Virus record (IMG/VR): IMGVR_UViG_3300023202_000142
Span: 62,001 to 126,000 of that record
DNA length: 64,000 nt
Source: a virus
Reading direction: 5' to 3' (one strand)
Shown: piece after piece, positions 1 through 64,000 of the stretch
Numbering within the stretch: the first letter of the stretch is position 1
Layout of the letters: each line of letters opens with the position of its first letter
Translations under genes and position numbers: made by a program
The notes under the pieces: generated by a model
What the model was told of the DNA's origin: nothing
Databases searched by the model: none
Seen by the model: the letters and a program-made list of their open reading frames with translations, nothing else

Positions 1-69
1 ATGCTCACGCCCCTACCTGTTGAGTCTGGAGGTGCCGCGTTTCTGCGGCGCGACAAACCCGAGGAGTGA
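1..69 (+). CDS. C-terminal end of a gene entering from the left (or 22-aa peptide)
   Basis: An open frame runs from the first base to a TGA at 67-69. It happens to begin with ATG at base 1, but no upstream sequence is available, so it is more likely the tail of a longer gene. The visible product ends RRDKPEE. Nothing about function can be said. It stops six bases before the first tRNA, so it and the tRNAs may be in one transcript. Confidence 0.35.
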   Translation: MLTPLPVESGGAAFLRRDKPEE

Positions 70-74
70 GGTTC

Positions 75-148
75 GGGCCGGTAGCTCAGTTTGGCAGAGC
101 GGCGGATTCTTAATCCGCAGGTCGAGGGTTCGATCCCCTCCCGGCTCA
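75..148 (+). tRNA. tRNA-Lys (anticodon CTT)
   Basis: A full cloverleaf can be folded. The 7-bp acceptor helix GGGCCGG/CCGGCTC has one G-T pair. The anticodon stem GCGGA/TCCGC closes the loop TTCTTAA, giving anticodon CTT. The T arm is GAGGG-TTCGATC-CCCTC and the discriminator is A148. CCA is not encoded. It reads AAG codons. It is followed four bases later by a second lysine tRNA. Confidence 0.92.
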
Positions 149-152
149 CTTC

Positions 153-228
153 GCGCCCGTAGCTCAACTAGGTTCAGAGCATTCGACTTTTAATCGAAGG
201 GTTCTCGGTTCGATTCCGAGCGGGCGTG
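153..228 (+). tRNA. tRNA-Lys (anticodon TTT)
   Basis: Cloverleaf with acceptor GCGCCCG/CGGGCGT, anticodon stem TTCGA/TCGAA closing loop CTTTTAA (anticodon TTT) and T arm CTCGG-TTCGATT-CCGAG. The discriminator is G228 and CCA is not encoded. It reads AAA/AAG. Together with the preceding tRNA it covers both lysine codons, which fits a genome encoding many lysine-rich head and DNA-binding proteins (inference). Confidence 0.92.
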
Positions 229-244
229 CTGTACGATCCCTTCC

Positions 245-565
245 ATGTTTCGACTGTTATTCAGGGCCCTCAAGGGCATCGGTGAGATCATCCACCGTGC
301 ACCTGGCTGGAAGTGTTCAGATTGCGGAAAGGCCATGGCGCCCGGCCATCGGTGCATCAACGTTCACGTTCTTCCGGCGAAGCCACAATCGCGTCGCTAC
401 CCGGTGGCTAAAACACCATTCAGGATGGTGTTCCATCCTACAGGGGCGGTCCGGCGAACCGTGTTTATCGGGACGACTCTTTCGGCAGAGCGTTCAGGGG
501 GAGCCAAGGGGTGTCGACCCACTGAGCCCGATCGCCTGGGCGGCCAGCTCCTCAAGACGCTGTAG
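245..565 (+). CDS. Doubtful small ORF with a CxxC...C motif
   Basis: A 106-codon frame whose first 40 residues look protein-like: MFRLLFRALKGIGEII followed by CSDCGKAMAPGHRC, a possible zinc knuckle. The C-terminal half is arginine-rich and looks like out-of-frame reading, and no convincing ribosome site precedes the ATG. Otherwise the stretch 229-662 shows only a short hairpin, GTCTGA-GG-TCAGAC, at 577-590. It may be a decayed gene whose start survives. No function is proposed. Confidence 0.25.
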   Translation: MFRLLFRALKGIGEIIHRAPGWKCSDCGKAMAPGHRCINVHVLPAKPQSRRYPVAKTPFRMVFHPTGAVRRTVFIGTTLSAERSGGAKGCRPTEPDRLGGQLLKTL

Positions 566-662
566 CGTTGCTTCGGGTCTGAGGTCAGACTATTCTCGGT
601 CCGAGGAAGGATTCAAGGCCACAAGATGAGCGGTGGTCGTCGATCAGCCGCGGGAGCCTAGC

Positions 663-944
663 ATGGATGTTCAGGACCACATCGACCATTTCTTTGGAGA
701 AGCTCGTACACGCGGGCGCGCAAGCGTGGGGGATGCCAGAGGACAGGCATCCGAGGTGACTCGAAGGATCGGGGAAGCATTCCTTGAAGCCACCACCCTG
801 AAGGGCGACTTCGACGCCATGGACGAGATCCCTACATCAGCCCGGAAGATATACGACCGGACCCTGAAGGTCATGGATCTGCTCGGAAAGGCCAAGAAGG
901 AAGCCTATCAGACCGAAATGGAGCTTCGGAGGGGCAAGTTTTGA
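663..944 (+). CDS. Small protein with candidate capsid-targeting N-terminus
   Basis: A 93-residue, mostly helical, lysine/arginine-rich protein. I chose ATG 663 over GTG 633 because it follows a GGGAG sequence and gives the N-terminus MDVQDHIDHFFGEA, which parallels the next gene (MSIQDHINAFIGES). The F-F-G-E at residues 10-13 resembles the short hydrophobic-x-Glu sites cut by T4 gp21 prohead protease in internal head proteins. A gp21-like protease is encoded at 50236. I infer a packaged internal protein. The rest of the sequence matches nothing I recognise. Its stop overlaps the start of the next gene. Confidence 0.7.
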   Translation: MDVQDHIDHFFGEARTRGRASVGDARGQASEVTRRIGEAFLEATTLKGDFDAMDEIPTSARKIYDRTLKVMDLLGKAKKEAYQTEMELRRGKF

Positions 945-1186
945 GCATCCAAGACCACATCAACGCATTCATCGGGGAATCGCCTCAACGCCCTCTCAGT
1001 GAAGCTGAGAGCGAATCTGCGATTCGCGCGCTGATCAATGACAAACTGAAACGAGCTGAGATGCTTCGAGGGATTGCCTCCGGCGACACCTTCGACGACA
1101 CCACTCGCGAGAAGCTGATGAAGTTCATCGACTCGGAGCACAAGGCCCACAAGCAGCTCCAGAAGCTTCTGGGCGGCGAATACTAG
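941..1186 (+). CDS. Small protein with candidate capsid-targeting N-terminus
   Basis: An 81-residue helical protein starting at TTG 941, which overlaps the previous stop (TTGA), with GGAGG nearby as ribosome site. The first 14 residues, MSIQDHINAFIGES, match the preceding gene in pattern and end in a FIGE sequence. T4 internal proteins carry FIAE at their processing site. The remainder is charged and ends KQLQKLLGGEY. The shared N-terminus of two otherwise different neighbours suggests a common targeting signal rather than gene duplication (inference). It ends convergently against the leftward membrane gene that follows. Confidence 0.72.
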   Translation: MSIQDHINAFIGESPQRPLSEAESESAIRALINDKLKRAEMLRGIASGDTFDDTTREKLMKFIDSEHKAHKQLQKLLGGEY

Positions 1187-1629
1187 TACGCTGCAGCCTT
1201 CTGTTCGAGCTGCTCGAAGATCTTCTGCTGGACCTCGGCCGACTCGCTGCTCTTCTTTTTCTTCGGCTCAGCCTTCGCTAGTGGCCGATCTGGCTCACCC
1301 TCACTCTCTGCCCCTCCTCCGGTCTCTTCGAGATCCACGGCAATCGCCGGGACAGACTCCCCCATTCCGAGCATCGATGCATGAATTGCAACGGTGACTC
1401 GCAACTCCCGGTTCTCATCTTCAAGGTCTTCGACATCCGTCTTGAGTCCGTTGATCTCCCCCAGCAACGACTCAACAATCAGCTTGTCGGACGCCATCGT
1501 GACCTCTTGAGCCTTCTCCTGGTCTCCCCTGGTGTCGAAGTACTGCACTGTTGCCGTAATGGCCGTTGCCACCGCGAGGATGACCGCAGCCCACGAAGGT
1601 GCATCTCGTTTCGCCTTCTCTTTGTCCAT
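1183..1629 (-). CDS. Single-span membrane protein with coiled coil
   Basis: A 148-residue protein with a charged N-terminus, one membrane segment at about residues 12-30 (SWAAVILAVATAITATVQYF) and a heptad-like region around 45-75 (EINGLKTDVEDLEDENREL). A Glu/Lys-rich tail contains KKKKSSESAE. This topology occurs in inner-membrane spanin subunits and in unrelated phage membrane proteins, so I do not assign a role. It is transcribed opposite to its neighbours and its stop codon overlaps that of the preceding rightward gene. Confidence 0.7.
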   Translation of the reverse strand: MDKEKAKRDAPSWAAVILAVATAITATVQYFDTRGDQEKAQEVTMASDKLIVESLLGEINGLKTDVEDLEDENRELRVTVAIHASMLGMGESVPAIAVDLEETGGGAESEGEPDRPLAKAEPKKKKSSESAEVQQKIFEQLEQKAAAY

Positions 1630-1703
1630 GATCCGTCCGTTGTTTCAGTCCCGGGTACACAGTATCTTCGGTGAAGTCTGGCTGACACGAAACTGGAGAA
1701 GCA

Positions 1704-2138
1704 ATGGCGAACCTGACCACAACCCTGATGGAGAACTTCCTCACGGAACGTGCTGACGAACCCAGTTGGATCGATGCGCTGTGGGATTTCGAGCGAAAGC
1801 TCGCCGAATACCTCCGCGGCTCGACAGACAGCAAGTACGCCAAGAAGATGAGGCGCAAGCCCAAGATCGGGCGCGCCGGAAGAGGAAAGGGTGCTTCCCT
1901 GGAGTACACTTTCGACGATGGCAAGATCACGTTCACGGCCAGTGTCGTTTCGGACAAGGACAAGATCCGCCTGGCATACTCGGGCAACCATCCCGGCCTG
2001 AAGCGTCGTACCGTGAAGAGTGCCTACAAGGGCCCATTTGAGGTCGACATCACCGAGCCCTGGAAACTGAAAGGGAAGATGAACGGTCTACTGGGCGCCG
2101 CACTCGTCGACGATGAAGGAAAATCTCAACTACGATGA
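1704..2138 (+). CDS. Unknown basic protein with candidate FLTE processing site
   Basis: A 144-residue protein with start ATG 1704 preceded by CTGGAG. The N-terminus MANLTTTLMENFLTERADEP contains F-L-T-E at 12-15, fitting the hydrophobic-x-Glu pattern of gp21-type cleavage sites. The middle is basic (KKMRRKPKIGRAGRGKG), followed by a beta-rich section. It could be a DNA-associated internal head protein. This is inference from the N-terminus, the charge and its position among similar genes. It overlaps the next gene by four bases (ATGA), suggesting coupled translation. Confidence 0.75.
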   Translation: MANLTTTLMENFLTERADEPSWIDALWDFERKLAEYLRGSTDSKYAKKMRRKPKIGRAGRGKGASLEYTFDDGKITFTASVVSDKDKIRLAYSGNHPGLKRRTVKSAYKGPFEVDITEPWKLKGKMNGLLGAALVDDEGKSQLR

Positions 2139-2707
2139 CCATCGTTGAGCACGTCTCAGCCCTCCTCATGGAAGCGGCCAAGGGGGTCGACGATCTGGCT
2201 GAGCTTGACCTCACCATCCAGGTCGAGCGCACCGGTGGCGAGGTCTGGGTACGCATCCTCAAGGATGGTGAGGTTCAGACGACCCGTGACCCGGTCTACG
2301 GCTTCCTGGCAATGAAAGATGCGCCGTTCAGTGGCTACGAAGGTAGCTCTGGCGAGTGTCTGGGCGCTTATGTCGTAACGCTCACTTCAGCCACAAAGGG
2401 CTGGGGGCCCCTGATCTACGATGTCGCAATGGAGTATGCGGCTTCGAAGCGAAAGGCCCTGGCACCTGATCGATGGAGCGTCAGTTCGGACGCCAAACGG
2501 GTCTGGAAATACTTCTCCAGTCGACGCTCTGACGTCAAAACCATACAGCTCGACGACCTCAAGAACACGCTGACCCCGACCCCCAAGGACAACTGCCGGC
2601 AAGACTCGGCGCGACGGTTCCCGCGGGATGTTGTCTCCCAGGCATTCTATCGATCTTCGACCCCGAAACTGAAGAAGCTCCGATCGATGGGACTGCTGGA
2701 CACCTGA
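2135..2707 (+). CDS. Unknown protein with candidate LLME processing site
   Basis: A 190-residue protein beginning MTIVEHVSALLMEAAKG. The L-L-M-E at 10-13 sits at the same distance from the start as FFGE and FIGE in the two genes near 0.7-1.2 kb. After this come a beta-rich domain (about 28-110) and a basic C-terminal half. A GNAT- or ART-like fold could be imagined, but no motif is clear and none is claimed. Its coupling to the upstream gene suggests the pair is made together. Confidence 0.75.
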   Translation: MTIVEHVSALLMEAAKGVDDLAELDLTIQVERTGGEVWVRILKDGEVQTTRDPVYGFLAMKDAPFSGYEGSSGECLGAYVVTLTSATKGWGPLIYDVAMEYAASKRKALAPDRWSVSSDAKRVWKYFSSRRSDVKTIQLDDLKNTLTPTPKDNCRQDSARRFPRDVVSQAFYRSSTPKLKKLRSMGLLDT

Positions 2708-2750
2708 CCTTCCCTGGTGATATTCACGCATTTCACCACAGGAGGTCCCC

Positions 2751-2987
2751 ATGGCCAAGAAGATTAAGCGTCGCCGCCCCCGAGGGTTTGCCTGCGCGTT
2801 CTGTGAAAAGAAACGCGATCAGGTCGAGGTTCTTGTCGTCGGCAACAACGGCGTTCACATCTGTGACGAGTGCATCGTCGCGGGCATCCAGTTCTGCGTC
2901 GGACGCGGCGTCGACGTTGTAAGCAGGGCCATGGATCAACTTCAACAGGCGATGGCTGAACTGGAGCGGGCCCAGGAGCAGGAATGA
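2751..2987 (+). CDS. Stand-alone ClpX-type C4 zinc-finger protein
   Basis: A 78-residue protein that is essentially one zinc-binding domain. A basic N-terminus (KKIKRRRPRG) is followed by CAFC, a 19-residue spacer with V-G-N-N-G-V-H-I, then CDEC. This is the arrangement of the N-terminal zinc domain of ClpX (C-x2-C...YICDEC). In ClpX that domain dimerises and binds adaptors and some substrates. No AAA+ domain follows, only a helical tail (DQLQQAMAELERAQEQE). It could imitate or bind host ClpX (inference). The ribosome site AGGAGG is strong. Confidence 0.8.
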   Translation: MAKKIKRRRPRGFACAFCEKKRDQVEVLVVGNNGVHICDECIVAGIQFCVGRGVDVVSRAMDQLQQAMAELERAQEQE

Positions 2988-3061
2988 ACACCTCGGTTGT
3001 CTGAGATTTTGATCGGGTCCATGATCCTGTCCACAACGACAACACCAACGAGGTTGCACAC

Positions 3062-3541
3062 ATGCTCATCCAACAAACCATCACGAATGCCAGCTCGACG
3101 GACGCGCTGGAGCTGCCGCCGGTCCTCGGTGGTGCCGAGATCGCCGCGTCGGGTTCGGAGTCCAACGTCATCGACACCGACAACGTCACCGAGGAGTACC
3201 TGGAAGCCCTCCAGGACCTCGTCGACGCCGGCGATGCCACCGTCACCTTCGCGCAGACCGCCTTCGAGGAGAATGACGTCCTCGGCGCCTTCAACAAGGC
3301 GATGTCACAGCAGGCGCTCCAGGAACGCGCCGGCACGCAGGCTTTCGCCGCCTCGACATCGGAGTCGGTCTCCCTCTCCCAGGACATGCCGGACACTGAC
3401 TACGTCGTGCTGACCGAGATGTCGGCCGACCCGTCCGATGCACAGGGGCCATGGATCACGAACAAGGCTGTCGACGGTTTCGATATCGAGTTCGATGCCG
3501 CCGTCACCATGGATGTGACCTGGGTCGTCAAGGCGATCTAA
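3062..3541 (+). CDS. Probable virion-associated or secreted beta protein
   Basis: A 159-residue, Ala/Ser/Asp-rich, lysine-poor protein beginning MLIQQTITNASSTDALELPP. The C-terminal part (about 110-159: DYVVLTEMSADP, then PWITNKAVDGFDIEFDAAVT and DVTWVVKAI) resembles the small beta domains that close phage fibre and decoration proteins. The composition is typical of virion proteins, but no family is recognised. A strong terminator follows at 3561, so this gene ends the first rightward transcription unit. Confidence 0.7.
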   Translation: MLIQQTITNASSTDALELPPVLGGAEIAASGSESNVIDTDNVTEEYLEALQDLVDAGDATVTFAQTAFEENDVLGAFNKAMSQQALQERAGTQAFAASTSESVSLSQDMPDTDYVVLTEMSADPSDAQGPWITNKAVDGFDIEFDAAVTMDVTWVVKAI

Positions 3542-3560
3542 CCCTGACAGGGGGAACGCT

Positions 3561-3596
3561 GGGCCCGTCACGGTTGTGGCGGGCCCGTTCTTTTTG
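3561..3596 (+). terminator. Rho-independent terminator
   Basis: Stem GGGCCCGTCAC / GTGGCGGGCCC with one G-T pair and loop GGTT, followed by GTTCTTTTT. It lies directly after the gene ending at 3541 and closes the tRNA-containing rightward unit. Confidence 0.88.
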
Positions 3597-3677
3597 TAGG
3601 GTGAGTTTCACCGGCAAGCTGCGATCCGGGTCAACAGCGCAGCACTCCAAACGAAACCGAACATACAGGAGTGCACC

Positions 3678-4148
3678 ATGCGCAACCCAGTACGAGCCAA
3701 GTTCAGAATTCTCAAGAAAACCGTCGACTGGCGAGGCACCGCGATCTACGAATTCGCGCCCGTCCTCAAGGACTCGGACGACGAATCAGAGAACTCGCTG
3801 TTCTGGTCTGCATCCCCATCCGGCGAGATGCAGCTCACCTTCAAAGAGGACCCCAAGCACGACATCGGGGCTTACTACTACCTCGACTTCACCCCCGTCG
3901 AACTCAGCGGACCCCCCAAGGAAGATCCCAGGCAGATCTGGGGCGTCGACAAAGTGACGCGGCACTTCGGCGGCCAAACCGATGTCCGTATGAGCCCGCG
4001 TGGAGGACCGCTGCTGAGCTGGAGTTCGTATTTCCAGGTCCAGATCGATCACGAGAAAACCGAGGCTCACGATTCATTCGGGGACGGGTCTGAGCCGGAC
4101 AATCACTGGACGCTGGACATCACCTTCGCTGAACCCAGTGACGACTAG
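3678..4148 (+). CDS. Unknown acidic beta-rich protein
   Basis: A 156-residue protein with start ATG 3678 preceded by CAGGAG. It is rich in Asp/Glu, Trp, Tyr and Phe (GAYYYLDFTPVEL, SWSSYFQVQIDHE, HWTLDITFAEPSDD), giving a beta-sandwich-like pattern. No known family is evident. It is isolated: a terminator lies upstream, and its stop codon overlaps the stop of a leftward gene, so it is probably expressed from its own promoter in 3600-3677, which I cannot pick out. Confidence 0.7.
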   Translation: MRNPVRAKFRILKKTVDWRGTAIYEFAPVLKDSDDESENSLFWSASPSGEMQLTFKEDPKHDIGAYYYLDFTPVELSGPPKEDPRQIWGVDKVTRHFGGQTDVRMSPRGGPLLSWSSYFQVQIDHEKTEAHDSFGDGSEPDNHWTLDITFAEPSDD

Positions 4149-5458
4149 GCGGCCTCGGCGCAACCATCGTCTTGCTCCGCCTCTCGTTTCGCCTTGCGGC
4201 GCTCACGCGCCGCCTTGTTGCGGCAGGGGCGGCAGTAGGACTGGGGTTTCGTCCGGTTGTACCGCAGACCAAAGCGCTCATCGACGTTGGCGATTCCGGT
4301 CGCGGTCTCACCGCAGCAGGGGCACTCGGCCTCCATCGGGTCTTCGAGCATCTCCATCACTTCGATCCACGCGGCATCAAATCCGCGACCGGATTTCTCG
4401 GTGACTACTGCCGGGGCGGCGACGAGAAACTCTTCAACAGCCGGGTATCCTTCTCGTCGAGTCCTCAGTTTGACGACGTGGTCTTCAACCTCGCCTCGAC
4501 ATGCAAGTTCCTCGACAACCTCAGCCCGGGAGCCGTCGAAGATCTTCTCGATCTTCCTGCCGGTGTAACCGCGTCGCGTCGCGTCTTTCTTCGAGGGCTT
4601 AAAGACCCGTCGCATCCGATAGACGGCCCAGGGCCGGGCTTCGTCGGTCGACAGTTCTTTGAAGCGCCGCAGCGCCTCGATGTTGCCGGATCGCTCGACC
4701 AGTTCGCGCATCGAACGCGTTTTGAAGAGCTTCATCCGGGGATTGAATCGCAGCGCGATTTCCTCCATCTCCAGGGCCCGGGCAACCTCTTCGGGCTCTT
4801 CCTTCCATCGCGACTGAACTCCACAGTCTGGCCGAGCGAAGGGGCAGAACACGCAGGCCGACTTCCGCCACCGCACTCCGGTAACGCTCTCGATGTAGTC
4901 GACACAGGCAGCACGATCCCAGCCCCAGTCGATCAAGGGGTAGCTGGGCTCACGACCTGGCACGGTTCCGAAGGTCTGGTCCTTCTCGACACGTCGTTCC
5001 TCACCCTTAGCGAAGCCGATGACATGGGTGTAAGGCGCACCATCCAGGAAGCCCTCGATCCATTCATCGAGGACGTACCCCTTGAACTTCAGGCTGCACT
5101 TCCGGGTTCCGCCGGTGGTTGGAATTGTTGCGGCCTCAACCATTTCGTCAGACAGCTTGTAGGCGCCGTCGAGGTGAAGTTCGGTAGGCTCCGTGGAGTC
5201 GTCGAGAACAACGATGCCGTCCGACGTGAATCGGCCGCCCTTGGCGACCTGGACATAACGGATCCCGTGGGCGCGCATGCGCGGGAGTACGTGCTCGCGC
5301 ACGAGCGCGCCCGAGCTGGTGAATTCGTTTCCAGTCATCGACGTAATGACAACCAGTTCGTCGAGCGGACAGGGCCGGGTTTCGGGTTCCTCGATCCAGC
5401 GCAACAGGATGGCTGTGGAGTCGACACCCATGCCGTAGCTGAGTATCACTTGAGTCAT
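4145..5458 (-). CDS. PP-loop ATPase (PAPS reductase-like) with C-terminal zinc knuckle
   Basis: A 437-residue protein. I chose ATG 5458 because AAAAGGAGGTAGCG precedes it and the PP-loop starts at residue 5: LSYGMGVDSTA, a variant of SGGxDS. KCSLKFK (about 100) and CVFCPFARPDCG (about 190) are Cys motifs found in PAPS-reductase-like proteins. The C-terminus (about 370-420) has CPCCGE, then FGLRYN and YCRPC, a knuckle also present at the N-terminus of the gene at 7597. Such enzymes activate a substrate with ATP for sulfur or nitrogen transfer. With no sulfate-assimilation neighbours, DNA or tRNA modification is more likely than cysteine synthesis (inference). It has its own promoter at 5487-5515. 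Confidence 0.85.
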   Translation of the reverse strand: MTQVILSYGMGVDSTAILLRWIEEPETRPCPLDELVVITSMTGNEFTSSGALVREHVLPRMRAHGIRYVQVAKGGRFTSDGIVVLDDSTEPTELHLDGAYKLSDEMVEAATIPTTGGTRKCSLKFKGYVLDEWIEGFLDGAPYTHVIGFAKGEERRVEKDQTFGTVPGREPSYPLIDWGWDRAACVDYIESVTGVRWRKSACVFCPFARPDCGVQSRWKEEPEEVARALEMEEIALRFNPRMKLFKTRSMRELVERSGNIEALRRFKELSTDEARPWAVYRMRRVFKPSKKDATRRGYTGRKIEKIFDGSRAEVVEELACRGEVEDHVVKLRTRREGYPAVEEFLVAAPAVVTEKSGRGFDAAWIEVMEMLEDPMEAECPCCGETATGIANVDERFGLRYNRTKPQSYCRPCRNKAARERRKAKREAEQDDGCAEAA

Positions 5459-5486
5459 CGCTACCTCCTTTTGTGGGGTCAGTGAG

Positions 5487-5515
5487 ATTGTGTGCACAGA
5501 GTGAACTTCAGTCAA
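5487..5515 (-). promoter_or_regulatory. GTGCAC-type sigma70-like promoter
   Basis: On the minus strand: TTGACT, 17-bp spacer, CACAAT, with the conserved GTGCAC overlapping the -10 region. It lies 29 bases upstream of the gene starting at 5458. The downstream leader contains ACCCC but no clear hairpin. Confidence 0.75.
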
Positions 5516-5524
5516 GGAGCAAGC

Positions 5525-5773
5525 ATGTGGGTCCGAAGTGACGCTGAAGGGGTTTTCGAGCTGAGCGAAGTTGACGGGATCTGGATTGACCACGAGGGGT
5601 CTCTGCCGACTCTCTACATCACCAGGCGCAACAGTGGCCGCCCTGTCGCGATGATGAGCCACCGGGACCCAACGGCCCTCTCCGAGGTCAAGAAAGGACT
5701 GGAGAAGGCCCTGGGCGTCCATGAGGGCGCCCACGACATCGCGTCATTCAAGAGCTACGATTATCGCTATTGA
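5525..5773 (+). CDS. Unknown small protein
   Basis: An 82-residue protein from ATG 5525, preceded by AAGGAG. That ribosome site overlaps the -35 element of the divergent promoter, so the two genes are packed back to back. The sequence MWVRSDAEGVFELSEVDGIW suggests a short beta-sheet domain followed by a helix (ALSEVKKGLEKALGV). No family is recognised. It ends by overlapping the 3' end of the next leftward gene by 26 bases. No rightward promoter is obvious, and the palindromic GTGCAC region may fire both ways. Confidence 0.65.
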   Translation: MWVRSDAEGVFELSEVDGIWIDHEGSLPTLYITRRNSGRPVAMMSHRDPTALSEVKKGLEKALGVHEGAHDIASFKSYDYRY

Positions 5774-6239
5774 GACAGTCTTCCGGGGTTACTTCGAGAT
5801 CCCGGAACAGCATGCGGAGAACAGCTTCCGCGGTCGAAGCCCGATTAGCGGCATCACTGATGATTTCCTCGCCCAACTCGGGATTGTCTGAGAAGTGATC
5901 TCGAACCTTCGCCTTGACCTCTTCGGTCATCACGTTGCCAGCCTTCTCGACCAACTCGCCGAGACGTTCTCGGCCGACATCTGCCCAGTTCATCGCGTTC
6001 TTCGAGCCCCTGCCGCTCAATGAGCCGTCCGCGTTAACGGTCAGCCAGCGTTTCGACTTCTGCCATTCTGAGAAGCCACGGCGACCGCAGGTTCGATACT
6101 TCGAGTTGGGGTAGATTCGCACGACATCGTCACCAGCCCAGACGTTCGCATCGAGCCAGCGCGAGTTGTTGCTCGCCCGGTTGAGTGCGACGAGAACTTC
6201 GCCGTGTCGCTTTCGCTCTGCAACGGTCATGTCGGTCAT
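5748..6239 (-). CDS. Unknown protein
   Basis: A 163-residue protein from ATG 6239, after CAGGAGGTAGCG, rather than the longer upstream frame, which would run through the leader hairpin and promoter. The N-terminal half contains WLDANVWAGDDVVRIYPNS and YRTCGRRGFSEWQ. The C-terminal half is helical and acidic (ELGEEIISDAANRAS). Arg/Trp-rich strands hint at nucleic-acid contact, but nothing is recognised. It has its own promoter (6287-6314) and leader hairpin. Confidence 0.7.
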   Translation of the reverse strand: MTDMTVAERKRHGEVLVALNRASNNSRWLDANVWAGDDVVRIYPNSKYRTCGRRGFSEWQKSKRWLTVNADGSLSGRGSKNAMNWADVGRERLGELVEKAGNVMTEEVKAKVRDHFSDNPELGEEIISDAANRASTAEAVLRMLFRDLEVTPEDCLNSDNRSS

Positions 6240-6255
6240 CGCTACCTCCTGTCGC

Positions 6256-6274
6256 GGGAGCGGGGTTGGCTCCC
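6256..6274 (-). promoter_or_regulatory. ACCCC-loop leader hairpin
   Basis: In the RNA: stem GGGAGC/GCTCCC with loop CAACCCC, 17 bases upstream of the start codon at 6239. It is one of a family of leader hairpins that sit between a GTGCAC promoter and a GGAGGTAG ribosome site. Confidence 0.65.
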
Positions 6275-6286
6275 TGGTGCATCTTG

Positions 6287-6314
6287 ATGATGTGCACGCA
6301 TTGCACGATGTCAA
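6287..6314 (-). promoter_or_regulatory. GTGCAC-type sigma70-like promoter
   Basis: Minus strand: TTGACA, 16-bp spacer, CATCAT, with GTGCAATGCGTGCAC between them, a 9-bp-spaced repeat of GTGCA. It drives the gene at 5748-6239. Confidence 0.75.
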
Positions 6315-6318
6315 CGGT

Positions 6319-6708
6319 CTATCTGTTTCGTGCTCGGTTGTTGATGTCTTCCCAGTTGAGACCGTTGAGCAACTCTCTTGCGACCTCACTATCCCTCAAG
6401 GTGTCGCCGAGGGCATCTGTGAGGGCCATCATGGCGTCCTTGCGGGATTCTTCGGTGTAGAGACCACCTGCCATTGCAATTCGGTTGAAGTCGCCTGAGA
6501 GGCGAATGAGGGTGCCCTCAAGGCCATCCGCGCCGACTGCCCTGGCGGCCTTGCTGGCCATGTCCAGCATGTTCCATGCGGACATGGCATCAGCGTTGAG
6601 ATCCGGTCCATCTGGGCCAGCCATTTTGAGGCGCCGCAGTAACCCTGAGCTACCGTATCCCCAGCGATTGAGGATCTCGTCGATTTCGGCTCTGAATGAT
6701 TTCGGCAT
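6319..6708 (-). CDS. Unknown helical protein
   Basis: A 129-residue protein from ATG 6708 with AGGAGA upstream. It is almost entirely helical (LLRRLKMAG, MSAWNMLDMASKAARAVGADG, AMMALTDALGDTLRDSEVARELLNG). It follows the preceding leftward gene after eight bases, so the two form a unit transcribed from the promoter at 7098-7125. No family is recognised. Its stop codon lies a few bases from the next promoter. Confidence 0.68.
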   Translation of the reverse strand: MPKSFRAEIDEILNRWGYGSSGLLRRLKMAGPDGPDLNADAMSAWNMLDMASKAARAVGADGLEGTLIRLSGDFNRIAMAGGLYTEESRKDAMMALTDALGDTLRDSEVARELLNGLNWEDINNRARNR

Positions 6709-6716
6709 CAGGTCTC

Positions 6717-7046
6717 CTATCGGTCGTATCGAGCCAGTTCGTCAGCCAGCGCTGCCGTTGCCGTTTCGACGGCAACGTGAGCGTCATGCATTCGATCCTC
6801 GAACCCTTCAGCGAGCTTGACGCCTCGCTCGTAGAGATCGGTGTAGGCAGCGGCGTTCTTCACGGCCTCATGGAGGGCGCGACAGGCATCGAACAAGCCG
6901 GGGTTCTCTTCCAGGACCCAGCGGGCAAGAACCCAAACGTTTCGCCAGCCCCACTCCCAGTGGGGCATGGCGCTGAACGCCGCCTCCGAGACGTAGGCGA
7001 CCGCGTTGGTATCCGCAGCCACGGTCATGTTGGTCACTTCGGTCAT
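6717..7046 (-). CDS. Unknown helical protein
   Basis: A 109-residue protein from ATG 7046 behind AGAGGAGGTAGTC. It is alanine-rich and helical (FDACRALHEAVKNAAAYTDLYERGVKL, then HVAVETATAALADELARYD) with a Trp-rich segment HWEWGWRNVWVLARWVL near residue 30-45 that could be a hydrophobic binding surface. Function is unknown. It is the first gene of a two-gene leftward unit with the conserved promoter and ACCCC hairpin. Confidence 0.68.
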   Translation of the reverse strand: MTEVTNMTVAADTNAVAYVSEAAFSAMPHWEWGWRNVWVLARWVLEENPGLFDACRALHEAVKNAAAYTDLYERGVKLAEGFEDRMHDAHVAVETATAALADELARYDR

Positions 7047-7065
7047 GACTACCTCCTCTGAAAAC

Positions 7066-7087
7066 GGGGAGGCGGGGTACCCTCCCC
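7066..7087 (-). promoter_or_regulatory. ACCCC-loop leader hairpin
   Basis: RNA stem GGGGAGG/CCTCCCC with loop GTACCCCG, 20 bases upstream of the start at 7046. The 3' arm CCTCC is also complementary to the nearby AGGAGG ribosome site, so an alternative pairing that hides the site is possible. Confidence 0.68.
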
Positions 7088-7097
7088 GGGCAAGGAC

Positions 7098-7125
7098 AAT
7101 GTGAACACAGTGCACACACCGTCAA
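7098..7125 (-). promoter_or_regulatory. GTGCAC-type sigma70-like promoter
   Basis: Minus strand: TTGACG, 16-bp spacer containing GTGCACTGTGTTCAC, then CACATT. The -35 overlaps the last codons of the upstream HNH gene. Confidence 0.75.
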
Positions 7126-7571
7126 GGGACATGCTTCCAGGTTTTTCGTTTAACCAGGTGACTGATCGCCGTGTGGGTCACGCCATATTCCCTACCCAGG
7201 GCCCGGAACGACTCACCCTGGGCAGACCTCTTCCGAATTTCCAGGACATCGTCGGGCGTGAGTTTCGCTGTGTTAACCCTTACACCCTTTGCTGTTCGGC
7301 CCTTCCTGACCGCGTCAAGGCGATTCTCTTTCTGCGTTCCCAACTTCAGGTGAGACGGACGAACGCAAGATGGATTGTCGCAAGTATGCATGATGATCTT
7401 GCCGTCCGGGATGGGCCCGTTCTCCAATTCAAACGACACTCTATGAACGTACTCATTTTTGCCGTTACAGCCGATGTACCCGTAACCAGCAGCATTGCTG
7501 GCACCTTCAAACACCCAGCATTCACCAGATTCATTGACCTTCTCGTAGAGCCTCTCACGTACGTTTGGCAT
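7122..7571 (-). CDS. HNH homing-type endonuclease
   Basis: A 149-residue HNH_3-type nuclease. The motif runs from about residue 41: YVHRVSFELENGPIPDG, then MHTCDNPSCVRPSHLKLGT with the usual H...N-P-x-C...H-L, and QKENRLD. The C-terminal part (about 100-149: LTPDDVLEIRKRSAQGES, YGVTHTAISHLVKRKTW) is a helix-turn-helix of the sort that gives free-standing phage endonucleases their DNA contact. It follows the 7597-8595 gene by 25 bases with GAGGAGG upstream. It is probably a mobile, self-spreading gene. No intron or intein is seen beside it. Confidence 0.88.
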   Translation of the reverse strand: MPNVRERLYEKVNESGECWVFEGASNAAGYGYIGCNGKNEYVHRVSFELENGPIPDGKIIMHTCDNPSCVRPSHLKLGTQKENRLDAVRKGRTAKGVRVNTAKLTPDDVLEIRKRSAQGESFRALGREYGVTHTAISHLVKRKTWKHVP

Positions 7572-7596
7572 AGCGCCTCCTCAGCGGGTTACATTG

Positions 7597-8595
7597 TTAC
7601 ATGTTCCACTCAGGAGTCATTTCGTCAAGGTCGACCTCTTCATCAGCTTTGACGGCTTCGAGAACCTCGGCCAACGAGAGGTTCTGTCGAAACGTGTGGT
7701 CGATGCGGTCTTCGACCGCGACGTACTCTTCGAGCAACTCCCGGTTGTGCTTCCCGGCGAGCACCAGGGCTTCCTTGGGGGCGAAGATGCAGAACGCGCA
7801 ACTCAGTCGCGGCATCCCCAGGTCGTAGGCCGGGTGGTGGGGAACGCCGGAGGCCCGAATCGTGGCCCAGACCTCGTGCTCCAGCCAGTGCTGAATCGGC
7901 AGCCAGGAGTCGACGTGCTGATTCGAGTTCGACTTCCGGTTCTCGAACTGGGTCTTCTTGGCGCGAGCCGGGGATTCCTCGGCTCGCAGACCCATGCAGT
8001 CCAGAATCCGGCAAGGACGACAGTCAGCCTTCTCGGGGTTCACCTTGCGCCACTCGCGGGCAAGCTGAGTGAAGACCTTGAGGATCGGACCGCGCTTGAA
8101 CTCCGAAGTGCACCAACGAGCGGCCGACGACGGCCAGGCCCCGCGACGCTCCGCGTAGTCCAGGATGTCTCCGTAGGTCTCACCCTTGGAGTAGGTCTTG
8201 CCGTTAACCTTGCAGATTCCACCGATCCTGGACGTCACGATGAAGGGGCACCCGTAAGCTTTGGCCTGTTCTTCGGCCAGCTCGCCGGTTCCCTCCCATT
8301 CGACTTTGCCGAGATCGGCATGAATGACGACGACGCGATCAGCGATGCCAGCATCTGACGCCAACCCGTGGACGTAGTCGAGCATGGCCTGGGAGTCCTT
8401 CCCGCCGGACGACGACACCGCGATGACATCGTACTCGGTGAGGTCGGGAACGACCCCGGCCTCGAACGACTCACCTGCGAAGCAGCGTTTGCAGTACGTG
8501 GAGGGCTTCTCGCCGCCGTACCGAAGCCCGAAGACCTCCCGGCATTCGTCCTTGGTCTCAGCGCGGACACCGCACTTGGGACACTCGTGGTTCAT
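7597..8595 (-). CDS. PP-loop ATPase (PAPS reductase-like) with N-terminal zinc knuckle
   Basis: A 332-residue protein from ATG 8595 behind GGAGGTAGCAA. Residues 1-40 form a knuckle CPKCG, then VFGLRYG and YCKRC, matching the C-terminal knuckle of the gene at 4145. The PP-loop SSSGGKDSQAML follows at about 60, then VVIHADLGKVEW. RWCTSEFKRGP (about 155) and CRPCRILDCMGLRAEES (about 195) fit the PAPS reductase/DndC-like superfamily, and CAFCIFAP lies near 280. It probably adenylates a substrate for nucleic-acid modification (inference). It has a conserved promoter and leader hairpin. Confidence 0.87.
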   Translation of the reverse strand: MNHECPKCGVRAETKDECREVFGLRYGGEKPSTYCKRCFAGESFEAGVVPDLTEYDVIAVSSSGGKDSQAMLDYVHGLASDAGIADRVVVIHADLGKVEWEGTGELAEEQAKAYGCPFIVTSRIGGICKVNGKTYSKGETYGDILDYAERRGAWPSSAARWCTSEFKRGPILKVFTQLAREWRKVNPEKADCRPCRILDCMGLRAEESPARAKKTQFENRKSNSNQHVDSWLPIQHWLEHEVWATIRASGVPHHPAYDLGMPRLSCAFCIFAPKEALVLAGKHNRELLEEYVAVEDRIDHTFRQNLSLAEVLEAVKADEEVDLDEMTPEWNM

Positions 8596-8615
8596 TTGCT
8601 ACCTCCGTTGAGAGA

Positions 8616-8637
8616 GGGGCGGCGGGGTAACCGCCCC
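8616..8637 (-). promoter_or_regulatory. ACCCC-loop leader hairpin
   Basis: RNA stem GGGGCGG/CCGCCCC with loop TTACCCCG, 21 bases before the start at 8595. It has the same layout and loop as the hairpin upstream of 7046. Confidence 0.68.
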
Positions 8638-8648
8638 GGAACACTTTC

Positions 8649-8676
8649 AATTTGTGCACGGAGATCACTCTGACAA
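8649..8676 (-). promoter_or_regulatory. GTGCAC-type sigma70-like promoter
   Basis: Minus strand: TTGTCA, 16-bp spacer with GTGATCTCCGTGCA, then CAAATT. It drives the PP-loop ATPase and HNH pair. Confidence 0.72.
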
Positions 8677-8699
8677 GGGCTCAAACTCCCCCTGCCAAA

Positions 8700-8722
8700 G
8701 GGCCCCGGGCAACCCGGGGCCC
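8700..8722 (-). terminator. Rho-independent terminator
   Basis: Ten-pair GC stem GGGCCCCGGG/CCCGGGGCCC with a three-base loop. On the minus strand it is followed by a short TTT. It ends the small gene at 8728-8919 just upstream of the next promoter. Confidence 0.7.
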
Positions 8723-8727
8723 ACTGT

Positions 8728-8919
8728 TCAGCCGTTGACCTCTTCGACCACGGCTTTCGCGAACTCGGTGGGGTGACAGTGTTTGTTGCAGAACCCCATC
8801 TTGTCGAACTTCGACATTTTCATTACGGGGATTTCGTTGGTCGCTACGAAGTGCTCAAGGTCTTTGAAGTCCTCGTCACTCATGGCGTTGGCGGTGCTTA
8901 CGATCTCTTCGACAGTCAT
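8728..8919 (-). CDS. Unknown small protein
   Basis: A 63-residue protein from ATG 8919 behind CAGGAGGTAGCC. It is helical and acidic (MSDEDFKDLEHFVATNE) with a CNKHCHPTEF segment (about residues 44-53) that could bind a metal through two Cys and His. No family is recognised. It is a single-gene unit with its own promoter, leader hairpin and terminator, which suggests it is made independently and perhaps early. Confidence 0.65.
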   Translation of the reverse strand: MTVEEIVSTANAMSDEDFKDLEHFVATNEIPVMKMSKFDKMGFCNKHCHPTEFAKAVVEEVNG

Positions 8920-8939
8920 GGCTACCTCCTGTTGGGATT

Positions 8940-8964
8940 CCGGGCGGTGGGGTTACCGACCCGG
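8940..8964 (-). promoter_or_regulatory. ACCCC-loop leader hairpin
   Basis: RNA stem of CCGGG/CCCGG and CGGT/ACCG with a one-base bulge and an AACCCC loop, 20 bases before the start at 8919. The arm sequences differ from the other copies while the loop is kept. Confidence 0.62.
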
Positions 8965-8971
8965 CACCCTG

Positions 8972-8999
8972 AGTATGTGCACAGATCTCACTCCGTCAA
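8972..8999 (-). promoter_or_regulatory. GTGCAC-type sigma70-like promoter
   Basis: Minus strand: TTGACG, 16-bp spacer with GTGAGATCTGTGCA, then CATACT. The -35 forms the last sense codons of the gene at 8988-9194. Confidence 0.75.
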
Positions 9000-9194
9000 G
9001 GCTTTTCGTAACACATCAATGTCGATGCCCGGCCACCCCGCAACATCGATTGCGCTTTCGACGTCATCAAGCGCGGCTTCGATGATCTCCCAGGCGACGT
9101 CATGGAGCCCGGCAAGCGGTTCGGGCTCCGGCAAGATTGGGCGGGGGATCAGTTTGTCGTACCGGCGAATGTCGAAAAAGTCAGGCTTTGGCAT
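8988..9194 (-). CDS. Unknown small acidic protein
   Basis: A 68-residue protein whose ATG (9192-9194) overlaps the stop of the GroES-like gene (TAATG), so translation is probably coupled. It is Pro-rich early on (LIPRPILPEPEPLAG), followed by an acidic helix (IIEAALDDVESAIDVAG). Function is unknown. Its last codons (GCC TTG ACG GAG) contain the -35 box of the next promoter, so coding and promoter functions share DNA here. Confidence 0.65.
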   Translation of the reverse strand: MPKPDFFDIRRYDKLIPRPILPEPEPLAGLHDVAWEIIEAALDDVESAIDVAGWPGIDIDVLRKALTE

Positions 9195-9505
9195 TACTCC
9201 ACCAGGGCTTCGATCTCATCGTAGCGGGCGATCACGTGATTGATCCCTTCGATCTCTACCTCGGAGCCGGCCTTCCAGCTCACGACGACTCGATCGCCGA
9301 TCTCAAGGTCGACAGGGTGCCCTTCCTTGCCGGGACCCCTGGCCACCACCACTGCCTCGACGCTGGGGTGTGGCCCCTTGGCCTGGAGTCGCGAGAAATC
9401 CCGCTCATGCTTCTCGTTGAACACGATGAGGCCACTTTCTAGCGTTGTGGTCTCTGCTTTTTCGTCGCGGCGCAAAACGACGCGGTCATACATTGGTTCG
9501 ATCAT
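9194..9505 (-). CDS. GroES-like co-chaperonin
   Basis: A 103-residue GroES-fold protein. MIEPMYDRVVLRRDEKAETT opens like the first GroES strand, residues 18-35 (TTTLESGLIVFNEKHERD) correspond to the mobile loop, and VEAVVVARGPG, EIGDRVVVSWKAGSEVEI and HVIARYDEIEALVE match the usual GroES core and end. T4-like phages encode gp31 to help host GroEL fold their capsid protein, and this could do the same. It lies in a three-gene leftward unit started at the promoter near 9930 and is coupled to both neighbours. Confidence 0.82.
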   Translation of the reverse strand: MIEPMYDRVVLRRDEKAETTTLESGLIVFNEKHERDFSRLQAKGPHPSVEAVVVARGPGKEGHPVDLEIGDRVVVSWKAGSEVEIEGINHVIARYDEIEALVE

Positions 9506-9903
9506 GCGTTCTCCGGGTCAACGAATCGGGTGATGTTGACGACGTAGCCGCCTTGGCTGGGGCGATAGCGTTGCGGGTCACCAACGTCGCGAGCGCGAAC
9601 CTTCCAGCCATCTCCAAGATCTTCCTCAGCCCTGGCGATGGCGGCTTCCTTTGATTCGGATGGCCCCAGGACAAGCAAGATCGTCTTGGTCTGCTGGATC
9701 TTGCCGATTTTGCCGATATCCCGCAGGATGACCTCGCAGTCTTTTCCCTTGCGGTCCAGGTAGTCTTCGGGGAAGTCTTCCATGTCGACCAAGACGTCGA
9801 GGACCGATAGGCCCGAGACCTCATCGACTACTGTCAGTTGGAGCTGGGGCACGCCTGAGCGATCCGCCTCATTCAGCTTGAGCTTACCCTTGAATGTTTC
9901 CAC
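9502..9903 (-). CDS. Unknown protein
   Basis: A 133-residue protein. The most likely start is GTG 9903, with GGAAG upstream. A beta-rich first half (LKLNEADRSGVPQLQLTVVDEVSG, then VLDVLVDMEDFPEDYLDRKG) is followed by a helix-strand section (ESKEAAIARAEEDLGDGWKVRARDV). No family is recognised. It is the first gene of the leftward unit that continues into the GroES-like gene through a four-base ATGA overlap. Confidence 0.68.
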   Translation of the reverse strand: METFKGKLKLNEADRSGVPQLQLTVVDEVSGLSVLDVLVDMEDFPEDYLDRKGKDCEVILRDIGKIGKIQQTKTILLVLGPSESKEAAIARAEEDLGDGWKVRARDVGDPQRYRPSQGGYVVNITRFVDPENA

Positions 9904-9929
9904 ATCACTTCCGATCTGGTAGACGCCGT

Positions 9930-9958
9930 ACGTTACGTGCGTGCACTACAGGTGTCAA
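9930..9958 (-). promoter_or_regulatory. GTGCAC-type promoter
   Basis: Minus strand: TTGACA, 17-bp spacer with AGTGCACGCACG, then TAACGT. It lies between divergent genes and reads leftward into the gene starting at 9903. Confidence 0.65.
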
Positions 9959-9966
9959 CAGGTACC

Positions 9967-10275
9967 ATGAACGACAAAGACCTTAGATCTCTCCTCGCCG
10001 ACGCCTCTGGCGACCTCTTCGACCTCAAGGCCGAACTCGGTGACGTTATCTACAAGCCCAACCGATGCGCTGTCTACAGGACACCGGGATCCTGGGTTGT
10101 GAAGCTAGTGCTCCGCGGCGCATCCAGACGAGATGAAGTAGACGTCCAGAAGACATTCACGGACGAGTTTCTGTCGGCGTGTATCGAGACGCACGGACCA
10201 GATCTCGCGTTCCAGCTCCTCAAGACGTCGATGCGGAAAATGTTCAGGTCGGAGATCGATCGGGTGATGGCGTAA
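9967..10275 (+). CDS. Unknown small protein
   Basis: A 102-residue protein from ATG 9967. MNDKDLRSLLADASGDLFDLKAELG is followed by a strand-rich part (RCAVYRTPGSWVVKLVL) and a basic helical end. No family is recognised. It diverges from the 9903 unit with only about 60 bases between the starts, and its 3' end overlaps the helix-turn-helix gene by about 30 bases. Confidence 0.62.
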   Translation: MNDKDLRSLLADASGDLFDLKAELGDVIYKPNRCAVYRTPGSWVVKLVLRGASRRDEVDVQKTFTDEFLSACIETHGPDLAFQLLKTSMRKMFRSEIDRVMA

Positions 10276-10540
10276 CCATTACCTCAACCAGGGCATCCGA
10301 CAAGGTCGTCGCGACCCTCTCTGCCTCTCGTTTCGCCTGATCCTTGTTCAGCGGGGGCATCAAGACCGTTGGTGCGATCTCCAGAGCGTCAGCGATCGCG
10401 TAGAGCGTGGACACCTTGGGGTCACCACCCTCCTCGATGTGGGCGATCGTTGAGTGAGAGACGCCAGCGAGCTTGCCTACAGCGTGCTGGGTCATCCCGC
10501 GATCCATTCTGAGGCCGACCATGGTGTGCGCGAGCTTCAT
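10244..10540 (-). CDS. XRE-family helix-turn-helix regulator
   Basis: A 98-residue protein with a Cro/CI-type domain at residues 3-60: LAHTMVGLRMDRGMTQHAVGK, then LAGVSHSTIAHIEEG (turn and recognition helix) and STLYAIADALEI. A short basic linker and an acidic tail follow. It is a likely DNA-binding repressor or activator and one of three such proteins in this region. Any of them could read the GTGCAC motifs at the promoters. It overlaps the gene upstream by four bases. Confidence 0.85.
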   Translation of the reverse strand: MKLAHTMVGLRMDRGMTQHAVGKLAGVSHSTIAHIEEGGDPKVSTLYAIADALEIAPTVLMPPLNKDQAKREAERVATTLSDALVEVMVTPSPDRSPT

Positions 10541-11028
10541 TTCCCCTCCATCGCAATAAACTCGGCTCGAAGCGACAGGCTCTCTTCATCAAGCTCGATG
10601 CCTCGGTACATATGGCGAAGCTGCTTCTCAGCAGCGTCTGCCCACACCCTGTTGGGCTTGCCGCTCGGTGATTTTCCGCTGCGCCTGTATGAGATCATGG
10701 CCGATTCGATCTTGGTCCTGTAACGCTTATTGAATGTGATAGCCAGCGCCTCATCTTCGCCCAGTTCAAGGATCTGACAGACCCCCTGGAACTTAGCCAG
10801 GACGCAGGGCTCGCCCTTCCTGATGTCGTCGAAACCTATGAATTTCCAGATAAAGAACTTCGTCAGGCTGTTCAGGTCATCGATGCGGTAGCGAACCAGA
10901 CCGCCGCTCGTTTTTGGTGTCCCAGTCTTGTTGCGCAGGGGTTCGAATTTCTCGGCGAGCCAGGCGTTGAAATCCTCGGCGACGCGCTCTCGATGAAGCC
11001 GGCGCTTTCTAGCGTGTTGGTTTTCCAT
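10537..11028 (-). CDS. Unknown basic protein
   Basis: A 163-residue protein from ATG 11028: MENQHARKRRLHRERVAEDF. The first residues are strongly basic, and the rest is mixed helix and strand (SLTKFFIWKFIGFDD, LELGEDEALAITFNKRYRTK). The -10 of its likely promoter (11037-11042) lies so close that the message would start almost at the ATG, so it may be leaderless. No family is recognised. It is translated just ahead of the XRE regulator, with which it overlaps. Confidence 0.68.
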   Translation of the reverse strand: MENQHARKRRLHRERVAEDFNAWLAEKFEPLRNKTGTPKTSGGLVRYRIDDLNSLTKFFIWKFIGFDDIRKGEPCVLAKFQGVCQILELGEDEALAITFNKRYRTKIESAMISYRRSGKSPSGKPNRVWADAAEKQLRHMYRGIELDEESLSLRAEFIAMEGK

Positions 11029-11036
11029 GTGCACGC

Positions 11037-11064
11037 AGTGTACATCGGCCACCCCTTCCGTCAA
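11037..11064 (-). promoter_or_regulatory. GTGCAC-type promoter, leaderless arrangement
   Basis: Minus strand: TTGACG, 16-bp spacer, TACACT, then GTGCAC running into the ATG at 11028. Here the GTGCAC lies downstream of the -10, around the likely transcription start. Confidence 0.6.
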
Positions 11065-11104
11065 TCCCTGGAGTGTCCTACGATTCCCGGAACCGGAGGT
11101 TCGC

Positions 11105-11788
11105 ATGCCCTACAAGACGACGTCAGACATTCCCCAGCCCGTCCAGGACGCACTTCCAGCGAAGGCCCAGGACATGTGGATGAAGGTCTACAACTCGGCG
11201 AGCAAGCAATACGATGGCGACAAGAGCCGATCTGCGGCAACAGCCTGGGCCGCAGTGAAGCGCAAGTACAAGAAAGGGGAGAACGGAGATTGGGCTCTCA
11301 AGGAAGGACTCATTGAGGCCGTGGACCGCCTCCTGGGCGTAACCAGCGCGCTGCTGCTGCTCTTGCTGCTGTCGGGGTGTGCCTCGGCGCCAGAGCAGAC
11401 TGAATGCCCTGGGGTGCCCCCTGAAGCCGCTTACAGCTTCGAGCTTGTTCGGGTTGTCGACGGTGACACCATTGAGGTCCTCGTGGACATTGGTTTCAAC
11501 ACCTACCGCAAAGTAAGCGCCCGCCTGGACGGAGTCGATACACCTGAGATCTATGGCGTCAAGAAGTGGATGGACGACGCCAAGACGGCCTACACCGAGG
11601 AGTACGCCAGGGGTGCCGCCGCCTCGGAGTTCACGAAGTCGTGGCTTCGGTCTGAATGCCCCTGCACCATTGAGGTCGACGGTGCCGGCAAGTACGGGCG
11701 GTGGATTATCGTGGTTTACTCAGCGAACGGCGCATCGCTTAACGATGCTCTGGTTGAAAGCGGCAACGCTGTCATCGCGGAATACTGA
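11105..11788 (+). CDS. ChaB domain fused to lipoprotein-anchored staphylococcal-type nuclease
   Basis: A 227-residue single frame. Residues 1-62 are a ChaB domain (MPYKTTSDIPQPVQDALP, then AATAWAAVKRKYKKGENGDW). Residues 76-90 (SALLLLLLLSGCASAP) are a hydrophobic stretch with a lipobox cysteine. From about 105 there is a thermonuclease domain with RVVDGDTIEV, ARLDGVDTPEIYG and GKYGRWIIVVY, which keeps the Asp, Arg, Glu and second Arg of the active site. An in-frame GTG at 11322 (VDRLLGVTSA), preceded by AAGGAAGG, would give a conventional secreted lipoprotein nuclease. Either two products come from one frame, or a cytosolic domain is joined to a membrane-anchored nuclease. Confidence 0.82.
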   Translation: MPYKTTSDIPQPVQDALPAKAQDMWMKVYNSASKQYDGDKSRSAATAWAAVKRKYKKGENGDWALKEGLIEAVDRLLGVTSALLLLLLLSGCASAPEQTECPGVPPEAAYSFELVRVVDGDTIEVLVDIGFNTYRKVSARLDGVDTPEIYGVKKWMDDAKTAYTEEYARGAAASEFTKSWLRSECPCTIEVDGAGKYGRWIIVVYSANGASLNDALVESGNAVIAEY

Positions 11789-12026
11789 GGTCAACAAACA
11801 CGGGCGTACATGCACCCATGAACGCTCCAACGACATTGTACTCCATCCAGTCAATCGCATCCTCACGATCCCAGTCTTCCCGCTCCATTAAGACCTCGAC
11901 GCATTTGTCGTAGTCGTAAGCGACGACCTCCATCCCGACACGGCGCGCCATGCCGATGATCGCCTTGTCGAGGCCGTCAATGAGGATCGCTTCAGGGTTC
12001 CTTTCCGCGATTTCTTCCTGAGTCAT
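11772..12026 (-). CDS. Unknown conserved-type small protein
   Basis: An 84-residue protein, probably from ATG 12026 (MTQEEIAERNPEAILIDGLD). ARRVGMEVVAYDYDKCVEVLMERE, followed by DAIDWMEYNVVGAFMGACTPVFVDL, is a pattern I associate with a widespread phage/bacterial hypothetical family, but I know of no function for it. It overlaps the upstream helix-turn-helix gene by about 35 bases and the end of the nuclease gene by 17 bases. Confidence 0.68.
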   Translation of the reverse strand: MTQEEIAERNPEAILIDGLDKAIIGMARRVGMEVVAYDYDKCVEVLMEREDWDREDAIDWMEYNVVGAFMGACTPVFVDLSIPR

Positions 12027-12297
12027 AGTCGTTCGCGTCCGCAAAGAAGTGTACAACGCCGCCTTCGTAGTCGTATCCAAGACCGTATATCACTTTCACG
12101 AGAGTCTTGAATCCGGTGTTACCGCCGGCCTCGATGCGGTCCAGGGTGTGGACGTGTACGCCGGCGTCGCTTGCTAGGTCCACGCGTGTCTTGCTGGTCA
12201 GGTCTCGCTCGTGCCGAATGAAATCACCGACCTGGACAAGGACGTCATCGCTGGATAACTTGTGCACTCTGTTCACCCGTTCGTCAAGGTGCTCCAT
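11992..12297 (-). CDS. XRE-family helix-turn-helix regulator
   Basis: A helix-turn-helix domain covers VGDFIRHERDLTSKTRVDLA, then SDAGVHVHTLDRIEAGG and LVKVIYGLGYDYEG. The start is uncertain. ATG 12297 would place the promoter inside the gene and has no ribosome site, whereas a GTG at 12265-12267 lies within the GTGCAC motif itself and would need a leaderless message. ATG 12297 shares the palindrome CCATGG with the divergent gene. The product is likely a regulator acting on its own divergent region (inference). Confidence 0.72.
   Translation of the reverse strand: MEHLDERVNRVHKLSSDDVLVQVGDFIRHERDLTSKTRVDLASDAGVHVHTLDRIEAGGNTGFKTLVKVIYGLGYDYEGGVVHFFADANDYDSGRNRGKEP
12259..12287 (-). promoter_or_regulatory. 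GTGCAC-type promoter
   Basis: Minus strand: TTGACG, 17-bp spacer with GTGAACAGAGTG, then CACAAG. It lies between (or within the 5' end of) divergent genes. The AAGGTG that serves the rightward gene's start at 12296 lies immediately beside it. Confidence 0.6.
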
Positions 12298-12625
12298 GGA
12301 AATTATCGACCTAATGTCTCGTGAGGAACTGGCAGACCGAGTCGGCCTTTCGCCTGGCTATGTCGCGAGATGCGCGCGGGAGGAACGGTTTCCTGGCCAC
12401 CGGTTCTTTATCTATCGGACCCGAGCCAAAGACAAGTGGTTCCACCACTACGCTGCCGTTGATTTCGGCGAGCAGGGGCTGTGGGGGTGGCTGAAGGTCC
12501 AGGGTGTGGACGAAGCTGCTCGCACGCTGAAGATAGAGCGGTTTGCTTTCACCCGGGCGCTGAGGGAGGGAGATCCGGCCTTACTCAGGCAGATCCGGGG
12601 GCACCTGAATCCGCTGAACCGCTGA
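12296..12625 (+). CDS. Putative DNA-binding protein with N-terminal HTH
   Basis: A 109-residue protein from ATG 12296 (AAGGTG upstream). MSREELADRVGLSPGYVARCAREERFPGHR looks like a MerR/excisionase-style or sigma-like helix-turn-helix (two helices plus a short wing). It is followed by a Trp/His-rich middle (KDKWFHHYAAVDFGEQGLWGW) and a C-terminal DEAARTLKIERFAFTRALREGD, which could be a second HTH. It lies opposite an XRE gene and near a serine recombinase, so a regulatory or recombination-directionality role is possible (inference). Confidence 0.65.
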   Translation: MEIIDLMSREELADRVGLSPGYVARCAREERFPGHRFFIYRTRAKDKWFHHYAAVDFGEQGLWGWLKVQGVDEAARTLKIERFAFTRALREGDPALLRQIRGHLNPLNR

Positions 12626-12860
12626 ATTGGTCTCGGACACGAGCTTCCGCAAAGTCCTCAGCGATGTGCTCATGCATGCCAGCCGTAATGAAGGCCGCGG
12701 TGAGCATATGAAAGGTCATTTTGGCCCGGAAGCTGTTGTCGGTCCGCACATCCTCGACAGGGGTCGCACCCGGGTGCAGTTGTACCTGCAGCGTTTGAGT
12801 TGGGGCCTTTCGTCGTAGTTCACGACCCTGTCTTCGTAGTTCTTGGTAGTCGATGTTCAT
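12585..12860 (-). CDS. Unknown small protein
   Basis: A 91-residue protein from ATG 12860, which overlaps the recombinase stop (ATGA). It has a basic N-terminus (YQELRRQGRELRRKAPTQTL), then a helical part (KMTFHMLTAAFITAGMHEHIAEDFAEARV) and a small-residue tail. The codons for LHPGAT contain one of the five copies of the palindromic 14-mer GCACCCGGGTGCAG (12766-12779). Function is unknown, and coupling suggests it works with the recombinase. Confidence 0.65.
   Translation of the reverse strand: MNIDYQELRRQGRELRRKAPTQTLQVQLHPGATPVEDVRTDNSFRAKMTFHMLTAAFITAGMHEHIAEDFAEARVRDQFSGSADSGAPGSA
12766..12779. repeat. Palindromic 14-mer repeat, copy 1
   Basis: GCACCCGGGTGCAG, containing the 12-bp perfect palindrome GCACCCGGGTGC. 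It lies inside the gene at 12585-12860. Identical copies occur near 19.3, 29.2, 48.1 and 63.4 kb. Confidence 0.85.
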
Positions 12861-13531
12861 TCTTCGATGAGACGTTTGACCTGTGTGGGGTGAAACGGCT
12901 TCCCTTTGCGATTTTTCAAGCCGAAGTGAGCCATGGCGCGCGAGATCGATCGGAGCGAGCCCCCTTCTTTTCTGAGCTGCCGCGCAGTTCGGATGGCCTT
13001 CTGTTCGGCCGGATCTTCTATGAGATTGACCCCGTCATCGTCAAGGGCGTACCCGTAGGGGGTTCCGCCACCCGTATACTCTCCACGTGCGCGCTTGCGC
13101 TCCAGCGCTTTGGCGGTCCGCTCCCCAATCACTTTTCGCTCCCACTGCGAGATCGCGATGAGAACGTTGAGTACCAGTTCGCCGGTGGCCGTGCTGGTGT
13201 CGATTTGCTCAGAGATCGAAACGAGCCTGAACTGAGACTCGAAGTAATTCTCCAAAAGGATCGCGAAGTCCTTGACCGAGCGTGTCAGCCGATCGAGTTT
13301 GGCGACGATAACACCGTCGACGTCGCCTGATTTTTTGAGCCGCGTGAGCATTGCTTCCAGCCCCTCCCGGTTCAGGGTCGAGCCGGACACGCCCGCGTCC
13401 ACTTCAACACCGATCAGGTCGTGCTCGAATAGTTTACAGTAGGACCTGATTCGTTCCTCTTGGGCCTCGATGCCTAGCCCAGACTCAGCCTGGGCTTCGG
13501 TCGACACCCGAATGTATCCGATGAGTCTCAT
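12857..13531 (-). CDS. Serine recombinase (resolvase/invertase family)
   Basis: A 224-residue site-specific recombinase. The N-terminal catalytic domain has IGYIRVSTEAQ with the nucleophilic Ser at about residue 10, then VDAGVSGSTLNREGLEAML, GVIVAKLDRLTRSVKDFA (Arg active-site helix) and NVLIAISQWERKVIGERTA. A short recombinase region follows (ARGEYTGGGTPYGYALDDDG, then RQLRKEGGSLRSISRAMAHFG) and ends in a DNA-binding tail (HPTQVKRLIEE). It is far shorter than large serine integrases, so inversion or resolution is as plausible as integration. No attachment site was seen. The start ATG 13531 follows AGGAGGTCACG. Confidence 0.9.
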   Translation of the reverse strand: MRLIGYIRVSTEAQAESGLGIEAQEERIRSYCKLFEHDLIGVEVDAGVSGSTLNREGLEAMLTRLKKSGDVDGVIVAKLDRLTRSVKDFAILLENYFESQFRLVSISEQIDTSTATGELVLNVLIAISQWERKVIGERTAKALERKRARGEYTGGGTPYGYALDDDGVNLIEDPAEQKAIRTARQLRKEGGSLRSISRAMAHFGLKNRKGKPFHPTQVKRLIEE

Positions 13532-13540
13532 CGTGACCTC

Positions 13541-13849
13541 CTATCCAGAACACTTGAGTGCCAGACGGACATCCGATCCGGTGTCTTCGAGGACCACGGC
13601 GAAGGAGTTCCGCGAGGCGAAGCGCCGCCCGGTGTCGGGCGAGACGTTAACAACTCGGAACGAGTAGAGGACCTTGTGAGTGCCGACGCTGTAGAAGAGT
13701 CGACCGCGATCAGCATCTATCTCACTGGCGCAAGCGTCAGAGCCGACGACGAGAGTATCGCCTGCGGAGCGAACGCCGTGAACCCGGTGGGCGAGCCCGA
13801 GCGCTTCGAGCGCTTCGGAAAGAGGGACTGCTTCATCGAACCGTGCCAT
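13541..13849 (-). CDS. Unknown small protein
   Basis: A 102-residue protein from ATG 13849 behind CAGGAGGTAGCAA. A helical start (FDEAVPLSEALEALGLAHRV) leads into a beta-rich body (GDTLVVGSDACASEIDADRG, then KVLYSFRVVNVSPDTGRRFA, FAVVLEDTGSDVRLALKC). No family is recognised. It lies ten bases ahead of the recombinase and shares its promoter, ACCCC leader hairpin and likely regulation. Confidence 0.68.
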   Translation of the reverse strand: MARFDEAVPLSEALEALGLAHRVHGVRSAGDTLVVGSDACASEIDADRGRLFYSVGTHKVLYSFRVVNVSPDTGRRFASRNSFAVVLEDTGSDVRLALKCSG

Positions 13850-13868
13850 TTGCTACCTCCTGGTGAGT

Positions 13869-13890
13869 GGGAAGGCGGGGTGCCCTTCCC
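13869..13890 (-). promoter_or_regulatory. ACCCC-loop leader hairpin
   Basis: RNA stem GGGAAGG/CCTTCCC with loop GCACCCCG, 20 bases before the start at 13849. It follows the same design as the hairpins at 7066 and 8616. Confidence 0.68.
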
Positions 13891-13901
13891 GGTGCATCGA
13901 C

Positions 13902-13929
13902 AATATGTGCACGCCGTGCACAGTGTCAA
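13902..13929 (-). promoter_or_regulatory. GTGCAC-type sigma70-like promoter
   Basis: Minus strand: TTGACA, 16-bp spacer with GTGCACGGCGTGCA, then CATATT. It carries two perfect GTGCAC hexamers nine bases apart and drives the unknown gene plus the serine recombinase. Confidence 0.8.
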
Positions 13930-13990
13930 GCGAGTTGCTTTGTAGGTTCGCTGGGCTGACAATGCAGCTCGACCAGCACAGGAGAGTAAA

Positions 13991-14242
13991 ATGGCAGACA
14001 AGGCCAAAACAGCGATCAAAGAACTGATGGACACCGACTACAAAAAGCCGGACGCGCACTTCAAGATGGTGCAACTGCTCAAGGGTCTGGCCGCGGCGTC
14101 GAAAAAAGACCAGCAGGCCAAGCTGTTCCTCGACGGTGTCAGCGATGCGCTGACGACGGTAGGTAAGACGGTGCTGAAGGCGTCCGAGAAGGAAGAGTCT
14201 GCCGGTCTTACCGGCGACCTCATCGAGAACTACGTCGGTTGA
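13991..14242 (+). CDS. Unknown lysine-rich helical protein
   Basis: An 83-residue protein from ATG 13991, preceded by AGGAGAG. It is helical and lysine-rich (KAKTAIKELMDTDYKKPDAH, then MVQLLKGLAAASKKDQQAKL), ending GLTGDLIENYVG. It could be a small DNA- or head-associated protein, but no motif is diagnostic and it lacks the FxxE N-terminus. Its end overlaps the following leftward gene. Confidence 0.65.
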   Translation: MADKAKTAIKELMDTDYKKPDAHFKMVQLLKGLAAASKKDQQAKLFLDGVSDALTTVGKTVLKASEKEESAGLTGDLIENYVG

Positions 14243-14637
14243 GCGATCTCGTGCTCAGTGGTGCGTCGAACGCTTTCGCGTGCTGCGCGGTGCGCGACAC
14301 CGGAATCACCGGAAGACTCCATTACGGCCCGAAAGGTCCTTAGCCACAACAGCTTCATCTCCTGGGGTAGAGTTTCCAGATCTTCTGGTAGATCTGCCTG
14401 GAGCTGTCGCTCTTCGAAATGCTCTACTCTATTGTAGAGGACCTTCAGGCGCGCGTCCGATCGAGCGCGTTTGACCTCGCACACATCGTCCATCATGGAG
14501 CCCTTTCGGCCGGCCTTGATGACGTAGATGCGATCCTCCAGGAACGCAACAATGCGCTCCATGAGACGTTCATTGTTCTTCTCATCGCTCCAGTCGGCCA
14601 GTTCGACCAAATCGTCTACGGTTTCTCTTCGGATCAT
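14230..14637 (-). CDS. Unknown helical protein
   Basis: A 135-residue protein from ATG 14637, with CAGGAGACAGC upstream. It is highly charged and helical (ETVDDLVELADWSDEKNNERL, then VKRARSDARLKVLYNRVEHFEERQ). The product ends RTTEHEIAQPT. No family is recognised. The gene forms its own leftward unit with a near-ideal promoter and lacks the ACCCC hairpin. Confidence 0.65.
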   Translation of the reverse strand: MIRRETVDDLVELADWSDEKNNERLMERIVAFLEDRIYVIKAGRKGSMMDDVCEVKRARSDARLKVLYNRVEHFEERQLQADLPEDLETLPQEMKLLWLRTFRAVMESSGDSGVAHRAARESVRRTTEHEIAQPT

Positions 14638-14659
14638 GCTGTCTCCTGTGAAGGGCACC

Positions 14660-14687
14660 ATTATGTGCACTCACGTCACACTGTCAA
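14660..14687 (-). promoter_or_regulatory. GTGCAC-type sigma70-like promoter
   Basis: Minus strand: TTGACA, 16-bp spacer with GTGACGTGAGTGCA, then CATAAT. It is the closest match in the window to the sigma70 consensus and lies 23 bases upstream of the ATG at 14637. Confidence 0.8.
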
Positions 14688-14750
14688 CCTGGGGTGCATC
14701 TGAGGTTGGCCGGTGATATACAAGATCATCAAGCCAAGCGGAGAATTGCG

Positions 14751-14957
14751 ATGAAATACATCACGCTGTTGGTATTCGCCCTGTTGCTGCTGCTCGTTGG
14801 ATGCGAGGAGAAGCCGAAACCGGACGCTCCCGAAGAGGACGCCGGAGTTGCAAGGGTCGATGCCGGAACCGAAGAGCCTGCCGCCGCAGATGTTGGTGAG
14901 CAGGCTGATGTCGACAACTCCGACGCGAAAGCGGACGCAGAAGGGAGCAAGGAATGA
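14751..14957 (+). CDS. Small acidic lipoprotein
   Basis: A 68-residue protein from ATG 14751 (CGGAGA upstream). The signal peptide MKYITLLVFALLLLLVGC has a lipobox, with Cys at about residue 18 as the lipid-modified residue. The mature part is Asp/Glu/Ala-rich and disordered (EEDAGVARVDAGTEEPAAAD). It would be anchored in the outer or inner membrane of a Gram-negative cell. Superinfection exclusion or an outer spanin subunit are possible but unproven. It overlaps the next gene by four bases. Confidence 0.78.
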   Translation: MKYITLLVFALLLLLVGCEEKPKPDAPEEDAGVARVDAGTEEPAAADVGEQADVDNSDAKADAEGSKE

Positions 14958-15727
14958 CCACGCAGATCGTCGTCACAAACGAAACCGAAGACGTAGCCGA
15001 GGTCCGAACGGTGACCATCGGGTCAGCCGAGGAGGGAGACCTTCACAGCGTCGTGTTCGAGGGAGCCGCGTTCGAGTACGAGGTCGGCGCCGCAGAGACG
15101 CCAACCGACGTAGCCTCGGCGCTCCAGGCTCTGATTGCCGCAAGCGCAATCCCGTTCACTGCTTCGGCGTCGCTCGCTGAAATCGAAGTGACCGCGGACC
15201 GAGCTGGCCGACCGTTCGCGCTCTCAGTCTCGCACCCCAATGACAGTGTTGCGCTGACGACGGCTGCCGAGCAGGCTGTCGATGTACCGCTCCCGGGCGG
15301 CTTCAGTCGTACGGTGCCGGAGGCCGGTCAGGTCAGCCTCCAGGTGAACCTCACTCGACTCCCTCCGGGCGGCCTCCAGGCTCTCAAGGATCTGGAGACT
15401 GCCGGGTTGGTTTCAGTCCTTCCACCCATCGAAGCCCTTCAGGGCGGAGAGGTGGAGAACCTCACGGTCCCCGACGGAGTCACGCTGACGATGTCCAATA
15501 TCGTGGTGAACGGTGACCTCAGTGTTGCCGGAGACCTCACCATGGAAGGGTGCCGCGTTGAAGGTGACGCAGCCATGGCTGCAGGCACGTTGACGGGCGA
15601 GGACTGCTACTTCGGTGGCGATCTCGACAACAACTCTGACCCCGGAACGGTCACTCTCAATGGCGGCCGCGTCATCGGAGCAAAGTCTGGCACGATCACT
15701 CACACGCAGGGTGACTCTGGGTCCTGA
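14954..15727 (+). CDS. Putative virion beta protein
   Basis: A 257-residue protein with alternating strands throughout. It has a first domain (TIGSAEEGDLHSVVFEGAAF, with FTASASLAEIEVTADRAG) of the sort found in tail or decoration proteins. A C-terminal repeat-like section from about 165 (VTLTMSNIVVNGDLSVAGDL, then RVEGDAAMAAGTLTGEDC, YFGGDLDNN) looks like a right-handed beta-helix. It lies beside a lipoprotein gene, away from the structural cluster. It could be an appendage or surface protein. A strong terminator follows. Confidence 0.65.
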   Translation: MTTQIVVTNETEDVAEVRTVTIGSAEEGDLHSVVFEGAAFEYEVGAAETPTDVASALQALIAASAIPFTASASLAEIEVTADRAGRPFALSVSHPNDSVALTTAAEQAVDVPLPGGFSRTVPEAGQVSLQVNLTRLPPGGLQALKDLETAGLVSVLPPIEALQGGEVENLTVPDGVTLTMSNIVVNGDLSVAGDLTMEGCRVEGDAAMAAGTLTGEDCYFGGDLDNNSDPGTVTLNGGRVIGAKSGTITHTQGDSGS

Positions 15728-15784
15728 TTCGGTAGGCGAGCAATCGTCTACTGGAACGCGCGCCCCCTCGCGCGTGTAGCCGCA

Positions 15785-15828
15785 CGGGAGCAGACGGGTC
15801 CTCCACCCTGTCTGCTCCCGTTTTATTT
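15785..15828 (+). terminator. Rho-independent terminator between convergent genes
   Basis: Eleven-pair stem CGGGAGCAGAC/GTCTGCTCCCG with an inner GGGT/ACCC, followed by TTTTATTT. It ends the rightward unit finishing at 15727 and overlaps the stop region of the leftward csrA. A second hairpin, ACGCGCG/CGCGCGT, lies about 20 bases upstream. Confidence 0.9.
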
Positions 15829-16056
15829 GCCGTGTCCCCTTCGAATGATTACCGGAGGCTCGAAGGGCTCTTCCGGCTCGGAGTCTTCGTCACCGCCTGA
15901 GCGTGTCGACCCCAACAACTCCTCGCGGTTAATTGGAATTTCCTTGGGCGCAACGATGCCGATTCGGACCTGACTTCGACGAATCTCGCGCACTTCGATG
16001 GTGATGTCGTCGCCAACCTGGATTCGTTCGCCGACTTTGCGGGTGAGGGTAAGCAT
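15823..16056 (-). CDS. csrA: CsrA/RsmA translational regulator
   Basis: A 77-residue protein whose first 50 residues are a textbook CsrA: MLTLTRKVGERIQVGDDITI, then VREIRRSQVRIGIVAPKEIPI and NREELL. The Leu4, Arg6-Lys7 and Arg44-equivalent RNA-binding positions appear kept. The extra acidic tail (GGDEDSEPEEPFEPPVII) is unusual. CsrA dimers bind GGA in RNA hairpins and usually block ribosome sites. Here it could retune host messages or the phage's own leaders. The start ATG 16056 follows ACGGAGGACACT, and the promoter is at 16102-16130. Confidence 0.93.
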   Translation of the reverse strand: MLTLTRKVGERIQVGDDITIEVREIRRSQVRIGIVAPKEIPINREELLGSTRSGGDEDSEPEEPFEPPVIIRRGHGK

Positions 16057-16101
16057 AGTGTCCTCCGTGACGTTGTGGACGTTCCATGTCGATGTGCACT
16101 C

Positions 16102-16130
16102 TGTGTACTACCTGGAGCGCAGGGGGTCAA
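16102..16130 (-). promoter_or_regulatory. GTGCAC-associated promoter for csrA
   Basis: Minus strand: TTGACC, 17-bp spacer, TACACA, with GTGCAC just downstream at 16094-16099. The -35 is made from the last codons of the upstream HTH gene. Confidence 0.65.
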
Positions 16131-16533
16131 GAAAGTCACGGATCAGAATTGCAGGGCTGCCGCTGCAGGGGTACCTGCCCTGCTCCCAGTTGACGACGGT
16201 CTGTTCGGTAACTCCGCAAGCCAAGGCGAAGCTCTTGAGTGTATCGTCGCGCTGAATGCGCACCCATCGAACCGCGATCGGCGCCAGTGGATTTTCCTTC
16301 AGCATCGGTGAGAGGTCGAGGTCCATGTCGATGTGCTCGATGTACTCACGTACGCCCCAGGGCTTCAGAGCACTGTGGTGCCATCTTGTGCACTGATTAC
16401 TCAGGATTTCACCCCTGCTGTAAACATCCGCCCAGACGCGACCTACTGCTGACACGTAGAACGGGCCATAGTATGTGGTTTCGCCATCGAAAATGTACGC
16501 TTGACCGTCTCGCTCAGCGATTCTGAAACGCAT
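16108..16533 (-). CDS. Protein with C-terminal XRE-type HTH
   Basis: A 141-residue protein. The N-terminal 90 residues are strand-rich (RIAERDGQAYIFDGETTYYG, then YVSAVGRVWADVYSRGEILS) and of unknown type. Residues 92-140 are a helix-turn-helix: VRWVRIQRDDTLKSFALACG, VTEQTVVNWEQGRYP. It is probably a ligand-responsive or dimeric regulator, upstream of csrA on the same strand. It is the third HTH candidate for reading the GTGCAC motifs. Confidence 0.75.
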   Translation of the reverse strand: MRFRIAERDGQAYIFDGETTYYGPFYVSAVGRVWADVYSRGEILSNQCTRWHHSALKPWGVREYIEHIDMDLDLSPMLKENPLAPIAVRWVRIQRDDTLKSFALACGVTEQTVVNWEQGRYPCSGSPAILIRDFLDPLRSR

Positions 16534-16594
16534 GGCACCTGAACCTGAAATGACCTAACCTGACCGCAGTTCAGAGGTTAACGGAGAGATCGGC

Positions 16595-16888
16595 GTGGAC
16601 ACAGACAAAAATTCGGCGCGTAAGGAAGCTCTGGGGTTTGAGAGGGGATTCGGCCGCACCATTGGACCAAGCCCCCTCGTGGAGAGGGTTGACGCCCTCC
16701 TGGAGAACTTCACGGTCGTCTCGAAGGTTGCGGTGAACATTCCCAAGGCGGTGCGAACAGGTCAGACGCTTGACCCTGTCGATGACGTCCGGGCTGACTA
16801 CACCAAGTACCGCAAGCTGCACTTCTCGAAACGGAAGTGCCCGCCAGAGTGCCCCTTCTGCAAGAGAGCCAAGAAGAATGCTCGTTGA
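16595..16888 (+). CDS. Small protein with C-terminal CxxxCxxC motif
   Basis: A 97-residue protein from GTG 16595, preceded by GGAGAG. The first part is mixed (RKEALGFERGFGRTIGPSPL, then VERVDALLENFTVVSKVAV). The C-terminus is basic with CPPECPFCKRAKKNAR, a possible zinc-binding end. The Arg/Lys content suggests nucleic-acid contact (inference). It overlaps the following metalloprotein gene by 11 bases, beginning a long rightward operon. Confidence 0.65.
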   Translation: MDTDKNSARKEALGFERGFGRTIGPSPLVERVDALLENFTVVSKVAVNIPKAVRTGQTLDPVDDVRADYTKYRKLHFSKRKCPPECPFCKRAKKNAR

Positions 16889-17966
16889 AGACTTCCCTGT
16901 GGAGATCGGGGATGACGAGTTCGACCTCGAATTGAACCCCGGTTCCGACATTCAGCGCGATCACCCCCTGGTCGGTCGGGGGGTCCAGGTGTCGCCAGGC
17001 GCCAACGAAATCCTGGCCAATCGTCGTGGCGATTTGGGTCAAATCCGGGGCGTCGTGGTCAAGCACGGCCAGGTCGCGGGGTTTCTGGTCGATCTCGATG
17101 GCGATATCCTCATGGGCCCCAAGAAGGCGTTCTACTACGACAAGCTGTTCGTCGAGGACGTTCACCTCAACTCGCCCAGGGCGCAACATATCCGTCGCCT
17201 GATGGCTCACTGGTCAGTCCAACGACACTATTTTGGGCCGAACTGGGACGGCATTGAGTACTTTCACTACCAGCTCGCCAAGGCTGTCGACTGGCTCGCT
17301 GTCGAGAGTGCGGGTTGGTACGACTACCCATCCACGCCCAATGACAAGCTCGGCGGCAAGGACTGGCGTCTCATCATTCCCGACGATCGTTCCTACGTCT
17401 CGGTGAACTGCCATAGTCTCGTGCATGACGGAACCTGGTCGTTGTCGACCACGATATTTTCAACACGCGACATCGATGAGACTGCCCTTTCCATGGTCGG
17501 CGGGCGGGACCACTGGGATCGTGTCTTGCGGTGGACGATTGAAACAGCCAGGGCCCTTCAGGAGCCCGGCATTAACTACTCAGACGTCATCGCTGATCTT
17601 ACTCGGAGAATTGACATGCAGCAGAGCCTGCAGCAGCTCTCTGAAGAACTCAGGCCCGCGCTCGCGCGGGCGCACGAACAAGTCTTTGATGAGGAGATGC
17701 GGTGGCCACGATTCAGTATCGGGGCGTCCAAGATCCCCATCGGGGTTGGAAAGATTGGAGTCAGCATCGCGCCTACTGATGAGCACGACTACACCATCAT
17801 CACGGTACACCCCAAGGCGTTCCAGAAACCTGATTACCTCCGCGAAGTAGTTCGGCACGAGTTGATTCACACTGTCATTGACCAGGACATTCAGACGTCA
17901 GCACATGACGACGTGTTCCAGGCATTCGCAGCGGCCGCCGGCCTCCCGGAGAAGTATCGTGACTGA
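16878..17966 (+). CDS. SprT-like zinc metallopeptidase-domain protein
   Basis: A 362-residue protein from ATG 16878. The C-terminal part carries REVVRHELIHTVIDQD (HExxH zinc motif, about residues 318-322) followed by AHDDVFQAFAAAAGLPEKYR, the spacing seen in SprT-like and related gluzincin proteins, where a downstream His or Glu completes the site. The N-terminal 230 residues are unassigned (GVVVKHGQVAGFLVDLDGDI, then WNDGIEY-like strands). SprT-like proteins act on DNA-bound proteins, so a role in clearing DNA-protein crosslinks or processing head proteins is conceivable (inference). Confidence 0.68.
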   Translation: MLVEDFPVEIGDDEFDLELNPGSDIQRDHPLVGRGVQVSPGANEILANRRGDLGQIRGVVVKHGQVAGFLVDLDGDILMGPKKAFYYDKLFVEDVHLNSPRAQHIRRLMAHWSVQRHYFGPNWDGIEYFHYQLAKAVDWLAVESAGWYDYPSTPNDKLGGKDWRLIIPDDRSYVSVNCHSLVHDGTWSLSTTIFSTRDIDETALSMVGGRDHWDRVLRWTIETARALQEPGINYSDVIADLTRRIDMQQSLQQLSEELRPALARAHEQVFDEEMRWPRFSIGASKIPIGVGKIGVSIAPTDEHDYTIITVHPKAFQKPDYLREVVRHELIHTVIDQDIQTSAHDDVFQAFAAAAGLPEKYRD

Positions 17967-18642
17967 AGGCTATAGCTACATGAAGCCAGGGCAGTACAGG
18001 GTTCCGGCATCGCTGCGAATCACCGAAGCCTGGCGCGCCACGTGGGCCGCTGCACCGTTCCTGGCGATCGTTCTTTTCGGTACGATTTGGGTTGGGTTCC
18101 ACAACGGCTGGGGCACCGGAGGCGCCGCCGCGATGTACCTCCTGCTCGCTATCACGCTGGGTGTTATCGGCTGGGGTGTTTTTCACACCTGGGTTATCTC
18201 CGGCGCAGTGCGCTACGAGGTCGAAGGGATCACGGTAGTTTTCGGTGACGAAGACTACTACGTCCCGCCCGAGGTGTTCGTGGACTTCCTGGAGCGGCAC
18301 GTCTGGGGTAAATTCCAGTTGCTCTTCGACCGAACGCCTGCTGATGTCATGCCGCTCGACAAGATGGGGGTCAACCCCAGGGATCTTACTGACGGCGTTT
18401 TGGTTATCTGTGAAGGTGACGAACCACTAGCGCGCGTGCGTGAGGGAGATGGCTCAGTGCGGATCAAGAATGTGCTGGGTGCAACTCAGCCGTGGAGACG
18501 GTATTCTCGAATTGCAGCACGGGGGTTGCTTGACCCGGGGGTCGGGGGATACGAACTCAAGCTACACTGTTGCCACAAATTGTTTCCCGGGCGCCAAGAG
18601 GCTGACGACATCGCCTGGATGCAGGAGCATGACATCGCATGA
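17959..18642 (+). CDS. Two-span membrane protein
   Basis: A 227-residue protein from GTG 17959, overlapping the previous stop, with GGAGA upstream. ATG 17980 is an alternative start. Two membrane segments lie at about residues 30-52 (APFLAIVLFGTIWVGF) and 58-83 (AAMYLLLAITLGVIGWGVFH). A soluble C-terminal domain follows, with VVFGDEDYYVPPEVFVDFLE and basic strands. No family is recognised. Its position in a run of membrane genes suggests envelope action. Confidence 0.68.
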   Translation: MTEGYSYMKPGQYRVPASLRITEAWRATWAAAPFLAIVLFGTIWVGFHNGWGTGGAAAMYLLLAITLGVIGWGVFHTWVISGAVRYEVEGITVVFGDEDYYVPPEVFVDFLERHVWGKFQLLFDRTPADVMPLDKMGVNPRDLTDGVLVICEGDEPLARVREGDGSVRIKNVLGATQPWRRYSRIAARGLLDPGVGGYELKLHCCHKLFPGRQEADDIAWMQEHDIA

Positions 18643-18983
18643 AGGACCTCGCTGAACAGATCTGGTCGACCATCAAGAAGTGGTGGTGGGTTATCGCTGG
18701 CGCGCTCGTGGCAATTCTCGGTTGGCTCCTGTTGGCGCCTCGCGGCAAAAAGCCACAGTCGAAACAGGATCTGCTCAAAGTTCCGCCAGAGACGGCCGTG
18801 GATTCGTTGCGCCAAGTTGCGGTACTGGAGGCCGAGAAGGCTACGGCCGACGCGTTGATTGCGAAAGCGAAACGGGATACAAAAGTCGAAGTCAAACGGA
18901 AGGAACTGGACCGCATCAAGTCGGAACCGGACCCCGTCGTCCGGCGAAAACGTCTTGCGGCATGGGCCACCAAGAACCTGTAG
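18639..18983 (+). CDS. Single-span membrane protein with helical tail (inner spanin-like)
   Basis: A 114-residue protein. A short N-terminus is followed by one membrane span (WWWVIAGALVAILGWLLLAP, about residues 15-34) and a long charged helical part (SLRQVAVLEAEKATADALIA, then VEVKRKELDRIKSEPDPVV). The topology fits an inner-membrane spanin subunit, but the sequence alone cannot separate this from other small phage membrane proteins. It overlaps the previous gene by four bases. Confidence 0.65.
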   Translation: MKDLAEQIWSTIKKWWWVIAGALVAILGWLLLAPRGKKPQSKQDLLKVPPETAVDSLRQVAVLEAEKATADALIAKAKRDTKVEVKRKELDRIKSEPDPVVRRKRLAAWATKNL

Positions 18984-18994
18984 GAGACCATCAG

Positions 18995-20107
18995 ATGAGC
19001 GACATCCTGAACCGAATCGACAACGTGCTCGATGAGGCTTCGTATCGGCAGAACGTGTCTCACGGCTCTCCGCTCGACACCTCGACCAACGAGGGGCCTC
19101 AGCTCCCCGCGCATCTCGCCAACACCCTGTCAGTCATGACTGGCATTGACGTCCAGACCGTTGACGCCTTTGTCGAACTGGTTGGCCAGGGCCAGAGCAT
19201 TGCGTCCGCCGCCGCAGAGGTTGGTCTTTCGATCGGCCAGGCACACGACCTCAAGACGGCAATGGTCGACGTTGGGATGAATACCAGTGGCGGTATCATC
19301 GAATCGCACCCGGGTGCAGTCGAAGCACGTCGAACCGCCGATTTCCTCTATCGACTCGCCGAAGCTGCAGATCTCGGAGAGGATGATGCTGCGGGGGTCT
19401 GCGAGGGGCTCGCTCAGGCCGTGAAAGAGGCTGTGTCGGTGTCGGACCTCTTGGGTGGCGGCGGCAGCAAAACCTACGAAGGGCCGAGCCCCGAAGGTGC
19501 CGCAGCAGTCCTGACGTTGGCCCAGGCTATCTTGCTCGACCTTGGCATGGAGGCTGAGTCCGAGAAACTGGAACGCATCAAGAAGAAAATGCGACCCAAC
19601 CGTGCTGCCGTTATGAAGATGGCCGTGAAGCTGTCGAAAAAGGCCAAGCAGCTCGGCCTCATGGAGCACCTCCTCGAAGCCGACGACCCCGGAAACGTGC
19701 CTGATGTCCCCAAGGAAACCGAGCTGAGCCCAAGCGGTTTCCAGAAGTACTCCGGCCTCGATCTTCCCGAAGACGCACGCCAGATCGCACAGACCTACGC
19801 GATGGCGATCTGCGACAACCTGCCGTCATCGCACCCGGGGCGCCTCACATGCACCTTCGGCTCCGCGACCGGCGACGCGAAGAACGCGATGGTCCAGGGC
19901 CGTGATGAGGACGGTAACGAGATGACCGTCACAGTGTCACTGGGCGGCAGTCCGCCGTACGTGATGCTGCAGATCGGCGGAGACCTCGACTCCAGTATCA
20001 CCATGAAGCTGCTCAGCTCGAACTGGATGGCCGCGCTGTCGCTGATGATGCAGCACGTCGTCAGGGGCTTCATGCAGGCGGGCTACACCTACGACGAGGC
20101 GATCTGA
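18995..20107 (+). CDS. Large unknown protein with candidate VLDE processing site
   Basis: A 370-residue protein from ATG 18995 (AGGAGACC upstream). The first residues, MSDILNRIDNVLDEASYRQ, carry V-L-D-E at 11-14, like the FxxE starts of other putative internal head proteins here. A helical, Ala-rich body follows (AAAEVGLSIGQAHDLKTAMV, then KKMRPNRAAVMKMAVKLSKK). A strand-rich end (LTCTFGSATGDAKNAMVQGR, GGSPPYVMLQIGG) completes it. Function is unknown. If packaged, it would be one of the larger internal proteins. It contains copy 2 of the palindromic 14-mer. Confidence 0.7.
   Translation: MSDILNRIDNVLDEASYRQNVSHGSPLDTSTNEGPQLPAHLANTLSVMTGIDVQTVDAFVELVGQGQSIASAAAEVGLSIGQAHDLKTAMVDVGMNTSGGIIESHPGAVEARRTADFLYRLAEAADLGEDDAAGVCEGLAQAVKEAVSVSDLLGGGGSKTYEGPSPEGAAAVLTLAQAILLDLGMEAESEKLERIKKKMRPNRAAVMKMAVKLSKKAKQLGLMEHLLEADDPGNVPDVPKETELSPSGFQKYSGLDLPEDARQIAQTYAMAICDNLPSSHPGRLTCTFGSATGDAKNAMVQGRDEDGNEMTVTVSLGGSPPYVMLQIGGDLDSSITMKLLSSNWMAALSLMMQHVVRGFMQAGYTYDEAI
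19306..19319. repeat. Palindromic 14-mer repeat, copy 2
   Basis: GCACCCGGGTGCAG inside the gene at 18995-20107, flanked by TC on the left and T on the right exactly as in copy 1. Confidence 0.85.
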
Positions 20108-20110
20108 TCC

Positions 20111-20968
20111 GTGTTCCTCGCTGAGAGTTACGCCCTCGACCAGTTACCTTCGCTCGGCTCGCGCATGCGCTTGTCGAGCGAGGGTGTTTCTGGGGAGTTC
20201 GTGTACGCGGGTTTCACTGAGTCCGGGGACATCGTTGCTGTACCACTGGTGCCGTTAGTCAGGATGTCTTCCTGCCAGCCTGTGGCCTGCCCTGGCGCCA
20301 AGGTTCACTACGTCGAGGATGAGGGTAGCCATTTCGACGCCAGGCGTCTCCTGAGCCTTCTGGAGGCGACTGAGTATGAGTCCATTTGGCCCAACAGAGA
20401 TGGTTCTGGCGGCTTCCTTCTGGGTCGTCTCGCCGTAAAGCCCCGAACAGGAGATCTCCTGGAGATTGCTGGCAAACCGATGGTGTTCTGTGGCAATTAT
20501 CGGTCGAAGTGGGTGCTCGCGACACAAGGGGCTCACACCTTTCAGCCCCTTGGGACCGTGACCGCCGAGGGAACCTCCTGGAATATCGCTGTCTTGCCTG
20601 AGCGAGACCACGGATTGCTTTGTGGCCTCATTGAGTCAGACACGGCATCCCGGATTTTTCGAAAAACCACCGATCGTCCTTTCCCTGGATCTCGCGTGCG
20701 CATGCGGGGCGTCGATGGCATGTACTTGCGTTGGGACGGCCGGTTCGGCTTGCACCATCAGGTTGCTTTCCCGATTGAAGAGTCGGCTCGATCGACCATT
20801 GCGACCTTCGATGTGGATCGAATCGTCGAGGTTGACGACACGTCGTATGCGGTTTGCTGGGTGTCGATCAATCAGAACATGAACCTCTTCGAACTACCGG
20901 ATCCTGTGCAGACCCGGCTTGCGCTGCAGATCGCTGACACCCCGTCTTCCTATCGGAGGCATTTGTGA
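20111..20968 (+). CDS. Unknown beta-rich protein
   Basis: A 285-residue protein from GTG 20111, three bases after the previous stop. It is almost all strand (LSSEGVSGEFVYAGFTESGD, then LLEIAGKPMVFCGNYRSKWV, HQVAFPIEESARSTIATFDV), resembling repeated small beta-barrels. No enzyme motif is seen. It could be a structural or envelope-associated protein. It overlaps the lipoprotein gene downstream, which suggests a joint role. Confidence 0.65.
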   Translation: MFLAESYALDQLPSLGSRMRLSSEGVSGEFVYAGFTESGDIVAVPLVPLVRMSSCQPVACPGAKVHYVEDEGSHFDARRLLSLLEATEYESIWPNRDGSGGFLLGRLAVKPRTGDLLEIAGKPMVFCGNYRSKWVLATQGAHTFQPLGTVTAEGTSWNIAVLPERDHGLLCGLIESDTASRIFRKTTDRPFPGSRVRMRGVDGMYLRWDGRFGLHHQVAFPIEESARSTIATFDVDRIVEVDDTSYAVCWVSINQNMNLFELPDPVQTRLALQIADTPSSYRRHL

Positions 20969-21456
20969 GACTCCTTGTTCTGTTGTCGGCTCTGCTGCTT
21001 GTCAGTTGCGCTACCACCAAGAAATCGGACCCCCTGGACAAGCCCCAGGTGCAGCTCACCGAACTCAAGGCGCCCCCGGCACCCCTGGAGGACGAAGTTG
21101 TCCCCGTAGACCCCGGCGGTCTCACGGCCGAACAGGCAGCGTGCGTACGGAGCCTGGGCCTTGACCCCGGCGGCTTCGTGATGTCAGAGCAGAAACTCGT
21201 GTCGCTTTCCGAGTTGCGCCTATACGCCGAACAGACCTACTCTGACGGCCTCGCCAACGGTGCGATCTGCACGGCACATCTCGATGCCACCTGGAACCAG
21301 CTCAAGAAGGCCGACAAACTTCTCGATGACATTCACGAGCGCGAGAACTCCTGGTGGAATCGAAACAAGGGGACGATTACCTTCGCCGCAGGGTTCATTG
21401 TGGGCGCCGGCTCGTCGATCCTCATCGTGTACGGCGTCAGCCAGGCAACGGAGTAA
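20965..21456 (+). CDS. Candidate unimolecular spanin (lipoprotein with C-terminal membrane span)
   Basis: A 163-residue protein from GTG 20965 (GGAGG upstream). The signal MRLLVLLSALLLVSC has a lipobox with Cys at 15. A Pro-rich stretch and a helical periplasmic part follow (LRLYAEQTYSDGLANGAICT, then WNQLKKADKLLDDIHERE). Near the end is one membrane span (TITFAAGFIVGAGSSILIVY, about 138-157). An outer-membrane lipid anchor plus a C-terminal inner-membrane span is the layout of u-spanins such as phage T1 gp11, which join the two membranes at lysis. No endolysin lies beside it. Confidence 0.68.
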   Translation: MRLLVLLSALLLVSCATTKKSDPLDKPQVQLTELKAPPAPLEDEVVPVDPGGLTAEQAACVRSLGLDPGGFVMSEQKLVSLSELRLYAEQTYSDGLANGAICTAHLDATWNQLKKADKLLDDIHERENSWWNRNKGTITFAAGFIVGAGSSILIVYGVSQATE

Positions 21457-21458
21457 TC

Positions 21459-21707
21459 ATGAGTGAGCAGATGTCCGAAGATGTGAGTCGTGCCGCAGGT
21501 CACCTCGAAAAGGTGAAGTACGCGACAAAGAACCTGGAGAACGAACTCCGAAACATCGATCGCGGTCGTAACGTGCAGCGGCACAAGCGTAATGCGATGA
21601 GCTTCGCCAGGGAGATCATTCAGAACGCCGAAAAAACGCTGACTGAAGTGGGTGGCATCCAGGAGGAGTCCACGGCGATCTCTCGCATCGATGATTTCCT
21701 TGGCTAG
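21459..21707 (+). CDS. Small helical protein ending IDDFLG
   Basis: An 82-residue protein from ATG 21459, two bases after the spanin stop. It is helical throughout (AAGHLEKVKYATKNLENELR, then KRNAMSFAREIIQNAEKTLT) and ends SRIDDFLG. This resembles the IDxFLxE and IxxFxGE starts of the proposed internal proteins, but here it lies at the C-terminus and lacks the Glu. Function is unknown. Confidence 0.65.
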   Translation: MSEQMSEDVSRAAGHLEKVKYATKNLENELRNIDRGRNVQRHKRNAMSFAREIIQNAEKTLTEVGGIQEESTAISRIDDFLG

Positions 21708-21761
21708 AAAGCCCCGATCTGGGGTGCTACGATAGGGCAATGACGACCTGAGCGGGGCCCT

Positions 21762-22166
21762 ATGTACGCATTTCAAAGAAAGATTGTACACCTCTCCTCG
21801 TCACCACCCAGTCGCGCGATGCGCAAAATGGGGGTGTACGAATTACCGACAGTTCAGCTCCTCGACCTCCAGGAGTGCATGAAGTTCATCTCAGCGCCCT
21901 CCCGCGATGAGATCGAAAGGCGTGCGAAGCATATCGCAGCTATCGCTGAGGAGTCCGGCGCCCACAAGGCGGTGATCGATGTCCCGGCCTTCATGGTTTC
22001 AGCCGTTGAAGAGGCGCTGGCCCGACGAAACATTGCTGTCGTCTACCCCTGGGGCAAGGTCTGCAGGTATCTTGTCGAGACCCCCGTTGAAGACGTCTAC
22101 GAAGCAAAATGTCGATTCGATGTCACTGACCTCATCGAGACTGGCGTGAAAATCGTTGCTGGCTGA
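21762..22166 (+). CDS. Unknown small protein
   Basis: A 134-residue protein from ATG 21762, or possibly ATG 21828 (MGVYELPTVQLL). An alpha/beta pattern is visible: a helix (DEIERRAKHIAAIAEESGAH), a strand (AVIDVPAFMVSAVEEALARR), then NIAVVYPWGKVCRYLVETP. This could be a small Rossmann-like or NTP-binding-type fold without a recognisable motif. It stands alone, about 50 bases after the preceding gene. Confidence 0.62.
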   Translation: MYAFQRKIVHLSSSPPSRAMRKMGVYELPTVQLLDLQECMKFISAPSRDEIERRAKHIAAIAEESGAHKAVIDVPAFMVSAVEEALARRNIAVVYPWGKVCRYLVETPVEDVYEAKCRFDVTDLIETGVKIVAG

Positions 22167-22190
22167 TACTTGATTCGACTGGAGTCGATC

Positions 22191-23072
22191 ATGCACGAGC
22201 GCAACGAACTCATCATCTCTCTATTTCGAAAGCACCTCGGAGGCTTCGAGGTCTACGAGAAGCAGGACGTCTGGCACCAGCGCCTCCTCGGCGTTGTGAT
22301 GTTCTGGATGTGGGGCTACGAGAAAGACGAAAGCATCAGTCTCGGTCGTGCCGTTGTGAACGTCCTTTTGCCGCTGCTTGCGGTTGGCTCGATCGCCGGC
22401 TCCATCATTGGGGGCTACGAAGGGTTTCTCTTCGGCCACACCCTGACAGGATTAGCAATTGGAGCGTCATTGGGCGCGATCGCCTCACTGTCGTTTGCAG
22501 TCTTTCAGATAGCGAAGGGCGCCCGGCGCATCGAGCGTCGATACATGACCGATTTCATCAGCTTCGTCGGCAAGGCGTTGTTTGTTCCCGACATGGACAG
22601 ACTTGAAGCGTATTCGTTTTGGCGCGTGCTGGCGCACGAGTTCGTGCACGGCTGGGATGCCAAAGAGAAACCATTAATGTCATTCCAGTTGGGCTACGTT
22701 GTGCCACAGGTTCTGGCATTCCTGGCCCTTTTGGCTATCGGAAAGATCTGGGTGCCGTGGATGGCGTGGTTCGGCATCTGTCAGGTGTTCTTGCTGCCAC
22801 TACCCGCGCCTGTGCGCGCGTGGGCTGAAAAACGTGGGTACACCATGACGCTTGCCGCTTCGATCTGGGACGGCTGGAGCGACGAGAATGTTGAACGCCG
22901 CATCGAGGGCATCACACAAAACTTCACCAGCGGTGACTATTACTGGATGTGGCCATTTCGGTCTCGGGTCACAGGGTGGTTCACTGAGGCAGTGGAAGAC
23001 ATCAAAAGTGGGGCGATTCTCGATGATGAACCGTTCCGTATCGTTCACGACGCCATAGAGGTTCAGGGATGA
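22191..23072 (+). CDS. Membrane protein with HExxH zinc motif
   Basis: A 293-residue protein from ATG 22191 (CTGGAG upstream). A pair of glycine-rich membrane spans lies at about residues 52-110 (AVVNVLLPLLAVGSIAGSII, then LTGLAIGASLGAIASLSFAV). A motif RVLAHEFVHGWDAKEK at about 150, with H-E-F-V-H, could bind zinc. Two further spans follow (VVPQVLAFLALLAIGKIWVP, WFGICQVFLLPLP). A helical soluble end follows. It may be a membrane metalloprotease, an unusual find in a phage. The substrate is unknown. It overlaps the next gene by four bases. Confidence 0.65.
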   Translation: MHERNELIISLFRKHLGGFEVYEKQDVWHQRLLGVVMFWMWGYEKDESISLGRAVVNVLLPLLAVGSIAGSIIGGYEGFLFGHTLTGLAIGASLGAIASLSFAVFQIAKGARRIERRYMTDFISFVGKALFVPDMDRLEAYSFWRVLAHEFVHGWDAKEKPLMSFQLGYVVPQVLAFLALLAIGKIWVPWMAWFGICQVFLLPLPAPVRAWAEKRGYTMTLAASIWDGWSDENVERRIEGITQNFTSGDYYWMWPFRSRVTGWFTEAVEDIKSGAILDDEPFRIVHDAIEVQG

Positions 23073-23485
23073 AGGACTGGTTCAAAGGGGTTTTCGGGAT
23101 GTCAGCGGTTGCTGACGACAGCCAACGACCGACACGCGAACGACAGTCGACTCGGGAACTCAATGCTCAGAGTTTCGCGCGCCAAGAGCGCGCCAAGACC
23201 AGAGTCGAAAAGGTCGACAGGTTGATCGGTGAGCTGGCTGATGAGCCGTCGGAACCCCTTCAGGCAGACCCCAAGATCCTGTTTCCTGAGTCACCCCCCG
23301 ACCTCAATGTTGCGGTAATGCCGCAGAGATCACTTCGAGCCCGGCGAATGGAGACTGACTTCGTCGTTCGAACGAAAGCGAGAGCTGTCGTCCAGGGAGA
23401 GGCTGGAGACTGGCTCGTCGAGTACCCCGGGGGTGATCTGTCCGTCTACACCAACGAAGAGTTCAGAGCGGCGTTCAGGCCGTGA
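23069..23485 (+). CDS. Unknown charged protein
   Basis: A 138-residue protein coupled to the membrane protein upstream (ATGA). It has an Arg/Gln-rich disordered first half (RQSTRELNAQSFARQERAKT) and a small beta domain at the end (VVRTKARAVVQGEAGDWLVE, then GGDLSVYTNEEFRAAF). No family is recognised. It closes the rightward operon. A TTGACA follows at 23497, but no good -10 lies at the right distance. Confidence 0.62.
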   Translation: MKDWFKGVFGMSAVADDSQRPTRERQSTRELNAQSFARQERAKTRVEKVDRLIGELADEPSEPLQADPKILFPESPPDLNVAVMPQRSLRARRMETDFVVRTKARAVVQGEAGDWLVEYPGGDLSVYTNEEFRAAFRP

Positions 23486-23638
23486 GAACCGATCCCTTGA
23501 CATCCTGATGACCGAGTCTCACTCTGCTTCGCACTTCTGAGATTTGGTCCTGCTGGATGATCCCAAGAAAAAGAACAACCCGAAAGCGACTCAGTTGTGG
23601 GACCAGATCGCTTCCGGGTCATTCAAGGAGACACCCGT

Positions 23639-24904
23639 ATGTATCTCTCGGTGGAGGAATATGATGCCTGGGCTCTGCAAAAGCAAGGGCTTTCTTCGGT
23701 ATCACACATCCGATTCTTGCACATCGTAACTCGCGTGATGTTCGGTCACGGCGTCTGCACCCTTGGCGCCAGCGAGATCGAACGGCGCGCAAAGATCTCG
23801 TCGAGGACCCGTCTGAGGGTCATGAAGCAACTCGAAGAGGCCGGGGTGATCACGGTCAACACCGTGGTAACCAGCACCAATTCAGTTCGTCACGAGATTC
23901 GTCGCACGCCAATCACGACCGATGACCTCCAGGAGTTCGCTCAGGAGCGTTTCGCGCCTGGACTGGATAATTCGCTCCAGTTCCGCCTCAAGACCGGTGA
24001 GGTCCTCCCCGCGTTGCACGAATCGTTCTTTACCGACGACGTCGGTAGCCAGCTCGTGTTCGTGGAGGGTGAACCCAGGTTCGTCGCCAATGTTGGCGAC
24101 TCGCCAGATCTGTCGACTGAACCGCCCGCCAGATCTGGCGGCCATAATAGAATACAAGAACAACAAACCAACCAACCCACCGCGCGGCCGCGGGCCTCGG
24201 CTTCGCAAAGCTCAGCCTCGGACCCGCGTCTCGTCGCGAAATCCCCTGCCGGGGGCTCTGGGTCAGAGGCCAGGGTCAAGGACCCCGTCGCCTACGGCTC
24301 CGGGCGCCAGAGACTCGGCGAGGCCGAGTCTCTGCCCGTTGGTCGTTTGGTCGACGTGGTTCTTGCTGCCCTGACTCCGCGGTTTGAGTCTCTGGAGCGG
24401 GCGTTGGGTCTGAGGTCTACGACCAACTCCGATCCCGACTCTCCCAGGCCCCCCAAGCCCCCCACTGAGCCGATTGACGACGTCAGTGAGGAGGATGCGG
24501 ACACGCTGTTGCGGTTACAGCAGTTGGTGATGTCTCTGGCTGTCGCCGAGGGTGTTGAGGACGAGGTCAAGCCGATCTCGAAGCGTGCGGCGCCGAAGAT
24601 CCTGAAGGCGGTGAGGAAGGTCGGCGGGGTTAACCATGCCGAGGACTATCTGAGGTACGTCTTCAGCAAGGATCTCGGGTGGTTCGCCAACTTCTGCTGG
24701 AAGGACAGGGACGTCTACGCGTTGTTGTGCAACGGAGCGATCAAGGAATGGCGCATCGAGTCCGGCAGGACCCGGGAGACCGAACTGAAAACCGAGAAGA
24801 AACACCGTCGCAAGCGCGGTCGTCAGACCGGGCGTGATCGGCTTCGGGACCGCGAGTGGCAAAAGGACGATCCGACCCAGATGGGGGAGGTCGGTGAATG
24901 GTGA
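23639..24904 (+). CDS. Winged-helix replication-initiator-like protein
   Basis: A 421-residue protein from ATG 23639 (AAGGAGA upstream). The N-terminus (about 1-85) contains a winged helix: LGASEIERRAKISSRTRLRV, then MKQLEEAGVITVNTVV, as in phage O/DnaD-type replication proteins. A long disordered linker (about 165-255) is coded by palindrome-rich DNA. The C-terminal domain is helical and ends RLRDREWQKDDPTQMGEVGEW. A similar end (KLKDREW...GEIGEW) closes the gene at 28760, which lies next to the helicase loader. The stop overlaps the next start in GAATGGTGA. Confidence 0.7.
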   Translation: MYLSVEEYDAWALQKQGLSSVSHIRFLHIVTRVMFGHGVCTLGASEIERRAKISSRTRLRVMKQLEEAGVITVNTVVTSTNSVRHEIRRTPITTDDLQEFAQERFAPGLDNSLQFRLKTGEVLPALHESFFTDDVGSQLVFVEGEPRFVANVGDSPDLSTEPPARSGGHNRIQEQQTNQPTARPRASASQSSASDPRLVAKSPAGGSGSEARVKDPVAYGSGRQRLGEAESLPVGRLVDVVLAALTPRFESLERALGLRSTTNSDPDSPRPPKPPTEPIDDVSEEDADTLLRLQQLVMSLAVAEGVEDEVKPISKRAAPKILKAVRKVGGVNHAEDYLRYVFSKDLGWFANFCWKDRDVYALLCNGAIKEWRIESGRTRETELKTEKKHRRKRGRQTGRDRLRDREWQKDDPTQMGEVGEW

Positions 24905-25620
24905 GGGCGACTTTCAAGCGGGTTGAGAGGTTTGACCCGAACCCGAACCGAAACTGGAAGTGGACGCCGACGATGCTTGGTCTGATCCTTGGAGCTGGTG
25001 CCAGCGCTAGGGCGAAACTGCCCGACATGTACCGCAGGATGTCGTTTCGTCAGACAGACGATGTCATTGACGCGACGGTGTTTGGCAATACCGGCGAGTA
25101 CCAGGTCTGGATTAACCTCAACACGGCTCAGCAGCACTGTGACTGCCCCAGCTTTCAGCATCGCGATGGACCGTGCAAGCACATCGCTGCGGTCGCCGCG
25201 GTGCTTATCGGGGAGCGCGAGAGCGGCGGTCCGAACTGGTGGGTCAGGTTGGCTGTTCTCGATGATCGCAACAGCGGTCGCCAGTTCAAGCGCTGGGAGT
25301 TCCGACCGGAGCCTTCCGAGGAGGTTGCGAGGCGCTACGATGCGAAGGTGTGGAGTCGTCATGCCGGCCATGTCGTCGTGAAAGGCTATGTTGTCGAGGA
25401 CAAGGTCTGGACGGGTGAACTACCGCTGCCGGCGATCGATGACCGTGTTGTTGCGTATTTGCCGACCGGAGAGCAGGTCCCTGGGTGTATCGTGCGTCGG
25501 TTCGATCGTGATCCTACGTACCACGCCTACAACGTCACGTTGGACTGGACGCCTGAAGGCTACGACAGTCCTGACGTCGTTTTGTTCGGTTCTGAAATCC
25601 TCCAGAGTGACAACTTGTGA
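24898..25620 (+). CDS. SWIM zinc-finger protein
   Basis: A 240-residue protein from ATG 24898, overlapping the upstream stop. A SWIM finger lies at about residues 76-97: QHCDCPSFQHRDGPCKHIAA (C-x-C, then C-x-H). SWIM fingers occur in SNF2 helicases, transposases and recombination proteins and bind DNA or protein. The rest is strand-rich (DRVVAYLPTGEQVPGCIVRR). It lies between an initiator-like protein and a Dda-like helicase, so a replication or recombination accessory role is likely (inference). Confidence 0.8.
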   Translation: MVRATFKRVERFDPNPNRNWKWTPTMLGLILGAGASARAKLPDMYRRMSFRQTDDVIDATVFGNTGEYQVWINLNTAQQHCDCPSFQHRDGPCKHIAAVAAVLIGERESGGPNWWVRLAVLDDRNSGRQFKRWEFRPEPSEEVARRYDAKVWSRHAGHVVVKGYVVEDKVWTGELPLPAIDDRVVAYLPTGEQVPGCIVRRFDRDPTYHAYNVTLDWTPEGYDSPDVVLFGSEILQSDNL

Positions 25621-25662
25621 AACCTGTGCACAGGTGCTAGCTTCGCTGGTCAGGAGGTTGAA

Positions 25663-27132
25663 ATGGAACTGATTAAGGAAACCTTCAAGGGCGTTGAGAT
25701 CGAGGTAGAGCCTGATGGTTCGTTTCGCTGTCTCGGCCCTGATGGCTGGAAGATGGAGGGTGTCGAACCCCTTGGTCCGACCGAGGCACTTCGGGAGGCC
25801 AGGGTGTTGGCTTCACGGAGGGCGGACAAGGTGGAAGCCGCTGGGGCTGGGTTCGCATTTGAGTGGAATGACGAGCAGCTCGCAGCGATCGAAGCGATGA
25901 TCGACTGGTGGAATAACGGCTCGGAGTCGTTCTTTGGCCTCTTCGGTTACGCCGGGACCGGTAAAACATCGGTGGTTCAGGAGGTCTGTTCGAGGTTGGG
26001 CAGGTCGCAGTTCAATACTGCGATGGCGGCGCCGACGCACAAGGCGGTTGGTGTGCTTGCGCACACGTCTGCATCTCATGGCAGCTCCAGGTACCACTAT
26101 GCCACGCTCCATTCGCTTCTGAAGTTGCGCCCTCAGAAGGTTGAGGGTCGACAGGTGTTTCGTCGTGACCGACCAGACACAACTGCGCCGATCCAGAACT
26201 ATACGCTGGTCGTGCTTGACGAGTGCTCCATGGTCGACGAGGACCTCTGGAAGTACTTGAATGACGAGGTCCAGGAATCGATCTCGCAGATGTTTCAGGC
26301 GCCGATTCGTGTTGTCGTGATGGGGGATCCGCTGCAACTCCCGCCAGTCAACGACACTGGCGATGAGTCGCCGACCTTTGGTGTCGAGTCTCAGGTCACA
26401 CTGTCGGAGGTGATGCGATACGCCGGTGCGGTTGGTGAGGCGGTTGACGAAATCCGCGACAACATCAACTCGCCGAAGCCGTTGATTCCTGGCGATGCCT
26501 CGGACAGTTATGGTCAAATCGTGAACTACGATGCCCGTAACCGCTGGATGGACGACCTCATTGAGAACGCGCGTGTCGACCATTCTGTGAAAGCGTTGGC
26601 GTGGACGAACCGCTCAGTGAACAAAATCAACCGTGATGTTCGCCAGGCGATCTGGGGTCAGGATGTAGATGCGTTTGTCGCGGGCGAGCGCCTGGTCGCT
26701 GTTGAGGCATATGTTCAGCACAACAACGTCGTGCTGCAGACCGAGGCGGAGATCGAGGTTATCGATGCCCAGCAGGACCAGTTTGGCGGGATGGACTGCT
26801 GGGTGTTGCGGGTCTCAAATCTTCACACCGGCGAGGAGGTCAAGGTCTGGACGCTGGAGTCCAGGCAGCGACATGCCCTGGATCGCCAGCTCAAGCGTCT
26901 GGCGAGGGCCAAGAAGTGGGGTGAGTTCTGGCCGCTCAAAGAGAAGTTCGCGGTGTTGCGCCCGCCCTATGCGACGACGGTTCACAAGTCTCAGGGCTCC
27001 ACGTATCGCCAGGTGTATGTCTTACAGTCTGACATCGGCCGGGCAGGTCGCAGGGACAGCTTTCTGCGTAACCGTCTGATGTACGTGGCCTATTCGCGCA
27101 CGTCGAATGGGCTCATGATTTGTCACGACTGA
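25663..27132 (+). CDS. Dda/RecD2-like SF1 DNA helicase
   Basis: A 489-residue helicase from ATG 25663 (CAGGAGG upstream). An N-terminal extension (1-60) precedes the motor. Motif I is FGYAGTGKTSVVQE (about 97), motif II LVVLDECSMVD (about 184), and motif III VVMGDPLQLPPV. The C-terminal motor has TTVHKSQGSTYRQVYV and NRLMYVAYSRTSNGL. This is the layout of T4 Dda, a 5'-3' helicase that helps start replication and clears proteins from DNA. Upstream, GTGCAC at 25625 may mark its promoter. Confidence 0.9.
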   Translation: MELIKETFKGVEIEVEPDGSFRCLGPDGWKMEGVEPLGPTEALREARVLASRRADKVEAAGAGFAFEWNDEQLAAIEAMIDWWNNGSESFFGLFGYAGTGKTSVVQEVCSRLGRSQFNTAMAAPTHKAVGVLAHTSASHGSSRYHYATLHSLLKLRPQKVEGRQVFRRDRPDTTAPIQNYTLVVLDECSMVDEDLWKYLNDEVQESISQMFQAPIRVVVMGDPLQLPPVNDTGDESPTFGVESQVTLSEVMRYAGAVGEAVDEIRDNINSPKPLIPGDASDSYGQIVNYDARNRWMDDLIENARVDHSVKALAWTNRSVNKINRDVRQAIWGQDVDAFVAGERLVAVEAYVQHNNVVLQTEAEIEVIDAQQDQFGGMDCWVLRVSNLHTGEEVKVWTLESRQRHALDRQLKRLARAKKWGEFWPLKEKFAVLRPPYATTVHKSQGSTYRQVYVLQSDIGRAGRRDSFLRNRLMYVAYSRTSNGLMICHD

Positions 27133-27159
27133 AATGGTGAAGGCTGTGCACTTTTTACC

Positions 27160-27186
27160 TTGACGGTTGTGAAGCTCGTGCATAAG
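27160..27186 (+). promoter_or_regulatory. Promoter of the candidate non-coding RNA
   Basis: Plus strand: TTGACG, 15-16 bp spacer, CATAAG/ATAAGG, with GTGAAGCTCGTGCAT in the GTGCAC position. It is a rightward example of the promoter class otherwise seen on leftward genes. Transcription would start near 27190. Confidence 0.7.
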
Positions 27187-27189
27187 GTC

Positions 27190-27496
27190 TCAGTAACGGA
27201 CAGGGACTCAACGCTTCCCATCCTGTCCGGGTTTTGGCCCTTCGGGGCATCGAGTCAGGAGTTGCGTATCTGCGGGAAGAAATGATGAGAGTCTGTAGAG
27301 GGTTAAATCGCTGCATCTTTTCCTTCCGGCCAGCCTTGGCCTTAAAGGGTGCGATGCTACCTCCCCCTTGAAGATCAGACTGGAGTCTCAGGAGCAGCTC
27401 GCCCCTGGACAGGGCCGGACTAACGGGTAGGGGTATCCGCCGTCCCGCGAGCAAACTAGACCCGTCGCCTGCTGGACAGGCGGCGGGTCTTTGTTT
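27190..27496 (+). ncRNA. Candidate structured non-coding RNA of about 300 nt
   Basis: The 375 bases between two coding regions hold a promoter (27160), no protein-like frame on either strand, several helices and a strong terminator (27459-27496). Helices include CGGACAGG/CCTGTCCG near 27197-27233. A longer one at about 27311-27357 consists of GCATC, CCTT and GGCCA paired with TGGCC, AAGG and GATGC around loop GCCT. It does not match tmRNA, 6S or RNase P features that I know. It could be a phage regulatory RNA, or a long leader that attenuates the genes from 27508. Confidence 0.55.
27459..27496 (+). terminator. Rho-independent terminator of the candidate RNA
   Basis: Thirteen-pair stem GACCCGTCGCCTG/CAGGCGGCGGGTC with one T-G pair and loop CTGGA, followed by TTTGTTT. 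It lies only 12-50 bases before the next possible starts. Confidence 0.9.
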
Positions 27497-27507
27497 ACAC
27501 ATTTCAC

Positions 27508-28002
27508 ATGAACGTTATCGAGCCAGGTCCGGCGCGAGCGGGTTACATGACCGTGTTTTGCCCGAAGTCGGGCAAACACATTTCGTCGATCCAGTGCGAA
27601 ACGGTCTGTTTCAGCTTTTCGCACTCGTTTGACGCGGCGTGTCGTCATCGTCAGCAGTGTCCGGTGTGGCGTGGCATGGTTGGGATGCGAAACGGTGTGC
27701 TTGAGATGCCCGTGCAGGAGATTACAATGTCAGAAGAACTCACCGAGGCCCAGGAGTCGGCGTTCGATATGCTCGTCGAACTGGGTGGAGACGCGAATTG
27801 GGTGGCCGCGAAGGCGGTCGGCCATCATTCGGCAATCAGGGCGCTGGAGCGTCGGAACGTGATCCAGACCCGTGACATCGACGGAGAGGTTCAGGTCGCC
27901 CTTGCGGGCGTCCTCCTCAACGAGGAGATCGCAGATGCAGCAAGACAAGCAAGAGCAGAAACAGGAGACGCAGGGGCCGACGCCGAAAGTGAAGAGGAGT
28001 AA
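27508..28002 (+). CDS. Cys-rich N-terminal zinc-like domain with acidic helical C-terminus
   Basis: A 164-residue frame. ATG 27547 (MTVFCPKSGKHISSIQCETV) is an alternative start, and an internal ATG at 27727 (MSEELTEAQESAF) behind CAGGAG could give a separate 91-residue product. The first part has cysteines in FCPKSG, IQCETVC, ACRHRQQCP, which suggest a zinc ribbon. The last part is helical and ends in a Glu-rich tail. It begins directly after a terminator, so expression probably needs read-through or a promoter within the terminator area. Function is unknown. Confidence 0.62.
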   Translation: MNVIEPGPARAGYMTVFCPKSGKHISSIQCETVCFSFSHSFDAACRHRQQCPVWRGMVGMRNGVLEMPVQEITMSEELTEAQESAFDMLVELGGDANWVAAKAVGHHSAIRALERRNVIQTRDIDGEVQVALAGVLLNEEIADAARQARAETGDAGADAESEEE

Positions 28003-28120
28003 CACGCTCCTCACCGAGGAGTTGCCGGCCGGTGGTCTGACCCAGGAGGAGTTCAAGCATGTCGGACACAACCTCGCAGAGGTCGACGACGACGAAGACG
28101 AAGACGGCTCCGCGGATTGA
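27935..28120 (+). CDS. Small disordered acidic protein
   Basis: A 61-residue protein from ATG 27935 (ACGAGGAG upstream), overlapping the previous gene in another frame. It is Gln/Lys/Glu-rich (MQQDKQEQKQETQGPTPKV) and ends EVDDDEDEDGSAD. Acidic tails of this sort occur in proteins that bind basic partners. It has no recognised family and is overlapped in turn by the next gene. Confidence 0.58.
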   Translation: MQQDKQEQKQETQGPTPKVKRSNTLLTEELPAGGLTQEEFKHVGHNLAEVDDDEDEDGSAD

Positions 28121-28478
28121 TCGTGATGCAGCTCGTCGGAAGGAACAGGAGTGGGCCAGGTTGGCTAGCTCCAGGACCGATAGCGAGTTTATGGTTGTCG
28201 AAGATGTCAAGTCTCCCGAGGTCCCGGATCTCAGTGACTGGTCGTCTTCGGGCCATCCCGAGGTCAACGTGCAGGCTACTCGGTTGGAGATGAGGCTGGG
28301 TCATCTGGCTTCGCAGTTGGCTGTATTCTTTTTGCGGTTCCATTGGGTGCCGTTTTTCACGGCTCTTGGCATGTTCTGGGCTCGACGAGCCTTCTGGTTT
28401 ACTGGCGGGGAGATCCCGGTCGGTGACCCATCCCAGGTCAGGGACCACAACTATCTCACCGGGCGTCACAGAAGGTAG
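28059..28478 (+). CDS. Putative membrane-associated protein
   Basis: A 139-residue protein from ATG 28059, with AGGAGG about ten bases upstream. A polar, Thr/Arg-rich start (TTSQRSTTTKTKTAPRIDRD) is followed at about residues 85-115 by a hydrophobic region (LASQLAVFFLRFHWVPFFTA, then LGMFWARRAFWF) that could lie in or on the membrane. It ends in a basic tail. No family is recognised. Confidence 0.6.
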   Translation: MSDTTSQRSTTTKTKTAPRIDRDAARRKEQEWARLASSRTDSEFMVVEDVKSPEVPDLSDWSSSGHPEVNVQATRLEMRLGHLASQLAVFFLRFHWVPFFTALGMFWARRAFWFTGGEIPVGDPSQVRDHNYLTGRHRR

Positions 28479-28539
28479 TTGCCGACCGCGGGTGCATCCC
28501 TTACGGTAGTGCACTCTCTTCACGTTGTCGGAGGCCGTG

Positions 28540-28815
28540 ATGCTGCGCAAACCTCTTGTTGGGGAGATCGTTACGACGCCGGATGGCGACGGTACGGTTG
28601 TGTCCGTTCAGGAGTACCTCGATCAGTCTGAGGCTGGCTCGCAGGAGTTCGAGGCATTTCTCAGGTCCAGGTTGGGCCGAGATTTTGCGCGGCAATATTT
28701 CACGGCCGAGGTCGAGGTGGATGGCGAGGTAAAGGACTTTGAGTGCTGGGAATTGGACTATGATGCCGAACGAGACCCGGAGGAGGCTCCTTGGCGAGCG
28801 CCTCAAGGGGATTGA
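28540..28815 (+). CDS. Unknown small protein
   Basis: A 91-residue protein from ATG 28540 with GGAGG seven bases upstream (TTG 28525 is the longer alternative). It starts with a beta domain (VGEIVTTPDGDGTVVSVQEY) like a small KOW/SH3-type strand set, followed by LGRDFARQYFTAEVEVDGEV. The product ends in an acidic tail. GTGCAC (28509-28514) and GTGCAT just upstream suggest a promoter of the same class, with TTGCCG and TACGGT as poor boxes. It overlaps the initiator-like gene. Confidence 0.62.
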   Translation: MLRKPLVGEIVTTPDGDGTVVSVQEYLDQSEAGSQEFEAFLRSRLGRDFARQYFTAEVEVDGEVKDFECWELDYDAERDPEEAPWRAPQGD

Positions 28816-29767
28816 GGAGATCGGGGCGAAGGCGTGGATCGTCTACGAGGTGTTGCGGTCGGTGCAGCCGTATCGGGATCTGGACTGGGAGTATCGACCT
28901 GGTGTGGACGTACCGGATGGCGACGCCGTCGTCGCCGAGGTCCAGTTTGAGAGGTTTGTTGGTATGTCTGGTCCCGACGAGGTCGAGTCTCTTGTGAGGG
29001 CGCTTTGCGCGAAGAACCCGGAAGGGTCTTGGGTCTATGACTACGAGGTCACCGATGACTCGGTTGTTGCGGTGGTTGGTGTCTACCAGGAGCCAACCAT
29101 TCGATTCGCAGCGGAACTGTTGGTGCAGGTGCGGCGTTCCCGGGTTGAGCGCGACCTGGGTCCGCCTATTCGGCCGAAGGTCGGCAGTAGCACCCGGGTG
29201 CAGACGGCCAAAGAAATGCGAGAGAAAGCGAAGGCGGAGACTGACGAGAAGCGTGAGAGGAACCGGAAGCGCCGCGAGAGGCGATCGATCAAGAAGACGT
29301 CCAGTAAGGCGGGCACGCGAGGCTCCCGTGCGCGAGGGAAGAGCTGGGTGGACCCCGAGGGTATCGAGGGGGTTAAAGAGGACAAGGAAGGACTGTGGCG
29401 CCTTTATGAGGACCTGTTTGTCGAGCATTTTGGCTATGACCCCGGCGTGTTCAAGAAGGGCGTCCCGACGACGAAGGGCGCCAACCAGCTCGCCGCGGTT
29501 GCCAATGAGTATGGCGTAGATACCGCAATTAAGGCCGTGGCTTACGCGGTCAGGAATTGGGAGGAGTATCAGAAGATCAAGGGCGATGCCCGGACCCCGA
29601 TGCCGAGTGTTCTGTGGGGCATTCGTCATGAACTGTGCCCGCCGATCAAGCAGGGCCTGGACCCCTGGGCTGAGCTGAGGCGACTGAGGAAACGCAAGAC
29701 CGGCAAGGACAAGTTGAAGGATCGCGAGTGGAAGGAAGGCGACGAGGGAGAGATCGGGGAATGGTGA
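28760..29767 (+). CDS. Replication-initiator-like protein, partner of the helicase loader
   Basis: A 335-residue protein from ATG 28760. The N-terminal 140 residues are mixed, followed by a basic linker (REKAKAETDEKRERNRKRRE). A helical C-terminal domain begins LWRLYEDLFVEHFGYDPGVF. The end KLKDREWKEGDEGEIGEW copies the end of the gene at 23639. The stop overlaps the ATG of a DnaC-like loader in the same GAATGGTGA junction. An origin-binding or loader-recruiting role is likely (inference). It contains copy 3 of the palindromic 14-mer. Confidence 0.65.
   Translation: MMPNETRRRLLGERLKGIEEIGAKAWIVYEVLRSVQPYRDLDWEYRPGVDVPDGDAVVAEVQFERFVGMSGPDEVESLVRALCAKNPEGSWVYDYEVTDDSVVAVVGVYQEPTIRFAAELLVQVRRSRVERDLGPPIRPKVGSSTRVQTAKEMREKAKAETDEKRERNRKRRERRSIKKTSSKAGTRGSRARGKSWVDPEGIEGVKEDKEGLWRLYEDLFVEHFGYDPGVFKKGVPTTKGANQLAAVANEYGVDTAIKAVAYAVRNWEEYQKIKGDARTPMPSVLWGIRHELCPPIKQGLDPWAELRRLRKRKTGKDKLKDREWKEGDEGEIGEW
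29190..29203. repeat. Palindromic 14-mer repeat, copy 3
   Basis: GCACCCGGGTGCAG within the gene at 28760-29767, preceded by TA as in copy 4. Confidence 0.85.
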
Positions 29768-30402
29768 ACTACTGGCTAGACGAGGCGCGGGTCCTAGAGG
29801 AGGCTGATTACGGGCGTATGAACATGCCTGTGCGTTACCGCGATGCGGTGTGGGATCGTGTGCCTGAAGGCTCGGCAAAAAAGTTCGTAGGGGTCTACCT
29901 TGAGAAGTTGCGTATGATGCGTGATGAGGGGACCGGGTTCTACGTCTATGGGCCCAACGGCCACGGAAAGACCGCGTTAGCTTGCATTGTTTTGCGCGCC
30001 TTTCGGTCTCACGGTCAGCCCTGCCTGTTTGTTCGTCACAGCAAGTTGATTCGGTCGGCCTACAAGGACATTCGGTTGTTCGAGGATGCGCCTCCGCTGT
30101 GGGATCTATCCAGGTCTGTCGACGTGCTGCTGATCGACGATTTCGGCAAGGCGCACGAGTCTGAGTCTGGGTTTTCTGATGCCGAACTCGAAGACCTTTT
30201 GCGCGACCGATATGACAACCGTCTTGTGACTATCTTCACCTCCAACCTGTCGGGCACGAAGCTCGCTGAGCGCGGGGTGATTGAGTCGACTATCTCGGTC
30301 TTGCAAGGGATGGCGGTTCCGTTGGGCCTCATTGGTGAGGGTCAGCGAGCGCAGGAATCCAAGGACGTTTTGAGCATGCTTCTAGGAGAAATTGATGAGT
30401 GA
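29761..30402 (+). CDS. DnaC/DnaI-like AAA+ helicase loader
   Basis: A 213-residue AAA+ ATPase from ATG 29761. Walker A is YGPNGHGKTALA at about residue 63 and Walker B is DVLLIDDFGKA at about 121. VTIFTSNLSG is sensor I, and an Arg-containing end follows. Family members open the hexameric DnaB ring and place it on DNA. The DnaB-like helicase lies two genes downstream, which supports this. It is translationally coupled to the initiator-like gene upstream. Confidence 0.86.
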   Translation: MVNYWLDEARVLEEADYGRMNMPVRYRDAVWDRVPEGSAKKFVGVYLEKLRMMRDEGTGFYVYGPNGHGKTALACIVLRAFRSHGQPCLFVRHSKLIRSAYKDIRLFEDAPPLWDLSRSVDVLLIDDFGKAHESESGFSDAELEDLLRDRYDNRLVTIFTSNLSGTKLAERGVIESTISVLQGMAVPLGLIGEGQRAQESKDVLSMLLGEIDE

Positions 30403-31039
30403 TCTCGTGAACAAGTTGGTGTCCCGGTTCGACTCGGTGGCGCAGAAGATCTTCCAGGCTCCGATTGAGTCGCTGTCATTCGAGGAGCGCGCTGTGGTTA
30501 GCGCCGCCCTCGCGGTGATCGACAAACACATGAAGGACCGCAGGAAGCGAATCTCCGATCTGCTTCAAGAGCAGATTGAGTTTGGCGACACCGAAGGTTG
30601 GGAGACCGAGCCGACTGAGTCAGGAAAGTCGGTGCGCGTCGACATGCCGCACGTCAAGCTCATGCGGACGGAGTCTGGGGGCGGGCGCAGTCCTGATGTC
30701 GAGAAGATGCGCGCACTGTTGGAGTCGAAAGACATCGACCCATCGAAGGTCGTCAAGCCAACAGGGTACCGCGTCAACATGGATGCGATTGAGGAGGCGA
30801 TTGAGGAGTTCGATCTTGATCGCGACGCGCTGCTGACCCCAAAGGGCTGGGAGGTCGATGAGTCGATCCTTGGCGCGCTCATCGAACTTGGGCACCTCAC
30901 GCTCGAAGAGGTCGAGAACACGTCGACGGAGATCCCGAAGCGGGTGTCACTTCGATGCACTTTCGAGAAGGACACGCAGCAGATGTTGCTGGATCAGATG
31001 AAGGCCATGGAGGGCGAGGGTGGGTCGGACGACGATTGA
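30395..31039 (+). CDS. Unknown charged helical protein
   Basis: A 214-residue protein from ATG 30395 (AGGAGA upstream). MSDLVNKLVSRFDSVAQKIF is followed by a long charged helix (VIDKHMKDRRKRISDLLQEQ) and an acidic middle. The C-terminal domain includes EIPKRVSLRCTFEKDTQQML. It lies between the loader and the helicase and overlaps both, so it probably belongs to the replication complex, but I recognise no family. Confidence 0.68.
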   Translation: MSDLVNKLVSRFDSVAQKIFQAPIESLSFEERAVVSAALAVIDKHMKDRRKRISDLLQEQIEFGDTEGWETEPTESGKSVRVDMPHVKLMRTESGGGRSPDVEKMRALLESKDIDPSKVVKPTGYRVNMDAIEEAIEEFDLDRDALLTPKGWEVDESILGALIELGHLTLEEVENTSTEIPKRVSLRCTFEKDTQQMLLDQMKAMEGEGGSDDD

Positions 31040-32306
31040 TCAGGTGATGTTTCGGCGTTCCGTTGAGGAGTTTGGCGCCCCGTGGCACATCGAAGAATTG
31101 GGACTGAAGCGCGAGCACTTGGAGCCTGATGTTCAGGCTGCCTGGGAGTTCGTAGAGTCCTACATGAAAGAGAACCACGGGGAGATCCCGAGTGACGAGT
31201 TGATCGTCTACGAGATGGGCTGGAACGAGGTTCCGCTCGAAGACCTTCCGGCTGGATCGGTGAAGTACTTTGCGACCGAGATCAAGCGCAGGGAGGTCCA
31301 GGGGCAACTCAACGACATTCTCGACGAGGTCGATTTCATCATGAAAGGCGGGGGCGACTCTGTCTTCGAGGCGCAGTCCAGGCTCATTGAGCTGGTGGAC
31401 GATCTTCGGGCGTTTGGTCTGACGCGAATTTCTGCCGTCAACATCTTCGACCTCTACCCCAAGGTCGAAAAGAACTACGAGCAGTACCAGCAGGGTGATG
31501 TTGGTATCGAGACCCCGTGGCCGACGATGACTGAGTCGATCCTTGGCTTTCAGCTCGGCCATGTCGTTTACTTCGTGGCGCGCCCACAGACAGGGAAGAC
31601 CTGGGCGCTGCTGCGGACCGCGATGCACTGCTATGACTCCGGCCATCGGGTTTTGATGGTCACGCCGGAACTGACTGAGGACGAGTGCGCTGAGCGCCTC
31701 GCGTGCATGCAGGCGCACGTGAGCTACTCGGCGTTTACTCGCGGCCGTCTTGATCCGTACGCCGAAGATCGGCTCAAGAAGCACATCGAGGAGTGCAAGG
31801 AACTCAACGGGTTCTGGGTCAGTGACTCAACGATGGAGTTCGACAAGACCGAGGTTGAGGCGCTGGTGAGCCAGTTCGACCCCGACGTCATCGCAGTGGA
31901 CTCGATCTACTGTTTCGGCGATGGCCGGAACAGAAATGAGCGGATTGCGAATGCGAGTCCGTGGCTGATCGAACTGGCCAGGAAGCATGGGCGCAAGCGC
32001 CTGGTTCTTGCGACATCTCAGATGAACCGGAAGGCGATCAACGCGGAGACGACTACAATTGAGAACATCTACGGGTCGGACGCCGTGGGGCAAGACGCAC
32101 ACGTGATTTACGGGCTGTTTGCCTCGGACGAGATGTATCGAGACAAGCGGCTGGGGATGACCCAGCTCAAGGTGCGCCGCGGAGTGCGGCATGACCCGTT
32201 CTACTGTAACTGGGACCTCGACGTGATGGATTTCGGGGAGACCCGTACCAACCAAACTGGCTACGAACGAGAGGAGGATGAGGATGACGACGCCTACAAC
32301 TATTGA
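31020..32306 (+). CDS. DnaB-like replicative helicase
   Basis: A 428-residue protein from GTG 31020. A helical N-terminal domain (1-150) is followed by a RecA-fold motor with Walker A FVARPQTGKTWALL (about 188), a DnaB-type motif RVLMVTPELTEDECAERLAC, Walker B DVIAVDSIYCFGD (about 290) and the ATSQMNR segment (about 333). It ends in an acidic tail (EREEDEDDDAYNY). It should unwind DNA 5'-3' at the fork together with the primase at 33657 and the loader at 29761. Confidence 0.87.
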   Translation: MGRTTIDQVMFRRSVEEFGAPWHIEELGLKREHLEPDVQAAWEFVESYMKENHGEIPSDELIVYEMGWNEVPLEDLPAGSVKYFATEIKRREVQGQLNDILDEVDFIMKGGGDSVFEAQSRLIELVDDLRAFGLTRISAVNIFDLYPKVEKNYEQYQQGDVGIETPWPTMTESILGFQLGHVVYFVARPQTGKTWALLRTAMHCYDSGHRVLMVTPELTEDECAERLACMQAHVSYSAFTRGRLDPYAEDRLKKHIEECKELNGFWVSDSTMEFDKTEVEALVSQFDPDVIAVDSIYCFGDGRNRNERIANASPWLIELARKHGRKRLVLATSQMNRKAINAETTTIENIYGSDAVGQDAHVIYGLFASDEMYRDKRLGMTQLKVRRGVRHDPFYCNWDLDVMDFGETRTNQTGYEREEDEDDDAYNY

Positions 32307-32697
32307 TGTTTACGCAGCGCGCGCCCGCGCGGAGCTTTTGAGGCGTAAGTTTTCGGTGAAGCAGGTCAAGGAGGGCGAGTTCGATCTCGGATTGGGGAAC
32401 TACTACCTGATCCGGGTCGGCATCGTTGAGGAGGATCTGGAGATCAAGGTCGATGAGTTCGTTGACCTTCTGGAGACGAGTCTCAAGAAGTATCTCGATG
32501 ATCTTCACGAGAAGGAACAGGAGTTGTCGGAGATCACGATGCAGTTACCTCCTCGGCCTGAGCCGCCCTCTCAGAGGGGTCAGCCCGCCAGAGTAGAGGA
32601 GGACGTCGACATCAAGCCGCGCACGATCCGCGATCAGATTTACCGCGAATTCCTTCACGCTCGCGCAGAGAAGCTCAAGGAAGTGAGGACGTCGTGA
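32284..32697 (+). CDS. Unknown coiled-coil protein
   Basis: A 137-residue protein from ATG 32284, six bases after GAGGAGG. A small mixed domain (ELLRRKFSVKQVKEGEFDLG) leads to a helix that may form a coiled coil (DLLETSLKKYLDDLHEKEQE). A Pro-rich linker and a basic helical end follow. It overlaps both neighbours in the replication operon. No family is recognised. Confidence 0.65.
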   Translation: MTTPTTIDVYAARARAELLRRKFSVKQVKEGEFDLGLGNYYLIRVGIVEEDLEIKVDEFVDLLETSLKKYLDDLHEKEQELSEITMQLPPRPEPPSQRGQPARVEEDVDIKPRTIRDQIYREFLHARAEKLKEVRTS

Positions 32698-33347
32698 CGC
32701 TGACTGGTGAAGAGATCAAGAAGAACATCGAGGCTGGTCTCATCGGGGTCACGCCGTTCGATCCGGTGCGTGTTGGTGCAAACAGTATCGACATGACTCT
32801 GGCGGATGAGTTGAAGGTATATGTGGATCGCGAAGGTCGTCCGCTCGACCTTGTTTATGCTGAGGCGCTCCACCTTCATCCACAGGACGGGGGATACCCT
32901 GCCGAGAATGCCATGGTGAGGAGCCTGGAGCGCCGTGGGGCGATCCTGGACGTTCGTGAGCCCCCCAGGACACGTAGGGTAAGGATCCCGGATGACGGCA
33001 TCGTGCTGCTTCCTGGTCGGGGGTACCTGGCGCGCACTGCTGAGCGGGTTTCGACGGACCACTTCGTCGCACACATGCACGGCAGGTCCAGTGTGGGTCG
33101 GTTGTTCGTTTCGGTTCACCAGACAGCAGGATGGGGCGATGTTGGATTCGCAGGAACATGGACGATGGAGATCACGGTCATTCACCCTGTCAGGGTCTAC
33201 GCCGGGATGGCCATCGCGCAACTCGCATTCGACAAGCCGCTCGGAGAGAGGACGCTGTATGGAGAGCGACGAGGGTCGAAGTACCAGGACCAGCGAGAAC
33301 CGGAGGAGTCTCGACTCTACTGGGACTTCAAAGGTCAGGAAGAATGA
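32694..33347 (+). CDS. dcd: dCTP deaminase/dUTPase-family enzyme
   Basis: A 217-residue protein from GTG 32694. It has the Dcd trimer signature HMHGRSSVGRLFVSVHQTAG, then WGDVGFAGTWTMEITV. The Ser-Ser, Arg, and Glu of TMEI correspond to the substrate and catalytic positions. MAIAQLAFDK and GSKYQDQREPEESRLY match the usual closing part. It deaminates dCTP to dUTP or handles dUTP for the thymidine pool. An inserted loop near residues 60-95 makes it longer than the standard enzyme. It is coupled to its neighbour by ATGA-type overlap. Confidence 0.85.
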   Translation: MTLTGEEIKKNIEAGLIGVTPFDPVRVGANSIDMTLADELKVYVDREGRPLDLVYAEALHLHPQDGGYPAENAMVRSLERRGAILDVREPPRTRRVRIPDDGIVLLPGRGYLARTAERVSTDHFVAHMHGRSSVGRLFVSVHQTAGWGDVGFAGTWTMEITVIHPVRVYAGMAIAQLAFDKPLGERTLYGERRGSKYQDQREPEESRLYWDFKGQEE

Positions 33348-33660
33348 CATCGTCGATATCGGCGGACCTGTGCGCGCCGAGACGGTTGAGGAGGTCGACG
33401 GAGGTTATCGTGTGAATGGTGAATTCTTCACCGAGCACGGTGTGGCCGACGCGTTGTTGTCTCGTGAGGAGGACATGGCGTCGACGATCGTCCGTCAGCT
33501 CCGTTTCCAGGAATCGATGCTGCGTTCGCAGATCGTGTTGATGGGTGACTCAAATCGGCAGGGTCATGCGGAGTGGCATGGTGCGATGCGAGAACTGGAA
33601 AGGATGCTCTACACCGTTCGCCGTATGCTGCGCCACCGCGGCGCCCGGGAGTCGGAGTGA
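33259..33660 (+). CDS. Unknown protein
   Basis: A 133-residue protein probably from ATG 33259, with GGAGAG upstream, overlapping the deaminase end in another frame. The first 30 residues are Ser/Arg-rich. A beta hairpin follows (ETVEEVDGGYRVNGEFFTEH), then a long helix (MASTIVRQLRFQESMLRSQI). An alternative start nearer the stop of dcd cannot be excluded. No family is recognised. Confidence 0.6.
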   Translation: MESDEGRSTRTSENRRSLDSTGTSKVRKNDIVDIGGPVRAETVEEVDGGYRVNGEFFTEHGVADALLSREEDMASTIVRQLRFQESMLRSQIVLMGDSNRQGHAEWHGAMRELERMLYTVRRMLRHRGARESE

Positions 33661-34901
33661 ATGAGTCGTCTGTCATCGAGTTTTTGAAGGCTCTGGGGTG
33701 CCGCAAGATTCAGGCTCAGGACCCCGACAGGGAGGGGAAGGTCAAGGTCAAGGCGACCTGTCCGTTTGAGAGGTGGGGGCATTCTGGTGGTATTGACAGT
33801 GATCCGTCGTTCAGCATCTGGGTGAATGATACGGGGGCGAGCACATACAACTGTTTTGCCTGCGGAGAGGTTCACGGCTGGGTCTGGAGCCTTCCTAAAC
33901 GACTGGCGGGGATGCCGGGAAATGATCGTAGATACCCCGAGGCCAGGAGGATTTTGCGCGAAAATGAGGTGCGAAAGCGTGGTCGAGAGGCTGGCGATTT
34001 CGTGGCTACCCACAGCAAGATGCGCAAGAGGGCGGCTAAGAGTGTGAGGTCGAAGGGTTCCCGTATGAAGACTGCGTTGGGTACTGGGTTGCCCGATGCG
34101 GCTGTTGGTGTTGATCGTGTTCAGCAGTCGATCCTTGGGGAGGATGTCGAGATCAAGCGTGATGCACTGGACGAGTCTGTGCTCGATGAGTTCCGGTCGG
34201 AGCCCCATCCTTATTTGCGGGACCGCGGCTTCTCGTTGGCCGCCTGGGATGCCTGGGGTCTAATGTGGGAAGAGAACAGGTCTGGAGACCGGATTGTGTT
34301 TCCGATCCGGGATGCTGACGGCCGTCTTCTCGCGTATTCGCGCCGCGTCACCTGGGACAAGCCGGTGTGTCAGTGGTGTGGCGCCACGAGTGGTGTCAGG
34401 TTCGGCTCAATGCGCAAAAAGGGGGACCCGAAGTCGAAGGGCGGATGCCCCAGATGTCGGAATCGGTGGATTTGGCCGAAGTACCAGCATTCCAAGGGGT
34501 TCAAGAGGAATCTGCTTCTGTATGGCGAGCACATGATCAACCGAGACCTGCGGAAAGGGGTCGTTGTCGAGGGCAATCTCGATCCGATTCGTCTGTGGCA
34601 GTTCGGTGTCCAGAATGCTGTTGCGACACTAGGGGCCAGCCCAGGGCTTGGTGGCCCAGATAGCGCAAATGGGAGGCCGGCGGAGCAGCTCTATCGCCTG
34701 GGCACGATCTTCGATGACATTTTGGTCATCGCAGACGGCGACAAAGCGGGTCGATCGATGGGCCGCATCATCCAAGACTATTTTCATGGTTGGCCGGTCA
34801 GTGTTCGCGTTGAGGTGTGCCCTGACGGCCGCGACCCCGGAGACATGGAACCGGACGATCTGCTAGACCTCATCGGACCCTTCGGGGTGCTGGTCGACTA
34901 G
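33657..34901 (+). CDS. DnaG-type DNA primase
   Basis: A 414-residue protein from GTG 33657. The N-terminal zinc finger has CPFERWGH and YNCFACGEVHGW. A basic helical linker follows, and then a second zinc ribbon (CQWCGATSG, then CPRCRNRW, about 240-270), which is an addition to the usual bacterial layout. The Toprim domain has VVVEGNLDPIRLWQFG and ILVIADGDKAGRSM, the Glu and DxD metal sites. It makes RNA primers for the DnaB-like helicase. It ends a tightly overlapped operon. Confidence 0.9.
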   Translation: MNESSVIEFLKALGCRKIQAQDPDREGKVKVKATCPFERWGHSGGIDSDPSFSIWVNDTGASTYNCFACGEVHGWVWSLPKRLAGMPGNDRRYPEARRILRENEVRKRGREAGDFVATHSKMRKRAAKSVRSKGSRMKTALGTGLPDAAVGVDRVQQSILGEDVEIKRDALDESVLDEFRSEPHPYLRDRGFSLAAWDAWGLMWEENRSGDRIVFPIRDADGRLLAYSRRVTWDKPVCQWCGATSGVRFGSMRKKGDPKSKGGCPRCRNRWIWPKYQHSKGFKRNLLLYGEHMINRDLRKGVVVEGNLDPIRLWQFGVQNAVATLGASPGLGGPDSANGRPAEQLYRLGTIFDDILVIADGDKAGRSMGRIIQDYFHGWPVSVRVEVCPDGRDPGDMEPDDLLDLIGPFGVLVD

Positions 34902-34914
34902 CACAACGTCGCTG

Positions 34915-34941
34915 TTGACGTCATCCGATGAAGTGTACTAA
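34915..34941 (+). promoter_or_regulatory. Probable promoter for the ssDNA-binding protein
   Basis: TTGACG, 15-bp spacer, TACTAA. A 17-bp spacer would give CTAAGT instead. GTGTACTAAGTTCAC overlaps it, a variant of the GTGCAC motif. It lies in the only sizeable gap in this part of the operon. Confidence 0.55.
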
Positions 34942-35026
34942 GTTCACATTTCTAACCAACGAGGGCACGTAAATAGCGGTCAAAGAAGACCCAAATCAGA
35001 CGCCCTACGAAGCAAGGAGAAGCGAA

Positions 35027-35968
35027 ATGGCATCACGAAGATCTGGAGGACGGCGTTCGTCGCGTCGAGGTTCGAGTAAGGGTTCTGGCCGTAAGGGCAG
35101 GGGCTCGCGTCGATCGCGCAAGGATGACGCGCCTGAGCGCGATGAGGCTGCCGGAGGCGAGGAGAATCAGTGGTTCTCGCGCGGCGCTGACAGCCTGGAG
35201 AAAGAGAAGGAAGACAAGAAAGGGCAGTATCGCGGTGGCGGACCCAGGGAGTTCGACCCGCGGCGCATCTTTCGCTGGTTCATTCCGAACACCGAACTGG
35301 GGGAGCCCAAAGAGGTCCTGTTCCTCGAATCGGACTGTCTCAACGCCTGGATGCATCATTTCAAGAATGATGGGAGGTGGGGCAACTGGGAGACGTGTCC
35401 GCGGCTGACGGGCATGAAGGATGAGCACGGGGATCCGGTGAGCTGTCCGCTGTGCGACAAGGACGACAACGTCTCGACGTCGCTGCTGGGTCACTACACG
35501 ATCCTCGATGTCACGGGGTGGGACGGCGGCGACGGTCATCGCATGGGCCTGAAGATCCTTCCGGCGAAGGAAGAACTGGTCAACAAGCTCGCCCGTCGTC
35601 GTGACAAGTTCCTCGATGACGGCCATGACGGTCTGTTCGGCGCGCTGTTTACCGTGGTTCGAGACACCAAAGACTCGGACAACTGCGGCAACGACTGGGC
35701 GTATGAGGAGCACGTCGACGTCGAGCGATTCCTCGAAGACAACTTCGAGGCGATCGCGACTGGCCTGGACTGGTTCCCCGAGGGCTGGTTTTGGGAGGGC
35801 GAGGGAGATGATCGCGAGTACTGGCTCGGTCCGTTCAAGTGGATGGATATCGTCGCTCCGCGCGACCCTGCGGTGATCGCAGACATCATCGGTGCGAACT
35901 ACGATGGTGCCGAGTTTGATCCCGATGATCTCGACGTCGGCGCCGACGACGACGACCCGGGCTACTGA
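35027..35968 (+). CDS. Putative ssDNA-binding protein (gp32-like role)
   Basis: A 313-residue protein from ATG 35027. An Arg/Ser/Gly-rich basic start (about 1-40) is followed by a core with aromatic residues (FRWFIPNTELGEPKEVLFLE) and a zinc-type pair (ETCPRL, then SCPLCDKDDN, about 125-150). The end is acidic (FDPDDLDVGADDDDPGY), as in gp32 and SSB proteins, where the tail binds partners. It has its own promoter and lies amid primase, helicases and RecA. The assignment rests on layout and context. Confidence 0.65.
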   Translation: MASRRSGGRRSSRRGSSKGSGRKGRGSRRSRKDDAPERDEAAGGEENQWFSRGADSLEKEKEDKKGQYRGGGPREFDPRRIFRWFIPNTELGEPKEVLFLESDCLNAWMHHFKNDGRWGNWETCPRLTGMKDEHGDPVSCPLCDKDDNVSTSLLGHYTILDVTGWDGGDGHRMGLKILPAKEELVNKLARRRDKFLDDGHDGLFGALFTVVRDTKDSDNCGNDWAYEEHVDVERFLEDNFEAIATGLDWFPEGWFWEGEGDDREYWLGPFKWMDIVAPRDPAVIADIIGANYDGAEFDPDDLDVGADDDDPGY

Positions 35969-35976
35969 GCCGATTC

Positions 35977-36006
35977 GGCGCGGTCGGCGTCATAGCCGGC
36001 CGCGCC
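35977..36006 (+). terminator. Long hairpin after the ssDNA-binding gene
   Basis: A 12-pair helix: GGCGCGG, a T-G pair and CGGC pair with GCCG, G and CCGCGCC around loop GTCATA. Only CTTG follows, so it is a weak terminator by sequence and may instead stabilise the message end or belong to the structure that follows. Confidence 0.6.
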
Positions 36007-36009
36007 CTT

Positions 36010-36078
36010 GCGGCACCCACTTCCGAGGAACCGGAAGATGCGGTCGACACGGCTTGTCGTGCTCTCCGCGGGTGCCGC
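36010..36078 (+). ncRNA. Candidate three-way-junction RNA element in the leader of the next gene
   Basis: A 9-bp closing helix GCGGCACCC (36010-36018)/GGGTGCCGC (36070-36078) encloses two hairpins: CTTCCG-AGGAAC-CGGAAG (36020-36037) and CGACA-CGGCT-TGTCG (36045-36059). It begins three bases after the preceding hairpin and ends 17 bases before the ATG at 36096. It could be a cis-regulatory leader or a small RNA. The AGGA in the first loop is the type of sequence CsrA binds. Confidence 0.5.
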
Positions 36079-36095
36079 TCCCCCTGGGAGCAACC

Positions 36096-36656
36096 ATGGA
36101 CGTCAATCAGGCAGATGAGATGCTCGACATGTACCGTCGGGCGGTGGAGCAAAACGCCGGAAACGATCGGCTGAGGCCAGTCGCGGGCACGGTGCACGTG
36201 CAGCTCATGCCGGAGATTAATCGGCGTGGTGACCTCATTCTCCCGGGTAAGCCGAAGGCCCTGGGTAACCGGCGGATCTGGTGTCGGTATGGCACTGTGA
36301 TCAATGTTGGTGCGGATGTGCCGATGCTGGGGGTCGGTGATGTCGTATTCTTCTCAAACATGTTGGGCATCCGGTTCAGGGGCTACGGTAATCCGTTGAA
36401 GCTCAAGGATCGCGATGTCGCCCACAGTGACGATGAGATTCGTATCCTGAAGGTGAGCGAGGAGTACACCGAGGTCTGGGGGCGATACACGCCTCATCGC
36501 GTCGGGACAACGATCACCTTCGACAAGCCTGGCGATGGCGTCATGACCGCCGAGGTTGTTGACGAGAGCCCCGCCTATGGCGGCTATTTGAAGATTCGGG
36601 AGGGCGACCACGAGTCGTGGGTCCCATATAAGTGGCTGTGCGATGCTGAGGAATGA
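36096..36656 (+). CDS. GroES-like domain protein with C-terminal extension
   Basis: A 186-residue protein from ATG 36096. Residues 25-110 follow the GroES strand order: RLRPVAGTVHVQLMPE, GDLILPGKPKA in place of the mobile loop, RYGTVINVGADVPMLGVGDVVF, FSNMLGIRFRG, then a closing EIRILKVSEEY. The last 70 residues add a small beta domain (TTITFDKPGDGVMTAEVVDE). It would be the second co-chaperonin-like protein in the window. It lies in the replication cluster and overlaps the helicase gene. Confidence 0.6.
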   Translation: MDVNQADEMLDMYRRAVEQNAGNDRLRPVAGTVHVQLMPEINRRGDLILPGKPKALGNRRIWCRYGTVINVGADVPMLGVGDVVFFSNMLGIRFRGYGNPLKLKDRDVAHSDDEIRILKVSEEYTEVWGRYTPHRVGTTITFDKPGDGVMTAEVVDESPAYGGYLKIREGDHESWVPYKWLCDAEE

Positions 36657-38184
36657 GGTGCGAATCGATGGTCGGGCCTGGGTTCCGCGGGCTGTGCTGA
36701 CCGACAGTCAGGTCAACGCGATTCGCCGAAGCACTACGGTGCGTCTGCGTCCCGGCCCGTATGACGAGGCTGGGGCGGTTATTAAGATGGCCGCCGAGGG
36801 CGATTTCGCGATTGGGCTCCCCAGGGGTTTCTATCACCGGACAGCTCGCGGTGGTCTGCCTGTGGAGTACGATGTTACCGAGACGAGACGAGTGCTGGTC
36901 CCGGCCGTTTTTCCCCGTGATGACATGCAGCGCGAGGGGGTCGACACGTTGTCGAAGTACCTCTTGAGCGAGCGCGTGCGCGAGGGGATGTTGTTGGCCG
37001 CGACCGGCACCGGCAAGACAGTCATGGGGCTTCTGATTGCCGCGAAGATGGGCATGACGACTTTGATTGTCGTGCACACCACGATGCTACTCAACCAGTG
37101 GGTGGAGCGTATCAAGACGGAGCCCGGGGTGTTCCCCGATGCTGATGTCGGAATCTTCCGCGGTGATGACGAGGAGTTCGGCGGCGACTACGACATCGTT
37201 ATCGCGATGGTGCAGACGCTGGCGAACCGTTCCGCCGACCACCCCATCTTCGACTGGCCAGGTTTCATCATCGTTGATGAGTGCCACCGCCTCGGCGCCC
37301 CGACGTGGAATGAGGTTGCACACTACTTCAAGGCGGCGAAGCGTTTGGGGCTAACCGCGACACCGCGGCGAAGTGATGGCGGTGAACAGCTTTTTTTCGA
37401 CACCCTCGGGGATATCGTGTGGGAAGCGAAGGCCCCGATGATGGTGCCTCGCGTGCGCAAGGTGAAGACGGCGTTCCGGTTCAAGAAGGACTCCTATCCG
37501 TTGCACGTCGAGACGACGATCATGGTCCGGGATAGCGCACGCAATGCGTTGATCGTGCAGGAGATAGCGCTCGCAAGGAAGAGCTATCGGCATATCCTGG
37601 TCCTGGTGACCCGCACGGAGCACGCTCTGCGCTTGAAGCGGCTGATTAATGCTCAGGTGTCGGATGCCAGCGTGGGTGTCTGTGTCGGCTCCTGGTACGC
37701 CGATGAGGATGACGCGTTTGAGTACTGCGAGAGCGCGAGAGACTACCAGGATAAGTTCAAGACTGACGAGGGTAAGTACTCAGTCGCGCACAACGAGGAC
37801 AAGGACCGCTGGGAGACAGGGGATCTGATCGATGACGACATCCACAAGGTGTCTTGGAAGGACAAGGACCGTGGCAAGATCAAGAAGGTGAAGCCCCGGC
37901 GCCGCCGTCTCTCCGAGGAGGCGATCAAGGAAGCCGTGCAGTGTGACATCGTGATCGCGACTGAAAAGATGGTGAAGGAAGGGTTTGATGTGCCGAGCCT
38001 GGACACTCTTTTCATCACCATGCCGACGTGGGACCCGGTGCAGTCGACCGGCCGAATTCTTCGGCTTCATGAGGAGAAGCAGGAGCCGATCGTCACCCAC
38101 TTCGTCGACGATAATGTCAAAAAGTATGTTCGGGCATGGCACTCATCACGTAAGCACTACCAGGACCTCGGGTCGGACATATGA
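36643..38184 (+). CDS. SF2 DNA helicase (UvsW-like)
   Basis: A 513-residue helicase from ATG 36643. Motif I is LLAATGTGKTVMGLL (about 118-132), motif Ia IVVHTTMLLNQWVERI, motif II FIIVDECHRLGAP (about 205) and motif III RLGLTATPRRSDGG. A charged insertion lies between about 355 and 425 (DRWETGDLIDDDIHKVSWKD). Motifs IV-VI end in FITMPTWDPVQSTGRILRLH. T4 UvsW has this architecture and remodels R-loops and stalled forks. The large insertion is distinctive. Confidence 0.87.
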   Translation: MLRNEVRIDGRAWVPRAVLTDSQVNAIRRSTTVRLRPGPYDEAGAVIKMAAEGDFAIGLPRGFYHRTARGGLPVEYDVTETRRVLVPAVFPRDDMQREGVDTLSKYLLSERVREGMLLAATGTGKTVMGLLIAAKMGMTTLIVVHTTMLLNQWVERIKTEPGVFPDADVGIFRGDDEEFGGDYDIVIAMVQTLANRSADHPIFDWPGFIIVDECHRLGAPTWNEVAHYFKAAKRLGLTATPRRSDGGEQLFFDTLGDIVWEAKAPMMVPRVRKVKTAFRFKKDSYPLHVETTIMVRDSARNALIVQEIALARKSYRHILVLVTRTEHALRLKRLINAQVSDASVGVCVGSWYADEDDAFEYCESARDYQDKFKTDEGKYSVAHNEDKDRWETGDLIDDDIHKVSWKDKDRGKIKKVKPRRRRLSEEAIKEAVQCDIVIATEKMVKEGFDVPSLDTLFITMPTWDPVQSTGRILRLHEEKQEPIVTHFVDDNVKKYVRAWHSSRKHYQDLGSDI

Positions 38185-39614
38185 GCAAGACGCCAACGCG
38201 CCAGGAGCGGCTCCGCGCCGTGCAGAAGAACACCCAGAAGGCGATGGGTAAGCATCACCTTGTCTTTGCGGATGCCGGGTACGTGAAACGGCCGATGATC
38301 CCCATCAACTGCATTCAAATGGACGCGGCAATGGGCGGCGGGTTCCAGGCCGGAGGTTTTCACCTGTTGTGGGGCTGGGAGGCCGGTGGCAAGACCACGA
38401 CGGCGCTCAAGGCGCTGTCGAACGCCCAGAAGATGTGTGCGAAGTGCACGACGTTCATTCAGCCGTCGTTGCTTGTTGAGCCGATCGATGAGCCCGACGA
38501 GTGGTTATCGAAGCGGTGGCAGTGCCAGTCCTGCTTCGCGCCGTACCATGAGGACGAGCGACCGATTTCGTCGTTGTATGACTGGACCAAGGAGGAGGGA
38601 GGAGACACCAAGGGGATCGACAAGGCCCATGTCATCTGTGTTGAGTGTGGTGTTCACGGGTCCAAGGATGACGTCTTCGGCAAGCTGGGTGAGAAGGATA
38701 ATTGGGACCGCATTGAAGGTGATGCGAATTGCGAGTGCGGTGCCAACGAGCCGTCGATCGGCCTGTTTGTCGATTTCGAGGGCCGCCTCGACCTGGAGTG
38801 GGCGCAGGCTCTCGGCGTCGATTCGAGCAGGATGCTGCTGGAGGAACCGGAGTACGGCGAGGCGGGCGTTGACGTCATCAGGGAGTGTATCGGTCAGGGG
38901 GTCGTCGACTTCGTTGTGATTGACTCGATCAGTCATATCACGGCGTCAGCAGAGATTGATGCGACCTCGGAGGACGCCGTTGTCGGCACCTCGGCTCGAC
39001 TGGTCAATCGGTTCTTGCGTCAACTCCCTGGTCTACAGCACCGGGCCAGGAACGACTGGGGTGTGCGTCCGACGGTGATCGGCATCAACCAGGTGCGACA
39101 CAAGATCGGAACGTTCGGTGGCCACACGACGTTCGGTGGCGAAGGTCAGAAGTTCTCGGCCTCGTCGACCGTGAAGTTCACGTCTAGCAATGCTGAGCGG
39201 GATCGGGTCCAGGTAGGCCGCAAGACGCGCAAAGAGTATCTGGGTTTGGCGAAGATGACGACGATCAAGGCGCGGACGGAGAAATCGTCGGTGCGCGCGG
39301 TGAGGTCGTTGGATTTCGAAATGTACCTTGTCACCGCCGACCACGATGGTCTCAGGAAGGGTGAGTTCGATGACTACTCGTTGACCTATAACTGGGGTCG
39401 CAGCTCCGGCATTATCGAGAAGAGGTCGTCGGGAGATCCCGGGTATCGCAAGGGTCTTCCGTGGAGTGTAAGGGGGTGGCCTCAGACGTTCCGTACCGCT
39501 GAGGACCTGCAGGACGAGATGCACCGTAACCCGTTCTTCAAGATGCACATCCACCGCCATGTGATCCAGCTTGTGCATGAGGACTGGACGGTACTCAAGG
39601 AGAAGCTGGAGTGA
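38181..39614 (+). CDS. RecA/UvsX-family recombinase with inserted zinc ribbons
   Basis: A 477-residue protein. Walker A is LWGWEAGGKTTTALKAL (about 63-79). Between about 84 and 182 lie four Cys pairs: MCAKC, CQSC, CVEC and NCEC, enough for two zinc sites. The RecA fold resumes at GLFVDFEGRLDLEW, with FVVIDSISHITASAE as Walker B and TVIGINQVRHKIG as loop 1 region. RecA forms filaments on ssDNA for strand exchange. The interrupting zinc module is unusual and could bind ssDNA-binding protein or DNA (inference). It overlaps both neighbours. Confidence 0.88.
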   Translation: MSKTPTRQERLRAVQKNTQKAMGKHHLVFADAGYVKRPMIPINCIQMDAAMGGGFQAGGFHLLWGWEAGGKTTTALKALSNAQKMCAKCTTFIQPSLLVEPIDEPDEWLSKRWQCQSCFAPYHEDERPISSLYDWTKEEGGDTKGIDKAHVICVECGVHGSKDDVFGKLGEKDNWDRIEGDANCECGANEPSIGLFVDFEGRLDLEWAQALGVDSSRMLLEEPEYGEAGVDVIRECIGQGVVDFVVIDSISHITASAEIDATSEDAVVGTSARLVNRFLRQLPGLQHRARNDWGVRPTVIGINQVRHKIGTFGGHTTFGGEGQKFSASSTVKFTSSNAERDRVQVGRKTRKEYLGLAKMTTIKARTEKSSVRAVRSLDFEMYLVTADHDGLRKGEFDDYSLTYNWGRSSGIIEKRSSGDPGYRKGLPWSVRGWPQTFRTAEDLQDEMHRNPFFKMHIHRHVIQLVHEDWTVLKEKLE

Positions 39615-40078
39615 GCGGCGACGACGACAGCAAGTTCTTGCCCGAGGGTCGCCGTGTCTTTGGTTCATTCATCAAGGGTGCCGACAAGAAGTCTCAGAAG
39701 CGAAAGCGCAAACGGTCGATCAGGCAGGAGGATCGCATTGCCGAGGAGATCGGGGGTCGTCGCGTTCCTGGCTCCGGCAACAAGGCGTCGGGAATGCAGG
39801 TTGGTGGCGGTGCCCACGGAACCCGGGGCTCCAGCGGGGACGTGAACTCCAGGGACTTCAAGGTCGAGGCGAAGTACACCGACAAGAAGAGCTACCGTAT
39901 CGATGAGAAGACGGTCCTGAAAGCGTTTTTCGAGGCCGAAACGGAGGGCAAGGATTGGTTGCTCCAGGTGGATATCCATGGGTTCGACTCAGTCGGCCCC
40001 AGCCGCTTCGCCATTCTGGACTGGGACGTGTTTGTTGAGCTGTTGTCGAGGGCAAGAGGGGATGATGAGTCCAGTTAG
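39611..40078 (+). CDS. PD-(D/E)XK nuclease, probable Holliday-junction resolvase
   Basis: A 155-residue protein from GTG 39611. The core RQEDRIAEEIGGRRVPGSGN is followed by GDVNSRDFKVEAKYTDKKSY, giving the Gly-Asp...Glu-x-Lys active site of this nuclease superfamily. Related phage enzymes cut branched DNA or act as resolvases. The Lys-rich N-terminus (KKSQKRKRKRSIRQ) may hold DNA. It lies directly behind the recombinase gene, in keeping with recombination-dependent replication. Confidence 0.75.
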   Translation: MSGDDDSKFLPEGRRVFGSFIKGADKKSQKRKRKRSIRQEDRIAEEIGGRRVPGSGNKASGMQVGGGAHGTRGSSGDVNSRDFKVEAKYTDKKSYRIDEKTVLKAFFEAETEGKDWLLQVDIHGFDSVGPSRFAILDWDVFVELLSRARGDDESS

Positions 40079-40664
40079 ATACCAGTGTCCAGGCTGTGGC
40101 GCCGGTGCGTTCATTTCGGTGTCGGTAGGCGGGGAGACCTTTCCGCTGAGTCCTGGTGAGCGAATTGATTGCCATAACTGTGACCGATCGTACCGGGCGG
40201 TTGCGTCAACCCCTGCCGGCTTATGGGCGGCACTGCCTGACCAGAGTCGTCGTGCGGTTCGCCGGCAGTGGGCTCAGCTCAAGAGCTGGTCGCGCGTAAA
40301 GCGCGACGGTGACGTCCCCACCGCGACCATTAATGGCATTGTCCTGGACGCCTTGAACGAACTGAAGCGCATCAAGGGGATACAGCGGCCGGTCGATACG
40401 TTGCTGTACTATGCGACTGTAGTGAAGCCGTCGGACGGCCTCTCGGACCTGCTTGACACTGTCATTTGCACACTGATGGAGCAGAGCGCTGTCTTGGAGC
40501 TGTATCGTGATCTGCGGCATTACGAGTGCGACGGTCCACCGCAGACTCTGTTTGAGGAGTCGCGCGGCCTTGTGGATCGCAGGTCCCGTCAGCGCTGGGC
40601 GCATGAAAAGATGGTCGAGTTCGGCTTCCTGAGAGCAAAGCCAAGGGGTCGTCGTGGCCGTTGA
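40062..40664 (+). CDS. Zinc-finger protein of unknown function
   Basis: A 200-residue protein from ATG 40062 or 40065. A zinc ribbon at the start pairs YQCPGCGAGAF with IDCHNCDRSY. A helical remainder has positively charged segments (SRRAVRRQWAQLKSWSRVKR) and ends KPRGRRGR. A DNA-binding accessory protein of the recombination module is plausible, but no family is recognised. It overlaps both neighbouring genes. Confidence 0.65.
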   Translation: MMSPVRYQCPGCGAGAFISVSVGGETFPLSPGERIDCHNCDRSYRAVASTPAGLWAALPDQSRRAVRRQWAQLKSWSRVKRDGDVPTATINGIVLDALNELKRIKGIQRPVDTLLYYATVVKPSDGLSDLLDTVICTLMEQSAVLELYRDLRHYECDGPPQTLFEESRGLVDRRSRQRWAHEKMVEFGFLRAKPRGRRGR

Positions 40665-41595
40665 CTGGGGTCTCGCTGAAGCACAGTTGCCGTTGTCGTC
40701 TTTCGTTCTGAGGAGGGGGTCACGGTACAAGGATGTTCTGCCGCGTCAGATCGGTGATGCGTTTCGGGGCTCGTCGTTGCGCGACATCTGTCCTCGCCAG
40801 GAGGTGCTTTGCAATATTCATCAGGTCTTTCGGCAGGATGAGATCGAGCCGGATCTTGCCTACATCTTCGCGGTAGGGAACGGCATTCACGAGGCGATTC
40901 AGCAGTCGCTTCTCAAGGACATCATTGTCGGCGCCTGGAGGTGCAGGGGTTGCGGCGCGGTGTATGGGTCGATGGAGGAATTGATCCCGATGCCCGAGCG
41001 GTGTGTCGGCAGGTTGTACGATCACAGGACTGAGGAGTTGACGCAGTGCCCCAACCACAACTTCTCCGAGGATGTCATTACCGATTGGCATCTCCCTGGC
41101 TTCAAATACAAAGAGATCGACCTGCATCACGAGGATCCTCTCGTTTACAGCCACCCTGATGGAGTGTTGTGGAGGGGCAAGGGTTTGCCGCCACAGGGCC
41201 TGACATTCGACAATCCGCTCCTGGAGCTGCTAGAGATCAAATCCGCTTCGTGGGTGGCGATGCTCTACGGGTACGGGCACGGAAAAATAGCGAAAGCGCC
41301 TGTCCCTTATCACGTCGACCAGGCGATGCTCTACATGTGGATCCTTGGGATCAAGCGTGGTCGCCTGCTGTATGTGCGTAAAGAGGGCCGCGGGATTCGG
41401 TCGAGTTTCATTGAGCATACGATTGATCTCGACGATGACCATGTCAGGGACAACATCCTGACGATCCCGCAGACCATCGATGAGGGTATCGAGAGTCGAG
41501 ACCCGACTCGCGCGCAGCGGATCTGCAACAACAAGTCTTGTGCGCGCGCTCGCGCGTGCCCGGTTCGCAAGGAATGCTGGAGTACCGATGAGTGA
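40654..41595 (+). CDS. Cas4/RecB-like nuclease with iron-sulfur-type cysteines
   Basis: A 313-residue protein from GTG 40654 (AAGGGG upstream). RDICPRQEVLCN (about 46) supplies an early Cys and GNGIHEAIQ the conserved His. YSHPDGVLW, then LLELLEIKSAS, are the Asp and E-x-K of the nuclease site. YHVDQAMLYMWILG is the Gln motif. The C-terminal ICNNKSCARARACPVRKEC could complete a 4Fe-4S cluster as in Cas4 and AddB. A zinc-type insertion (CRGCGAVYG) lies near 110. It probably processes DNA ends. There is no CRISPR array nearby. Confidence 0.8.
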   Translation: MAVDWGLAEAQLPLSSFVLRRGSRYKDVLPRQIGDAFRGSSLRDICPRQEVLCNIHQVFRQDEIEPDLAYIFAVGNGIHEAIQQSLLKDIIVGAWRCRGCGAVYGSMEELIPMPERCVGRLYDHRTEELTQCPNHNFSEDVITDWHLPGFKYKEIDLHHEDPLVYSHPDGVLWRGKGLPPQGLTFDNPLLELLEIKSASWVAMLYGYGHGKIAKAPVPYHVDQAMLYMWILGIKRGRLLYVRKEGRGIRSSFIEHTIDLDDDHVRDNILTIPQTIDEGIESRDPTRAQRICNNKSCARARACPVRKECWSTDE

Positions 41596-42145
41596 GATGG
41601 ACGGTATCCTCTCGAAGGTCGTTTCGAAGATGGACGACTACAAAGAGACTCGACGCTCTGATGTTCCGAAGCTGTTCTTCGGCATTGACCCGGGCTGGAC
41701 AGGCGGCTTTGCAGCCGTCGATCAGTGGGGTCAGTTTGTTCATGCGTTCAGCTTCAAAAAGATGACCGAGACAGACGTCGTTAAGGACATCTGGGCGTGG
41801 TTGGGCCCGAAGCTCGAAGAGGAGTACAGGCCCACGTTTTGCGTTGTGGAGAAGGTGCACGCTATGCCCAAGCAGGGTGTCAGTTCGACCTTCAAGTTCG
41901 GCTGGCAGTTTGGCTTGGTGCGCTCGGCGGTCATCCTGAGTGAGGTCGCCTGGGATGAGGTCCGGCCGGCGAAGTGGCAGAAGAAACTGAAGTGTAGGAC
42001 CGGGGGAGACAAAGGGGTCGCGTTAGCCAGGGCGCAACAGCTCTGGCCTGATGTCGACATGAACAAGACAGGCTACAAGGCGTTCTACGATGCGTTGCTT
42101 CTCGCTGATTACGGGCGGCGCCTGCATCTGGGACTGGAATTCTAA
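41588..42145 (+). CDS. RuvC-like Holliday-junction resolvase
   Basis: A 185-residue protein from ATG 41588. The RNase H-fold acidic sites are visible: LFFGIDPGWTGGFAAV (first Asp), FCVVEKVHAMPKQG (Glu), and KAFYDALLLADYG (last Asp). FKFGWQFGLVRSAVILSEV and VRPAKWQKKLK fit phage RuvC-like resolvases. It resolves branched DNA before packaging. It is the second candidate resolvase in this cluster. Confidence 0.83.
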   Translation: MSEMDGILSKVVSKMDDYKETRRSDVPKLFFGIDPGWTGGFAAVDQWGQFVHAFSFKKMTETDVVKDIWAWLGPKLEEEYRPTFCVVEKVHAMPKQGVSSTFKFGWQFGLVRSAVILSEVAWDEVRPAKWQKKLKCRTGGDKGVALARAQQLWPDVDMNKTGYKAFYDALLLADYGRRLHLGLEF

Positions 42146-42147
42146 CG

Positions 42148-43293
42148 ATGGAGGAGAGGATGGCGGAAGCACGAACGAAGGTAGAGAGCCCGGAGATCGA
42201 CGAGGCGGAAGCGGCGATGGCGAAGTCCGCCGAGGCTGCGTCGGCCCTTGCAGACACGACGAAAGAGCGCGAGGAGGAGGCGCGCTTGCGGTTGCAGCAC
42301 ATCCGCGACATCGCGGAGCGTGAGACCGAGATTTTCGTTGAGCTGGCGGAGGAACTCTACGAGATCAACAAGAAGGCGCTGTTTCATCACATGGTAAACC
42401 CGTCGACCGGCGATAAGTACTCGTCGTTCAAGGAGTTCGCCCTGGAGGAGACCTGGTTTGGCTCGGAGAGGACGGCGTCCTACCTCATGGCGATCTGGGA
42501 CTACTATGTCGTCCAGGAGGGTGAGGGCGACCGCGCCTTCCTCGATTCCATCAAGCACCTGGGGTGGTCGAAGCTCCGCGAGATGATCGGGTTCCTCGAT
42601 ACGGAGAACCTCGAAGAGGTCATGCAGGTCGTCGATGGTCCCGAGGGCCAGATGTCCAAGCGCGACATCGTCGCGATGGTGAAAGAACAGCGTGCGGCGA
42701 AGGAACCTGGATCCAAAAAGCAGGGCGGCGATGACGATCCCGGGAAATCGAAGAGCCCCAGTGACGCAGACCGCGACAAGCTCAAGCAGGTGAAATTCCG
42801 GCTCTATGAGCACCAGAAGTCGAACCTGGACATCGCCATCGAGAAGGCGAAGAACATCCGCGAGACGGATAGTGATGCTGAGGCCCTCGACATCATCTCT
42901 CTGGAGTTCATCTCTCTGCACGCCGCCGATGACAAGGAGTCGATGGTCGACATCATGTCGGCGATGGAGGCGTCCCTGGGCGGCAAGCTCGTGCTATTCA
43001 AGCGTGACGGCGCTCACTACGTCGGCAAAGGCGAGGATGGCGGTGATAAGCCGTCTGAGCGCGCTGAGGCCCTGTTTGAGGTCATCGAGGATCAGATGGG
43101 CGTCACGATCTCCGTCATCCAGGACGGTGAACTGGTGTATGCGCCTGGGCTCAACGAGGACGACTCTCAGATCTCGCAGTTGTCCAACACGCTGTCGGCG
43201 ATGGAGGAGGCCGCCGATGTCAAGCTGATCGCCTACAAGGATGGCGAGTTTCTCTACGGCGCCGACACTCTTCGGTCGTTGGCCGAGAAGTGA
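42148..43293 (+). CDS. Unknown multi-domain protein
   Basis: A 381-residue protein from ATG 42148. A long N-terminal coiled coil (EAAMAKSAEAASALADTTKE) leads to a helical domain (FVELAEELYEINKKALFHHM, then GSERTASYLMAIWDYYVVQE) of a kind seen in phage hypothetical proteins. A disordered Lys/Asp linker follows. Two similar small beta modules close the protein: LVLFKRDGAHYVGKG and VKLIAYKDGEFLYGAD, with a third-like copy ISVIQDGELVYAPG. These repeats look like duplicated binding modules. Function is unknown. Confidence 0.68.
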   Translation: MEERMAEARTKVESPEIDEAEAAMAKSAEAASALADTTKEREEEARLRLQHIRDIAERETEIFVELAEELYEINKKALFHHMVNPSTGDKYSSFKEFALEETWFGSERTASYLMAIWDYYVVQEGEGDRAFLDSIKHLGWSKLREMIGFLDTENLEEVMQVVDGPEGQMSKRDIVAMVKEQRAAKEPGSKKQGGDDDPGKSKSPSDADRDKLKQVKFRLYEHQKSNLDIAIEKAKNIRETDSDAEALDIISLEFISLHAADDKESMVDIMSAMEASLGGKLVLFKRDGAHYVGKGEDGGDKPSERAEALFEVIEDQMGVTISVIQDGELVYAPGLNEDDSQISQLSNTLSAMEEAADVKLIAYKDGEFLYGADTLRSLAEK

Positions 43294-43679
43294 AGAAGCC
43301 CCCGATTACGATGCGGTGGCTGGGGCACGCCTTTTACGCCACCGTCCGTTCCGGCTCCCCTCCCCCGTGGATTAGGTTAGGGGAGGGTGTTAACGTGTTG
43401 GTGGATCTTCGTGACTGGCCGGGTAATATCGGGCTGTGTTTCAAACCTGATGATGGTCTGCCAGTTGAGGAGTTCGAGGCCCTTACCGAGGCTCTGATGG
43501 ATCGATGGGCCCCGATCGAGGAGTGGGTGATTGACCCGGGACAGAATACGAAGCCGAACTGGATTATTCGTCGGCTTGAGGTCTCGTGCATGCGCCCGCG
43601 CCCGCGAAGGAACTTGATGCAGGGCCACTGGATCGTCACGAACCCTTGGCTGAACGGTACCTATGCCCGGGAAACGTAA
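43290..43679 (+). CDS. Unknown small protein
   Basis: A 129-residue protein overlapping the previous stop by four bases. It is Trp/Pro/Arg-rich with short strands (MRWLGHAFYATVRSGSPPPW, then VNVLVDLRDWPGNIGLCFKP), a helical segment (VEEFEALTEALMDRWAPIEE) and a basic end. No family is recognised. It lies just before the terminase genes and overlaps the small-terminase candidate. Confidence 0.62.
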   Translation: MKKPPITMRWLGHAFYATVRSGSPPPWIRLGEGVNVLVDLRDWPGNIGLCFKPDDGLPVEEFEALTEALMDRWAPIEEWVIDPGQNTKPNWIIRRLEVSCMRPRPRRNLMQGHWIVTNPWLNGTYARET

Positions 43680-44340
43680 GAGCAGGCGGGATCGCAAGAA
43701 GTTTGCGAAGTTACAGTCTTTGCAGTGCTTCCCGGACGTCTACAAGCTTCTCTGTGATGGCTACCCGGTCTCCCAGGTGGCGTCATACATTCAGAACGAA
43801 CACGGGGAATACACGGGCATTCAGCAGAAGACGCTGCAGCACATGCTGACCGACTTCAAGCGCGAGATGATCCCCGATGACCACAAAGTAACTTTCCCGG
43901 AAGCCTCGAAGGTTCGCGATCGACAGGAGGCGGCCAAGGGTGTTGATCTCGTTGAAGAGATGAAGGCGTTGTACTACGTCCAGTTGTCTCGGGTGCAGAT
44001 CGCGACGCGCGTCGAGGAAGAAAACGGTCATCTCATTGAGGGTGCTGGTCGTGAGGTCAAGGTCGCCTCTGACTTGTTGATGCGTCTCAGCAAGCTCATC
44101 GATCGCGCAGAAGAGAAGAATGAGGACGGCCCCTATAAGGACCTGGAGGACGGCGCTCGTGCTTCGATGGCAGCAGAAGAGGCCACGGGTATCGATGCGG
44201 CGTTTCTGCAGGACCCCATGAAGCGCCAGCAGTTCCTGGAGCTGTTTCAGAAGCTACAGTCTGCCGAGACCGAGGTCGTGCTGGACCTCAGCGACGATGA
44301 GCCCGAGGAACTGCCGGAACCCGTGGAGGCCGTGTCGTGA
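43663..44340 (+). CDS. Probable terminase small subunit
   Basis: A 225-residue protein from ATG 43663. A basic start (KRKSRRDRKKFAKLQ) leads to a helix-turn-helix-like segment (VYKLLCDGYPVSQVASYIQN), then helical oligomerisation-type regions (VKVASDLLMRLSKLIDRAEE) and an acidic tail (DLSDDEPEELPEPVEAVS). Its size, DNA-binding start and position immediately before the large subunit support the assignment. It would recognise phage DNA and regulate the packaging motor. Confidence 0.7.
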   Translation: MPGKRKSRRDRKKFAKLQSLQCFPDVYKLLCDGYPVSQVASYIQNEHGEYTGIQQKTLQHMLTDFKREMIPDDHKVTFPEASKVRDRQEAAKGVDLVEEMKALYYVQLSRVQIATRVEEENGHLIEGAGREVKVASDLLMRLSKLIDRAEEKNEDGPYKDLEDGARASMAAEEATGIDAAFLQDPMKRQQFLELFQKLQSAETEVVLDLSDDEPEELPEPVEAVS

Positions 44341-46394
44341 TCAAGATTGAGGGCGGCAGGGCCAGGTCTGTCAGGACCCCAGAGGAGGAACTGAACCTGC
44401 TTCGACAGAAGTGGGGCGCGTTCTCCGAGGAAGAGCAGCGGTTCATCATGGAGCTGATGAATCGGAGCGACAGCGATGCTGAGCGAATTCTCGCCGAGAT
44501 CAAATCGGCGCACTACCACCGCGAACCGGTGGACATCGATACTTTTCTGGACGATGAGTACTACTCTGGCCCAGGCGGGTCATCAGTTTACCCCAAGCTG
44601 CGCGAGGAGCTGCGCGAGATTTTTCGCGGCGACTACTCTGAGGTGATTCTCAGCGGTGGCATCGGCTGGGGCAAGAGCTATACGGCCACCTACGGCCTGA
44701 TGTATTCGATCTACCGCACCACTTGCTTGCGCGACCCCCAGTCTAGCTTCGGCCTCGCCCCGGGCACGATCATCTGGTTTGCGTTCCTGTCGATGTATCG
44801 AAAGCATGCCGGGGAGACGATCTTCGAGGACATTCGTACCAAGATCGAAGCGTCCCCCTATTTCTACGAACTGATGGATGACACAAAGGGGTCTGGATTC
44901 TCCAAGTATCAGGCAACGATCTCGAAGAACCTCAAGCTGATCTGTGAGTCCTCGACTGCGAACAAGGTCATCGGCCTTAACGTGTTCGGCGGCATGCTGG
45001 ACGAGGTCAACTTTGGCGAATCCGCCCGTGTCGCCAAGGATGCTGTGACGCTCAACACCGCCGGCAAAACCCCACCCACGAAGGTCGAGAAGGTCTACCG
45101 ATCGATCATCGCCCGCATCAACTCTCGCTTCATGCGCAATGGCTCGGTGCCCGGTGTGTTGTTCGTCGTCAGCTCGAAGAACAACGAGACCGACTTTACT
45201 CAGAAGCGCATCCAGGAGGCCCTGAATGATCCCAGCGTCTACGTCATGGATTTCCCGGAGTGGGAGACGAAGCCGCCCGAGAAATACAGCGGCGAGAAGT
45301 TTCGTGTGTTCTTTGGCGGCAAGACCATGAGGTCACGGGTGCTCAAGGGGGGCGAGGACCCACCGGAGGTCACTGACGATCTGCAGCGAATTGTCGAGGT
45401 CCCAGTCGAGCACAAGGAACAGTTTGTTGAGGGCGACATTGAGGTCGCCTTGCGTGATATTGCCGGTATCGCGGTTCCTCGCGTAATGCCGTTCATTCAG
45501 CGGACCGACGTCATCCACGGAATGTACTATGACCGGAAAGATCCGCTGCCTCTGAAATCCCTGCAGTGGGTCTCGGGCCGACAGGAGCCGTTCCGCTGGG
45601 ATGTGTTGTGTGAGTGCGGCAAGCCCAGGAAGCTTGGCGATCAGGTTGAAATCAACTGGGTGCCCAGGATCAACCCAGATGCACCACGTCACATCCACAT
45701 CGACCCATCAAAGAATGGCGACGCCACCGGGTTCGCGATGGGTCACATCGAGAAGATGGTCGAGGTCACTCAGCGCGACACGCATACTGGGGAACTCTAC
45801 AAGGAGCTGATGCCCCTGATCTATGTCGACATCGCCCTACAGGTGCTCCCGCCGGATGAGGGTGAGATTGAGATGGAGCTGTTGCGTAAACTGGTCTACT
45901 CGCTGACCGGTCATGGGTTCCCGGTGCACTACATTTCCACCGACCAGAATCAGACGGTGGACATGATCCAGCAGTTCGAGAAGAAAGGCTACCAGGCTGA
46001 GGTGCGCTCCCTGGACCGTAAGCCGACGGGCTACAAGCACCTCAAAAACGCGTTGTATCAACGCCGACTCCGGTGCTACAACTACCACCCGCTGAACGAG
46101 GAATTGGAGAACCTTCAATGGGATTCGGCTAAGGACAAGGTCGACCACCCGACTACACTGGCCGATGGCCGTGCAGGCTCGAAGGATGTGGCTGATTCGG
46201 TGGCCGGGGTTGTCTGGTCCTTGACTGACATGCAAACTGGCGCCCCACCCGTGGTGAAGCCTGACGAGGCGAGATCGAAGCCCGATCACCCCCTGGAGCA
46301 CTGGATGGACGTCGGACAAAATCCCAACGCGAGAGAGTCCGACGCCGGTCCACTTTTCGGTGACACGCCGTTCCTCTTTGGTGGGGGCGATTGA
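44337..46394 (+). CDS. terL: Terminase large subunit
   Basis: A 685-residue packaging motor from GTG 44337. The ATPase has Walker A LSGGIGWGKSYTATYG (about 103) and a Walker B-like MLDEVNFGE (about 222). The C-terminal RNase H-fold nuclease shows HIDPSKNGDATGFAMG (about 458) with the first catalytic Asp, IYVDIALQVLPPDEGEIEME, then HYISTDQNQTVDMIQQF and SKDVADSVAG with the final Asp. It cuts concatemers and drives DNA into the prohead through the portal encoded next. Confidence 0.92.
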   Translation: MIKIEGGRARSVRTPEEELNLLRQKWGAFSEEEQRFIMELMNRSDSDAERILAEIKSAHYHREPVDIDTFLDDEYYSGPGGSSVYPKLREELREIFRGDYSEVILSGGIGWGKSYTATYGLMYSIYRTTCLRDPQSSFGLAPGTIIWFAFLSMYRKHAGETIFEDIRTKIEASPYFYELMDDTKGSGFSKYQATISKNLKLICESSTANKVIGLNVFGGMLDEVNFGESARVAKDAVTLNTAGKTPPTKVEKVYRSIIARINSRFMRNGSVPGVLFVVSSKNNETDFTQKRIQEALNDPSVYVMDFPEWETKPPEKYSGEKFRVFFGGKTMRSRVLKGGEDPPEVTDDLQRIVEVPVEHKEQFVEGDIEVALRDIAGIAVPRVMPFIQRTDVIHGMYYDRKDPLPLKSLQWVSGRQEPFRWDVLCECGKPRKLGDQVEINWVPRINPDAPRHIHIDPSKNGDATGFAMGHIEKMVEVTQRDTHTGELYKELMPLIYVDIALQVLPPDEGEIEMELLRKLVYSLTGHGFPVHYISTDQNQTVDMIQQFEKKGYQAEVRSLDRKPTGYKHLKNALYQRRLRCYNYHPLNEELENLQWDSAKDKVDHPTTLADGRAGSKDVADSVAGVVWSLTDMQTGAPPVVKPDEARSKPDHPLEHWMDVGQNPNARESDAGPLFGDTPFLFGGGD

Positions 46395-48139
46395 TGGCTC
46401 CGAATCGCATCGCAGATGTTTGGCGCACTGTTCGCAATTTCTTCGCTCCTCAGCGCGATCAGATTCGCCGTATCGAGCAGGAGCGCTTTCCTGGCTCCTA
46501 CCCCCAGCAGTATGTCTATGCCTCTCGGGGCAAGTACTACGATTACTATCAGCAGTATGGCCAACAGGTCACTCACGACCTGCATCAGCGATTCTTGGAC
46601 TACGAGGACATGGACGACTACCCCGAGGTAGCGTCTGCGTTCGATAGCTACGCTGACGATGCCACGCAGCCTCAGATCTGGAAGGGGCGTAAGCGGATCT
46701 GGGTCGAGGGCACCAACGACAACGTTGTGAACGACTTGAACTTCGTGCTGCACAAGCAGCTCGGAGTCAACGACTTCCTCTGGGAGCAGACGCGGTATCT
46801 GGTCAAGTACGGGAACAACTATGAGCGCAGCTTCGTCAACGAGAACGGACTGGTTGCGACCGAACCCCTGCCGGCCGCTCTGACTCGTCGCGTGCACGAC
46901 CAGTACGGCAGCCTTGTTGGGTTCCTGTTGAGTCGCACCGGAGATTTCTCGATCAGCCCAACCCAGTTCCGGCACCTGTTGCAGCGTAACCGTGAAGAGG
47001 TCGCGGCCGGGAAGACACGCACCTATTACAGCTTCATCCACAGCACTGATGTCTTTGCGTTCGAGGACTGGGAGGTGACGCACTTCCGCCTGGTCGGCAA
47101 GGATCGCATCTCGGAGTACGGCTACAGCGTCGCTGAGCCTGCCAGGTGGGTGTTTCGCCGGCTGATCATGATGGAGGACTCTGCGCTGATCCATAAGCTG
47201 ACACGGGCGCCATCGCGTTTGGTGTTCTATGTCGAGACCGGGAACCTTCCGCCCCGCCAGGCTCTCCAGCATGTCCAGAAGGTCAGGGATTGGTACCAGC
47301 GCAAGAGGATCGTTAACCCGAAGACGGGTAAGCTGGACATGAGCTTCAACCCGCTGTCGATCGACGAGGATATCTTCATCCCGATGCACCGAGAGCGGGG
47401 TGAGTCGGTCCGTGTCGACTCGGTTATGGGCCCGGGCTACCAGCCCATGGATGATGTGGACTACTTCCGCAAGAAGATGGGCAAGGCGCTGAAGATTCCG
47501 AATTTCGGTCGTGATGATGATGTTCAGACCCGCCCGCTCTCGCAGGATGACATCCGGTTCGCGAGCGCGGTGATGCGTGTTCAGTCCGCGATCAAGGCCG
47601 GCTGGAAGAGAATGCTGTCGGTGCACCTTGTGGCAACTGGTCGCAGCCCCTCAGACACTGAGTGGGATGTTCACATGCCAATGCCCTCGGCGATTCTGGA
47701 GTTGGCCCGTATGGAGGTCCTCAGCGCCAAGAGTGACATTCTCTCCAGGATGCAGGAAAACATTTCGGTGCGGTGGATGCTTACCGAGCTATTCGGGTTC
47801 AGCGAGGACGAGGCTGTCAACCTCATGGTAATGCGTCAGGAAGAGCTGGACATGATGGCTGTGGCGGAGTTCGAGCGAGAGATGTTGCGTCAGAAGGCGT
47901 TTGAGTCCGAGGATGTCGATGAGGACAGGGTGCTCAAAGAGGTCCAGCAAAAGGTCTGGGCAAAGGTACGCGCGGGCGCATACGGAATGAGCCCGCGTAC
48001 GTACGAGGGCGGTCGTGACGACATGGATGCCGAGAAGTTTATCCATGAACTGCGCTCCAGGGATGCTGAGCTATTCGATCGGCTCGACATGCTTCGGGAG
48101 GGCCTCACCGTTGTCTCCAGGAAGCAGGACTTTGCCTGA
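46394..48139 (+). CDS. Portal protein
   Basis: A 581-residue protein from ATG 46394. It has the long helical stem/wing pattern of T4 gp20-type portals: RFLDYEDMDDYPEVASAFDS, then YADDATQPQIWKGRKRIWVE, VFRRLIMMEDSALIHKLTRA, VETGNLPPRQALQHVQKVRD, and the helical end with FGFSEDEAVNLMVMRQEELD. It forms the 12-subunit ring for DNA entry and exit. The position between terminase and core/protease genes is as in T4. Confidence 0.9.
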   Translation: MAPNRIADVWRTVRNFFAPQRDQIRRIEQERFPGSYPQQYVYASRGKYYDYYQQYGQQVTHDLHQRFLDYEDMDDYPEVASAFDSYADDATQPQIWKGRKRIWVEGTNDNVVNDLNFVLHKQLGVNDFLWEQTRYLVKYGNNYERSFVNENGLVATEPLPAALTRRVHDQYGSLVGFLLSRTGDFSISPTQFRHLLQRNREEVAAGKTRTYYSFIHSTDVFAFEDWEVTHFRLVGKDRISEYGYSVAEPARWVFRRLIMMEDSALIHKLTRAPSRLVFYVETGNLPPRQALQHVQKVRDWYQRKRIVNPKTGKLDMSFNPLSIDEDIFIPMHRERGESVRVDSVMGPGYQPMDDVDYFRKKMGKALKIPNFGRDDDVQTRPLSQDDIRFASAVMRVQSAIKAGWKRMLSVHLVATGRSPSDTEWDVHMPMPSAILELARMEVLSAKSDILSRMQENISVRWMLTELFGFSEDEAVNLMVMRQEELDMMAVAEFEREMLRQKAFESEDVDEDRVLKEVQQKVWAKVRAGAYGMSPRTYEGGRDDMDAEKFIHELRSRDAELFDRLDMLREGLTVVSRKQDFA

Positions 48140-48141
48140 TA

Positions 48142-48155
48142 GCACCCGGGTGCAG
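48142..48155. repeat. Palindromic 14-mer repeat, copy 4
   Basis: GCACCCGGGTGCAG, the only copy outside long coding sequence. It starts three bases after the portal stop, and its last G begins the GTG start of the next small gene. Confidence 0.85.
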
Positions 48156-48526
48156 TGGCGGCTTTCGACACATATTCGACCCATTCGACCTACGATCCGA
48201 CCCCGCCATCACGTGAGGTTGTGGTGGTTCGGGTCGTTGTTCAGGGGTCTGGATCGAACTTCCCGGACCCTCGCCTGCAGGAAACGGAGCGTCAACTCCG
48301 TGACCTCGCCAAGAAATTTGAAGCGGCCAAGGCGTTTGCGTCTTTTCTTGGCAGATTCCGTTGTGGGCCGCAGCCTGTCCGGCCGACACGCCAATACCCT
48401 CAGCTCCGCTTGCGGCGTGAGCCAGAGCAACCACGTGCACCGCCTTTAGTTTCGCCGGGGCGACCCGGCAGAAAGGGGTTGATTCGGCGCTCGATCGAGG
48501 ACAAACTGGCCCCCAACCTCTCATAG
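48155..48526 (+). CDS. Small Pro/Arg-rich protein, doubtful
   Basis: A 123-residue frame from GTG 48155. MAAFDTYSTHSTYDPTPPSR opens it, then VVVVRVVVQGSGSNFPDPRL and a helix LQETERQLRDLAKKFEAAKA. The final 55 residues are Arg/Pro-rich and ordinary-looking. There is no clear ribosome site other than the palindrome itself. It fills the gap between portal and core genes in the right frame and strand, so I keep it with moderate doubt. Function is unknown. Confidence 0.45.
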   Translation: MAAFDTYSTHSTYDPTPPSREVVVVRVVVQGSGSNFPDPRLQETERQLRDLAKKFEAAKAFASFLGRFRCGPQPVRPTRQYPQLRLRREPEQPRAPPLVSPGRPGRKGLIRRSIEDKLAPNLS

Positions 48527-48578
48527 CATGGGGCGTGCTGTGGGAGCAGACGGGCGCAACGCGGTGCGGAGTCAAGGA

Positions 48579-49940
48579 ATGGACAACCAGGAAGCTCTGG
48601 AGAATGCTCGGAGGTACTACAGTGTGATGGAGCGCCACGGTGCTTCCATCGTCACAGGTGAGTACCGCGACCCCCTTCTCGAAGGTGATGACGAGGAAGA
48701 GGAAGACGAGGAAGAGGAAGAGGAAGACGAGGACGAGGACGAGGACGAAGAGTCCGGTGAGGATGATGGCGATTCCCAGGAGGAATCGCTTTGGGCCTCT
48801 GGCGACCCGTTGTTTGAGGCAGAGGAGTGCGACTGTCCCCAGGGTGAACGTTGCATGTGCGACGAGGATCTCGACGAGGATCTTCTCGATGAACGTCGCC
48901 AGCGCCGTCGTCAGCAGAAGAAGGGCAACAAGATTCAGACGGTCGTCACCAAGCGCACCAAGGCGCTTGCAAAGGCCAAGAGCCGTCGTCGTTACCGCCG
49001 CCGCCGACGCAAGATCAAGCGCTCAAGGAAGCGCAAGGAGAAGCGCGGTACATATCGGCGCGACCGTTCTCGCGTAGCAAAGAGAGGTCGTGCGCGGGGG
49101 ACCCGGCGGTCGATGTCTGACAAGTTCATGGATGCCGTTGAGGCGTATCCCAAGCTGTTCAAAGCCAAGGAAGAGGTCGAGCGGGTCGCTGACGAGGTGC
49201 TTGCCGCCGAGGGAGTGTTCTACGACATCGATGAGTTCGATGAGTTCGTCGAGTCGATGATGTTTGAACTCCAGGAGGCCGGTCTGCTGCACGAGGCGGC
49301 AGAGTTGCCCGGTGTTCGGTTCGGTGGCACGACGTCGATTGCTGACACCACAGGTCCGGTTGGTCCTGAGAGGGATATGACATCCCCGAGGAGCACGGTT
49401 GTATTCGGCAAGCCTCTGATGCCGTACCTCGACAACCTGGGGTATGCGGCTGAGGCAGCGGCCAAGCTCAGTGAAATGGCGCCTACCGAGGAAGAATCGA
49501 ACAAGCTGCGGGAGTTCGCGGAGTTCTGCGAGTCTTATCTCGACCAGGTCGAGATGTCCGGCAGGGTTGACGAGGAGCGTCTCAAGGCGATGTGCCTGGA
49601 GGCATCGAGTATCGTTGCGACGGCCTTCCGTGAGTTCCGGGATCAGGGAGCGCTTGGCGAGTCGCTGGGCGTGACTGAGGCAGACGCAGGTGACAACTAC
49701 AACCTTTCGTTGTCGAAGGTGGAGCGTCTTCTCAAGAAGTATGGGGGCGAGAAGGTCCGATCGCTGGGTAAGCCTGACTCTTGGCGCGTCCCTGGGGCTC
49801 GATCGGGTGTGCTTGTCTGGCATTCCAACTGGAAGGACGGGCATGCAGAGAGGGTTGAGATCTCCGGCGTGGCCTCGGTCTATCCGTGGGAGAGGAGCCC
49901 CCTGCGCGACCTGGAGAAGGAACTCAAGAAGCTGCAATGA
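48579..49940 (+). CDS. Prohead core protein with acidic and basic blocks (gp67-like position)
   Basis: A 453-residue protein from ATG 48579 (an in-frame ATG 48528 is also possible). The order is a helical start, an Asp/Glu run (about residues 35-60), a Cys cluster (ECDCPQGERCMCDED), and an Arg/Lys run (about 105-180, including SRRRYRRRRRKIKRSRKRKE). From about 195 there is a folded helical domain (FMDAVEAYPKLFKAKEEVER). T4 encodes the acidic gp67 and the core protein gp68 at this point, between portal and protease. Hydrophobic-x-Glu sites (PLLEGDD, PLFEAEE) suggest protease trimming into peptides (inference). Confidence 0.68.
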   Translation: MDNQEALENARRYYSVMERHGASIVTGEYRDPLLEGDDEEEEDEEEEEEDEDEDEDEESGEDDGDSQEESLWASGDPLFEAEECDCPQGERCMCDEDLDEDLLDERRQRRRQQKKGNKIQTVVTKRTKALAKAKSRRRYRRRRRKIKRSRKRKEKRGTYRRDRSRVAKRGRARGTRRSMSDKFMDAVEAYPKLFKAKEEVERVADEVLAAEGVFYDIDEFDEFVESMMFELQEAGLLHEAAELPGVRFGGTTSIADTTGPVGPERDMTSPRSTVVFGKPLMPYLDNLGYAAEAAAKLSEMAPTEEESNKLREFAEFCESYLDQVEMSGRVDEERLKAMCLEASSIVATAFREFRDQGALGESLGVTEADAGDNYNLSLSKVERLLKKYGGEKVRSLGKPDSWRVPGARSGVLVWHSNWKDGHAERVEISGVASVYPWERSPLRDLEKELKKLQ

Positions 49941-50236
49941 GCGAGGTGGTCGCCAGAATTGATGCGTTTCTGTCGGAGGAGGGGTCCCGCAAGGAGAAGC
50001 GCAATCGCAAAATCAAGAAAACCGGTGACATCTCTGATGAGAAGGACGGCGGAAGGCGCAAGCGCAGGACGGCCTATACCAGTGGCAGACAGGAGGTCAG
50101 CCACGGTAAGAAGCGAAAGAAGCGAGTTGATTTGAGAACTGACCTGAAGAAAGCTCTGGGCATTCGGCAGAAGACCAAGAGCAGTTCCCTGAGCGGCACG
50201 GGTCATCAGTCGAAACATCGCTGGAAAAAGTACTGA
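49937..50236 (+). CDS. Basic internal head protein with candidate FLSE processing site
   Basis: A 99-residue protein from ATG 49937, overlapping both neighbours. The start MSEVVARIDAFLSEEG has F-L-S-E at 11-14. The remainder is highly basic (GSRKEKRNRKIKKTG, then KKRKKRVDLRTDLKKAL). T4 gp68 and the internal proteins occupy the same role: core components trimmed by gp21 and left inside the head with DNA. The match of start motif, charge and position makes this the best-supported member of the proposed internal-protein set. Confidence 0.75.
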   Translation: MSEVVARIDAFLSEEGSRKEKRNRKIKKTGDISDEKDGGRRKRRTAYTSGRQEVSHGKKRKKRVDLRTDLKKALGIRQKTKSSSLSGTGHQSKHRWKKY

Positions 50237-51942
50237 TGAAACAGATTCTGGAAGACGTATTCGGTCCCGTTCAACTCTCTATCGTCGAGAGCACGGATGG
50301 TCGTCTGGTTGCTCGCGGTGAGTTTGGGTTTTGCGGAAGACCGACCGCGAACGGACGTGTCTATCCCCGCAAGCTGATCGAGCGTGAAATCGGAAGGCTT
50401 CGTCCCAAGATGGAGAATTCGGCGATGTACGGTGAGCTGGATCACCCCGAGTCCGGCAAGACGTCGCTCAAGAGGGTCAGCCATCTGATCAGCAATCTGA
50501 CCATCGAGTCGAACGGCCGAGTCGTTGGGGAGATGAGTGTCCTGGATCACCCCGACATTCCGAACGGCCGCTTGCTCAAGGGGCTTGTCGAGTGCGGTGT
50601 GAAGCTGGGCGTCAGTTCCCGTGGCATCGGATCGGTCAAGAAACAGAAGGACGGCAACTACCTGGTCCAGGAGGATTTTCGCCTGCTGACCTACGATGTT
50701 GTCGCTGACCCCGCCTGGTCGGATGCGGTTCCGGCATTCACTCGCGAGGAAAACGAGTACCATCACGAAGCAGAGGGCTACATGACTCTGGAAGAACTGC
50801 AGCAGAAGTATCCCGACATCATGGAAGCCGCTCGCAGGAAGGCGGTCGAGGCCACCAAGGCTGAGTTCGGTGAGCGCATCGAGCAGATCGAGCGGAACAC
50901 GGAGGCGAAGATGGCCGAGGCGATTGAGAGATTCCGCTCCGAGTCGGGTGACGAGGGGCCGCTCCCCGAGGACGCCGATCTTCTGACGCAGCGCGTCAGG
51001 ATGCAGGAGGGCGCGATTCAGCAGAAGGACCGCCGGATTCGTGAACTGAAGGCCGACCTTCGCAACGCGCAGATCTCAGAAGCGCTCCGTGACGCCCTTC
51101 ACGGTGTGCCAGAGCAGCACCGGGCCGGCTTCGTCGGTTTGCTGGGTGAGTCGTCACTCTACCCGACGATCGAGGCGTTCAACGATCGTCTCGGCGTTGT
51201 GGTCGACGAGTTCAAGTCCACGGGTCGCTATCACGCCGTCAATGTCGAGGAAAGCGCGTCGCTGCAGGCGAGCCTCGATGAGGCTAAGGAAATCATGCAG
51301 GCGGCCCGTCAGGAGATCATCGAGCTTCACGAGCAGGTTGCTCGTCGCGATGATCTGCTTGCTGAGGCGCGCCAGGACACCAAGGAGGCGCAGCGGCGAG
51401 CTTATCGCTCTGAGACGCTGCTCGAAGAGGCTCAGGAGAGCATTCAGGACCTCCAGGAGCAGGTCAGCCTTGCTGGTGACTCGTCACAGGAGTCGTTGCA
51501 GGAGTCGCTGCTGGAGGCTGAGTCCCTTCAGGAGGACCTCGAAGAGAAGGACATCGAACTCTACAAGTACGAGAGTGTCATCGGCCTCCCGAACCCCAAT
51601 GAGATGCTGGGGCGCCTCTCGGGCGCGCAGACTCGCGAGGACGTCGATGCGGTTCTCGGCGAGTCCGGTGAGGCTCGTCGACCGGTGGAACCGGATGTCC
51701 CGGCCTCGTCGAACGGGAGCATGGACTACATTTTCGAGGACGATACACGAGACAAGATTTTCCGGGTGGCGAACGAAGAGTTCTCGCCAGTGATCCCGGA
51801 ATCGACGCTGTCGGCACCGTCAGACATCATTGTGGAAGGCGTTACCACGCCCAATAGGAGCAGGTCCCGTGGAGGGGACTCTGGTTTCCGTCTTCCCGGT
51901 CTGTCGCCCGCGCAGTTGGAAGGGCAAGTTCGAGGGGAGTAA
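50236..51942 (+). CDS. Prohead protease fused to scaffold domain (gp21 + gp22-like)
   Basis: A 568-residue protein. Residues 1-175 are a gp21-type serine protease: FCGRPTANGRVYPRKLIERE, YGELDHPESGKTSLKRVSHL (catalytic His), GVKLGVSSRGIGSVKK (catalytic Ser) and LLTYDVVADPAWSDAVP. From about 185 to 445 it is a Glu/Gln-rich coiled coil (EQIERNTEAKMAEAIERFRS, EEAQESIQDLQEQVSLAGDS), like a scaffold core. T4 keeps these as separate genes. A fused protein could self-cleave after assembly. The end is polar with DYIFEDD and SRSRGGDSGF. Confidence 0.9.
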   Translation: MKQILEDVFGPVQLSIVESTDGRLVARGEFGFCGRPTANGRVYPRKLIEREIGRLRPKMENSAMYGELDHPESGKTSLKRVSHLISNLTIESNGRVVGEMSVLDHPDIPNGRLLKGLVECGVKLGVSSRGIGSVKKQKDGNYLVQEDFRLLTYDVVADPAWSDAVPAFTREENEYHHEAEGYMTLEELQQKYPDIMEAARRKAVEATKAEFGERIEQIERNTEAKMAEAIERFRSESGDEGPLPEDADLLTQRVRMQEGAIQQKDRRIRELKADLRNAQISEALRDALHGVPEQHRAGFVGLLGESSLYPTIEAFNDRLGVVVDEFKSTGRYHAVNVEESASLQASLDEAKEIMQAARQEIIELHEQVARRDDLLAEARQDTKEAQRRAYRSETLLEEAQESIQDLQEQVSLAGDSSQESLQESLLEAESLQEDLEEKDIELYKYESVIGLPNPNEMLGRLSGAQTREDVDAVLGESGEARRPVEPDVPASSNGSMDYIFEDDTRDKIFRVANEEFSPVIPESTLSAPSDIIVEGVTTPNRSRSRGGDSGFRLPGLSPAQLEGQVRGE

Positions 51943-51990
51943 CCAGTCAGTTGCGGCACTGGCTACAACAATCGAACCAAGGAGTTACAC

Positions 51991-53511
51991 GTGAATAACG
52001 TGATGCACGAGGCGAGAGGCGTCGACCCGGGTGGTCGCAACCTCCAGGACCTCGGATATATCCAACAGCTCACTGAGAAGTGGAGTCCGTATCTGGGCAT
52101 GATCCCGGAATCAAATTCGGCGTTCGACACGCGCAGGGCCTCGATGGCCATGCTGCTGGAGAACACCTGGAACGACATCCTGTCGACGGCAGGTCGTCGG
52201 TCCGCACAGCACCTCAACGAGGCTGACGCCTCGGTGACCGGCGCCATCGCGGACTACACCCAGACCATCTTCCCCGTCCTGATGAGGGTCTTCCCGAACC
52301 TCATCGCGCATGAGCTGGTAAGCATCCAGCCCATGGCGGGTCCCGTCGGTGCCGTGTTCTACTTCGAGTACAAGCACGCGACGCAGAAGGGTCGGGTCCA
52401 GGTCAACGACAACCTCATCGAGACGTTCGATGAGCACTACAGCTCGGAGTTCATCGACAACGAGCTGGTCGCGAACGGAAACGGGACCGATTTCGGTGGC
52501 GGTGGTGCCGCCCTGTCGGCGACGCTGACGTTCACGCCGGTTCTGCCGCTGAACACCAACGTCAGTGATCCGCAGATTCGCGTGCGAATCGTGGAGATCG
52601 ACAACACCGGCGCTGAGGTCCAGGAGGCCATCGACGACGGTGCCGGTGGGTTCACCGGGGATGTCAGTGCGGGGTCCATCGACTACACGACGGGCGCCAT
52701 CACGGGCTTCCTGTTCACGGCCGCTCCCGCAGCGACCAGTGAGGTCGCCGCGTTCTACTTCTACGACTCGGAGAACAACGAGCAGGTGCCCAGGGTCACT
52801 CTGGACATCCAGCTCAACGAGATTCGTGCGAAGACGCGCAAGCTGAACATCGAGTGGAGCGCAGAAGCTGCCGACGACCTCCGTGCCCTTCACGGCATCG
52901 AGGGCGAGGGTCAGCTTCTCGCTGGTGTTTCGAACGAAATCGGGCTGGAAATCGACCGCGAAATCCTTCGGGACATCGAGTCGAACGTCAGCATCACCGA
53001 CACGTTCAATCGCACCGGTGCCCCCAGCGGCATCAACGAGCTGGACTACCTGCGCACGCTGCTCACGAAAATCACGACCATCGGGTCGAAGATTCACAAG
53101 AACAGCAAGCGCGCGCCGGCCAACTGGCTGGTCACGTCGCCCGAGGTCGCCGCGCTCTTCGCGCAGTTCCAGGGCCACGGAGACTTCGTGCCGGCCGCCC
53201 CGACTGAGGAGCGCCCTTCGTCGTACGGCAACATCACGTCGGACTACGGCATCTTCCGGTACGGCAACCTGATGCAGCGCTACGCTGTCTACCAGGACCC
53301 GTTCATCACGGACTCCACGGTACTCATCGGCCTCAAGGGCCGTTCGTATCTGGATGCAGGCTACGTGTACGCTCCGTACATCCCCCTGCAGATGACACCA
53401 ACCTTCCTCGACCCCGCAGACCAGTCGTACAAGAAGGGTCTTCGGACGAGGTACGCGAAGAAGCTGCTTCGCTCGTCGTTCTACGGCAAGGTCACCGTCC
53501 AGAACCTGTGA
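51991..53511 (+). CDS. Major capsid protein (gp23-like)
   Basis: A 506-residue protein from GTG 51991 (AAGGAG upstream). The N-terminal segment to about residue 40 ends YLGMIPESNSAFD, with I-P-E fitting a gp21-type cut that removes a propeptide. MRVFPNLIAHELVSIQPMAG, then VGAVFYFEYKHATQKG match the start of the gp23 fold. SAEAADDLRALHGIEGEGQL and NWLVTSPEVAALFAQF follow. YVYAPYIPLQMTPTFLDPAD and the basic end complete it. It builds the shell. The GroES-like proteins may assist folding, as gp31 does for gp23. Confidence 0.92.
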   Translation: MNNVMHEARGVDPGGRNLQDLGYIQQLTEKWSPYLGMIPESNSAFDTRRASMAMLLENTWNDILSTAGRRSAQHLNEADASVTGAIADYTQTIFPVLMRVFPNLIAHELVSIQPMAGPVGAVFYFEYKHATQKGRVQVNDNLIETFDEHYSSEFIDNELVANGNGTDFGGGGAALSATLTFTPVLPLNTNVSDPQIRVRIVEIDNTGAEVQEAIDDGAGGFTGDVSAGSIDYTTGAITGFLFTAAPAATSEVAAFYFYDSENNEQVPRVTLDIQLNEIRAKTRKLNIEWSAEAADDLRALHGIEGEGQLLAGVSNEIGLEIDREILRDIESNVSITDTFNRTGAPSGINELDYLRTLLTKITTIGSKIHKNSKRAPANWLVTSPEVAALFAQFQGHGDFVPAAPTEERPSSYGNITSDYGIFRYGNLMQRYAVYQDPFITDSTVLIGLKGRSYLDAGYVYAPYIPLQMTPTFLDPADQSYKKGLRTRYAKKLLRSSFYGKVTVQNL

Positions 53512-53533
53512 GCCTGTTGCCCCGGGCGGGGCA

Positions 53534-53566
53534 TTGATAATGTGTGCACGGATTGCACATTGTCAA
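53534..53566 (+). promoter_or_regulatory. Near-symmetrical GTGCAC promoter after the capsid gene
   Basis: Plus strand: TTGATA, 16-bp spacer with GTGTGCACGGATTG, then CACATT. The reverse strand reads TTGACA and CATTAT at an 18-bp spacing, so it could fire both ways; leftward firing would be antisense to the capsid gene. GCCCCG/CGGGGC at 53519 is a short hairpin closing the capsid gene. Confidence 0.6.
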
Positions 53567-53660
53567 GCCCCGGGGGCCAGGTTTCACCCATAGTCTGCAA
53601 TCCGGCAGACGTACCGACTCAGACTCGTTGTTGCCTCTGGCGCCACGATGTCCGAGACTT

Positions 53661-53690
53661 GGGAGGGCTAACCGCCCTCCCTTTTTCTTT
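53661..53690 (+). terminator. Terminator-like leader hairpin before gene at 53703
   Basis: Stem GGGAGGGC/GCCCTCCC with loop TAACC, followed by TTTTTCTTT, then AGGAGC and ATG 53703. It has a U-run, unlike the leftward ACCCC hairpins, but the position between a GTGCAC promoter and a ribosome site is the same. It may attenuate expression. Confidence 0.8.
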
Positions 53691-53702
53691 GCAGGAGCAC
53701 AC

Positions 53703-54284
53703 ATGAAGAACCGATTGCGTCTACGCCGTGACCAGTCGGGCCAGGTGTTTCTCGGCAGTTACGAGTACAACCAGCCCGAGCGCATCAGCCTGACCCAGGA
53801 CCAGCCCTTCGTCGATGAAGCGTTGCGGGCCAAGGGGTTCACGGCCGAGGAAATCGAAGAGCAGATGGAGGGGTACGAGATTTACGTCCCCCAGATCCTC
53901 GCCAGGGTGCCGCAGCCCGTTCCGGCTTCGGACCTCGCAGCCGAACTGCAGGCTGCGGTCTCTGACCCCGAGCCTGACCCTGAACCGGAGGACCTCGCGG
54001 AAGAGACCGAGGACCCGGCCGAAGAGGATGACGAGGACGACGAGGACGATGTGGCGCCAGAGGACATCGCGGATGACCCCGAGGAGCTTCAGGTCGACGA
54101 CTTCAATGATGTCCAGGTGCCGCCGGTGTCGGAGATCAAAGAGATGACGCGCGACGATCTCGCGGGGCTTGCCGAGCGGCTGGGGGTCGAGAATGAAATC
54201 GAGGGTACCGGTGCAAACGGGTACGTCACTGTGCCTGATCTCAGGCGTTTTCTGATTCCGTACGTCGCGGAACTTCGAGACTGA
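53703..54284 (+). CDS. Unknown acidic structural-region protein
   Basis: A 193-residue protein from ATG 53703 (CAGGAGC upstream). A beta-rich start (RLRRDQSGQVFLGSYEYNQP) is followed by a long Pro/Asp/Glu-rich linker (about 75-130). The helical C-terminal domain (about 140-190: MTRDDLAGLAERLGVENEI, then VTVPDLRRFLIPYVAEL) resembles small SAP/HeH-type folds. It lies after the capsid gene, where decoration or head-completion proteins are usual. No family is certain. Confidence 0.65.
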   Translation: MKNRLRLRRDQSGQVFLGSYEYNQPERISLTQDQPFVDEALRAKGFTAEEIEEQMEGYEIYVPQILARVPQPVPASDLAAELQAAVSDPEPDPEPEDLAEETEDPAEEDDEDDEDDVAPEDIADDPEELQVDDFNDVQVPPVSEIKEMTRDDLAGLAERLGVENEIEGTGANGYVTVPDLRRFLIPYVAELRD

Positions 54285-54292
54285 GGTAGCCC

Positions 54293-55357
54293 ATGGCCTT
54301 GGTATTTCAGGCTCTGGAGCCCAGTTACGCCCTTACCGGCACGGCTCCGAAACATCAGATTCAGTTCTTGGACCCCAACACGGGGGCACCAACGAATCCG
54401 ACCAGTGTCGAATCGCTGGAGGTGTTGGACTCTTCTGGGAGTGTTCTGAGGACGTTCATTCCGCCCACCATCGTCAATCTCTCTACGGGGGTCTACGAGG
54501 TTCAGGACGTCGTGATTGACGATGCGGACGTTTTGCAGCTTCGGTGGACGTGGATTGAGGATGCTGCGCAGCGAAAGGCGATTTCGGCCTTCGAGGTCGT
54601 GTCGTCGACATCTAACACCACTCAGACTCAGATCAAGAATCACGTCATGGCCCAACTCGGCACTGGTGTCATGAACGTTGCGCTGCCTAGCGGCACGTTG
54701 GATTTCTGTCTGGTCCAGGCTCTGAACTGGTACGCGATGTGGCATGGTCAGCCCCAGCGAACCGAGATCAACTTGGTGGCAGACCAGGTTGAATACCCTG
54801 TGGCCGATGACTGCTACTATGTCTATGATGTCGCGTTTCAAGGGGATGTAACGCGGGTTGCTGATGCTCTTGGCGCTTTTGGGATCTACGGTTTCGCGCA
54901 GCTCGGAATGAGTTCGATCCCTGTTCAAGATCTCTTTGGCCCAGGCGGCGCCAACGGGTTTTACAGTAGTTTGGTTCAGTCCCTGCAGTACAGCGAGATG
55001 GGTCGTCGCGTTCTCAGTTCTCAGCCGAGCTGGGAGTGGTTTCCGAACCCCAGGCGAACGCTATGGGTGTTTCCGGCACCGAACAAGGCGAGCAAGGCTA
55101 TCGTCGACTATGTCAGCACTGAGGTGAATCTGACGTTCTTCGAGCCCCACGAATACCACTTCATTCAGCAGTACACGCTGGCTGAGGCAAAGGAAGCGCT
55201 GGCGAGGATCCGCGGCAAGTTCTCGGGCTACGCCACGGCTGAGGGCGAGCGCAACCTCGACGCTGACCAACTCCTCAACGAGGCTCTGGAGTTGCGGATG
55301 ACGCTCAATGAGAAGATTACGCTCTACGCGCCCGCGGGCGGGGTAGTCTTCAGCTAG
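54293..55357 (+). CDS. Probable head-completion/neck protein
   Basis: A 354-residue protein from ATG 54293. The N-terminal beta domain (residues 1-105) is an immunoglobulin-like strand set (HQIQFLDPNTGAPTNPTSVE). A second domain has LDFCLVQALNWYAMWHGQPQ, then FFEPHEYHFIQQYTLAEAKE and RIRGKFSGYATAEGERNLDA. The latter resembles the adaptor/neck proteins that follow the capsid genes of large myoviruses. The placement supports head-tail joining, but the exact T4 equivalent is unclear. Confidence 0.62.
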   Translation: MALVFQALEPSYALTGTAPKHQIQFLDPNTGAPTNPTSVESLEVLDSSGSVLRTFIPPTIVNLSTGVYEVQDVVIDDADVLQLRWTWIEDAAQRKAISAFEVVSSTSNTTQTQIKNHVMAQLGTGVMNVALPSGTLDFCLVQALNWYAMWHGQPQRTEINLVADQVEYPVADDCYYVYDVAFQGDVTRVADALGAFGIYGFAQLGMSSIPVQDLFGPGGANGFYSSLVQSLQYSEMGRRVLSSQPSWEWFPNPRRTLWVFPAPNKASKAIVDYVSTEVNLTFFEPHEYHFIQQYTLAEAKEALARIRGKFSGYATAEGERNLDADQLLNEALELRMTLNEKITLYAPAGGVVFS

Positions 55358-55365
55358 GAGGAAAG

Positions 55366-56013
55366 ATGCGGATTGTCGACTCAGCAGGCAACAGGTACTG
55401 GCTTTCGGTGGAGTCCCTTGAGGACGTCTGTGTGGGCACTCTAATGGAATCCTTTTGCGCGGCCGGCTATCCGGTATCAGACGTCAGAAAAGTGGTTCAC
55501 GAGGGCCGCGGTCGAGTTCTCATCGAGTTCTCCGGGGATGTTGATCTGTTTGAGGCCAAGAAGGCCATCGACAATGGTAAGTCGGCCGGGGATATCCCAG
55601 TCCAGGGCCACCACTATCGCCTCAAGGGCCAGATGGTGTTACGGACGACCTACGACACCCCGATCACGCTGCCCCAGAATACGGTTCTGAAGCACGCGGG
55701 CGACACGATGACTCAGAGCCAGTTCTGGGTGCAGAACGGCAAGCACAAGGACGTTACGGTCCGCATGAGTGGCGCTGAGTGGCATCTCCACAGTGGTCAG
55801 TTGATTGATCTTGGCGACGACCTCAGCCTTGGCAAGGGGTCGGGCAAGCCGAAAGTGCCGAACAAGTTGGAGCCGGTAACGAAGGGCGGGGCGGGCGCCC
55901 AGGGGCCTGCTCCTGGCCTGAAGCCGCCAAAGCAGAAAAAGCCCAAAAAGAAGGGGTTCCCCCCGTTTCCGAAACGGACCCCCTTGTCGGCCTACATGGG
56001 CAGTAAGAAATGA
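55366..56013 (+). CDS. Unknown structural-region protein
   Basis: A 215-residue protein from ATG 55366 (AGGAGGAAAG upstream). An alpha/beta start (WLSVESLEDVCVGTLMESFC, then GRVLIEFSGDVDLFEAKKAI) precedes a beta part (VLRTTYDTPITLPQNTVLKH). The end is Lys/Pro/Gly-rich and disordered (KPPKQKKPKKKGFPPFPKRT). It is coupled to the next gene. It could be a neck or tail-attachment protein judging from position only. Confidence 0.62.
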   Translation: MRIVDSAGNRYWLSVESLEDVCVGTLMESFCAAGYPVSDVRKVVHEGRGRVLIEFSGDVDLFEAKKAIDNGKSAGDIPVQGHHYRLKGQMVLRTTYDTPITLPQNTVLKHAGDTMTQSQFWVQNGKHKDVTVRMSGAEWHLHSGQLIDLGDDLSLGKGSGKPKVPNKLEPVTKGGAGAQGPAPGLKPPKQKKPKKKGFPPFPKRTPLSAYMGSKK

Positions 56014-56975
56014 CGAACCCGCTGACCAAACAGTTCACGAACCCCAAGCTGCTGTCGGGGTACCCCAAGGAGATCATCTATCAGTGGAATCTCGCGCGGG
56101 AGTACGTCTTCCATGTCGGTGCCGAGCCGCGTGATGGTTTGCTCCTGCAGGGGGCCCTGCCGGTGCCAGACATGCTCTCCAGCGGGAACGCGAACACTGG
56201 GCTAGGGGTCGGTGAGGCGATCGATCCCCCGACGAGCCTGGGGGTCAGAATCTGGCGTGGATGCCCCGGACAGGTCGACGACATCTATGGGGATCCGCTT
56301 CCAGAGGCTTCGGAGTTCAACGCGCCGCGTGTGACCATGGGTCTCGTCAAGTTCGATGAGCAGGGCGACAAGATGGTCGAACTGATGGAGTGGGGACACC
56401 AGTTCACGCGCGAGGCGCGTATCTCAATCCCGTTCATCCATCACATCGAGAACGAGATTCCGCCGCCCCAGGAGGGTGATCTCGTGGAGTTCTGGGCTCG
56501 GAGCTGGCATGAACTCGGAGTGTTCTACGATGTCGTGCATGTCGCCCGGAACGGGTTCATCAACGACACCTCCTATTTCGTGCAGTGGGTTTGCCGTCTG
56601 AGGCGCCGCGACGATTTCCTTCCTGAGCGACGACTGCTCGACTCAGGCGCCCCGGCAACCGAACCGACGACCTTGCCTCCGGTCGTTACGGATGATGATC
56701 CAGAGTTCGAGTCTGTCCACGCTCAAGACACCTTCGAGATTGTGGATGATACCGATTACACCTATCTGCTGACCCATGAGCCTATCATCGGCACGGAGGA
56801 TGTTTATCTCAACGGTGTTCACCTCGTCGCGGGTGCGGGGTTCGACCCCCAAGGGTCCCTGTTCGACGTCAGTGGGTACGTTATAAACGGCAAAGAGGTT
56901 ATCCTGAGCAGCAACACCGTGCTGTGTGTCGACGATATTTTGCACGTCGAATACGACTATCTGAGCCCGGTGTAA
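56010..56975 (+). CDS. Structural protein with C-terminal VYLNG module
   Basis: A 321-residue protein from ATG 56010, coupled to the previous gene. The main domain (1-215) contains KQFTNPKLLSGYPKEIIYQW, then EFWARSWHELGVFYDVVHVA and FVQWVCRLRRRDDFLPER, typical of neck or tail-completion proteins. A linker leads to a C-terminal module (about 245-321) with EDVYLNGVHLVAGAGFDP and VDDILHVEYDY. The gene that follows carries a related module (RVYLNGVLLRPG...VVAVEYAFG). It is probably a virion protein at the neck or collar. Confidence 0.65.
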   Translation: MTNPLTKQFTNPKLLSGYPKEIIYQWNLAREYVFHVGAEPRDGLLLQGALPVPDMLSSGNANTGLGVGEAIDPPTSLGVRIWRGCPGQVDDIYGDPLPEASEFNAPRVTMGLVKFDEQGDKMVELMEWGHQFTREARISIPFIHHIENEIPPPQEGDLVEFWARSWHELGVFYDVVHVARNGFINDTSYFVQWVCRLRRRDDFLPERRLLDSGAPATEPTTLPPVVTDDDPEFESVHAQDTFEIVDDTDYTYLLTHEPIIGTEDVYLNGVHLVAGAGFDPQGSLFDVSGYVINGKEVILSSNTVLCVDDILHVEYDYLSPV

Positions 56976-56993
56976 CTCGTACCGGAGTAGGCA

Positions 56994-57437
56994 TTGGGCC
57001 GCGGAAAGGTCAGAGCTGAGACGCAGGTCGACAACCGCTCGTGCTCAAACCCTGGAGAGGGTCACTTCATCCAGGCCGACGGCACGATCACCATGTTCGC
57101 CGATCTCGATCTCGGCGGAAACAGGGTCATCAATGTCGATACTCCGGTCGATGGTGCCGATGCGGTCAACAAGGACTACGTCGACGATGCTATCGCGTCG
57201 ATCACGCTTCCAACGATCCCGACGGAGTCCATTGAGTACTTTGACGTGTCTGGTCTTGGTGACGACACCTATGTGCTCGCAGACACGCCGGACCCAGGCA
57301 CAGAACGGGTGTACTTGAATGGAGTTCTGCTGCGCCCCGGGGCTGCCAATGACTACACGATCGCTGGAGACACCGTGACGATGCAGCGGGTTGTGAAGGC
57401 CCAAGATGTTGTGGCGGTCGAATACGCATTCGGTTGA
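56994..57437 (+). CDS. Small fibre/appendage protein
   Basis: A 147-residue protein from TTG 56994. The segment FADLDLGGNRVINVDTPVDG, then ADAVNKDYVDDAIAS is the head-proximal repeat found in many phage fibres. The C-terminal module (about 78-147) has YVLADTPDPGTERVYLNGVL and ends KAQDVVAVEYAFG, a fold shared with the previous gene. It could be a short fibre or attachment subunit. The start codon is inferred because no ATG or GTG lies in frame upstream of this region. Confidence 0.7.
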   Translation: MGRGKVRAETQVDNRSCSNPGEGHFIQADGTITMFADLDLGGNRVINVDTPVDGADAVNKDYVDDAIASITLPTIPTESIEYFDVSGLGDDTYVLADTPDPGTERVYLNGVLLRPGAANDYTIAGDTVTMQRVVKAQDVVAVEYAFG

Positions 57438-57491
57438 TTTGGGGTCCGAACAACCTGATAATCGACCCAGGTCAACCTTGAGGAGCACATC

Positions 57492-59060
57492 ATGGCGGTC
57501 ACACTGGTACGGCAGGACACTCAGATTCGCAAAAGCGATCTGTATGATGATTCGATCACCCCGACAGAAGCCGCGTTCGAGACCAACGCTGCTAACATCG
57601 AGGATGATCTCAACAATATTCGTTCGCAGCTCCACAACCTCCTGGATGTGCAGGGGTCGGACTGGTGGGCTGACCTCGTCGCCCCTTCGGCCTTGGAAGC
57701 CGGTGCGCAGCGCGGCGTCAACGACCTGAACGACGCCCTCCATCTCGTCGAAAAGAAGCGCATCCTTCGCGATGTTCTGAACTTCACGGACATCACGGTC
57801 CCGAACGGGCAGAACTACGTGGTGCTGGGCGCGGGCGAGCTTCCGGCAAACACGACGGCGGCCGTTGGTGCTGTCACAACTCTTGGTACTGTCGTCGCAG
57901 AGCACGCCGGGACGTTCGGCACCCACGCGCTGGATGAAGTCAGTGGCCCGAACGCCGTGAGCCCGAAGAACCTTCTGGTCATTGTCGACGGTTCGACGCG
58001 AGACCAACTCCTCTCCAGTGGTCGAGAGGTCTTTGGTCTGCTCCAGTCCGAGGATGGTACTGACGGGCACACGATCACTGACGCGACGACGACTCGTGTT
58101 CAGATCAGCTTCGTTCGCATCAATGCGACTGGTGACGACCTCGAAGCGGTTCCGGTCGCCGACATCGAAGATGAGGTCATCAACTATTCGTCTCGTGAGC
58201 GAGTCCGTCTCGAAGACCTGAATGAGGCGGACTTCTTGAAGCCGGCCAAGGTTGACACCCCGCCGGGTGCTGGAACCGTTGATCGCCAGGCTGTCTACGA
58301 CCAGCAGGGCACTACGGCCGTTGACCTGACGACGAACGCAACCCTCGATCTGGAAGGCCCGGGGCTTACCTGGCTCATCCGAGATGATGCTGAGGCGAAC
58401 CTGTTCGGTGTCGTCGAGGGGTCGGCTGGCGGCACGAGCCAACTCAACATCTACTCGGCAGTTGACGAGTTCGACGTCGACGCGGCCGTCAATGATTTCG
58501 ATGCAGGCGTCTCGACGAACTCGGGCGGCACCCGTCCGATCGATGTCGGTGTCAATGACGGTGAGGTGGAGTCCACGTCAGGTGACCTGATGGTCCGCGC
58601 GGCTGCGGAGCTTCTGCTTGATGACGTCAACCAGACCGGCTCCACCTGGGCGCAGGACGGCATAAAGCTGTCGGAAAACACGACTGAGTGGGATGATTTC
58701 GAGGTGGCTTTCGGGGGGGAGGTCAGTCTTCTGAATGCCATCGTGCAGGCGAACGCTGGAAACACGACGCGTCAGATCGCCCGCGCGAAGGTCCAGAACG
58801 GCAATCACTCGTCAGGGACGAACATCACTGGCGCCGGCGGCACCCCCGAACTGACTGCGCAGCTCATTGATTACAGTTCGATGACGTTCGTGGATGATGT
58901 CGATGTCTACCTGAACGGCATCTTACTGTTCCCGGCGGCCGGCGCGACCGAGGATGTTTACCCCGGCGACACTCCGGCGGACGGCGACCTCAAATTCACG
59001 TTCTCGGTGAAAGGGAGCGGCGCCAACCCCGATGTGATCACGATGATCACCTGGGGGTAA
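57492..59060 (+). CDS. Fibre/appendage protein
   Basis: A 522-residue protein from ATG 57492 (GAGGAG upstream). The N-terminal 85 residues are partly helical (TEAAFETNAANIEDDLNNIR, then LNDALHLVEKKRILRDVLNF). A long beta-rich shaft follows, Asp/Thr/Gly-rich (FDVDAAVNDFDAGVSTNSGG). It closes with VDDVDVYLNGILLFPAAGAT, the same YLNG module seen in the two preceding genes. It is a virion surface protein, probably a fibre. A terminator follows. Confidence 0.72.
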   Translation: MAVTLVRQDTQIRKSDLYDDSITPTEAAFETNAANIEDDLNNIRSQLHNLLDVQGSDWWADLVAPSALEAGAQRGVNDLNDALHLVEKKRILRDVLNFTDITVPNGQNYVVLGAGELPANTTAAVGAVTTLGTVVAEHAGTFGTHALDEVSGPNAVSPKNLLVIVDGSTRDQLLSSGREVFGLLQSEDGTDGHTITDATTTRVQISFVRINATGDDLEAVPVADIEDEVINYSSRERVRLEDLNEADFLKPAKVDTPPGAGTVDRQAVYDQQGTTAVDLTTNATLDLEGPGLTWLIRDDAEANLFGVVEGSAGGTSQLNIYSAVDEFDVDAAVNDFDAGVSTNSGGTRPIDVGVNDGEVESTSGDLMVRAAAELLLDDVNQTGSTWAQDGIKLSENTTEWDDFEVAFGGEVSLLNAIVQANAGNTTRQIARAKVQNGNHSSGTNITGAGGTPELTAQLIDYSSMTFVDDVDVYLNGILLFPAAGATEDVYPGDTPADGDLKFTFSVKGSGANPDVITMITWG

Positions 59061-59083
59061 TCCCTGATTGATGGTTCGCCCCG

Positions 59084-59118
59084 AAGGGGTTAGCGTCAGT
59101 CTGGCGCTAACCCCTTTT
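59084..59118 (+). terminator. Terminator directly upstream of a ribosome site
   Basis: Stem AAGGGGTTAGCG/CGCTAACCCCTT around a nine-base loop, followed by TTTTGT. It lies only about six bases before GAGGAG and 13 before ATG 59131, so it ends the fibre unit and also forms the leader of the next gene. Confidence 0.9.
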
Positions 59119-59130
59119 GTAGAGGAGATC

Positions 59131-59805
59131 ATGGACGATAGCTTCAAGCATGATGTTGCCATTGGAGTGACATCCGAGCTGAGTCAAAACTTCAGCCAAC
59201 AGGCCGAGGCCGCCCAGGTGGAAGTTCACCAGGCCGAGGGTGCTGTGCAAGCCTGTGCGCTAGGTTCTCAGCGCATCCAGCAGCTTTCGGAACATCTGGA
59301 CGCCGAACAGGACGAGATGTCCCCAGAGCAGTACGAGGCTGCCAAGAGGTGGGTGTCGAGGTGCTATGGGACGTTGATCAGTCTTCAGAATCAGGTGGAG
59401 GTCAAGATTCATACTCTGTCCGGGAAGGCTCTGGGGCTTCGGCAGGCGGCCGAGCAGGTCGAGAAGGAATGCCGGAAACACGAGAGTCGAAAAATCGCGG
59501 TACAGAACAGTGACGAGGAGGACCCCGCGCGCGCTCGCGTGCTTGGGCGTGACCGAACGCCCGGAACGAGACCGGAGAACTCACTGGCCGATCGGAAACG
59601 ACAGGAGCATGAAGCTGGGCCTGATGTGGATGAGGCCGCGGAAGTTGAACCCGAAGAGCGCGTAGCGGAGGATGTGGGTGTGCCCAGCGATCTGGAGACC
59701 TTGCTGAAGCGGGAACTGATTACCCTCGCCAAGAGCATGGATATCCCGTTCTACGGCACGAAGAGGGAAATCATCGAGAGGATTGAGGATGCCAACACCG
59801 GATAG
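59131..59805 (+). CDS. Coiled-coil protein with C-terminal SAP-like motif
   Basis: A 224-residue protein from ATG 59131 (GAGGAG upstream). A long helical region (about 15-120: QQAEAAQVEVHQAEGAVQAC, then VEKECRKHESRKIAVQ) precedes a disordered acidic linker. The end DLETLLKRELITLAKSMDIP and GTKREIIERIEDA is a SAP/HeH-type helix-extended-helix, often involved in DNA or protein contact. It lies among fibre genes, so an assembly or internal role is possible. It overlaps the next gene. Confidence 0.65.
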   Translation: MDDSFKHDVAIGVTSELSQNFSQQAEAAQVEVHQAEGAVQACALGSQRIQQLSEHLDAEQDEMSPEQYEAAKRWVSRCYGTLISLQNQVEVKIHTLSGKALGLRQAAEQVEKECRKHESRKIAVQNSDEEDPARARVLGRDRTPGTRPENSLADRKRQEHEAGPDVDEAAEVEPEERVAEDVGVPSDLETLLKRELITLAKSMDIPFYGTKREIIERIEDANTG

Positions 59806-60238
59806 GACACCGGGGGTCTCTCTGGAAGAGGGGCAGGTCTACGAGGACGAAGGGATCGATCCTTCCCAAGAGGGAGAGGTTCGGTACTCCGGTGGCCAGT
59901 TCAAGATGCAGGACTCGACTGGGATCTTCGATCCTCGTACCGGGGGTATCAGTGAAAGTCAGCATGAAGATCTTGACACCCTTGCTCACGACATTGTGGA
60001 GGACAGCTACGAGGAGCTGACCTACAGTGGCAGTAGGGTCACTAACTCTACTGTGTGGACTGATTCTGGGAAGACGACGAAGATTCGCGAGACTCAGATT
60101 TCTTACAGCGGCAACAAGATCACACAGACTATCGACATCCAGTATGATGCCGCCGGGGTCGAAGCCTACCGCCTGACTTCGGTGCTCACGTACTCGGGCA
60201 ACAAGATTCAGGACATTACTACTACGAGGACACCCTGA
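59789..60238 (+). CDS. Small beta-repeat protein
   Basis: A 149-residue protein from ATG 59789. The body contains four strands with a recurring Tyr-Ser-Gly: VRYSGGQFKMQ, LTYSGSRVTNS, ISYSGNKITQ and LTYSGNKIQD, the last three evenly spaced at about 30-35 residues. This resembles a short beta-sandwich or beta-helix unit of virion appendages. It sits between the SAP-like protein and the large fibre, overlapping both, and is probably part of the fibre system. Confidence 0.65.
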   Translation: MPTPDRTPGVSLEEGQVYEDEGIDPSQEGEVRYSGGQFKMQDSTGIFDPRTGGISESQHEDLDTLAHDIVEDSYEELTYSGSRVTNSTVWTDSGKTTKIRETQISYSGNKITQTIDIQYDAAGVEAYRLTSVLTYSGNKIQDITTTRTP

Positions 60239-61920
60239 TGCCGGTGATAGTGTCACAGGTCCTGATTGATGATTCGTCGGACAAAGTTATCTCCGGTGTC
60301 CAGATCTATGATCGTGACAATGGGGGTGTGTTATCAGTTCCTGCCGGATCTTCATTCCCCTCACCTGCGCAACCCGGTGAGCTGTTCTGGCGCACCGATC
60401 TTCAGACGCTCTATCGACGCAATGATGGTGACACTGCTTGGGACTCGGTGTCTGTTGATGACACGACCATAGATCATGGCCAGATCTCTGGCCTCGGTGA
60501 TGATGACCATCCGCAGTACCAAACAGACGTGCGAGCAGATACGTGGCTTGGTACCAAAGATACTGACGACCTCGCGGAGGGCTCGAATCTCTACTACACC
60601 GAGGGGCGTGTTTCTGCGAATTCCGATGTCGCAGCAAATACTTCACACCGGAGTACGACAGGTAACCCGCATTCCACCACCGCTGGAGATGTCGGAGCGG
60701 TTCCGACAAGTGAAAAGGGCGCCGCGAATGGGGTCGCGACGCTGGACGCCGGCGCGAAGGTGCCTGCCGCTCAGATTCCCGCTGTTGCGCTCCCCGAAGT
60801 CTACGTCGTCGCAGACGCCGCTGCGAGAACCGCGCTGAGCGTGCAGGAGGGTGACGAGGCAATCCAGCTTGATGACGGGTCGCACTGGATCTACGACGGC
60901 AGCTCGTGGTTCTTGCGCCCCGGCGTGGCGGTTCCCAATGATACGTTTAACGCGGTCGATACTGTGGGAGGCGTTTCGCTTGACGGTGGTTGGACTGATA
61001 TTCCGTTGACCGTTGTCAACCACGAGACATCGGGATCATTCACATTCAGCGCACCGTCTGCCGACATCACGGTCGAGAACCCCGGCGTCTATGTCATCGC
61101 GGCATACGGAAGCACTGAGAAGACAAGCGGTGGCGACCGTAGTGACTCTGAACTACGGCTGCTCGTCGACACGGGTGGAGGCTACAATGTCGTCTCGGGA
61201 GCGACAGTCCCGATGTACAACCGTAATGGCTCTGAGGGTGACAATAACGCGTCGGTTGTCGTTGCTCTTGATCTGTCTGCTTCGGCTCAGGTGAAGATCC
61301 AGATGCGGACCCTTGGAGGCTCGAATGTCCAGAGTCGGGCGGAAGGTTCGGGTATCACCATTACGTCGACACGGGGACAGAAGGGCGAGAAAGGTGATAC
61401 CGGCGCAGGCTCCAGTGTCAACGTCGAGGACGAGGGCGCAGCGATTGGCGGCGGGCCTCACGACACGCTGAACTTCACGGGCGATCTGGTCAGCGTCTCG
61501 GATGCTGGAAGCGGTCAGGCGGATGTCAGCATTGCGGCACCAGCGAAGGACGATCAACAGGTTTCGGCATCAAGCATCGTCACTGAGACTTCGACGACGG
61601 ATGTCGTGGTGCCGGGCATGTCGATCACGGTTTCGAACTCTGCTGACTATATGCTGTATTTCAGCGGGTTTGCCTCCACAGAGGCCGATGAAGTTCTGTA
61701 TGTCTCGCTCTACATCAATGGTGTGCAGATCGCCGATACTGAGCGTGGAATGAGCGCCCCCGGAGGCGGCCCCGTCAATGATGATGTGCAGGGCACGGTG
61801 GCGATCACATGTCTTAGCGTTGGGGCGACTGCGGGAGACGTAGTTGATGTCCGCTGGCGTGTGAGTGCTGGGAATACCGGTCAATTCGAAGGAAGAACTC
61901 TCACTGTGCTGGAGCGATGA
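60238..61920 (+). CDS. Tail fibre with collagen-like segment
   Basis: A 560-residue protein. The N-terminal domain (1-75) resembles baseplate-anchoring fibre starts (LFWRTDLQTLYRRNDGD). A repeat region has DHGQISGLGDDDHPQY, TWLGTKDTDDLAEGSNLYYT and HRSTTGNPHSTTAGDVGAVP, typical of fibre shafts. A C1q/TNF-like beta domain follows (TFNAVDTVGGVSLDGGWTD), then a short collagen run (GQKGEKGDTGAG, about 382). A second beta domain ends RTLTVLER. It is probably a receptor-binding fibre. Confidence 0.8.
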   Translation: MPVIVSQVLIDDSSDKVISGVQIYDRDNGGVLSVPAGSSFPSPAQPGELFWRTDLQTLYRRNDGDTAWDSVSVDDTTIDHGQISGLGDDDHPQYQTDVRADTWLGTKDTDDLAEGSNLYYTEGRVSANSDVAANTSHRSTTGNPHSTTAGDVGAVPTSEKGAANGVATLDAGAKVPAAQIPAVALPEVYVVADAAARTALSVQEGDEAIQLDDGSHWIYDGSSWFLRPGVAVPNDTFNAVDTVGGVSLDGGWTDIPLTVVNHETSGSFTFSAPSADITVENPGVYVIAAYGSTEKTSGGDRSDSELRLLVDTGGGYNVVSGATVPMYNRNGSEGDNNASVVVALDLSASAQVKIQMRTLGGSNVQSRAEGSGITITSTRGQKGEKGDTGAGSSVNVEDEGAAIGGGPHDTLNFTGDLVSVSDAGSGQADVSIAAPAKDDQQVSASSIVTETSTTDVVVPGMSITVSNSADYMLYFSGFASTEADEVLYVSLYINGVQIADTERGMSAPGGGPVNDDVQGTVAITCLSVGATAGDVVDVRWRVSAGNTGQFEGRTLTVLER

Positions 61921-63060
61921 ATGGCTGATACCCCTTACGTCTACTCGTTGGCGGGCGACTTCTCGAATGGGGTCAATGCCGGGCGTCTCGATGAGGAAGT
62001 TCGGGCCTCCGATATCGTCGTGGCCCTACGGGGTGTCTCTGTCGCTGGAGATGACGTCACGGTGACGTTCAAAGCGTCGCTTGACAGCTCTGATGAATCC
62101 ATTCTTGACGGTATTGTGGCTGCCCATGATGGCAGTCCTGATGAGCCTGTCCCGGCTCCGGTCGATATTCGCTCGATCACTGCTGACCCTACAGGCGCCT
62201 CGAAACTGGGCGTCAACGTGTTCCCCGCTGAGGGGAGTCGCACGAATTTTATTTCTCACCTCTGGACAGACCCTACGACGTGGTACCAGTCTTCGGTGCG
62301 CGTGGTGGATGAGGTCCCAACACCTCTTGACCCAGACGGCAAACAGTTTCAGCTCGCCAACTCTGATGTGATCGATTCCACTCATGGCAAGCTCTTCATG
62401 GAGGACTTCCTGCTGGATGGTGGCGGGCACTCCTACGCGGTGGAGGTTAAGGTTGACGGTACCCCTGTGCCGATGCAGGACATCGATACAGGAGAAGGCG
62501 ACTGGAGCATAGATTATGCCGCTGGCGTCCTGACGATGAACCCCAACGTACCGAGCGGGGCCACGCTGGAGGTCACGTACCATTACGCCACGGTCTCCAA
62601 GTTCATCATCAAGCCTGACCCCGGAAAAGTGCTGCGCATCAAGTCCGCAGAGGTCCAGTTCAGCCGTAATGTCAGTATGCGGGACACCGTTCAGTTCGAG
62701 TTTTTCGGCTATGCCGCTGCAATCGATCCTGATGGTTTCGCGAATGGAGACTACGGCCCTGATCCCCAGACTTTGATCTACGCAACGACACCGAGTCGCT
62801 ACAAGTCGATCCATAATTTTCTCTCGGAGTCGAATGGTGTCTATCCGATCCTTCCGGCCACATCGAACGATAGCCCCAACGAACACCGGGACATGCGGAA
62901 CGATGTTCTGACGTTCCCGTGGAATTATCAGGCGTCGATCCCTCTCTACTCCTCTGCCGGGATGCAGATTGTGGTCAGCCTGGTGGATGACAGGCCGCTT
63001 GGGGGGGAGTTCGCGACCGCGACGTTTTACTGCTACTCGGAGGATGACCCAAATGCCTGA
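61921..63060 (+). CDS. Virion beta protein with YLNG-like module
   Basis: A 379-residue protein directly after the fibre stop. It begins MADTPYVYSLAGDFSNGVNA and is strand-rich. The middle has YAVEVKVDGTPVPMQDIDTG, then WSIDYAAGVLTMNPNVPSGA and LEVTYHYATVSKF, related in layout to the C-terminal modules upstream (variable tip, then closing VEY/VTY strand). A jelly-roll-like final domain has VQFEFFGYAAAIDPDGFANG and ends in FYCYSEDDPNA. It is likely a fibre or baseplate-associated protein. Confidence 0.68.
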   Translation: MADTPYVYSLAGDFSNGVNAGRLDEEVRASDIVVALRGVSVAGDDVTVTFKASLDSSDESILDGIVAAHDGSPDEPVPAPVDIRSITADPTGASKLGVNVFPAEGSRTNFISHLWTDPTTWYQSSVRVVDEVPTPLDPDGKQFQLANSDVIDSTHGKLFMEDFLLDGGGHSYAVEVKVDGTPVPMQDIDTGEGDWSIDYAAGVLTMNPNVPSGATLEVTYHYATVSKFIIKPDPGKVLRIKSAEVQFSRNVSMRDTVQFEFFGYAAAIDPDGFANGDYGPDPQTLIYATTPSRYKSIHNFLSESNGVYPILPATSNDSPNEHRDMRNDVLTFPWNYQASIPLYSSAGMQIVVSLVDDRPLGGEFATATFYCYSEDDPNA

Positions 63061-63448
63061 TGTTAACTGGAAAAAGGTCTCGTATGTCGTGATCGCTGTC
63101 TGGATCGTGGGGATCCTGGGGTACGATTTGATTCCAGCGCTCACCTCCGAGGATGGCGACACGATCTCGGAGGTTGCTCGGGATCTGGCGTGGGGCTGGC
63201 AGACGCTGCCGGCCTTCGTGATGTTCATGATGGCTCACCTGTTCTGGCATCGGAAGGGTGGTCGGTATTTCCAGTGGTCGTGGGTGTTCATCCCGGTTGT
63301 GCTGGCTGGGACTGTCTTGGCAGACATTTTTCTTGTCGGAGACCTCAACCCGTTGTGGGTTTGCTTGGTGTACTTCCCGCTGGGTCATCTGGTTTGGCCC
63401 CAGGACTCCGAGGAACGGCTGCACCCGGGTGCAGGGAACGAGTCATGA
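63053..63448 (+). CDS. Multi-span membrane protein, holin candidate
   Basis: A 131-residue protein from ATG 63053, overlapping the previous stop. Three or four membrane spans are visible: VSYVVIAVWIVGILGYDLIP, LPAFVMFMMAHLFW, WSWVFIPVVLAGTVLADIFL and LWVCLVYFPLGHLVW. A short charged end contains the codons of palindromic repeat copy 5 (LHPGAG). The size and spans fit a holin, but no endolysin is adjacent, so the assignment is tentative. Confidence 0.65.
   Translation: MPDVNWKKVSYVVIAVWIVGILGYDLIPALTSEDGDTISEVARDLAWGWQTLPAFVMFMMAHLFWHRKGGRYFQWSWVFIPVVLAGTVLADIFLVGDLNPLWVCLVYFPLGHLVWPQDSEERLHPGAGNES
63421..63434. repeat. Palindromic 14-mer repeat, copy 5
   Basis: GCACCCGGGTGCAG at the 3' end of the membrane-protein gene. 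Here the flanks extend the palindrome to CTGCACCCGGGTGCAG (16 bp). Confidence 0.85.
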
Positions 63449-63807
63449 ATGCATCGGCACAGAAAGGCGCTGAACTGGTGCGTCTGGGGTACAATTTCAT
63501 TTGCGCATCATGCCCCCACATGCAGCGCTCTCATGATCGAGGAGAAGAGTCGTGCGGGCGCTTCTCTTGTGGCTTTCACAAGGGTCTGCCGGAGTACGCA
63601 GGGCCGGTCTCCAGAGATCTTTGGCCACACCTGTGCTGGATTTGTGGAGAAGGTGCTGAACTCGGGTTGCATTTTGTTCGGGTCGGCATGATCCTTGGAG
63701 CCTGTGATGAGCACCGAGACGTGCATCAGCAGTTCCTGGGTGAATCTGAGGCTGCAGGTGTGATAGAGATCACGGGTAGGACCAACGCTATCCATCAGGA
63801 GAAGTGA
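63445..63807 (+). CDS. Cys/His-rich protein of unknown function
   Basis: A 120-residue protein from ATG 63445, coupled to the upstream gene. Many metal-binding candidates are spaced along it: FICASCPHMQRSHDRGEESC, then FSCGFHKG, LCWICGEGAE and GACDEHRDVHQ. This looks like two zinc sites or a treble-clef-type fold. No family is recognised. Its position among structural and membrane genes gives no firm clue. Confidence 0.65.
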   Translation: MNASAQKGAELVRLGYNFICASCPHMQRSHDRGEESCGRFSCGFHKGLPEYAGPVSRDLWPHLCWICGEGAELGLHFVRVGMILGACDEHRDVHQQFLGESEAAGVIEITGRTNAIHQEK

Positions 63808-64000
63808 TGAACCGAGAACTCCGATCAATCGAGCGCGCTGTGCGCTACATGGAGTCCGTCGACGACCTCAACCCGGCCCTTCCTTCACTGAAAACGGGTG
63901 TGACCCGTTTGCAGGAGGCGGCTGGCATGGGGGACATGGGGGAAATGGATCGTGCGATGAAGTACATGTCGCGCGCGATGTCCTCGATGAAGACCGAGAT
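63807..64000 (+). CDS. Start of a helical protein, cut by the window edge
   Basis: From ATG 63807, overlapping the previous stop, 64 codons are visible. MNRELRSIERAVRYMESVDD, then LKTGVTRLQEAAGMGDMGEM and DRAMKYMSRAMSSMKTE describe regular amphipathic helices rich in Met. The gene runs off the right end. No function can be assigned. Confidence 0.65.
   Translation, partial: MNRELRSIERAVRYMESVDDLNPALPSLKTGVTRLQEAAGMGDMGEMDRAMKYMSRAMSSMKTE

What the first reader, a model, noticed from the sequence alone, without database searches (positions are those of the whole stretch)
5487..16130. Eleven leftward promoters with TTGAC and a GTGCAC element overlapping the -10
Seen: at 5487, 6287, 7098, 8649, 8972, 9930, 11037, 12259, 13902, 14660 and 16102 the minus strand has TTGAC-like, 16-17 bp, then CATAAT-like. 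GTGCAC lies on or beside the -10, usually with a GTGnA half nine bases upstream. Plus-strand relatives occur at 27160, 34915 and 53534. Inference: a dispersed regulon in which one DNA-binding protein (phage XRE proteins at 10244, 11992 or 16108, or a host factor) covers the -10 of many small accessory genes.
Basis: partly seen in the sequence, partly recalled or inferred. Interest (0 to 1): 0.75.

Follow-up and report, generated by a model that had tools for sequence, protein, structure and literature searches.

The report
Phage early promoters sharing one operator
A 185-kb T4-type phage known only from metagenomes carries about 35 copies of a small control unit in front of its accessory genes, a strong host-type promoter with one built-in palindrome and often a matching RNA hairpin, which would let a single protein switch off a whole set of early genes at once.

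Summary
The window is part of a 185,324-bp virus record of the T4 superfamily. Genome-wide there are about 35 sites like CTTGAC-3bp-GTGCAC-3bp-GTGCAC-AtATTG, against 0.2 expected; nearly all are intergenic. GTGCAC is half of a 15-bp palindrome that fills the -35/-10 spacer. About 15 of these promoters continue into a 5'-leader hairpin with a conserved ACCCC loop and covarying stem, then AGGAGGTAGCgATG; this unit was copied as a block between unrelated genes. In a second, mostly leaderless class the palindrome covers the -10 and abuts ATG. One more operator is centred on the -10 of an XRE gene outside the window (G000 154284-154559). The shifting register favours steric repression over activation. 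Best reading: a phage HTH autorepressor shuts off strong early promoters, as Aca proteins do for acr operons, but across a genome. The protein is not identified; four XRE genes compete. New variant of a known kind.

The parts
5488..5515 (-). Promoter with operator 5492-5506 (GTTCACTCTGTGCAC), TTGACT; no leader hairpin; drives gene 4145-5458(-)
6287..6314 (-). Promoter, TTGACA-16-CATCAT, operator 6292-6306; drives 5748-6239(-)
6251..6279 (-). Leader hairpin GGGAGC-CAACCCC-GCTCCC
   Evidence: 19.9 bits, E 0.06
7098..7125 (-). Promoter, TTGACG-16-CACATT, operator 7101-7115 shifted by 2 bp; drives 6717-7046(-)
7060..7091 (-). Leader hairpin with loop GTACCCCG
   Evidence: 36.1 bits
8649..8676 (-). 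Promoter with TTGTCA as -35, operator 8654-8668; drives 7597-8595(-) (PAPS-reductase-like)
8610..8641 (-). Leader hairpin with loop TTACCCCG
   Evidence: 36.2 bits
8972..8999 (-). Promoter, TTGACG-16-CATACT, operator 8977-8991; drives 8728-8919(-)
8935..8966 (-). Leader hairpin with loop TAACCCCA
   Evidence: 29.6 bits
11029..11064 (-). Second-class promoter TTGACG-16-TACACT, operator 11029-11043 covers the -10 and directly abuts ATG of gene 10537-11028
10537..11028 (-). 163-aa protein, no family, probably from a leaderless mRNA; first gene of the XRE1 operon
10244..10540 (-). XRE1, HTH_3 protein, candidate regulator
   Evidence: (PF01381 6.2e-12)
12262..12287 (-). TTGACG and operator 12262-12276 inside the 5' end of XRE2 (11992-12297) and upstream of HTH gene 12296-12625(+)
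11992..12297 (-). XRE2, weak HTH match, candidate regulator; true start uncertain
13902..13929 (-). Canonical promoter TTGACA-16-CATATT with perfect operator 13907-13921; drives 13541-13849(-)
13863..13894 (-). Leader hairpin with loop GCACCCCG
   Evidence: 35.8 bits
14660..14687 (-). Promoter TTGACA-16-CATAAT, operator 14665-14679, no hairpin; drives 14230-14637(-)
16094..16130 (-). Second-class promoter TTGACC-17-TACACA, operator 16094-16108 over the -10; drives csrA
15823..16056 (-). CsrA homologue under the operator
   Evidence: PF02599 7.8e-20
16108..16533 (-). XRE3, C-terminal HTH_3 below the Pfam cut-off, candidate regulator
   Evidence: 1.8e-4, 21.9 bits against cut-off 23
25617..25631 (+). 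Operator-like site upstream of dda (25663-27132), between TTGTGA and TAGCTT
53539..53566 (-). Promoter with operator 53544-53558 pointing left, antisense to late gene 51991-53511; no SD or gene follows

Best explanation
These are host-sigma70-type early promoters of a T4-superfamily phage, each carrying the same 15-bp operator (GTGCAC-NNN-GTGCAC, one half strict, the other relaxed). On entry, host RNA polymerase would transcribe the accessory genes from them. A small phage-encoded HTH protein, made from a promoter of the same kind, would then bind the palindrome as a dimer, exclude RNA polymerase from all of them together and limit its own synthesis. In the canonical class the transcript should begin just before a short hairpin with an ACCCC loop, which probably protects the 5' end or binds a protein; the extended SD AGGAGGTAGC follows. 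Shown: sequence architecture, statistics, covariation, block-wise copying. Inferred: promoter activity, repression, early timing. Unproven: which protein binds. My ranking: XRE protein of G000 154284-154559 (about 0.35), XRE1 at window 10244-10540 (about 0.25), another phage protein (about 0.25), a host protein (about 0.15). The confidence below is for operator-mediated repression of early promoters, not for the identity of the protein.
For: About 35 sites against 0.2 expected, nearly all intergenic; 30 against 0.4 in an untrained count. Good sigma70 spacing (TTGAC-16/17-CATATT, CATAAT, TACACT). The operator sits in the spacer in most promoters, on the -10 or next to +1 in others, which suits occlusion. 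GTGCAC stays intact even where it is not part of the -10. Operators precede regulator genes: the XRE1 operon, csrA and the 154284 XRE gene, as in autoregulation. The late structural region has almost none. XRE-type HTH proteins can read TGCA repeats over a core promoter (BzdR, PMC6678401), and Aca HTH proteins repress strong early promoters through inverted repeats inside them (PMC9410906).
Against: No expression or binding data exist. No relative with the operator was found, so no co-variation of operator and repressor could be tested. Several HTH genes compete and none is singled out. Sites 53544 and G000 180685 face no obvious gene. The structural neighbours of the 154284 protein are weak (E 0.05 or more).
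Confidence: 0.68

Rival explanations
1. The palindrome is an activator or appropriator site: a phage protein binds it to turn these promoters on, a middle-type class in the manner of T4 MotA.
For: Common site across many promoters; T4 has such a class (general knowledge).
Against: The -35 TTGAC is retained in nearly all canonical sites, unlike MotA-dependent promoters that lack a -35 (general knowledge), and the site changes register relative to the -10.
Confidence: 0.1
2. It is an immunity system of a temperate or formerly temperate phage: the repressor silences the early regulon in a prophage or pseudolysogen, like the dispersed operators and stoperators of cluster A mycobacteriophages.
For: Many dispersed operators; a serine recombinase with an integrase-family match (224 aa, window 12857-13531) and XRE genes lie in the same block.
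Against: Sites are palindromic, in promoters and intergenic, while stoperators are asymmetric and mostly not promoter-associated (PMC6550527). The recombinase is short and matches DNA invertases too. No integrated relative was found in the genome scan. T4-type phages are virulent as far as known.
Confidence: 0.1
3. A host regulator owns the operator and the phage has copied it to tie its early genes to host physiology.
For: Operators of this form exist in bacteria: four Acidobacteria and Verrucomicrobia loci carry TTGACtttGTGCACnnnGTGCACA directly before one conserved small gene.
Against: Only 8 stretches in 84,980 genomes, no bacterial regulon seen. The host is unknown, so its genome could not be scanned.
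Confidence: 0.08
4. There is no regulator: the palindrome is a by-product of one promoter cassette that spreads by recombination between copies (PeSL-like), its sequence kept by homogenisation.
For: Cassettes at G000 3135 and 168190 are 97% identical over 78 nt while the flanks beyond the cassette are mostly 15-55% identical.
Against: In the leaderless promoters, the dda site and the XRE gene at 154284 the palindrome is kept without the rest of the cassette and in other registers; most cassette pairs are 72% or less identical, yet the strict half is nearly invariant.
Confidence: 0.06

Closest known systems
Aca (anti-CRISPR-associated) HTH autorepressors and acr-aca promoters
   Same: Strong early sigma70-type promoter with an inverted repeat inside the core promoter; small HTH protein expected to repress it and itself (PMC9410906). 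Aca1 is among the structural neighbours of the 154284 protein, weakly.
   Different: One operon per genome there; here about 35 promoters in one genome, with a co-travelling leader hairpin. No acr gene was looked for.
PeSL cassettes (promoter-early stem-loops) of T4-like phages
   Same: T4-superfamily phage; early-type promoter plus stem-loop repeated between small accessory genes and copied as a block. PeSLs are described as mediating gene shuffling in T4-like phages (cited in PMC4503421).
   Different: By their title PeSLs are promoter-terminator motifs; here the stem-loop is downstream in the leader, lacks a U-tract, has a conserved ACCCC loop, and the promoter contains a palindromic operator. 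The two PeSL papers are not held and could not be read.
Stoperators and operators of cluster A mycobacteriophages
   Same: One repressor site dispersed over a phage genome (PMC6550527).
   Different: Those are asymmetric, mostly outside promoters, and serve lysogeny.
SAS/ESAS of cluster K mycobacteriophages
   Same: Repeated start-associated sequences, half of them with 17-bp inverted repeats, upstream of many small genes (PMC3203893).
   Different: Different sequences, longer and imperfect repeats with a variable spacer, and a temperate siphovirus group.
BzdR (XRE) and CopG (RHH) operators
   Same: Two TGCA elements about one helical turn apart over the core promoter (PMC6678401).
   Different: BzdR spacing is TGCA-N6-TGCA, here TGCA-N5-TGCA; no RHH_1 protein was found in this genome.

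Membership tests
Phage early promoter with an HTH-repressor operator (Aca/Cro-like autorepression) | Inverted repeat within the core promoter | tested here: met
Phage early promoter with an HTH-repressor operator (Aca/Cro-like autorepression) | HTH gene under its own operator | tested here: met
   XRE gene G000 154284-154559 with operator on its -10; XRE1 operon
Phage early promoter with an HTH-repressor operator (Aca/Cro-like autorepression) | The HTH protein binds the repeat and represses | not testable with these tools
   needs reporter or gel shift
PeSL cassette of T4-like phages | T4-superfamily genome | tested here: met
PeSL cassette of T4-like phages | Early promoter and stem-loop repeated in intergenic regions and copied as a unit | tested here: met
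PeSL cassette of T4-like phages | The stem-loop is a terminator | tested here: not met
   no U-tract in eight of nine leaders checked, one run of four T
Cluster A stoperator system | Asymmetric sites, mostly not promoter-associated | tested here: not met
   palindromic and promoter-linked
CopG/RHH-type operator | RHH protein in the genome | tested here: not met
   PF01402 absent at E<=10; no RHH family among 99 short proteins
CsrA target hairpin | GGA in the hairpin loop | tested here: not met
   loops are nnACCCC(G/A)

The most novel reading that the evidence does not exclude
One small phage HTH protein, or a pair of regulators including the phage CsrA, controls the early set at two levels: it closes the promoter through the palindrome and also acts on the ACCCC-loop leader hairpin next to the ribosome-binding site, giving a genome-wide two-level early shut-off in a T4-type phage.
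Probability: 0.1. Interest if true: 0.78.

Novelty: new variant of a known kind. Interest (0 to 1): 0.55.

Why it matters
How T4-type phages outside the well-studied hosts time their early genes is largely unknown. A single operator built into about 35 early-type promoters, copied together with a leader hairpin, would be a simple answer that a reporter assay with four small proteins can test. It also points to the accessory genes of this uncultured phage that probably act first, and shows regulatory units, rather than genes, spreading through a phage genome.

Tried and rejected
Exact composite motif in IMG/VR: none outside the own record (very near records may be left out there). Relaxed motif: 18 contigs, one match each, none with the hairpin or SD; Rfam found no family in five of them, so my thought that the prophage-like ones are C4-type antisense-RNA promoters stays unproven. 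RHH repressor: rejected for this genome. CsrA as reader of the hairpin: the conserved loop lacks GGA, so not supported; CsrA at the SD (AGGAGG) is open. Intrinsic terminator: no U-tract. Relatives through capsid-region, portal, XRE1 and two early proteins: only distant structural contigs, no cassette. Virus Rctr197k shares a Cas12m-like gene but gave no portal match and no operator excess. Structure of the 163-aa leaderless protein without an alignment: too poor to use.
Full report
Setting. The window is G000:C1:62001-126000 of a 185,324-bp IMG/VR record, 59% G+C. ORF 50236-51942 matches T4-type prohead protease/scaffold; Dda, DnaB-type helicase, UvsX-like, UvsW-like helicase, terminase and portal families are present. 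I take it as a distant, uncultured member of the T4 superfamily; the host is unknown. I called 279 genes covering 91% of the record.

Check of the observation. The eleven sites were read directly. Ten hold a 15-bp palindrome whose two halves are GTGCAC, 9 bp apart start to start; because GTGCAC is itself palindromic, the site is at once a direct and an inverted repeat. A PWM refined over the whole record gives 36 hits above 12 bits (35 sites, since 7101 and 7103 are one) where shuffled genomes give 0.2. An untrained count of TTGAC followed by the operator gives 30 against 0.4, 23 of them with exactly 3 bp between TTGAC and the operator. 31 of the 36 hits are wholly intergenic, although intergenic DNA is 9% of the genome. 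Corrections: 9930 lacks the second half; 27160 and 34915 are weak; the promoter at 53534 runs leftward, antisense to a late gene.

Anatomy. Canonical class: CTTGAC-nnn-GTGCAC-nnn-GTGCAC-AtATTG, then within about 12 nt a hairpin in about 15 cases, then AGGAGGTAGCgATG. The hairpin has a loop nnACCCC(G/A) and a stem that varies in sequence but keeps pairing: 78 of 84 cells paired, against 61.5 (sd 2.5) when 3' arms are permuted among sites, 0 of 5000 as high (arms were placed by eye). On the MAFFT alignment covariation is 0.329 against 0.185, 0 of 500 (shuffles do not correct for copying between cassettes). A covariance model finds 16 matches up to E 0.1 in the phage record, all at operator promoters, and one in the relative L008 without an operator next to it, which I take as chance.

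Second class: -35, 16-17 bp, then GTGTA(A/G)TCTGTGCAC or GTACACnnnGTGCAC, with the -10 inside the left half and ATG directly behind (G000 40002 and 45196, window 11029), after three bases (G000 51123) or close by (16094). The -35 boxes at G000 45196 and 51123 are poor. These mRNAs would be leaderless or nearly so. Third case: the XRE gene G000 154284-154559 has TTGACA-17-CATAAT with the operator GTGCACATAATGCAC centred on the -10. At dda the operator lies between TTGTGA and TAGCTT.

Mechanism. GTGCAC is conserved wherever it falls relative to the promoter, so it is not merely part of the -10. A site that can sit in the spacer, on the -10 or at +1 suits a repressor that excludes RNA polymerase better than an activator that must touch it in one register (inference). 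The operator precedes regulator genes (XRE1 operon, csrA, the 154284 XRE gene and, at 12262, the XRE2/HTH pair), as expected of autoregulation. Small genes, mostly without a Pfam match, follow most cassettes. The most economical account is early transcription by host polymerase and collective shut-off by a phage HTH protein. The 154284 protein models as an HTH of moderate confidence (pLDDT 77); its best structural neighbours are HigA2, P22 c2, Aca1 and restriction-controller proteins, at E 0.05 or worse. Nothing singles out one XRE protein.

Spread of the unit. The cassettes at G000 3135 and 168190 are 97% identical over 78 nt and those at 14837 and 75907 82%, with identity dropping to background on both sides. 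Promoter, operator, hairpin and SD therefore moved as a block between unrelated genes. This resembles the PeSL cassettes of T4-like phages, with the differences given under Closest known systems.

Comparison. The same composite in bacteria is rare: 8 stretches in 84,980 genomes. Four of them stand directly upstream of one conserved gene of about 125 aa in Acidobacteria and Verrucomicrobia, which suggests that an unrelated regulator has found a similar operator. Literature used: PMC9410906, PMC6678401, PMC6550527, PMC3203893, PMC4503421. What I say of MotA, of T4 transcription and of CsrA targets is general knowledge.

Verdict. The feature is real and far beyond chance. I place it as a new variant of a known kind: genome-wide early-promoter operators in a T4-superfamily phage with a co-travelling leader hairpin. 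Function is inferred throughout.

Noticed in passing
L001:7782-8741 and L001:8801-10516(-), G000, outside the window: CRISPR-like array of 14 repeats of 36 bp with spacers of 18-59 bp next to a 571-aa Cas12m homologue (phmmer E 1.3e-83 to PDB 23vw; TNB domain 2.6e-16). Read on the minus strand each repeat ends in a hairpin, and a C-G/T-A exchange in the stem is seen among repeats. A compact, possibly non-cutting CRISPR system on a T4-type phage with irregular spacers. Virus Rctr197k (KX853510) has a homologue beside an annotated CRISPR.
   Followed up: partly
window 12766, 19306, 29190, 48142, 63421 and six more places in G000: A second dispersed perfect palindrome, GCACCCGGGTGC (often CTGCACCCGGGTGCGA), 11 copies, seven of them intergenic, not linked to the operator promoters.
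   Followed up: partly
L053-L056 (record of L043), L057-L058 (record of L042), L061-L062 (record of L047): Distant portal relatives carry other dispersed palindromes, GAACTYRAGTTC 23 times in 75 kb and 7 times in 30 kb, GCAATCGATTGC 5 times in 30 kb; GAACNNNNGTTC resembles a LexA-type box.
   Followed up: no
L029, L030, L033, L034: In Acidobacteria and Verrucomicrobia the motif TTGACtktGTGCACnnnGTGCACA stands directly before a conserved gene of about 125 aa starting MSTAY(V/I)SG, no Pfam match; to my eye an RHH-like N-terminus, so perhaps an autoregulated antitoxin-type gene.
   Followed up: partly
L010, L011, L012, L015, L017, L018, L020-L024: Prophage-like contigs share TTGAC(A)nnGTGCAnnnCGTGCACAAwAAT followed by a conserved stretch of about 60 nt ending in a hairpin and a T-run, which looks like a small RNA gene; no Rfam match in five of them.
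   Followed up: partly
window 53539-53566(-) and G000 180685-180699(-): Two operator promoters face leftward into the 3' end of a rightward gene without SD or ORF behind them; possible antisense RNAs.
   Followed up: no
window 12857-13531(-): 224-aa serine recombinase (Pfam Resolvase 5.4e-36, PHROG integrase and invertase families) inside the early block, unusual for a T4-type phage.
   Followed up: no
L003:4920-5162(+) and window 9194-9505(-): A probable HicA-type gene without an obvious HicB beside it, and a Cpn10/GroES-like gene; Pfam matched both families among the short proteins, the assignment to these ORFs is my reading.
   Followed up: no

What the first reader, a model, noticed from the sequence alone, without database searches (positions are those of the whole stretch)
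27160..27496. Promoter-to-terminator non-coding RNA of about 300 nt
Seen: a rightward GTGCAC-type promoter at 27160, no protein-like frame on either strand, several helices and a strong terminator at 27459-27496. It is the largest gap among otherwise overlapping replication genes. I see none of the marks of tmRNA, 6S or RNase P RNA. Inference: an independent phage RNA, or an attenuating leader for genes from 27508.
Basis: partly seen in the sequence, partly recalled or inferred. Interest (0 to 1): 0.74.

Follow-up and report, generated by a model that had tools for sequence, protein, structure and literature searches.

The report
Phage RNA matching early-gene start sites
This bacterial virus carries a roughly 300-letter non-coding RNA with its own start and stop signals, and the RNA contains a stretch that pairs exactly with the ribosome-binding site shared by about two dozen of the virus's presumed early genes, which suggests a virus-made RNA switch that turns those genes down; this is a prediction from sequence, not yet shown by experiment.

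Summary
A 375-nt non-coding gap (27133-27507) carries a promoter (27160-27188) and a strong terminator (27458-27490). The only syntenic relative found, L051 (helicase 62% identical), keeps gap, promoter and terminator, although the RNA body is only about half identical.

The likely function came from outside the given coordinates. The phage has 26 gene starts with GGAGGTAG, 23 of them GGAGGTAGC, mostly behind early-type promoters. The RNA contains the exact complement GCTACCTCC (27356-27364), the genome's only occurrence of this word away from a gene start. No other 300-nt stretch away from those leaders matches so many of them (0 of 6,854). L051's RNA has GCTATCTCC at the same place, and L051's one recognisable early-type start reads GGAGATAGC: a matching change on both sides.

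Best explanation, about 50%: a trans-acting antisense RNA masking the Shine-Dalgarno sites of an early regulon, possibly helped by a GGGG hairpin loop facing the ACCCC found in 73% of these leaders. Rivals: an independent RNA of other function, or an attenuating leader for gene 27508, which lacks a Shine-Dalgarno. Weak points: two sequences, no stability signal outside the terminator, one target in L051, no expression data.

The parts
27160..27188 (+). Promoter TTGACG-N17-TAAGGT (extended -10 TGC), member of the phage's early-type promoter family; a further GTGCAC lies at 27146-27151
   Evidence: kept in L051 as GTGCAC-N8-TTGACC-N17-TACTCT
27195..27497 (+). Predicted non-coding RNA, about 300 nt (start of transcription inferred from the -10)
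   Evidence: Non-coding in six frames; conserved layout in L051
27197..27229 (+). 5' hairpin CGGACAGG / CCTGTCCG, followed by a possible UUCG hairpin at 27237-27248
   Evidence: Sequence; predicted fold; a hairpin at the same place in L051. Weak evidence
27356..27364 (+). Anti-Shine-Dalgarno segment GCUACCUCC, exact complement of GGAGGUAGC
   Evidence: GCUAUCUCC in L051, matching its own GGAGATAGC start
27424..27439 (+). Possible hairpin CGGGUA-GGGG-UAUCCG; GGTAGGGGT is the longest interior word shared with L051; may contact ACCCC in early leaders
   Evidence: second contact is inference only
27458..27497 (+). Intrinsic terminator, 14-pair stem and T-rich tail
   Evidence: 11-pair terminator with changed stem in L051
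27508..28002 (+). Downstream gene (164 aa, unknown function, conserved Cys residues) without a Shine-Dalgarno
25663..27132 (+). Upstream gene, Dda-like helicase
5460..5468 (-). Predicted target: GGAGGTAGC start site of gene 4145-5458
6241..6249 (-). Predicted target: GGAGGTAGC start site of gene 5748-6239
7049..7056 (-). Predicted target: GGAGGTAG(T) start site of gene 6717-7046
8598..8606 (-). Predicted target: GGAGGTAGC start site of gene 7597-8595
8921..8929 (-). Predicted target: GGAGGTAGC start site of gene 8728-8919
13852..13860 (-). Predicted target: GGAGGTAGC start site of gene 13541-13849

Best explanation
The region encodes a stand-alone, trans-acting antisense RNA of about 300 nt. 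It is transcribed from the same promoter class as the phage's presumed early genes and ends at its own terminator. Its segment GCUACCUCC base-pairs with GGAGGUAGC, the shared Shine-Dalgarno-to-start motif of about two dozen early-type mRNAs, blocks ribosome binding and so turns those genes down as a group. A hairpin displaying GGGG may make first contact with the ACCCC that lies just upstream in most of these leaders, often in a hairpin loop; the order of the two elements fits antiparallel pairing. Shown from sequence: non-coding region, conserved promoter and terminator, complementarity and its uniqueness, matching change in the one relative. Inferred: that the RNA is made, that the genes are early, that pairing happens, that it represses, and the loop contact.
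For: GGAGGTAGC occurs 24 times in the genome: 23 at gene starts and once antisense in this RNA. The RNA holds a 9-nt perfect complement to 23 of the 26 leaders; none of 6,854 other genome windows away from these leaders does (maximum 12), and 9 of 5,000 dinucleotide shuffles do. It is no better than average against 194 other Shine-Dalgarno leaders. The UAGC part of the motif is not explained by pairing with 16S rRNA (established anti-Shine-Dalgarno sequence), so something else should read it. L051's RNA has GCUAUCUCC at the homologous place (1 of 5,000 shuffles has it) and its one early-type start reads GGAGATAGCAAATG; estimated net pairing is -7.3 kcal/mol for the matched L051 pair, +4.1 for the window RNA on the L051 start, -7.2 on average for the window RNA on its own leaders. 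The longest interior words shared by the two RNAs are GGTAGGGGT and CTCCCCC, and ACCCC precedes 73% of these starts against 9% of 200 others. More distant relatives lack both the helicase-adjacent RNA and the extended start class.
Against: Only two homologues; L051 shows only one early-type start, and that gene's counterpart in the window does not carry GGAGGTAGC. With G-U pairs allowed, about eight other places in the genome pair as well (34 of 5,631 overlapping windows; 18 of 3,378). The A that precedes GGAGG in 22 of 26 leaders is not matched (RNA has C). The RNA has no folding stability beyond chance outside the terminator, and the GGGG loop is largely paired in the window's own predicted fold. 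CUCCCCC and GGGG could pair within the RNA instead. The RNA shares its promoter class with its supposed targets, so a simple early-to-late shut-off is not obvious. The hypothesis was formed after looking at the data.
Confidence: 0.5

Rival explanations
1. A stand-alone phage RNA with another function, for example binding a protein, another RNA or the ribosome, in which the anti-Shine-Dalgarno match is a coincidence or only a general CCUCC ribosome mimic.
For: Promoter and terminator conserved. CUCCCCC and GGGG keep nearly the same spacing (58 and 57 nt) and could form an internal pseudoknot. Several other genome places pair with the leaders when G-U is allowed.
Against: The complement extends past CCUCC through the phage-specific UAGC and changes together with the start motif in L051. 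No Rfam family matches.
Confidence: 0.27
2. An attenuating leader: transcription from 27160 normally stops at 27458-27497, and a signal lets it read through into gene 27508 and the replication genes beyond.
For: The terminator stem ends 17 nt before the conserved start of gene 27508, which has no Shine-Dalgarno although 83% of window genes do. Its first nine codons keep 8 of 9 third bases against 42-45% later in the gene, so the RNA around the start is under constraint.
Against: No leader peptide is conserved. No antiterminator was recognised by inspection or in the pairwise structural alignments, although two sequences are too few to exclude one. It does not explain the match to the early start sites.
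Confidence: 0.15
3. No function as an RNA: leftover intergenic DNA, perhaps an inverted and decayed early-gene leader, with a terminator that merely ends the helicase operon.
For: The fold is not significant without the terminator. The minus strand carries GGAGGTAGC and, further upstream, ACCCC, like an early leader.
Against: Promoter, anti-Shine-Dalgarno block, GGTAGGGGT and terminator are all kept in L051 at about half overall identity. There is no start codon or conserved frame on the minus strand.
Confidence: 0.08

Closest known systems
c4 antisense RNA of phages P1/P7 and sar RNA of P22
   Same: Phage RNAs listed as acting in trans on an mRNA of the same phage, the ant mRNA (PMC12197685 Table 1).
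   Different: Listed with a single target (ant) and under 80 nt; here about 300 nt with about two dozen predicted targets sharing one start motif.
OOP and aQ of lambda, PAK_P4as15, sas of P22
   Same: Small phage RNAs that control phage genes by base pairing.
   Different: Cis-antisense to one overlapping gene; here the targets lie elsewhere in the genome.
PreS, DicF, 24B_1, misc_4 and similar trans-acting phage RNAs
   Same: Separate transcripts acting, or predicted to act, on distant mRNAs.
   Different: Their listed targets are host mRNAs or single phage genes; none in that table acts on a multi-gene phage regulon.
T4 RegB nuclease and RegA repressor
   Same: Group-wise control of early mRNAs at the translation start; RegB cuts the GGAG of early Shine-Dalgarno sites and RegA competes with the ribosome on about 30 mRNAs (PMC3014915).
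   Different: They are proteins; here the proposed agent is an RNA. No RegA match was found in this phage, but that search had no working control.

Membership tests
Trans-acting antisense sRNA (mechanistic class) | Own promoter and terminator, no coding frame | tested here: met
Trans-acting antisense sRNA (mechanistic class) | Complementarity to target start sites beyond chance | tested here: met
   23 of 26 leaders, 0 of 6,854 windows, 9 of 5,000 shuffles; weaker when G-U pairs are allowed
Trans-acting antisense sRNA (mechanistic class) | Complementarity maintained by matching changes in relatives | tested here: inconclusive
   One matching change in one relative with one target
Trans-acting antisense sRNA (mechanistic class) | Expressed RNA that changes target expression | not testable with these tools
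   No expression data
tmRNA, 6S RNA, RNase P RNA, ROOL, GOLLD and the other Rfam families | Match to the Rfam covariance model at its curated threshold | tested here: not met
   the relative's RNA also reaches no family's threshold; no tmRNA by ARAGORN
Transcription attenuator or riboswitch leader of gene 27508 | Terminator between promoter and gene | tested here: met
Transcription attenuator or riboswitch leader of gene 27508 | Conserved leader peptide or conserved antiterminator pairing | tested here: inconclusive
   No conserved peptide; no antiterminator recognised, but two sequences are too few

The most novel reading that the evidence does not exclude
A phage-encoded antisense RNA that controls a whole early regulon by reading a shared two-part leader code (ACCCC plus GGAGGUAGC), an RNA counterpart of T4's RegB and RegA.
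Probability: 0.42. Interest if true: 0.82.

Novelty: new variant of a known kind. Interest (0 to 1): 0.62.

Why it matters
Large lytic phages must time and shut down their early genes; in T4 this is done by proteins. If this RNA does it through one shared start motif, phages have an RNA-based, regulon-wide way to run their infection programme. It would also give a simple search rule for the function of orphan phage RNAs: look for the complement of the phage's own extended start motif.

Tried and rejected
Known RNA families: none. DNA similarity to 50,697 phage records: none. Protein coding or leader peptide: rejected. Intron between helicase and next gene: rejected, because the helicase ends at the same C-terminus in L051. 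Leaderless promoter for 27508: no -10 at the required place in L051 (by inspection). Conserved fold from two sequences: my own structural aligner gave only the 5' hairpin, the GGGG hairpin and the terminator repeatedly; one parameter set gave mostly isolated pairs and was disregarded. Hybrid scoring with a loop-allowing duplex program gave unrealistically long duplexes and timed out; it was replaced by ungapped helices. Same design in distant relatives: G003, G005 and G009 have general AGGAGAAG-like starts, no extended class like GGAGGTAGC. Early leaders of this form elsewhere in IMG/VR: none. Another copy of the RNA core in IMG/VR: only L051. RegA: no match, but the control genomes gave none either.

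Full report
What the window is. The window is positions 62001-126000 of a 185,324-base virus record, a tailed phage with a T4-like gene complement and 59% G+C. It has no DNA match among 50,697 phage records. Capsid and DnaB-like proteins reach relatives in IMG/VR. Only one contig has the same genes around the region: L051, 15,330 bases (DnaB 68%, helicase 62%, downstream protein 65% identical).

The observation. The gap 27133-27507 is non-coding on both strands by codon statistics and is the largest among the rightward replication genes. The promoter TTGACG-N17-TAAGGT at 27160 and the 14-pair terminator at 27458-27490 are really there. L051 has the same layout: GTGCAC-N8-TTGACC-N17-TACTCT, about 260 nt, an 11-pair G+C-rich terminator with TTTTTTTG, then the homologous start MNVIEP. 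The promoter belongs to a family with TTGAC and two GTGCA-like elements that heads many small genes; the pattern has 15 hits in 104 kb against 0.7 in shuffles. The fold is not significant apart from the terminator (z -1.6 with it, +0.99 without), so 'several helices' should not be counted as evidence.

What the RNA may do. Most genes behind this promoter family have a leader ending in AGGAGGTAGCNATG. The genome has 28 GGAGGTAG words: 26 at gene starts, one inside a gene, and one antisense in this RNA, at 27356-27364. The RNA therefore carries GCUACCUCC, a nine-base perfect complement to 23 of the 26 leaders. Of 6,854 other genome windows of the same length, away from these leaders, none does so (maximum 12), and 9 of 5,000 dinucleotide shuffles do. 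With G-U pairs allowed the RNA still ranks high (about 3.5 standard deviations), but 34 of 5,631 overlapping windows from a handful of places equal or exceed it; against 194 other Shine-Dalgarno leaders it is average. The preference for this gene class is therefore clear, while the uniqueness is moderate.

The relative. In L051 the homologous segment is GCUAUCUCC. On that contig one gene start has the early form, GGAGATAGCAAATG at 6142, next to a GTGCAC site, and it differs from the window's motif at exactly the base that differs in the RNA. Estimated net pairing energy is -7.3 kcal/mol for the matched L051 pair, +4.1 for the window RNA on the L051 start, and -7.2 on average for the window RNA on its own 26 leaders. 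This is one matching change with one target, so it is suggestive and not proof.

A second element. ACCCC occurs shortly upstream of 19 of 26 of these starts but of only 9% of 200 other Shine-Dalgarno genes. Where the promoter cassette is complete it sits in a hairpin loop whose stem varies in sequence (seen directly), and it is also present before some class members that lack the cassette. The longest interior word shared by the two RNAs is GGTAGGGGT, which can form a hairpin with a GGGG loop (99% unpaired in L051, but mostly paired in the window's own predicted fold). The order in the RNA (anti-Shine-Dalgarno, then GGGG) and in the mRNAs (ACCCC, then Shine-Dalgarno) fits antiparallel pairing. 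A CCCC-GGGG pairing inside the RNA, with spacing 58 and 57 nt, would explain the same conservation, so this second contact is only a proposal.

Mechanism and confidence. I judge a trans-acting antisense RNA that masks early Shine-Dalgarno sites most likely, at about 0.5. That the genes are early is an inference from promoter type, small size and position in the outer clusters. The RNA shares their promoter type, so it may act as a feedback brake rather than a late shut-off. The next candidates are an independent RNA of other function (0.27), an attenuating leader for gene 27508 (0.15; that gene has no Shine-Dalgarno and unusually conserved first nine codons), and no function (0.08).

Comparison with what is known. 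Phage RNAs that pair with phage mRNAs are known: c4 of P1/P7, sar of P22, OOP, aQ, PAK_P4as15 (PMC12197685). T4 controls early mRNAs as a group with proteins: RegB cuts GGAG and RegA competes with ribosomes (PMC3014915). In the sources searched (open-access papers only) I found no phage RNA proposed to control many phage genes through a shared start motif. No Rfam family matches. I therefore call it a new variant of a known kind, conditional on the mechanism.

Limits.

Noticed in passing
Window 5-15 kb (mostly minus strand); G000 3-31 kb, 52-55 kb, 168-182 kb: Presumed early-gene cassette repeated many times: promoter cTTGAC..GTGCA..GTGCACA, then a leader hairpin with varied stem and an ACCCC(G) loop, then AGGAGGTAGCNATG.
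   Followed up: yes
27508-28002: Gene with no Shine-Dalgarno in a phage where 83% of genes have one; third bases of the first nine codons nearly invariant with L051 (8 of 9 against 42-45% later).
   Followed up: partly
27716-27729: A good internal Shine-Dalgarno (GCAGGAG) before an in-frame ATG inside gene 27508-28002, with GAGG at the same place in L051; a second, shorter protein may be made.
   Followed up: no
53534-53566: Nearly palindromic promoter of the early family after the capsid gene, readable in both directions.
   Followed up: no
48140-48578: 439-nt gap without a clear coding signal between the 581-aa gene 46394-48139 and gene 48579.
   Followed up: no
Window 230-662; G000 59225-60000 and 60981-61853: Long gaps without predicted genes around the two tRNA-Lys genes; other tRNAs or RNAs may lie there.
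   Followed up: no
G009:158989-161379 (L066); also G004 and G013: DnaB-like helicase interrupted right after the Walker A motif by what looks like an intein.
   Followed up: no
G003:29191-29479 and G009:170819-171192: Two relatives share a 289- to 374-nt gap between a ParB-like gene and a conserved 172/173-aa gene; possibly a partition site or another RNA.
   Followed up: no
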